From a virus, in IMG/VR virus record IMGVR_UViG_3300025646_000493, positions 1 through 20,430 of that record: a stretch of 20,430 nt of DNA; one strand, written 5' to 3'. Of this stretch, positions 1 to 20,430 are shown piece by piece. The first letter of the stretch is position 1; the number at the start of each line of letters is the position of its first letter. The translations under genes and the position numbers were made by a program. The notes under the pieces are model-generated. The model ran no database searches, had not been told where the DNA came from, and worked only from the letters and a program-made list of their open reading frames with translations.

Positions 1-473
1 ACAGTGCCTCGGAGATTGGTAAGTTGGCACGAGAGAGAGACAATGCCATCGAACTGATTGCCAAGACATACTTACGTATTGTGTCGTTGCTAGCAGAGGA
101 CAAAGAGCAAGCAGTGATTGAGGTAGATGGTTTACCGAAGGTGATCACACCAGAGGATTTGGATGCCAAGTTTAAGATTGTGGCATTGGACCAAAGTAGT
201 ACTCCACTATCTGAGGCATTGAAACGTAGTAACCTTGTACAGTTGTTGCCTGTGCTTACTCAGTTGGGTGTACAGCCACAAAAGATAAAAGAGGAACTGA
301 TACGCATCTACGACTTGCCCGAATCCTTCAATGAAGAAATAGAACAACCTATGGCACCACCAACAGCACTACCACAAGGACAGGGTGAAATGGCGACTAC
401 TGCCGGTGATGTTGGCGCACAGGGTGAACTACCAGCACAACAACTAGCACAAATGCTTAACCAACAGAGATAA
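1..473 (+). CDS. Portal protein, C-terminal part (cut by window start)
   Basis: The reading frame is open to the window edge (first full codon at 3), so this is the end of a longer gene. The TTG at 24 is not a credible start. The first visible residues, SASEIGKLARERDNAIELIA, match the long helix that ends many short-tailed-phage portal proteins. The helical core is followed by a Pro/Gln-rich low-complexity tail (about the last 40 residues, ending QLAQMLNQQR). A portal forms the dodecameric ring at one capsid vertex through which DNA is packaged and ejected, and on which the tail adaptor docks. Its position directly before the head-assembly genes supports the call. The family is my recognition from sequence and context only. 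A different head-tail connector protein is the main alternative. Confidence 0.72.
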   Translation, partial: SASEIGKLARERDNAIELIAKTYLRIVSLLAEDKEQAVIEVDGLPKVITPEDLDAKFKIVALDQSSTPLSEALKRSNLVQLLPVLTQLGVQPQKIKEELIRIYDLPESFNEEIEQPMAPPTALPQGQGEMATTAGDVGAQGELPAQQLAQMLNQQR

Positions 474-475
474 CG

Positions 476-961
476 ATGCCATTGTATACCTACCGTTGCC
501 AAGTATGTTCAAGAGAGCATGAAGAACTGATTATGTTTGAGGACTTTGAAAACGACAACTTTCCACAGGTTTGTGGTGCAGATACGTATGAACAGGGGTG
601 TGGTGGTGACTTGTACCGTGTAATGTATGCGCCACCCAAACATGGTAGTTGGAATACAACTGGCAAGTATGGTGCCGATGGTTACTTCTCGAAGGCACTT
701 GGAACGCATGTCTCTAGCCCACAGAAAGAGAAGAAAATAATGGAGAGTAGAGGGTTTGTGTGTGAGGCTGACCTTCCGAAAGACCGTTGGGACACAGCAG
801 TAGAGACACAGAAAAGACGTGTAGCCGAACAAGATAAAAACATCGAAACCTACACAAGTGCTTTGAAAAGTGGTAAAACAAAAGAGGAGGCTGTAGTGGA
901 GGCGTTTACTGCCAAAGATGCAGTCAGTGGAAAACTAGACGACACATGGGGTGCGAAATGA
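476..961 (+). CDS. FmdB-like zinc-ribbon protein, 161 aa
   Basis: The start MPLYTYRC, the following EHEEL and the downstream Cys pair match the FmdB-type putative regulatory zinc ribbon found in bacteria and many phages. Likely zinc ligands are C8 and C11 (CxxC) and C33 and C42. The second pair is eight residues apart instead of the usual two, with acidic residues between. The domain covers about residues 1-55. The remaining 105 residues are charged and probably helical, with no family I recognise. The gene starts two bases after the portal stop, and its TGA overlaps the next start as ATGA, so it is translated with the head genes. Its role in phages is not established. A virion component, assembly factor or transcription regulator are all possible. 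Confidence 0.75.
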   Translation: MPLYTYRCQVCSREHEELIMFEDFENDNFPQVCGADTYEQGCGGDLYRVMYAPPKHGSWNTTGKYGADGYFSKALGTHVSSPQKEKKIMESRGFVCEADLPKDRWDTAVETQKRRVAEQDKNIETYTSALKSGKTKEEAVVEAFTAKDAVSGKLDDTWGAK

Positions 962-1485
962 GAAAAGAAGATATGATGGGTGAACCAGGAATGGGCATCG
1001 AGATTGAGATTGAACAAGCAGAAAGCGAAGAAGAAGGTGACTTTGCTGAGATGGCACCCAAGGGTCGGTTTAGTGCTAAGGCATTGAATAACTTGGTAAA
1101 AGCCACGAATCGTTTGTTGCCGATGTTTGATCAAACACCAGACTATCCAATGTTTGAGGGTGACGTGACAGAGTTCCCTACAGACTTTGTGCGTGTGTTG
1201 GCTATGTTCCAAGGTGCCACAGAAGATGCCATTGGACAAGGTATTGTCGATGACGAGTTTGGTTTTGACTTTGACGAGATTACTGGTGATGGCAACGTAC
1301 AGGTGCTTGCTGGTAAAATAAATAAACTTGCTGCCGACAAAGGGTTCAAGCGATACCTTCAAACCATGCCAAACGAAGAACCGGAAGGTGAAGAAATGGC
1401 GATGGCAGAGGGTGAGGCTGAAGGTATGGAACAAGGTCCTATGGGTGAAGAAGATATGGATGCCTTGTTCATGGAGAGAATGTGA
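958..1485 (+). CDS. Acidic phage protein of unknown function, 175 aa
   Basis: I place the start at 958 because ATGA overlaps the upstream stop and GGGGTG lies about 6 bases ahead. An in-frame ATG at 946 is the alternative and would add four residues (MGCE). The protein is very acidic, with Glu-rich ends (MRKEDMMGEP at the start; MAEGEAEGMEQG and MDALFMERM at the end) and a more ordinary middle containing ALNNLVKATNRLLPMFDQ. I recall similar middles in uncultured marine phage proteins but know no assigned function. Its place between portal and scaffold suggests a head-assembly or minor virion role. An acidic flexible protein here could be an assembly chaperone. The stop overlaps the next GTG start (GTGA). 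Confidence 0.7.
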   Translation: MRKEDMMGEPGMGIEIEIEQAESEEEGDFAEMAPKGRFSAKALNNLVKATNRLLPMFDQTPDYPMFEGDVTEFPTDFVRVLAMFQGATEDAIGQGIVDDEFGFDFDEITGDGNVQVLAGKINKLAADKGFKRYLQTMPNEEPEGEEMAMAEGEAEGMEQGPMGEEDMDALFMERM

Positions 1486-1691
1486 TCTACTTAGAACCAA
1501 GAGAACATTTTACAAGTGCAATTATTTTAGAGACAGAGGATACTGTAGAATATGACTTTGATTTGCTTATTGATGTTCTAATGTCTAACAATAACTGGAA
1601 CTATGAAACTGCCATAGATTGGTATTGCTACAACATCGAGCCTCTAATTCAATATAAAGGACTTATCATAAGAGAGAATAATGCCACCTAA
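1482..1691 (+). CDS. Small protein of unknown function, 69 aa, GTG start
   Basis: The GTG at 1482 overlaps the upstream TGA (GTGA), the same coupling pattern as its neighbours. The product starts MIYLEPREHF and is rich in Asp, Glu, Asn, Tyr and Trp (NNNWNYETAIDWYCYNIEPL). It has no signal peptide, membrane segment or motif I recognise. Its last 11 bases overlap the start of the next small gene. The frame and the tight coupling on both sides make it a plausible real gene, but no family supports it. Confidence 0.6.
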   Translation: MIYLEPREHFTSAIILETEDTVEYDFDLLIDVLMSNNNWNYETAIDWYCYNIEPLIQYKGLIIRENNAT

Positions 1692-1860
1692 GAAAGGACT
1701 GTATGCCAACATCCATGCCAAGCGCAAGCGCATCAAGGCTGGTAGTGGTGAAACCATGAGAAAGAAAGGGAGCAAGGGTGCTCCTACTGCTGCTGATTTT
1801 AAGAAGTCTGAAAAGACTGCCAAGAAGAAACGTACAAAAACCATTCAAAAAAGGAAATGA
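1681..1860 (+). CDS. Small basic conserved phage protein, 59 aa
   Basis: Starts at ATG 1681 with AAGAGAG about 4 bases upstream, overlaps the previous gene by 11 bases and ends at TGA 1858-1860. The product is extremely Lys/Arg-rich: it begins MPPKKGLYANIHAKRKRIKA, continues GSGETMRKKGSKGAPTAADF and ends KKKRTKTIQKRK. I recognise this as a small protein found in many phage head-gene regions, usually unannotated because of its size. Its function is unknown. Basic charge next to a strongly acidic scaffold-like gene suggests nucleic-acid binding or pairing with an acidic partner, which is inference. There is no membrane segment. Confidence 0.82.
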   Translation: MPPKKGLYANIHAKRKRIKAGSGETMRKKGSKGAPTAADFKKSEKTAKKKRTKTIQKRK

Positions 1861-1862
1861 CG

Positions 1863-2696
1863 ATGAATAACACTACCTCCGGTTCGGAGACTGTTGAAGA
1901 TACCACTGTAGAAACTGCTGAAGATGTTGAAACTGACACAGATGTTAGTGATGATAGTGGTGCTGTTGCTGAAGAAGAACTGATGACCATTGAGGAACTG
2001 TTGGGACTTAATGAGGATGACTACGAAGAATTTACAGAGGATGCCAACCACAAGGGCATGAAACCATTGCATGAGTGGATGGGACACATCCCAGAGGACG
2101 TTAGAAAGCATGTCGCAAACATACGGTCTAGTTATACTCGTAAGACCCAAGAGTTGGCAGAAATGCGAAAAGCACTTGAGGCAGAACGAGCAGAACTCAT
2201 GCGCCAACAAGACATGTCAGTCAATAATCCCTTCCTTGCCAGAGCAGAACAAGAGTTAGCCAACGAGCAGGAATACGACCTGTATACACCGGAAGGTATG
2301 CAAGCCGAAATCAAACGTCAAGCAGCACAGATGCTCAAAGAAATGATGAAACCGGCACAGGAAGAAATACAGATAAAGCAAAGACGTATGCAACTTGAAT
2401 CGTTTAAGACTGAGAATCCAGAACTGATGGACGATGCCTATCGCCTTCCTGTGGCACAAATGCTCCAAGAGCGACCCGAACTCAAACTTGAGGATGCCTT
2501 CTACATTGTAAAGGCCAAGGTGGATGCACAGAAACTCAAGGCAGAACGTGAGCAAATTGCGAATCAAAAATCCCAAAGACGAGAGACACTTCGTAAAACA
2601 AGTAGTGGCAAGTCTGTAACCCCATCTGGTACACCCAAGTTTCGAGATGCTTGGGAGGCATACCAATATCATAAATCCCTTAACTCTAAGAAGTAG
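1863..2696 (+). CDS. Capsid scaffolding protein, 277 aa
   Basis: I choose ATG 1863 because AAGGA (1851-1855) lies 7 bases ahead. The ATG at 1857 would leave one base of spacing and would add only two residues. The protein has an acidic, disordered N-terminus (about residues 1-65, Asp/Glu/Thr/Val-rich), a long charged helical middle with coiled-coil character (about 85-245, e.g. RKTQELAEMRKALEAERAEL), and a basic C-terminus (SQRRETLRKTSSGKS, then FRDAWEAYQYHKS). This layout, and the place just ahead of the capsid gene, fits scaffolding proteins, whose basic helical end usually binds the coat protein and which are absent from mature heads. No protease domain is visible. The call rests on composition and synteny rather than a signature motif. 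Confidence 0.75.
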   Translation: MNNTTSGSETVEDTTVETAEDVETDTDVSDDSGAVAEEELMTIEELLGLNEDDYEEFTEDANHKGMKPLHEWMGHIPEDVRKHVANIRSSYTRKTQELAEMRKALEAERAELMRQQDMSVNNPFLARAEQELANEQEYDLYTPEGMQAEIKRQAAQMLKEMMKPAQEEIQIKQRRMQLESFKTENPELMDDAYRLPVAQMLQERPELKLEDAFYIVKAKVDAQKLKAEREQIANQKSQRRETLRKTSSGKSVTPSGTPKFRDAWEAYQYHKSLNSKK

Positions 2697-2702
2697 GTCC
2701 TC

Positions 2703-3128
2703 ATGCCCAAAGGTAAGCGCAACGTCAATAAGATTATTATTCACCACACTGCATCATCGAAGAACACTACGGTAGAGCAGATTCGAGATTGGCATGTCAA
2801 TGGCAATGGATGGTCTGACATCGGATACCACTTTATTATCTTGGGCGATGGTACAGTAGAGACTGGTCGCCATATCAACAAGACAGGCGCACACTGTAAA
2901 GGTCACAACAAGGGTAGTATTGGAATCTGTGTGACTGGCAATACATCACAGGAACCACCAAACAAGTTGCAACTAGAATCCTTGTGGGCAAAGTTGAAAC
3001 TATTGATGGAAGAATATAACCTTGACAGACGTAACGTATATGGTCACAGGGACTTCGGTGCTACCGAGTGCCCAGGCAATATGCTGTATGCGTTGTTGCA
3101 ACAATGGAAACAAGGTCTTATGGCATAG
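2703..3128 (+). CDS. N-acetylmuramoyl-L-alanine amidase, T7 lysozyme type, 141 aa
   Basis: An Amidase_2/PGRP-fold zinc enzyme that cuts the amide bond between N-acetylmuramic acid and L-alanine in peptidoglycan. Visible landmarks are IIIHHTAS with zinc ligand H14, WSDIGYHFII with Y42 at the catalytic-Tyr position, GAHCKGHNKGSIGICVTG in the core, and GHRDFGATECPG with zinc ligands H115 and C123. The T7 lysozyme catalytic Lys (two before the Cys) is Thr121 here, a substitution also seen in other amidases of this fold. The length is close to T7 lysozyme (about 150 aa). There is no signal peptide, so release would need a holin or another route. The SD AGGT overlaps the upstream TAG stop. In T7 this gene is early; here it sits between scaffold and capsid genes. 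Confidence 0.93.
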   Translation: MPKGKRNVNKIIIHHTASSKNTTVEQIRDWHVNGNGWSDIGYHFIILGDGTVETGRHINKTGAHCKGHNKGSIGICVTGNTSQEPPNKLQLESLWAKLKLLMEEYNLDRRNVYGHRDFGATECPGNMLYALLQQWKQGLMA

Positions 3129-3131
3129 GAC

Positions 3132-3160
3132 TTGACAATACAAGAATTAAAATTTACACT
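3132..3160 (+). promoter_or_regulatory. Sigma70-like promoter ahead of the capsid gene
   Basis: TTGACA (3132-3137) is a perfect -35 box. Exactly 17 bases later lies TACACT (3155-3160), which keeps four of the six -10 consensus bases including TA at 1-2 and T at 6. The spacer and flanks are AT-rich. It falls in the longest intergenic gap, directly before the most abundant structural gene. Transcription would begin near 3167. If the phage has its own single-subunit polymerase, its promoter motif is not known to me and could also lie here. Confidence 0.6.
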
Positions 3161-3262
3161 GCTTATGTTGAAAGAACTCTCTGAGCACTCGGACAACAAC
3201 CATTCCAATGGAATACGGTTTGAGCAAACTTCAAATACTTAAACTTAAACACAGGTAATACA
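3161..3262 (+). promoter_or_regulatory. Capsid gene leader (5' UTR) with RBS
   Basis: About 95 bases lie between the predicted start of transcription and the capsid ATG. The leader has a small perfect hairpin, ATTCC-AAT-GGAAT (3202-3214), then an A/C-rich stretch with little predicted structure containing the repeat ACTTAAACTTAAAC (3237-3250). AGG at 3253-3255 is the likely SD core, 7 bases from the ATG. An unstructured A-rich leader suits strong translation. I see no riboswitch. Confidence 0.45.
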
Positions 3263-4294
3263 ATGGCTATTTCTAATGATCTATTGTCGTCAACCTTGTA
3301 CTCCATTCGAGATGGTGAAGTTGACGAACTCTTTCAAAAAGTCGCGTTCTTAGATAACGCAAAGCGATTCAACGGTATTGAATACGAAGATGGTGGTATC
3401 AAAATCCAACGTCCTCTCTCTATCGCTGAACATTCACAAATCACAAACCTTCCTACTGGTTATGAGGCTGTCAACTTGGCAGTTAAAGACGTGTTGCAAC
3501 CAGCAGTTTACGAATGGGCTGACTTCACTGCTCCTATCGTAATCACCAAGAAGGAAGAACTTGAGAACAAAGGCGAGAAGGCTATCGTTAAGATTGTCGA
3601 GGCACGTATGCGTTCTGTAATGGGTATGTTGCGACGTGAACTCAACAAGCAGTTGTTGCGTGGTAACTCTACCATCTTGACTACCGTAAACACTTTGAAC
3701 GGTAATGTTGCTGGTGGATTCTTGGAAGCAGAAACTAAGGCTACTCAAGCCAACAGTGTTGGTGGTGTATCTAAGACTGCTTATCCAGTAAACGGTTGGT
3801 TAAACCAAGTGTCTGACATTGGTGCTGCTTTCGGTACAAACGGTATTCTTGGCATGCAACAAATGGCTATCCAAGCAAACACTGTAACTCACATGGGTGA
3901 GATTCAATGTGTATTGTTGTCTGAGGCTGCAATGGCTAACTATCGTCGTGCTTTGTTTGCACAAGAGCGATTCATCAATGAGAAAACTCTTGATGGTGGA
4001 CGTATGCAACTTGCTTTTGGTGGTGCTGTTGTTGAACAAGACCTTGAACTTGGTTTTGACTATGTTTCTGCATCGTTGAACGGTGGTGCTGGTAAAACTG
4101 CTCCATTGTCTGGCTACTTCCTTAACTTCGATGGTGTTAAGTTGTGCATGCACAAAGATGCTGACTTCGCTGTTTCACCTTTCGAGCACATTTCTGGAAC
4201 TACTGCACGTGCAGCCCAATTGTATGTTAAAATGCAATTGATTGCAGACCATCTTGGTTCTTGTGGTGTTCTTTTCGATGGCGACACATTTTAA
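3263..4294 (+). CDS. Major capsid protein, 343 aa
   Basis: The main shell protein, expected to have the HK97 fold, although this is not readable from sequence by eye. It begins MAISNDLLSSTLYSIRDGEV. Segments such as YEDGGIKIQRPL, FTAPIVITKKEELENKGEKA and MRSVMGMLRRELNKQLLRGN resemble major capsid proteins I recall from uncultured marine podovirus-like phages. The middle is Gly/Ala/Asn-rich and the end (LYVKMQLIADHLGSCGVLF) looks like a final beta strand region. Codon use looks optimised for expression: about 21 of 36 Ala codons are GCT, and most Gly codons are GGT. It follows scaffold and amidase genes, has its own promoter and is paired with a decoration gene. No cleaved pro-domain is obvious. 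Confidence 0.88.
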   Translation: MAISNDLLSSTLYSIRDGEVDELFQKVAFLDNAKRFNGIEYEDGGIKIQRPLSIAEHSQITNLPTGYEAVNLAVKDVLQPAVYEWADFTAPIVITKKEELENKGEKAIVKIVEARMRSVMGMLRRELNKQLLRGNSTILTTVNTLNGNVAGGFLEAETKATQANSVGGVSKTAYPVNGWLNQVSDIGAAFGTNGILGMQQMAIQANTVTHMGEIQCVLLSEAAMANYRRALFAQERFINEKTLDGGRMQLAFGGAVVEQDLELGFDYVSASLNGGAGKTAPLSGYFLNFDGVKLCMHKDADFAVSPFEHISGTTARAAQLYVKMQLIADHLGSCGVLFDGDTF

Positions 4295-4299
4295 GGAGG
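4293..4299 (+). promoter_or_regulatory. Strong RBS that fixes the decoration-gene start
   Basis: AAGGAGG, overlapping the capsid TAA stop region and 6 bases before ATG 4306, is the best SD in the head region. It shows that translation starts at 4306 and not at the upstream in-frame TTG (4261), which would lie inside the capsid gene. Confidence 0.85.
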
Positions 4300-4305
4300 C
4301 TTATC

Positions 4306-4785
4306 ATGTCTACACAAAATATTATTCAATACTTAGAAACTTCTCAGTACAATGCCTTGCCTTCTGGTGGAACTACTCCAGTTGGTGTTGGAGCAATGAA
4401 TCGTCGTCAAGTCGAAACATTTATTGCTGCTGAGGCGATTGCTGCTAACGACTTGGTCTCTTTGGACTTGAGCAAAACAGGCGATGGCGATAAAGGTATC
4501 TACATTGTCAAAGCCGATACTGGTACTGCCACAGATAAATGCGCTATTGGGTTCGCCCTCAATGGTGCGACTGCCGCTGGTGAAACTGTTGACGTAACAG
4601 TTGCTGGTATCCACGTTTCTGCTAATGTAGATGGAGCAACTGTTGCTGGTTCCACATTGTGCGTTGGGTCTACCGCTGGTCGTGCAAGTGTTTATCTAAA
4701 CACAGATGTAGTGCCCATCATTGCTATTGCGGCAGAGGCAGATACTGCTAACGTTGCAACTGTGTTTGTGATCAAGCAATTCTAA
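4306..4785 (+). CDS. Probable capsid decoration (cement) protein, 159 aa
   Basis: The product starts MSTQNIIQYLETSQYN. After about residue 35 it is almost all small and beta-prone residues: AAEAIAANDLVSLDLSK, an AIGFALNGATAAGETVDVTV segment, then GIHVSANVDGATVAGSTLCV and a VVPIIAIAA near the end. The pattern 'A-I-A-A-N-D-L-V ... A-I-G-F-A ... A-A-G-E-T-V-x-V' is typical of small beta-barrel decoration proteins such as the DUF2190 group that stabilise capsids on the outside. Its location right after the capsid gene, its strong RBS and the terminator that follows all fit an abundant capsid partner. Ala and Gly codons again favour GCT and GGT. A head-fibre or other accessory capsid protein is the alternative. 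Confidence 0.72.
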   Translation: MSTQNIIQYLETSQYNALPSGGTTPVGVGAMNRRQVETFIAAEAIAANDLVSLDLSKTGDGDKGIYIVKADTGTATDKCAIGFALNGATAAGETVDVTVAGIHVSANVDGATVAGSTLCVGSTAGRASVYLNTDVVPIIAIAAEADTANVATVFVIKQF

Positions 4786-4811
4786 GACTTCTTTGTATGT
4801 TGGATTCTCCT

Positions 4812-4841
4812 AAGGGTGGGTGGAAACACCCACCCTTTTTT
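4812..4841 (+). terminator. Intrinsic (rho-independent) terminator after the capsid pair
   Basis: A perfect 9-bp GC-rich stem, GGGTGGGTG (4814-4822) and CACCCACCC (4827-4835), closes a GAAA tetraloop (4823-4826) and is followed by six T (4836-4841). Two A at 4812-4813 can pair with the first T's. It is the clearest terminator in the window. It sits where T7 has its main terminator, after the capsid gene, but only 13 bases before the adaptor start codon. Confidence 0.95.
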
Positions 4842-4854
4842 CATATGGTGACCT

Positions 4855-6357
4855 ATGGCTAACTTAAAAGCATTGCGAGAAAAGATTAAGAATATCACAG
4901 ACTACTCTCCAGAGTTGTCGCAGTTCAATGACCAATTGGATGAACTGATCAACGATGCCTATTACAGCCTGTGGACTATGAAACGGTGGAACTTCACTAC
5001 CAAACTTGGCACCATGCGTTTGCACACAGACATCTTGCCAGGCACCGATACAGAGAACAATGCTGGTGGTACAGTTACTGCCTCCATCAACAAGGGTGAA
5101 AGACAAGTTGCTTTTGTTGCAGCCATTGACCGTTTGCATGATCCCGATATTTGGGAAGGTCAACCCATTGAGATTGACACGATGGAATACACCATCAGTA
5201 AAGTGTTAGCCGGTCAAGTAATACTGTTAGACAGACCGTTTGAGGGCGATACCTCTACAGAAAATAGCAACTGGAAAATAAAGAAACGGTTCTATGACTT
5301 GCCGATAGATTGTTTGGAACTGTTGTATTTGGGGCATCGAGACTACCCCTATGTAAGTGTAACTGGTAGTCAGAATCCCTATGGCAAGTCGACAGCGATT
5401 CTCCCTAGACGAGAAGAAGATTTAGACCTTCGTGTAGACTACACACAGTCCTATGCAGAAGGGTACATCACAACACCAGTACAGAACATCAAACCGGCAG
5501 AGCAACTGACACTAGGTCAATCCAATCTAGTCGGATCAAACTTCCAAACCGGGAACTTTTATGAGATTACTTGGGCTTTTGTGAAGGATGGTAAGGTAGG
5601 CGCATTGGCTGAGCCACAGGTGTATGAAATACAAGAGGACAATACAGGTATTCTGATTACTTTCAAGTCTTATGATGACGACAATATTTTTGCCGATTCT
5701 TATAGCAACAAAGACCAACAACCTACACAATGGGAAGGCTACCGTAAAGTCGTATTCTGGAACAAAAACTTTGACCGTGCTACTGGTGAACGCAAAGGAC
5801 TTCCATGCTGGTTGTATGTAACCAATGGTGGTTTAATTAGAAATGACTCTACATACCTTGAACCAATGGTCGTAGAGGATACTCTAAGTGTTGCGCTTAT
5901 CTCTTACACCAATCAACTAGACAACGGTTCGCAACGATACATCGAGATTGATGGACAACACCAGCAGATACGACCATACCCACGTCCAATCGGTTGGGAC
6001 TATGAGGTAGACCAAGTACAGAGTCCTCCAGGTACCATTACTGTTTACCACGACTACGTACGTGAAATGGTAATGCGATACATGTTTAAGCCACGGGACC
6101 TAGTATTGGCTACTGATGTACCACAGATGCCATATGAGTTCCATCAACTGATTGTGTACAAAGCACTTGAGGACATCTACTTGAAGTTGGGTCAACAAGG
6201 TTTGGCTGCAACATATGAAAAGAAATACATGAAGGAAGTCAATGGACTTGCCAAGCGATATGTAGACAAGATTGATCAACAAGTAGTACGTGGTCGATTC
6301 CACATGTCAATGGGTAGACCAACGTATGATGGTTCATCACTTCGGAGACTTCCATGA
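4855..6357 (+). CDS. Head-tail adaptor / tail tube A-like protein, enlarged, 500 aa
   Basis: The ends look like the ring protein that joins portal to nozzle in short-tailed phages (T7 gp11, P22 gp4 group). The N-terminus (LREKIKNITDYSPEL, then INDAYYSLWTMKRWNF, residues 5-48) is the adaptor-type helix pair, and the C-terminus (MPYEFHQLIVYKALEDIYLK to about residue 475) is the closing helical part. Those families are near 170-200 aa, so this protein carries some 300 extra residues. They include a beta region (about 60-150) and a stretch (about 230-345: FYEITWAFVKDGKVGALAEP, then WEGYRKVVFWNKNFD) with the look of an Ig/FN3-like domain similar to one in the next protein. The weak SD GGTGA (4847-4851) is 3 bases from the ATG, just behind the terminator. 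The stop overlaps the next start (ATGA). Confidence 0.75.
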   Translation: MANLKALREKIKNITDYSPELSQFNDQLDELINDAYYSLWTMKRWNFTTKLGTMRLHTDILPGTDTENNAGGTVTASINKGERQVAFVAAIDRLHDPDIWEGQPIEIDTMEYTISKVLAGQVILLDRPFEGDTSTENSNWKIKKRFYDLPIDCLELLYLGHRDYPYVSVTGSQNPYGKSTAILPRREEDLDLRVDYTQSYAEGYITTPVQNIKPAEQLTLGQSNLVGSNFQTGNFYEITWAFVKDGKVGALAEPQVYEIQEDNTGILITFKSYDDDNIFADSYSNKDQQPTQWEGYRKVVFWNKNFDRATGERKGLPCWLYVTNGGLIRNDSTYLEPMVVEDTLSVALISYTNQLDNGSQRYIEIDGQHQQIRPYPRPIGWDYEVDQVQSPPGTITVYHDYVREMVMRYMFKPRDLVLATDVPQMPYEFHQLIVYKALEDIYLKLGQQGLAATYEKKYMKEVNGLAKRYVDKIDQQVVRGRFHMSMGRPTYDGSSLRRLP

Positions 6358-8540
6358 AACCACAACGGTTCAAACAGTTTGTACCATGTAGGGGTGTCAA
6401 TCAAGTATTGTTGCCTACGTTTGGCGATGCCAACATCATCAACAACTGCCGATATGTGGCAGAGGATGGATGGAAGGCAAATGTGGGTTTTGAATCGTGG
6501 TGGCACATGCCTTCTACATTTACTGTGGATAACGCAATAGCCCAACGGTACTTCAAGGACAAGGTGGATTCTGTATTCCAATGGAAACGACAGGGCACCA
6601 AAGACATTTACACCTTCATCGAGCAAGGTGGGAGGTTGTATTATGTTCTCGGCAATAAAGGACAGGGCAGTACGTACACAGGGTCCTTTTATGAAAACGA
6701 CATTGTTGTTGTTGATAGTGATCGGTACATTCCCAAGTTGGGCGATGTTGCTAGTCAGTATATCAATCTAGGACAACATCTACTTATCATCAACGGACGT
6801 GACAGAGCCTTGTTATTTAGTGGCGACAGGGTATGGAGAGACTTTGGTTTTGTACTTCAGACACCGAGTTGTAATCCCCTTGATGTGGATACAGAATACG
6901 AACGTGGTAATGTTCTTAGTGGTGGTGCTGCTGTTTGGTTCGGTAAGAACTCTCAGTATGGACTAGGCGACATAGAAGAAAACCAACAGTATACATACAA
7001 CTACAAAATGACGATGATTACAGACTTAGGTGCTGAATCTCCATTGAGTGGCACACAAAGTGTATCGTGGTCGTTGGCTAACCCCAGTCCAGATTACAGA
7101 TACGGTGTGGCACTTGACTTGCCTCTTGGACAAGAGGGTGTGGTTGCTAGACGTATTTACCGTACCAAAGAGATCAACAACAATGGTGAACTGTATTACT
7201 TTGTGACCCAGATTAACGAGAACAGTAGTCGATTCTACATTGATGCCATGCCGGACAAGTTCTTAGTAGATGAGGCACCATCGTTTACCAAGAGTAGCCC
7301 TATCAGTACCAGTTGGCGATTTGGTGAGGTTTGGGACAACAGACTGTGGTTGGCAGAAGGCGCACGTATTATCTATTCAGATGGTGGCATATTCGAGCAG
7401 TTTGGTGCCTTGAACTACTTTGACTTGGGCAACCAGACTGGTGGTGACATTACACAACTTGTTGCCTTCTACAACAATCTGATAGTATTCAGAGAGGATG
7501 CCATCAATATTGTGTCCTTCGATGCTGGTGTATACAACATCAGTACAATCACCAACACACTTGGTACAACAGCCTCCAATACCGTAGTGGTGATTCCACA
7601 GTTGGGTGTCGTATTCTTAAATGAACAAGGTGTGTGGATGCTGACAGGTGGTTTGAATGGTGGGGCCTCCATCAGTCTCCAGAAGATTAGCAAGCCTATC
7701 GACAAGATGTTGCGTATTATGAATCGACCTATGATACACAAGAGTATTGCAGCCTACAGTTTTCGGGAGAAAGAAGTATGGATGCACTTCCCTAGCGCAG
7801 ATGCCACCACACCGGATACAGGGATTGTTCTGCACTTGGAGCCACAGACACCTATGTGGTCATTCAGAACGGACGAGAGCACACCAGAGAATGCTTATTG
7901 GAGCGCAATGACCACTACGATCAATGGGTACTTCCTATTGGGAACAGACCCAAACTGGACAATTGCCGAAGATAGCACAACTGGAAAGTTTGGTCCATTA
8001 CAGGTTATGAGCGCATCCAATACCTGGGGTCAATCGGCTACGATTACTTCCTATGATGGTGAAACAGCGACATTTACGGTTACTGATACACCACATGGTG
8101 GTCACAAGTGGGAAAGTGCATGGTACGGATACCAAGACAACAGTGTAAAGATTCGATACTACAGTGTGGAAATGCAGATCATATCCTATGGTGACAATGG
8201 GTTTGACTTCTACTATGGTGTGGACTACTCGTACACCGAGAAAACAACCTCCACACAAAAGCAAGCCAAGAGTGAAACCGTATTTACACTGAATGAAGAT
8301 GCTGTATTTGGACCATCAGATAGGTCTATTACCAAGGTGCCATTCACAGTGAACAGTAGTCGTATTGCAGAAGGTAGGTTGATCACCTTGCGATACGATG
8401 TGAATACTCAGTTGTGTGATCAGTTCAAGTTTGGCATTAAGACCACAGACGAGCAACAATGGCATCTACTGTCCTTCAACCTGTTGTCGGATGCTGTGGC
8501 ACTACCATCTCTCAACCAGTCTACAAGGGTGTCACGATGA
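6354..8540 (+). CDS. Tail nozzle / tail tube B-like protein, 728 aa
   Basis: Resembles the nozzle proteins of short-tailed phages (T7 gp12, P22 gp10), which form a hexameric beta-propeller tube at the tail tip. The start KPQRFKQFVPCRGVNQVLLP with INNCRYVAEDGWKANVGFES is typical: these proteins open with a list of loci and 'N' contacts before the propeller. An FN3-like segment runs about residues 205-300 (YTYNYKMTMITDLGAESPLS, then GVVARRIYRT and the YID strand). Propeller-type repeats follow (WRFGEVWDNRLWLA, LIVFREDAINIVS, GVVFLNEQGVWMLTG, REKEVWMHFPS), and a beta-rich C-terminal domain runs about 540-728. The length is close to T7 gp12 (about 790 aa). The start is coupled to the adaptor stop by ATGA, and its own TGA overlaps the next start the same way. 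Confidence 0.82.
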   Translation: MKPQRFKQFVPCRGVNQVLLPTFGDANIINNCRYVAEDGWKANVGFESWWHMPSTFTVDNAIAQRYFKDKVDSVFQWKRQGTKDIYTFIEQGGRLYYVLGNKGQGSTYTGSFYENDIVVVDSDRYIPKLGDVASQYINLGQHLLIINGRDRALLFSGDRVWRDFGFVLQTPSCNPLDVDTEYERGNVLSGGAAVWFGKNSQYGLGDIEENQQYTYNYKMTMITDLGAESPLSGTQSVSWSLANPSPDYRYGVALDLPLGQEGVVARRIYRTKEINNNGELYYFVTQINENSSRFYIDAMPDKFLVDEAPSFTKSSPISTSWRFGEVWDNRLWLAEGARIIYSDGGIFEQFGALNYFDLGNQTGGDITQLVAFYNNLIVFREDAINIVSFDAGVYNISTITNTLGTTASNTVVVIPQLGVVFLNEQGVWMLTGGLNGGASISLQKISKPIDKMLRIMNRPMIHKSIAAYSFREKEVWMHFPSADATTPDTGIVLHLEPQTPMWSFRTDESTPENAYWSAMTTTINGYFLLGTDPNWTIAEDSTTGKFGPLQVMSASNTWGQSATITSYDGETATFTVTDTPHGGHKWESAWYGYQDNSVKIRYYSVEMQIISYGDNGFDFYYGVDYSYTEKTTSTQKQAKSETVFTLNEDAVFGPSDRSITKVPFTVNSSRIAEGRLITLRYDVNTQLCDQFKFGIKTTDEQQWHLLSFNLLSDAVALPSLNQSTRVSR

Positions 8541-9262
8541 AAGTATTTACACAAGTAGGGCAAAAGAACTACGACCAAGTAAAGCCAGAGAACATCAACG
8601 ACAACACACGTACAGTAGTTGGTGAGTACAATGGTCGATTGGATGGGCAGAACTTTCCAGTAGAAACAATAGATAAGTTCAAACTAGCACCACCAACACT
8701 AACATCACAAAGCACCTTAAACGTATATGCCTTCAAACATGTAGGACAAACACAGGACTACCACTTCGTTAGACGTTGGAACACGTATGAAGGTGGTATC
8801 AACGTACACCTTCCACTATATACATTCGACTTGCAGAACAGTGATTGGTCTAGTGGTTGGAACAACCTATGCGACATCGACAGCACCTTTAATGATTTGG
8901 TGTTAGAGTTCGATGCCGAGAGTGGTACTTTGCATGGATGCTTTGACATTGACTTTCGACATGGCACTGACATGATTGCAGACAGTGGTGGAATAGATAC
9001 TGTTTGGAGCAACGATTGGTGGTCACGTTGGGGTTTGTTCTGTAACGATATACTAATTGCAGAAACTGGACGTGTATATCCACGATTGGAAAACTTGTCT
9101 GTGCCATTCAAACTTTTTGTGGGTACCCAACCTGTTCGATTAGAACTTCGATGGCAAACAATCAATACCAGTCCAGAGCAAGACCTTGGTGTATCCACAG
9201 ACCCAATATCGAGAATGGAAATATATGGTGCATCAATATGGTGCTGTAATACAAAGAGGTAG
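8537..9262 (+). CDS. Tail-associated protein of unknown family, 241 aa
   Basis: ATG 8537 is chosen for the ATGA overlap with the nozzle stop and for AAGGGTG about 5 bases ahead. An upstream in-frame ATG at 8459 would add 26 residues inside the nozzle gene and is less likely. The N-terminus (KNYDQVKPENINDNTRTVVG then EYNGRLDGQNFPVETIDKFK) has a pattern I recall from minor tail proteins of uncultured phages: a short lead, an 'N' anchor and a 'GxNxP' turn before a beta-rich body. The body (about 60-241) has many Trp, Asp and beta-prone strands and probably binds other tail parts. There is no signal, membrane segment or catalytic motif. It starts a set of three such genes. Confidence 0.68.
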   Translation: MKVFTQVGQKNYDQVKPENINDNTRTVVGEYNGRLDGQNFPVETIDKFKLAPPTLTSQSTLNVYAFKHVGQTQDYHFVRRWNTYEGGINVHLPLYTFDLQNSDWSSGWNNLCDIDSTFNDLVLEFDAESGTLHGCFDIDFRHGTDMIADSGGIDTVWSNDWWSRWGLFCNDILIAETGRVYPRLENLSVPFKLFVGTQPVRLELRWQTINTSPEQDLGVSTDPISRMEIYGASIWCCNTKR

Positions 9263-9264
9263 AC

Positions 9265-9930
9265 ATGGGCAAGATTGGTAATCAATACTTTCGTGGTGGT
9301 GAGATTCCAAGCGCATCACAACTCAATGCTGTTTATGATAGTGTTGCTGCTGATAATGTAGAGAGTATCAACTTAGATACTGAATGGGCGAATCGTAAAC
9401 ACTTCAGTCCATCGAATAGCATTACGCACCTTTACAACTTTGATTACGATGGTACGACAAACTGGACCACAACGAGCACAACCTTTACAACCATCGACAA
9501 CACTGGAAGTAACCCTAGTAAGGTCCTACCCAACTACAGTTCTCATTCTGATGTGGTTGTGCGTGTACATGCTAGTGGTCTTGTTGGTGAACTATCAATG
9601 GCACCTGGTGTAAACGATGGCAATGGTACATTGGGGCAGATAAACAAAAACACCTATGCCTTCCGTTTGTTGATGTCATTAAATAGCAGTGGCTCCACTG
9701 TTGACATAGCAAACTGTACGTACAGTTTTACAAAGAAAGCAGCAATAACTACAACAACACAATACTACACAGCATGGATACAATGGAGGTCCTTTGCCTT
9801 CACTGGATTGTATACACTTGCTGCTGGAAATGTTATTGATTCGATTGAGTTACAGGCATGTGTTGGTGACAGTGGCAATACGTTAAATATACAACACAAT
9901 CATATCCAAGCGATTGTGGTGGAGAACTGA
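9265..9930 (+). CDS. Tail-associated beta-rich protein of unknown family, 221 aa
   Basis: The gene begins two bases after the previous stop with an AGAGGT SD. It starts MGKIGNQYFRGGEIPSASQL, then a helix-like NAVYDSVAADN and an acidic ESINLDTEW, followed by Ser/Thr/Asn-rich beta sequence to the end. That composition is typical of trimeric or collar-like tail components and of fibre-tip jelly-roll domains. Sequence landmarks for a specific family are absent. Its TGA shares one base with the next ATG (TGATG), so the two genes are coupled. It probably sits on the tail with its two neighbours. Confidence 0.65.
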   Translation: MGKIGNQYFRGGEIPSASQLNAVYDSVAADNVESINLDTEWANRKHFSPSNSITHLYNFDYDGTTNWTTTSTTFTTIDNTGSNPSKVLPNYSSHSDVVVRVHASGLVGELSMAPGVNDGNGTLGQINKNTYAFRLLMSLNSSGSTVDIANCTYSFTKKAAITTTTQYYTAWIQWRSFAFTGLYTLAAGNVIDSIELQACVGDSGNTLNIQHNHIQAIVVEN

Positions 9931-10643
9931 TGGGATATACTAAGCCATATACGTATGTGGACACCACAGTGTTGTCTGCTGACAATCATTCCTCCAATGA
10001 ACAGGCACTAAAAGAATATGTCAACCAAGAAGTCACTGATACGGACGTGGATACTGATACCATTGTTGGAGAGAGTATTAGTACCCCTCGCCTTATTACT
10101 TCTGTACAAACTGCTGATTTTGTTAGCAAAACTCTACAAGGTGTATCAAAGATACGATTACCACAAGAATATAGTTGGTTCACCTCAACCACTAAGAGCG
10201 ACAATCAGATCAGTCAGACGGTCAAGGACTACCAAACCTTAGCCAATACTGGTTGTGAGGTTGTCATACCAACAGCCAACACAAAGGTAATGATTACGAT
10301 TTACCTTAAAGCCTTTGGTTCACCAAACAGTAGTGTTACCTATAGCCCAGGTGGTGTATTGTTTGAGAGTGACTTCAAACTACAATACGAAAGACTTGGT
10401 TTGATCACACAGTTTGATGGTACAAGAAACTATGTATTTGAGACACAAACTGGTTCAACACCGGTTGGGCAAACTATTGTGCCAAGTGATGGTGGCAATG
10501 CTGCTGGTCATCGCAGCATAATGATTACTCGTATGCTAACATTAAACGCAGGCAGATATAAGTTTTCTGTCGCAGTAAACTCAAGAGTGGAGAAGGGCAA
10601 CATCAACTGCCAGACCTTCACGGTAGAAACCTTTCATGTGTAG
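9930..10643 (+). CDS. Tail-associated beta-rich protein of unknown family, 237 aa
   Basis: Coupled to the preceding gene by TGATG, with GGAG 5 bases before the start. It opens MGYTKPYTYVDTTVLSADNH, then a helix (NEQALKEYVNQEV), an acidic repeat-like stretch (TDTDVDTDTIVGESISTPRL), then a beta-rich body with TVKDYQTLANTGCEVVIPTA and MITRMLTLNAGRYKFSVAVN. The order of short lead, helix, acidic linker and beta body is like that of the previous protein, although identity is not obvious. A capsid-distal tail or fibre-base protein is the likely role, by location and composition. No enzymatic motif is visible. Confidence 0.65.
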   Translation: MGYTKPYTYVDTTVLSADNHSSNEQALKEYVNQEVTDTDVDTDTIVGESISTPRLITSVQTADFVSKTLQGVSKIRLPQEYSWFTSTTKSDNQISQTVKDYQTLANTGCEVVIPTANTKVMITIYLKAFGSPNSSVTYSPGGVLFESDFKLQYERLGLITQFDGTRNYVFETQTGSTPVGQTIVPSDGGNAAGHRSIMITRMLTLNAGRYKFSVAVNSRVEKGNINCQTFTVETFHV

Positions 10644-10650
10644 GTGAACT

Positions 10651-11448
10651 ATGGACCCATTAACCATGTCATTGATTGCTGCTGGTGGTAGTGCCATTGG
10701 TGCTTTGCCAGACATTATTCCAAGCAAGTACGAACGTGACCAAAAGAAACGTCTACAAGAAATGCAGCGCAAACAGGAGATGGGTGCGTTGGGATTGACC
10801 AAAGCCGAACGTGATGCCATCGAAGGACAGATGCGTGGTGCTCGTAGACAGGCACAACAATATGCCGATGCTGAACGTGCAAGGCTTACACAGCCTACTG
10901 CACAGCCACAAATGGCATTGCTAGGTCAACAGATGGCTGATGAAGGAAGGCAACGTCTAGAGGCTGATTTGGCATCGCAAATACTAGGCATGGACTTGTC
11001 TCGTCAAGCACAACAAGAGCAAGAGATAAAAGACCTTGAGGCTGCACAAGCACAATACAGACGTGCGAGAGCAGAAGGTTTGACTGCTCCATTCCAAGTG
11101 GGTGCTGAAACTGCTGTTGGGCAAATGGGAATGGATAGATTGTTAAAAGGTATGGGACAAAACCAAATACAAAATGCAAGTGCGATTGCTGCTGCTGAGG
11201 AAGTAGGTAGAAATGCTGCACAACAGGCTATCTCGAATCAACCTCCTATGGGTGGTGTTGATGGTTTGTTTCCAAACAATCCGATGATGACTATGCAACA
11301 AATAAAAAACTTAGGTTTAAACGATAATGAAATGGCAATGCTTGGTATTTCTCCATCCTCTCCTCAATTGTCGCAAGATGCTTTATTTTTATTGCAACAA
11401 ATAGAACAAGGTCAAAAGCAAGTTCAACAATACCTCGGAGGACAATAA
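10651..11448 (+). CDS. Internal virion (ejection) protein, gp14-like by position, 265 aa
   Basis: The start is ATG 10651 with AGGTGA 3 bases upstream; ATG 10666 is a possible later start. A short hydrophobic N-terminal segment (MSLIAAGGSAIGALPDIIP, about residues 6-24) is followed by a long Gln/Glu/Ala-rich helical region (about 28-200: KKRLQEMQRKQEMGALG, then RARLTQPTAQPQMALLGQQM). The C-terminus is Gln/Asn-rich (QQIEQGQKQVQQYLGGQ). A small, membrane-prone head protein encoded just before two large helical ones matches the T7 gp14-gp15-gp16 order, in which gp14 forms the outer-membrane end of the ejection channel. The assignment is by layout, not by close sequence match. Confidence 0.6.
   Translation: MDPLTMSLIAAGGSAIGALPDIIPSKYERDQKKRLQEMQRKQEMGALGLTKAERDAIEGQMRGARRQAQQYADAERARLTQPTAQPQMALLGQQMADEGRQRLEADLASQILGMDLSRQAQQEQEIKDLEAAQAQYRRARAEGLTAPFQVGAETAVGQMGMDRLLKGMGQNQIQNASAIAAAEEVGRNAAQQAISNQPPMGGVDGLFPNNPMMTMQQIKNLGLNDNEMAMLGISPSSPQLSQDALFLLQQIEQGQKQVQQYLGGQ
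11437..11441 (+). promoter_or_regulatory. RBS for the 650-aa ejection protein
   Basis: GGAGG, inside the last codons of the preceding gene and 8 bases before ATG 11450, supports that start. The upstream TAA (11446-11448) lies between RBS and start, so the two genes are separated by one base and likely coupled. Confidence 0.7.
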
Positions 11449-11449
11449 C

Positions 11450-13402
11450 ATGGCTATTCAACAAGTAGGTGGACGTGGTGTATATGTCATCACTGGTAGT
11501 GGACGTGACCCACGTAAAGCAAGCAATGGACAGTCTTGGGCAGACCTTGTAACGCAACAGAAGTACATGTTGATTCAAGAGGCACAGAAAGAGGCACTAC
11601 GTCAGATTGAGCAAGAGCAACTATCGTTCCAAGACCGACAACGTAGACAAGAGCAGTTGCGACAAAACCTATCTAAGCAGATTGATTCAGAGCGACAAAG
11701 CATCAATGACTTGCGCTTAAAAGAACTGACTTTGAATGAGGCAAGAGAACGTCAACAACAACGATTAGAGGCTGCCTCTCCACTTGTAAAAGGACAACGC
11801 AAAACCATTCGTAGTGGTAGTAGTGGTGGTGGTGGTGGTGGTGACAGAACAAGTACTACTCTCTCTATTCCAACCAGACAAGAAGTGATTAGTGACTACA
11901 CAAATGTAATTAGTCGTGGGCGTGCTAATGTCAGTGACCTACGAAGAGAACGTGCTGCATTAAAACAAGCAAGAGACAAAGGCGAAACACTGCAGAAATA
12001 TGCACCTAGTGTATTAACCGAAAGTGAGTTGGCTGACTTACAAACATACGCAGAGGCTATGGCTTTGGTTGACAAAAAGATTAGTGATGAAAACCAATTG
12101 ATTGCCAATCAACGAGCAGAGTTAACCAAGTTTGAAAATACACTTTCTAGTGACCTCGATGCCGAGTTGCGCAAACGTGCCAAGAAAACTGAGCGCACAA
12201 GTGCTGGTGGTGGTGGTGCTGGTGGTGGTGGTGGTACATCCGTATCAAGAACAGTCTATGAAGGAACACAGCCTGTACCAGAGTTAGAGCCTGTATCATT
12301 ACAACCGGAGATTGAACGTAGACAACAACGGATGCGTGAACTGCAAGCCGAAATGGATGCCTTAGAGTTTGAGGAGCGACCACAGTTTGATACGACAGAA
12401 CGTATGCGTGACATCGCACGTGAGGACTATGGGTTGGGGGTTGAACGACAGCCACGTGAACCAAGACAGCCACGTGAACGTATCCCACTTCGAGAACGGT
12501 TTGCTCCAAGTAGACGTGCAGAAATGGACTTTCTAGGTGTGCAAGAACCAACAGTAGAGCAACCGATGCCCGAACAGCCTGTACAGAATGTTGCCCCTAC
12601 TTCTACAACAGTAGAACAGCCAACACAGCAAATAAAAGTCGCTGATAATGTAGACGTTGCGCCTTACTTGGAAGATCGAGCAACACCGGAAGAAATAGAA
12701 AACATCAATACTTTTCTACGAGAGCCTTTGCCAGAAGAACAACCAACAGCAGCACCAACATCGACTGGAGATGCATTACGTGAATCGTATCCTGTTGACC
12801 AAACCCAAAGTCTTATTGATGGATTAAACAAATACTTTGATAGTCAAGAGAAACCCACACCTTCACCAGCACCACCACTAACACCACCACAAGGGCAGAT
12901 GTTAGTAGAGGATATGCTAGGTGCGTTTGGTGAAACAACACCACAAAGAGTAGACTACCAACAGTCTTTCTCGGATGTACAGTTTGGCACCCCACAACAA
13001 AAGCAACAGCGAGCCTTGCAAATGATTATGGAGGCTAGCCAACGGTTGGGGCCATCGAATCCAGAATACCAAAGGGAAAAGGCAAAGATTCTACAACAGT
13101 TGCAAAAGGTTATGGACCCATCGCAGTTTAGAAAGCAACGCAAAGTAGAGCGCATTATGGATAAGGACCCGAAGAACTACATGGCATTGGCTGGTGCAGT
13201 TCGTGGTTTGTCTGAGCAAAACGCACGTTTGGTCACATCGCTATTTCCTGTATCATCGGATATGAAGATGGAAGAAATAGACAAGTTGTACAAGAGTGCC
13301 CAAAAAGAGATTGCAACTAAACTTGCCAATCCACAACGTAAGAAGGCATTGGAACTCTTAGAGTTACAGTACATTGCAGTTCTCGATGATTACAACGCAT
13401 AG
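11450..13402 (+). CDS. Internal virion (ejection) protein, gp15-like by position, 650 aa
   Basis: A Gln/Arg/Glu-rich helical protein in the place of T7 gp15 (about 750 aa), which makes the middle of the DNA-ejection tube. Visible parts: a short start (MAIQQVGGRGVYVITGSGRD), a coiled-coil-like region about 35-115, a Gly linker at 126-131 coded by six GGT codons, a second helical region about 160-250, a longer Gly linker at 253-262, and a Pro/Gln/Glu/Arg-rich stretch about 270-500 with a repeated QPRE motif. A helical C-terminus (about 510-650) contains MALAGAVRGLSEQNARLVTS. Flexible Gly linkers would let rods bend or pass through the narrow tail. I see no enzyme motif. Position and composition, not sequence similarity, support the call. 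Confidence 0.58.
   Translation: MAIQQVGGRGVYVITGSGRDPRKASNGQSWADLVTQQKYMLIQEAQKEALRQIEQEQLSFQDRQRRQEQLRQNLSKQIDSERQSINDLRLKELTLNEARERQQQRLEAASPLVKGQRKTIRSGSSGGGGGGDRTSTTLSIPTRQEVISDYTNVISRGRANVSDLRRERAALKQARDKGETLQKYAPSVLTESELADLQTYAEAMALVDKKISDENQLIANQRAELTKFENTLSSDLDAELRKRAKKTERTSAGGGGAGGGGGTSVSRTVYEGTQPVPELEPVSLQPEIERRQQRMRELQAEMDALEFEERPQFDTTERMRDIAREDYGLGVERQPREPRQPRERIPLRERFAPSRRAEMDFLGVQEPTVEQPMPEQPVQNVAPTSTTVEQPTQQIKVADNVDVAPYLEDRATPEEIENINTFLREPLPEEQPTAAPTSTGDALRESYPVDQTQSLIDGLNKYFDSQEKPTPSPAPPLTPPQGQMLVEDMLGAFGETTPQRVDYQQSFSDVQFGTPQQKQQRALQMIMEASQRLGPSNPEYQREKAKILQQLQKVMDPSQFRKQRKVERIMDKDPKNYMALAGAVRGLSEQNARLVTSLFPVSSDMKMEEIDKLYKSAQKEIATKLANPQRKKALELLELQYIAVLDDYNA
11825..11842 (+). 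repeat. (GGT)6 trinucleotide repeat coding a Gly linker
   Basis: Six perfect GGT units in frame inside the 650-aa protein gene, coding residues 126-131 (part of SGSSGGGGGG). Gain or loss of units by slippage would change linker length without a frameshift. Confidence 0.95.
12206..12235 (+). repeat. (GGT)4-GCT-(GGT)5 repeat coding a second Gly linker
   Basis: Four GGT, one GCT and five GGT in frame give GGGGAGGGGG (residues 253-262) between two helical regions of the same protein. It is a second, longer slippage-prone tract. Confidence 0.95.
12447..12479 (+). repeat. 15-bp direct repeat coding QPRE units
   Basis: GACAGCCACGTGAAC occurs at 12447-12461 and 12465-12479 (period 18 bases), each containing the palindrome CACGTG. 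It encodes the tandem RQPRE/RQPRE segment in the Pro/Arg-rich part of the 650-aa protein. This is probably just a coding repeat. Confidence 0.9.
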
Positions 13403-13412
13403 GTAAGCAGAC

Positions 13413-16400
13413 ATGTCTTTATACGATGATTTGATCAAGTTTGGTATTGTAGACCCACCGAGTGAAGAAGAACTAGCACAGTTGCCAAGAGAGGTTGCCT
13501 TACAGTTGGCAGATACGTTGGCGCAAAGTGGTGTTACCGGTGGGCAGTTGGGACGTTCTGAGGAAGAACTACAACGCAAACAAGAGGAAATATATCGTAT
13601 TCTAGGACAAGGACAGTTGCCACAGTTTGGTAGTTATGGTGAACGTGCTAGACCAACAGCACCACCACTAGAAACCGATGTGACAGGCACTGCACCAATA
13701 CCAGCGACAACAGCCACACAACGTCAACAAACCACATCTGGACAGTTGGTACAACCTACTAGAGCAGACATATTTGGTTACATCAACAAACAGTTGCCAC
13801 AACTGCTTGTGGATAGTGGTATGGATGCCAACGAGGTTCCTCTACAAGTACAAGCCTTCCAAAGATTGTACAACCAAGTAGACATACAGAATAAGAAAGA
13901 CAAGACCGGTAAGACTGAAGTAGAGACCTTAGAACAGGCTATGCAAGAGTTTTCAGACTTGTTGACAGGTAATGTACCTATCTTGTCAGAAGAAAGTGTA
14001 GACCCCAGTATGCAAGCATTGACAGCGACACCATTGGTCAATGCCTTCAGTCAACAGATAAAGCCCGGTAGTATCCCAGACTATACACCAGCACAACTTC
14101 AATACCTCAAGGAAATGAACAAGTTGAAGGTGGATAGGTACATCGAGAAGAACTACACGGAGAAGTTACGCACTGCCCCACGTATGTACTACGTGGACAT
14201 TGATGGACGTAAACAAACAATTACTGAACCAGTATTGGACCATATTGTATCTAGTCCTACTGCTGCGATTGTTTATTCACCAGAGATTGACGATTCTATT
14301 CGAGAGCAGTACAACGACACTTACTTTGGTTTTACCCCATTGAAAATAAACAATCCAGATTATGGTGTCAAGCCACACCATGCAAAGCGCATGGCAAAGG
14401 TGGAGGCAATAGATAAACTGGGTGCCGGTCAATGGTTCCAAGACCCCGAACAAAAAGAGCGCATACTAGCCAATATCGACAAGTTCAAAGAGGAAGGTTT
14501 TTTTGAGAGCAAAACAGGGTTTGGTGGTACAGCAGAATCGGACTTTGGATACTACACACGTCTAGCCTTTTCTCCTCTCAATGCCTTTGCTGCTGCCAGT
14601 CAACGTGCTCTAGAAGCAGAAGTTGGCAAGGCAATGGGACTGGCATTTGAGGCTGGATCATATCTTGGTTTGACAGGTGACCTTCCAGAAGGTGAATCAT
14701 ACTTTGATACGGATATGGGTGCCCGACAACGTCTTAAAGAGCGAGAAAAGCAAGCTCCACTATACACTGGAACCATGACAATAGGTGAGACTGAGTTTGC
14801 GCCAGACAGTTTACTTGGAGAAATGGTAGATGCTGTAGCTAGAAATCGTGGACACCTTGACTTCAATACAGATGTTGCCAACGGTTTGGGGATTGATGGT
14901 GCAGCCAAGTTAATCATGCAAGTGGGTGGTGTGACCAATGACTTTCTCTCTCCAGATATGGCGATAGGTGCTGGTGCTCTCAAAGGAACTAAGAACGCAG
15001 TCTCAATGTACAATGCACAAAAGGCAGTACACAATGCCGACAGTTGGTATGCAGCCAAGAAAGCACTACAGCAGTTTGATAATACGTTTACAAAGGAGAT
15101 TGTAGACGACTTCAACTTTGTTGGACTGACAAAGGATTTGGTAAGCCCCAAAACAAAGAAGAACCTAGATACCTTGACGATGGGTGACGTGCGCTTGTAC
15201 ATGTCTGATGACATGGCAAAGAATCTTGAGGCACGGAACCTTGCTAAACAAAGCACACCGGACAATGACCTACTGAAAGCCGGTGGACTAGACGATACCT
15301 TGTATGCCAAAGCCTTCTATGAGACTGGAACTACCAAACAGGCTGACGATATATTCACAGCCAATATACGAAAGAATGAGAAGGCATCCCAGATGTATGA
15401 TGAATACATTGAAATGTCGGACATACTAGATGATGCCAAGGTACGAGGTTTGGATGCTGCGATTGAGACAGCACGTGCCAAGAAAACAAAAGTCAACTTC
15501 AATAAACTAGAACGCATCCACAAGCAAGCCTCAAAAATGCCAGACCTTCCAGACGAGTTGGCAAAGATAAAGAATACACAACGTGTCCTCTCCACAGTCT
15601 ATGGTCGTGGTATATTCTTTGAGGTGTCGCCAAAGATAGCCGGTTTGGATGACATTGTAGCCATCACACGAAATACGTTTGGTACGAAACAAGCACGTAC
15701 AGACCTGTTGGCAACTGCAAGTCGAACCAAACTAGCCAAGAGCATCCAAGAGGTACGTAGCCTTCCGGCTAGTCGTCAAGTAAAGCCAGCAGAGTTCGCA
15801 TCATATAAACTGTATGGTGATGATGCCATTGCCAAACAAGGACGTGTAGAACTGTCGTATGACCTTAGTGGATTAGAGCCAGATAGTAAACGACTGTTGT
15901 ACGAGAACATAGATGAACTCGATGGGACCAATACCTACAAGCAGTTCCTACGAGAGCAAGTAGACAACAATCGCTTGTTCGAATCGGACCTCAACCAACT
16001 GGTGATGAAGAACCGTGACGATGTGGCACTGGGGCGCAGAGACATCTTTACCACAGACGAGATCAACGCACTACCACTAAGCCAACAAAAGAAACTACTA
16101 GAGCCACAAGGTTCACAAGCACGTTTAGACTTTCGGGATGGCTTGTTTGGACAAGCTATTGATAAGTTGGGTGAGGGTGTAGACTTCCTTAGTCAAAAGG
16201 CGATTGGGCGCAAAGTACTCAAGAAAACACAAGAGCCACTAAGTGGCAAGGTCAATACGTTTGAGCAAGCACGTATGATTGAGGAAGTACAGAAAGAGAT
16301 TGGTGTGTTGGATACACAGTTCAATCGTGACTTCAAAGAACTCACAGGTGATAGTGTTGGTGTTCGTGCTAAGTATGTGAACGACCCCGAAGTAAAACTG

Positions 16401-19400
16401 ACTAAGTCAGAGGCACTTGGGGCTATGATTGTAGGGCAAAAGCAACTTGGTGCTGGCAAGGTAGTACAACAACAAGAGTTAGAGGATACGTTGTCCTGGA
16501 TGTTGGACCGATGCTTCTATGAGAGCAAAGAGAAGTTGGTAACCAATGGTGCAGTGGATGACATCAATGGTATTAGTCAGATACTCAATGCTAAAATCTT
16601 TACACCACAAGCAACAGCACTAATAAAAGAAGAACTATCAGAACTAGCATCCAAGGCTATCTCTAACCCACGTGTGATGTGGCAAGAGTTCCAAGCCTAT
16701 GTGGATGACTTGGACCGACTGTTAGAATTCGACCCATATAAAGAACTGATAGACCCAGAAACTGGAGAAATGATTCGGGTTCGCTTAGTTACACCGGACA
16801 AGCAATACCACAAGTTGCGTACAGTCTCCAATGTGGAACTTGAATCTATTATGGAAGAACTGACCTTGGGTGCGTACTTCCATGCTGAAGGTAAACGTAT
16901 CAACCATCGGTACTTGACAGACGTAGTGGACAAAGAACTGACACAACTGAACGTCCAAAACATCTTGGATGGTGTAGACATTGACCAAAAGATGTGGGAA
17001 TCGACAGTACGCAACACTGCACCTATTGTATGGAGAAATGACAAACCATACGCAGATATGTTGGCTACAGTAGAACGGACTGTACAGGATGCCTTCTTTG
17101 AGCGCAATCTACGTTTGCTCGATGATGTGTACGAGGACATTGATGTAATGGACTTGCATAAGTCTATTCGTAAAGACTTCCAAAAGGAACTGAAGTCTGT
17201 ACGTACTTCCTTTGTGGAGGATTACAAACAGGTTGTCGAGGAGATAAATACTAGAGTAGTCCAAGAGTATAAAGATGCTAGGAAGGCTGCACAAGATAGG
17301 TATGACGAAGCCATCAAGGAACTACAACGTAGACAACAAATAGCCGAGAAACAACTGAATGAGCAGATACGCAAACGTGCCAAAGATGCCATTGACAAGG
17401 CTGGGTATCGTAGTGCTGCTGCTGCAAAGATACGTGCTGGACGTGATGCTGCATTAAAACGGATGCGCAAAGATTCAAGTGATGCATATCTCAAACGTAG
17501 AAAACAGTTCCAAGACGAGAAGAAACAGGCTATTGAAAGTGCCATTGAAGATATAAAGACCAAAGCAAAGGCAGAGAAAGCCGCACTTCGACAAGAGATA
17601 GACGAGTTGATTGAAGGTTCGCTTGAGAACTTTGATCAAAACATGGCTGGCAAGGATGTTCGAGAAGCTTTGGAATGGTACACGTCCAACTATGACTTTG
17701 CCAACAAACAGTTTGCTGACATCGCTAAGGACCTAGATGGTATGTCAATGTCTCCTACTGCCATTGACAAAACAGCACGTGCAGCGATTGATTATGCCGA
17801 AGTGTTTATGAAGAACAATGGGTTGAAGATAGACCCAATGGCAAACTTGGATGAAATCAATAGTCAACTGACAAAGATGTTTGGTGCTGACAATGGCAAC
17901 TTCGCCAAAATGATACTCGGTGATCAATATGAGGACATTCGAAACAAGTATGTCCAACAAGGTATTACAAAGGTACAAGAGAACATCAAAGAGATAATCA
18001 AGTCAGACCCCACTTTGGTAGATGGTGTCAAGAAAATGATGAATATGTCCACCAGTATATTCTACTTCTCCATCTTAGGTATACGTAGTCGTTTTCACGG
18101 TATGAACTTTATGACTGCGCCTTTGATTATTTACCAAACATTAGGAAGATTCACCAATCCTGTACAGGGTATGAAGGTGGTAATGGATGGTGGTCGTGTT
18201 GGTGCTCGTAATGCTGATGCTGTTGCTGTACGTAGTCCAGATGGCATGACGTTTACCAATCGACAGATATATGAACTGATTGAGAAAACCGGTGTAAAGT
18301 CTGAGTACAACTATATTCAACAGGCACTGAATGATGGTTCAATGATGCGATACCTCAAAAGTTTTGAGAAACCAAACGTGGGGTTCAAGGGTGGTGCAGA
18401 AAAGTTTGCCAATCAAATGCTAGACCTAGCAAACAATGTAAACAGACTTGGGGTACAGGCTGATATGGCATGGCGATCCTCAGTGTTCATGGATGCCATC
18501 AAAGAGGGCAGTAGTGTAGAGGAGGCTACTGGTTTGGCTAGACGTTCATTGTTTGATTACAACGACCTATCAGCATGGGAAAGACGAAATGCCACTGCTG
18601 TATTCGTGTTCTATAACTTCCAACGTCAAAACATTGTGTCAATGGTACGAGCATTACTTGACCCAAAACAGGCAAAACGATTCGCTCGGATTCTGACGTT
18701 AAGACGTGATACCAATGCACTATTCCAAGAAATGAATGGTGGTCTGCGTTTGCCATACGAAATGTACATGCCAGAGTATACCCAAACTCGTATTGTATTT
18801 GAAAGGCAAGAGAATTACAATCGTCAAACCTTTTTGATCACCTCTCCTTCCATACCGGCTTTGGATGCCATCATGTTCACTACTGACATTGCTGGTAAAG
18901 GTGCTCTTACTGTTGGTGAAGAAAAGTTGAAACAGTTGCTGAGACCCGGATTAAAGTACTTTCTGGCACCAAAAGACGAGAAGTACAAGTCACGTACAGT
19001 AGACACAGAGACAGTCAATAGTTTTACATCATACTATGATAGTCCACAGGAAGTTGCCGATGCCTTGTCACTACTTTTAGGAACCACAGTAGAGGCGAAG
19101 TTTGTGGGGCACACAGCTGTAGGGAATGTGAATGGATATGTGTATCCATTGGATGGGGAGCAACAGAAAAAGTATGGTGCGTTCCGTGATGCGTTAGGCA
19201 TCCTGGGTATGACTACTGCCATCAATGACTATGCTAGATTGTTGATGCCGGAAGGTACTACCTATGAGGTATTGACACCAACCGAACGTGTGTTGGCAGC
19301 AACTGGTCTACTTACCCCTATGAGACAGAAACGTATTGTGGACCAACAGATAATGAACCTCAAGCGCATCCGTTCTGAACTCAGAAAGAAACAAAACATT

Positions 19401-19490
19401 GAGAAAGACCTGTCCACAGGTGATATACTCAAGGACATAGAACGACAACAACCATCGGAAGAAGGAGTAGAAGATGGCAAAAACAGGTAG
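13413..19490 (+). CDS. Giant internal virion (ejection) protein, gp16-like by position, 2025 aa
   Basis: The position matches T7 gp16 (about 1318 aa), but the protein is much longer. Regions: an N-terminal helical part with a Pro/Thr/Gln linker (about 70-115); a hydrophobic patch near 385-425 (FSPLNAFAAASQRALEAEVG); a small-residue segment near 498-530 (AAKLIMQVGGVTNDFLSPDM); long helical regions to about 1240; a strongly charged coiled coil about 1250-1405 (KELQRRQQIAEKQLNEQIRK); a hydrophobic block about 1542-1580 (SIFYFSILGIRSRFHGMNFM); and a block near 1714-1750 (LFDYNDLSAWERRNATAVFV, then FYNFQRQN). The last two resemble motifs in very large phage virion proteins (the 'F-H-x-R-N' and 'LFDY..L..FER..' types). 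T7 gp16's transglycosylase motif is not visible. A charged tail (about 1990-2025) overlaps the next gene by 17 bases. Confidence 0.62.
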   Translation: MSLYDDLIKFGIVDPPSEEELAQLPREVALQLADTLAQSGVTGGQLGRSEEELQRKQEEIYRILGQGQLPQFGSYGERARPTAPPLETDVTGTAPIPATTATQRQQTTSGQLVQPTRADIFGYINKQLPQLLVDSGMDANEVPLQVQAFQRLYNQVDIQNKKDKTGKTEVETLEQAMQEFSDLLTGNVPILSEESVDPSMQALTATPLVNAFSQQIKPGSIPDYTPAQLQYLKEMNKLKVDRYIEKNYTEKLRTAPRMYYVDIDGRKQTITEPVLDHIVSSPTAAIVYSPEIDDSIREQYNDTYFGFTPLKINNPDYGVKPHHAKRMAKVEAIDKLGAGQWFQDPEQKERILANIDKFKEEGFFESKTGFGGTAESDFGYYTRLAFSPLNAFAAASQRALEAEVGKAMGLAFEAGSYLGLTGDLPEGESYFDTDMGARQRLKEREKQAPLYTGTMTIGETEFAPDSLLGEMVDAVARNRGHLDFNTDVANGLGIDGAAKLIMQVGGVTNDFLSPDMAIGAGALKGTKNAVSMYNAQKAVHNADSWYAAKKALQQFDNTFTKEIVDDFNFVGLTKDLVSPKTKKNLDTLTMGDVRLYMSDDMAKNLEARNLAKQSTPDNDLLKAGGLDDTLYAKAFYETGTTKQADDIFTANIRKNEKASQMYDEYIEMSDILDDAKVRGLDAAIETARAKKTKVNFNKLERIHKQASKMPDLPDELAKIKNTQRVLSTVYGRGIFFEVSPKIAGLDDIVAITRNTFGTKQARTDLLATASRTKLAKSIQEVRSLPASRQVKPAEFASYKLYGDDAIAKQGRVELSYDLSGLEPDSKRLLYENIDELDGTNTYKQFLREQVDNNRLFESDLNQLVMKNRDDVALGRRDIFTTDEINALPLSQQKKLLEPQGSQARLDFRDGLFGQAIDKLGEGVDFLSQKAIGRKVLKKTQEPLSGKVNTFEQARMIEEVQKEIGVLDTQFNRDFKELTGDSVGVRAKYVNDPEVKLTKSEALGAMIVGQKQLGAGKVVQQQELEDTLSWMLDRCFYESKEKLVTNGAVDDINGISQILNAKIFTPQATALIKEELSELASKAISNPRVMWQEFQAYVDDLDRLLEFDPYKELIDPETGEMIRVRLVTPDKQYHKLRTVSNVELESIMEELTLGAYFHAEGKRINHRYLTDVVDKELTQLNVQNILDGVDIDQKMWESTVRNTAPIVWRNDKPYADMLATVERTVQDAFFERNLRLLDDVYEDIDVMDLHKSIRKDFQKELKSVRTSFVEDYKQVVEEINTRVVQEYKDARKAAQDRYDEAIKELQRRQQIAEKQLNEQIRKRAKDAIDKAGYRSAAAAKIRAGRDAALKRMRKDSSDAYLKRRKQFQDEKKQAIESAIEDIKTKAKAEKAALRQEIDELIEGSLENFDQNMAGKDVREALEWYTSNYDFANKQFADIAKDLDGMSMSPTAIDKTARAAIDYAEVFMKNNGLKIDPMANLDEINSQLTKMFGADNGNFAKMILGDQYEDIRNKYVQQGITKVQENIKEIIKSDPTLVDGVKKMMNMSTSIFYFSILGIRSRFHGMNFMTAPLIIYQTLGRFTNPVQGMKVVMDGGRVGARNADAVAVRSPDGMTFTNRQIYELIEKTGVKSEYNYIQQALNDGSMMRYLKSFEKPNVGFKGGAEKFANQMLDLANNVNRLGVQADMAWRSSVFMDAIKEGSSVEEATGLARRSLFDYNDLSAWERRNATAVFVFYNFQRQNIVSMVRALLDPKQAKRFARILTLRRDTNALFQEMNGGLRLPYEMYMPEYTQTRIVFERQENYNRQTFLITSPSIPALDAIMFTTDIAGKGALTVGEEKLKQLLRPGLKYFLAPKDEKYKSRTVDTETVNSFTSYYDSPQEVADALSLLLGTTVEAKFVGHTAVGNVNGYVYPLDGEQQKKYGAFRDALGILGMTTAINDYARLLMPEGTTYEVLTPTERVLAATGLLTPMRQKRIVDQQIMNLKRIRSELRKKQNIEKDLSTGDILKDIERQQPSEEGVEDGKNR
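19462..19467 (+). promoter_or_regulatory. RBS for the 142-aa structural protein
   Basis: AAGGAG lies within the last codons of the giant ejection gene, 6 bases ahead of ATG 19474. It confirms that the 17-base overlap is a genuine gene start. Confidence 0.85.
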
Positions 19491-19902
19491 ATTTTTACAT
19501 TCAGTTGTAAACGGTGATGACATTGCAAGTGTTGGAACATCGTATGATGTGACCAAGTTTCATTTATTTGATTTGAAGGTTCCTTCATCAATAGACAAGT
19601 CGAATCCATTTAGAGGGTTCCTACGATCTATGATTATTCGTGCCAAGTCTATTGCTGGTGGTGCATCAAAGGTCACCTTCCGACTGTGTTGTGATGCAGA
19701 TGGCGACTACACCATCCTAGGTGATACTGAAGTTGCTTTTGACTTGGGGCTAACTACAGCCACCACAGGTTGTGCGCAGATTCTATTTGACGATTACCCA
19801 TTCTGGGAGGCATTGACCAACTCAGATAACGTCTATGCGTTTTACAAGGTGGATGCTGGTACAGTGACTATTGACTTAGCACAAATAAATTGGTCAGAAT
19901 AG
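19474..19902 (+). CDS. Virion-associated protein of unknown family, 142 aa
   Basis: It begins MAKTGRFLHSVVNGDDIASV and includes PFRGFLRSMIIRAKSIAGGA, TFRLCCDADGDYTILGDTEV, an FDLGLTTATTGC turn and the end TVTIDLAQINWSE. It is compact and beta-rich, and I recall similar sequences in uncultured marine phages next to large ejection-protein genes, without an assigned function. The strong SD and 17-base overlap tie its translation to the end of the 2025-aa protein. In T7 this slot is the tail fibre, so a tail-fibre adaptor or base is a reasonable but unproven guess. No signal or membrane segment is visible. Confidence 0.7.
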   Translation: MAKTGRFLHSVVNGDDIASVGTSYDVTKFHLFDLKVPSSIDKSNPFRGFLRSMIIRAKSIAGGASKVTFRLCCDADGDYTILGDTEVAFDLGLTTATTGCAQILFDDYPFWEALTNSDNVYAFYKVDAGTVTIDLAQINWSE

Positions 19903-19906
19903 GAGG
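19901..19906 (+). promoter_or_regulatory. RBS for the last, truncated gene
   Basis: A perfect AGGAGG overlapping the upstream TAG stop, 5 bases before ATG 19912. It sets the start of the partial gene. Confidence 0.9.
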
Positions 19907-19911
19907 TCATT

Positions 19912-20430
19912 ATGCCCATCAATGCCTTTCCTAAAAACATCTATACAAATGACAGCACTATCAGTTATTACCAACCGTTAGTATTGGATGATGGTACATG
20001 GACCTTGTTGGATTCGACCAATCTCATTCAGAATGTATCGAGTGACCCCACTGGAACCACAATCTCTCTCAATGCTCTTGGTGTGGCAAATGATCAACTT
20101 CAGATCAATGGGTCTGGTTTTGTGAGTGTAGCCCCTCGATGGTACAAACCAGCATACTATGATGATGGAACACCAGTACTTGGAACAGATGTTTTCATTA
20201 TGACCGTATCATTTGAAATGAAGGGCAGTACAGCAGCAGCACTTCGATATTTCAATTGGGCTTTTGGTGTGTGTGCTGACCCCACGTCTACAGCAGTAGG
20301 GACAATCGCTCATAATGTTGTGGGCAATGGTTGGAACTTTGCCAATACCGATGCTGATACATTCGGTGTCTACTATACTGGTTTGGGATTCAATAATACG
20401 TCTCCTCTTAGTGCAACTGACACAGTTGGG
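19912..20430 (+). CDS. Tail or fibre-like beta-rich protein, partial (first 173 aa)
   Basis: The frame is open from ATG 19912 through the window end. The protein starts MPINAFPKNIYTNDSTISYY and continues QPLVLDDGTWTLLDSTNLIQ, then NALGVANDQLQINGSGFVS and, later, VFIMTVSFEMKGS and FNWAFGVCADPTS. It is full of Asn, Thr, Gly and aromatic residues in a beta-strand pattern, like tail fibres, receptor-binding tips and other tail-surface proteins. The position after the ejection genes is where T7 carries its fibre gene. Its full length and C-terminal domain are not visible, so the receptor-binding role is an inference. It is probably in one operon with the preceding gene. Confidence 0.68.
   Translation, partial: MPINAFPKNIYTNDSTISYYQPLVLDDGTWTLLDSTNLIQNVSSDPTGTTISLNALGVANDQLQINGSGFVSVAPRWYKPAYYDDGTPVLGTDVFIMTVSFEMKGSTAAALRYFNWAFGVCADPTSTAVGTIAHNVVGNGWNFANTDADTFGVYYTGLGFNNTSPLSATDTVG

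Follow-up and report, generated by a model that had tools for sequence, protein, structure and literature searches.

The window analyzed here, a DNA stretch of 20,430 nucleotides from a small uncultured phage known from metagenomic contigs, carries on its plus strand an ORF for a 2,025-aa protein (positions 13413 to 19490) in which no lytic transglycosylase domain (SLT) is recognized. The best reading of this protein, a candidate virion or ejection protein, is that it belongs to a family of giant ejection proteins with no known kin, encoded in a T7-like gene order and lacking the classical entry transglycosylase.

The giant ORF and its genomic setting

The giant ORF starts with an ATG at 13413, ends with a stop codon at 19488 to 19490, and encodes a 228-kDa protein (pI 5.4) with one Cys and 12 His among its 2,025 residues. 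A 100% identical protein is encoded on IMG/VR contig L001, and full-length relatives are found on seven further IMG/VR contigs, with identities of 97% (L002 and L003), 74% (L005), 54% (L006), 53% (L008), and 50% (L007 and L012). The dN/dS ratio is 0.080 in the comparison with L002 and 0.083 with L003. These comparisons show a genuine, conserved ORF that evolves under purifying selection, which bears out the 2,025-aa reading frame of an initial annotation of this DNA.

The window encodes a T7-like virion module, all on the plus strand. A scaffold-like protein (1857 to 2696), designated by position and composition and with a homolog encoded ahead of the giant's relative on contig L013, is followed by an amidase gene discussed below and by the major capsid protein (3263 to 4294; phrog_9953, E 5.2e-20), which is 23.5 to 25.3% identical to proteins of Mx8, Mx9, BUCT555, and others. 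Next come a 500-aa adaptor-like protein (4855 to 6357), matching SU10_adaptor below the curated cut-off (E 0.002; the best value among the ORFs of the relative G001 is 4.9e-5), and a 728-aa protein assigned by gene order to the tail-tube or nozzle position (6354 to 8540), a slot that we equate with T7 gene 12. Gene order likewise places a 265-aa protein with a hydrophobic N terminus in the T7 gp14 position (10651 to 11448) and a 650-aa protein in the gp15 position (11450 to 13402). Homology to T7 gp14 and gp15, respectively, was looked for in these two proteins and none was detected; the best PHROG match of the 650-aa protein is a family without assigned function (phrog_3590, E 5.6e-4). Downstream of the giant gene, a presumed tail-fibre or receptor-binding region, designated by position only, starts at 19912 and is open at the 3' end of the window (20430). 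The order of gp14-position gene, gp15-position gene, giant gene, and tail-fibre genes, followed in relatives by a holin-like gene, is that of T7 genes 14 to 17.5 and recurs in the relatives.

Like T7 gp16, the giant protein is large and is encoded after the gp14- and gp15-position genes and before a gene labeled tail fibre by position. It differs from T7 gp16 in length (2,025 versus 1,318 aa), in the lack of a recognized SLT, and in the lack of detectable homology: hhalign gave a probability of 0.2% for the giant family (alignment A2) against T7 gp16 and 0.3% against a six-sequence gp16 profile. Because homology is undetectable, the “gp16 slot” that the initial annotation assigned to this protein holds for gene order, not for sequence, and is a positional term only.

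Relatives outside the family are scarce. A tblastn search with the giant protein against 50,697 phage records yielded no match at E ≤ 1e-5, searches of bacterial and archaeal genomes confirmed no relative of either the giant or the capsid protein, and IMG/VR scans with L013, L008, L012, and the N-terminal alignment as queries gave no additional contigs. Outside the family, a single relative turned up, a 1,762-aa ORF on IMG/VR contig L013, which is 26% identical over residues 1525 to 1828 of the giant (17985 to 18896), a conserved C-terminal block with RFHGMN..TAP and LFDY motifs that is common to both proteins; comparison of the N-terminal part of the giant with L013 gave an hhalign probability of 27.7%. 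The suggestion that two C-terminal blocks resemble those in other phages' very large virion proteins found no backing: besides the negative tblastn search with the giant protein, a search with residues 1530 to 1826 at E ≤ 10 returned only two archaeal filamentous virus records (E 3), which is no credible match. The L013 protein matched no named phage at E ≤ 0.01, and its C-terminal block none at E ≤ 10. LPD38 (PF18857) was found in the C-terminal block in 0 of 6 records, although no control genome was positive either, and Pfam gave no LPD38 match at E ≤ 1 in the 8 rows of the family alignment (A1).

Search for a transglycosylase in the giant protein

No lysozyme or transglycosylase family of Pfam matched the giant protein of the window, or any of the 8 rows of alignment A1, at E ≤ 1. 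The same Pfam search located PF01464 at residues 15 to 127 of T7 gp16 (E 1.7e-31); with this control positive, an SLT in the giant is rejected at the profile level. In a six-frame search at E ≤ 1, none of 8 phage records contained PF01464, whereas 8 of 14 control genomes did. NCBIfam and PHROGs searches did not find an SLT in the giant either, solved-structure profiles matched it only at E 0.027 or worse, over its charged coil, and the G-x-x-G-L-M-Q-type motif, which occurs at residue 49 of T7 gp16, is missing (a second, longer pattern missed T7 gp16 too and so carries no weight). The absence of an SLT-type motif noted in the initial annotation is thus upheld in all these searches. Several matches were judged to be due to chance, namely TreK (Pfam, E 0.12), TraN over the coil (NCBIfam, E 0.011), apolipoprotein A-I, YpdF, and PACSIN-type proteins over the coil (solved-structure profiles), and Phage_scaffold over the coil of the L012 protein (E 0.0037). 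T7 gp16 has putative membrane-spanning segments near its C terminus; a hydropathy scan revealed no clear membrane helix in the giant, the best 19-residue mean being 1.16, compared with 1.44 in T7 gp16 and 1.84 in the L013 protein.

The giant was modeled with AlphaFold in two parts (1,060 and 1,066 residues; mean pLDDT 48.9 and 55.9), yielding mainly helical and mostly low-confidence models, with pLDDT below 50 in 626 of 1,060 and 550 of 1,066 residues. The first 200 residues, where the SLT of T7 gp16 is located, are modeled as short helices with intermediate confidence scores, a linker of low confidence (65 to 118), and a confident helical stretch (121 to 190), with no compact SLT-like domain. 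Foldseek searches gave no match at E ≤ 0.001; a BFVD entry named Lysozyme, from Marinomonas phage CPP1m, was not significant (E 1.3, in a search covering the first half). VIA-align, run on these low-confidence models, reached top Z scores of 5.2 for the first half and 10.0 for the second, the latter over the coil region, with no lysozyme among the matches listed for either half. Structure prediction, which the initial annotation had proposed as a check, thus produced no confident lysozyme-like domain, but with most residues at low confidence the giant could still conceal a hydrolase fold that is small and divergent.

The predicted charged coiled coil of about 150 residues was recovered by both composition and modeling. 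The most charged 150-residue stretch starts at residue 1241 (45% D/E/K/R, two P/G), and AlphaFold places helices at 1245 to 1330 and 1335 to 1411 (17145 to 17645 for the whole stretch; ten-residue mean pLDDT, 67 to 90). The coil lies in the least conserved part of the protein, with 26 to 30% identity to four divergent relatives over residues 1201 to 1500; identity to four divergent relatives is 67% over residues 1126 to 1200, which contain three of the 12 His.

The lack of an SLT in an ejection protein, or in a protein of the gp16 slot, is not exceptional and is already known from other phages. At a threshold of E ≤ 0.01, the gp16 proteins of ICP3, K1F, and IPa-2 gave no SLT match in Pfam, that is, 3 of the 6 T7-homologous gp16 proteins scanned (T7 included), whereas those of GXMP-H1 and Pf-10 have one; therefore, the expectation of a transglycosylase in the gp16 slot is a weak premise. 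The gp16 proteins of ICP3, which matches T7 gp16 only from residue 185, and of K1F resemble the giant in lacking a Pfam SLT but, unlike it, are clear T7 gp16 homologs. The ejection proteins of P22 and Sf6 (PMC8954989) and of N4 (PMC12633501) are described as lacking a peptidoglycan hydrolase of their own. Compared by description, the gp16-type proteins of P22 and Sf6 are far shorter than the giant (609 and 665 aa; PMC8954989), and the N4 vRNAP is an RNA polymerase of about 3,500 residues. Conversely, an ejection protein of SU10 is reported to have transglycosylase activity (PMC9509320), and the PhiM1 ejectosome, also built of large podophage ejection proteins, is reported to contain lysozyme-like and endolysin-like domains (PMC11440229), none of which is recognized in the giant.

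An amidase gene between the scaffold and capsid genes

The 141-aa ORF at 2703 to 3128 (plus strand) is, by sequence, a predicted peptidoglycan amidase of the Amidase_2/T7 gp3.5 type (N-acetylmuramoyl-L-alanine amidase), with the catalytic residues kept. It matches PF01510 at E 1.9e-21 (77.2 bits, against a curated cut-off of 26) and the T7 lysozyme structure 1lba at E 1e-19, and is 36% identical to T7 gp3.5; NCBIfam gave only a weak AmpD match below the cut-off (E 0.027). H14, Y42, H115, and C123 align to T7 gp3.5, are invariant in the amidase alignment (A7), and are kept in the relatives compared; we take H14, H115, and C123 to be the zinc ligands and Y42 to be the catalytic residue. The protein differs from T7 gp3.5 in having Thr where T7 has Lys close to the last His and in the location of its gene, which in T7 adjoins endonuclease I. 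The amidase gene was found in the records of 5 of 7 relatives, and the order scaffold-amidase-capsid in all 5 whose records cover scaffold through capsid. In G001, a relative of 34 kb that seems to be complete, 17 Pfam families match the 35 ORFs at E ≤ 0.01, and Amidase_2 is the one strong hit to a peptidoglycan hydrolase among them; a weak PBP-Tp47_a match to one ORF (E 0.0069) is probably due to chance. This gene was overlooked in the initial annotation, which held that the enzyme may be elsewhere: a wall-enzyme gene is indeed present in the window, which supports that statement in part, but the product looks like an endolysin. Most likely, the main job of the amidase is host lysis, and it might also act at entry.

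Wall crossing and the role of the giant protein

Because homology of the giant to any ejection protein was not shown, the role assigned to it rests on position, size, and company. This lack of homology, together with the location of the L013 homolog directly after the scaffold gene (rather than after a gp15-like gene), would fit a different large virion protein or a non-virion protein, a reading that we consider unlikely given that the giant gene keeps its place as the last one of the T7-like virion module, immediately ahead of the genes presumed to act in receptor binding. Somewhat less likely still is a peptidoglycan hydrolase of an unrecognized or strongly diverged type within the giant; an unrecognized type of enzyme had been suggested in the initial annotation. 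Over half of each AlphaFold model would leave room for it, the well-conserved segment with its three His might be a candidate region, and enzyme-like domains can be inserted mid-protein, as reported for PhiM1 (PMC11440229); no profile, motif, or significant fold match supports it, and the scarcity of Cys and His disfavors Cys-peptidases and metal-dependent hydrolases but does not speak against glycosidases.

Other podoviruses place the enzyme in other virion components, such as the P22 tail protein gp4, and a diverged hydrolase could likewise be carried here by another virion protein: the adaptor-like protein, the three proteins encoded at 8459 to 10643, or the gp15-position protein. Relocation of the hydrolase domain to the gp15 homolog has been described (PMC8954989), and the phi29 hydrolase is reported to reside in a tail-tip knob component (PMC6116005), but neither Pfam nor PHROGs revealed a hydrolase family in any of these proteins, and we regard this as improbable. 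We give equally little credence to packaging of the amidase in the head, from which it would act in trans at entry, either in addition to its part in lysis or in place of it. Its standing as the only strongly matched hydrolase of G001, its conserved place between the scaffold and capsid genes, and the suggestion, made in the N4 structure preprint, that hydrolysis at entry presumably comes from a source acting in trans (PMC12633501) speak for such packaging. Against it, the amidase resembles stand-alone endolysins (16 of 19 PHROG matches are labeled lysis) and was not found fused to any virion protein, the phage must have an enzyme for lysis, and in BUCT555, with a related capsid protein, a putative endolysin is encoded near the capsid gene and the SLT is in another protein. 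Its fullest form, in which the small amidase is packaged with the head and released before the SLT-less giant, one enzyme serving entry and lysis throughout the phage group, is the least probable of all.

We therefore favor, as the probable explanation, that the giant is the largest ejection protein of a small podovirus, with a conduit role and without wall crossing of the T7 gp16-N type, and that the amidase serves mainly lysis. Points against this explanation are the lack of homology to ejection proteins, the absence of a clear membrane helix, the poor AlphaFold confidence, the enzyme domains or activity reported for ejection proteins of PhiM1 and SU10, the L013 gene order, and the weak PBP-Tp47_a match in G001. 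We infer the virion location, ejection, conduit, wall crossing, and amidase role as follows. The giant would probably leave the head through the portal together with the products of the two preceding genes and might help form a conduit that spans the periplasm. In this conduit, the long charged coil would act as a spacer, and the conserved C-terminal block would be a module on the membrane or cytoplasmic side. As the giant has no recognizable lytic transglycosylase, the wall is probably not crossed in the way of T7 gp16-N; with no hydrolase fused to them, the ejected proteins may be threaded through the sacculus, in line with the report that T7 can dispense with its gp16 enzyme under laboratory conditions (PMC6116005).

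A family of proteins of about 2,025 to 2,040 aa, for which the annotated phage records searched contain no credible match, would thus be added to the likely podovirus ejection proteins, in a phage group whose one clearly recognized wall enzyme is a stand-alone amidase. If that amidase were present in virions, it would provide a one-system answer to the question, raised for N4, of the source of hydrolysis at entry.

Conservation of the 2025-aa protein

As initially annotated, a 2025-aa ORF in the T7 gp16 position lies at 13413 to 19490 (+). Among related IMG/VR contigs, it is full-length at locus L001, where the protein is 100% identical, and at seven more (L002, L003, L005, L006, L007, L008, and L012); L004, L009, and L010 hold partial copies. 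Whole-gene dN/dS values of 0.080 against L002 and 0.083 against L003 (both 97% identical) indicate a gene under purifying selection. Compared in 75-residue bins, the four divergent homologs (L006, L007, L008, and L012) show an identity of 0.39 to 0.69 over most of the length but of 0.26 to 0.30 at residues 1201 to 1500. Within this stretch lies the previously described coil, which is indeed charged and is predicted to form long helices in the window protein. The claimed resemblance of the C-terminal blocks to proteins of other phages was not confirmed, the rest of that observation being sound.

Genes downstream of this ORF are exchanged between otherwise close phages (window 19500; L003:7639): L002 is 94.6% identical throughout window positions 18001 to 20430, and L003 is 93.8% identical over 18001 to 19500, up to ten bases past the stop codon, where similarity ends. 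Elsewhere in the window, the ORF at 8459 to 9262 probably starts at about 8537 (MKVFTQVGQK...), where its relatives begin. The ORF fragment that opens the window is directly followed, at 476 to 961, by a gene for a small protein whose N-terminal segment resembles a zinc ribbon (Zn_ribbon_8, E = 2.5e-5, short of the curated cut-off); L013 has a similar protein.

Searches for a transglycosylase

At the sequence level, no SLT-type transglycosylase (PF01464) is recognised in the protein, in line with the first observation. Its sole Pfam match at E ≤ 1 was TreK (0.12), and the eight aligned sequences together matched five families, none a peptidoglycan hydrolase. PHROGs yielded no peptidoglycan hydrolase for it, and NCBIfam gave only a weak match, over the coil. 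A six-frame PF01464 search found nothing in eight records and was positive in 8 of 14 control genomes; T7 gp16, the positive control, scored E = 1.7e-31. Solved-structure profiles matched 13 sequences at E ≤ 10 (best, 0.027), all at residues about 1241 to 1444.

AlphaFold models were built for residues 1 to 1060 (9 sequences; mean pLDDT, 48.9) and 960 to 2025 (10 sequences; 55.9). In the first model 626 residues out of 1060 have a pLDDT below 50, and in the second 550 out of 1066. The better-modelled parts (about 121 to 190, 221 to 250, 571 to 740, 970 to 1030, 1060 to 1130, 1180 to 1460, and 1846 to 1930) are mostly helical. Foldseek found no match at E ≤ 0.001 in PDB (both halves) or BFVD (first half), which is weak evidence that a fold is absent; we therefore retain the alternative that the protein holds a divergent hydrolase fold.

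An amidase gene beside the capsid gene

The earlier suggestion that the enzyme may be encoded elsewhere is partly right: the same window holds an amidase gene that the initial annotation missed, but its product is probably the endolysin. The 141-aa ORF at 2703 to 3128 (+), between the scaffold-like (1857 to 2696) and capsid (3263 to 4294) genes, matches PF01510 (77.2 bits; cut-off, 26), the phrog_822 amidase (E = 1.2e-39), and T7 lysozyme (1lba/1aro, E about 1e-19), with H14, Y42, H115, and C123 aligned with T7 gp3.5. One such gene occurs in each of five of the seven relatives' records searched, always as a 141-aa ORF in that position. None was found in G002, whose contig begins within the tail-tube gene, or in L013 (G007), the only one of 20 loci with a scaffold match and no amidase match by tblastn (scaffold, amidase, and capsid queries). 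There, a distant 1762-aa version of the large protein (L013:4325-10608) directly follows the scaffold homolog (35% identity), where other records have the amidase.

The relative G001 looks complete at 34 kb, as it carries a 127-base direct terminal repeat, which two other 34-kb records do not show. Among 35 of its ORFs, Pfam listed 17 families at E ≤ 0.01, none a DNA or RNA polymerase; Amidase_2 (2.8e-20) was the only strong peptidoglycan hydrolase match, beside a weak PBP-Tp47_a match (0.0069). The scan omitted the large protein (covered as L005 in the alignment), two short genes lying between those for portal and scaffold (window equivalents covered by Pfam), some antisense ORFs, and ORFs under 60 aa. 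Other matches (L022/L023) included Mom, a C5-cytosine methylase, and an N6/N4 methylase. A short ORF downstream of the tail fibre has a hydrophobic N terminus and, from its position, might at a guess be holin-like.

Relation to T7 and other phages

Among six gp16 proteins scanned, picked via tblastn (1315 records matched, of which 50 spread evenly over the ranking were listed), SLT was found at E ≤ 0.01 in T7, GXMP-H1, and Pf-10 and not in ICP3, K1F, or IPa-2; this is not a frequency, since the six, T7 included, were selected for diversity. According to a review, neither P22 nor Sf6 conserves the domain, which can move to the gp15 homolog (PMC8954989); another source reports that many phages have no obvious virion lysin and that T7 can do without its enzyme in the laboratory (PMC6116005). 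Counter-examples are ejection proteins with such domains or activity (PMC11440229, PMC9509320). A missing SLT is an already-known condition.

The capsid protein is a distant relative (23.5 to 25.3% identity) of those of eight records, including Mx8, Mx9, BUCT555, and ppBjS10J-1; BUCT555 has an SLT protein plus a separately annotated endolysin. No homology to T7 gp16, gp15, or gp14 was detected for the large protein and its two upstream neighbours (650 and 265 aa), so at the level of sequence the ejection module combines T7-like gene order with no detectable T7 relatedness in these three proteins. We infer the large protein's role; its family is new to the searched collection of named phages.
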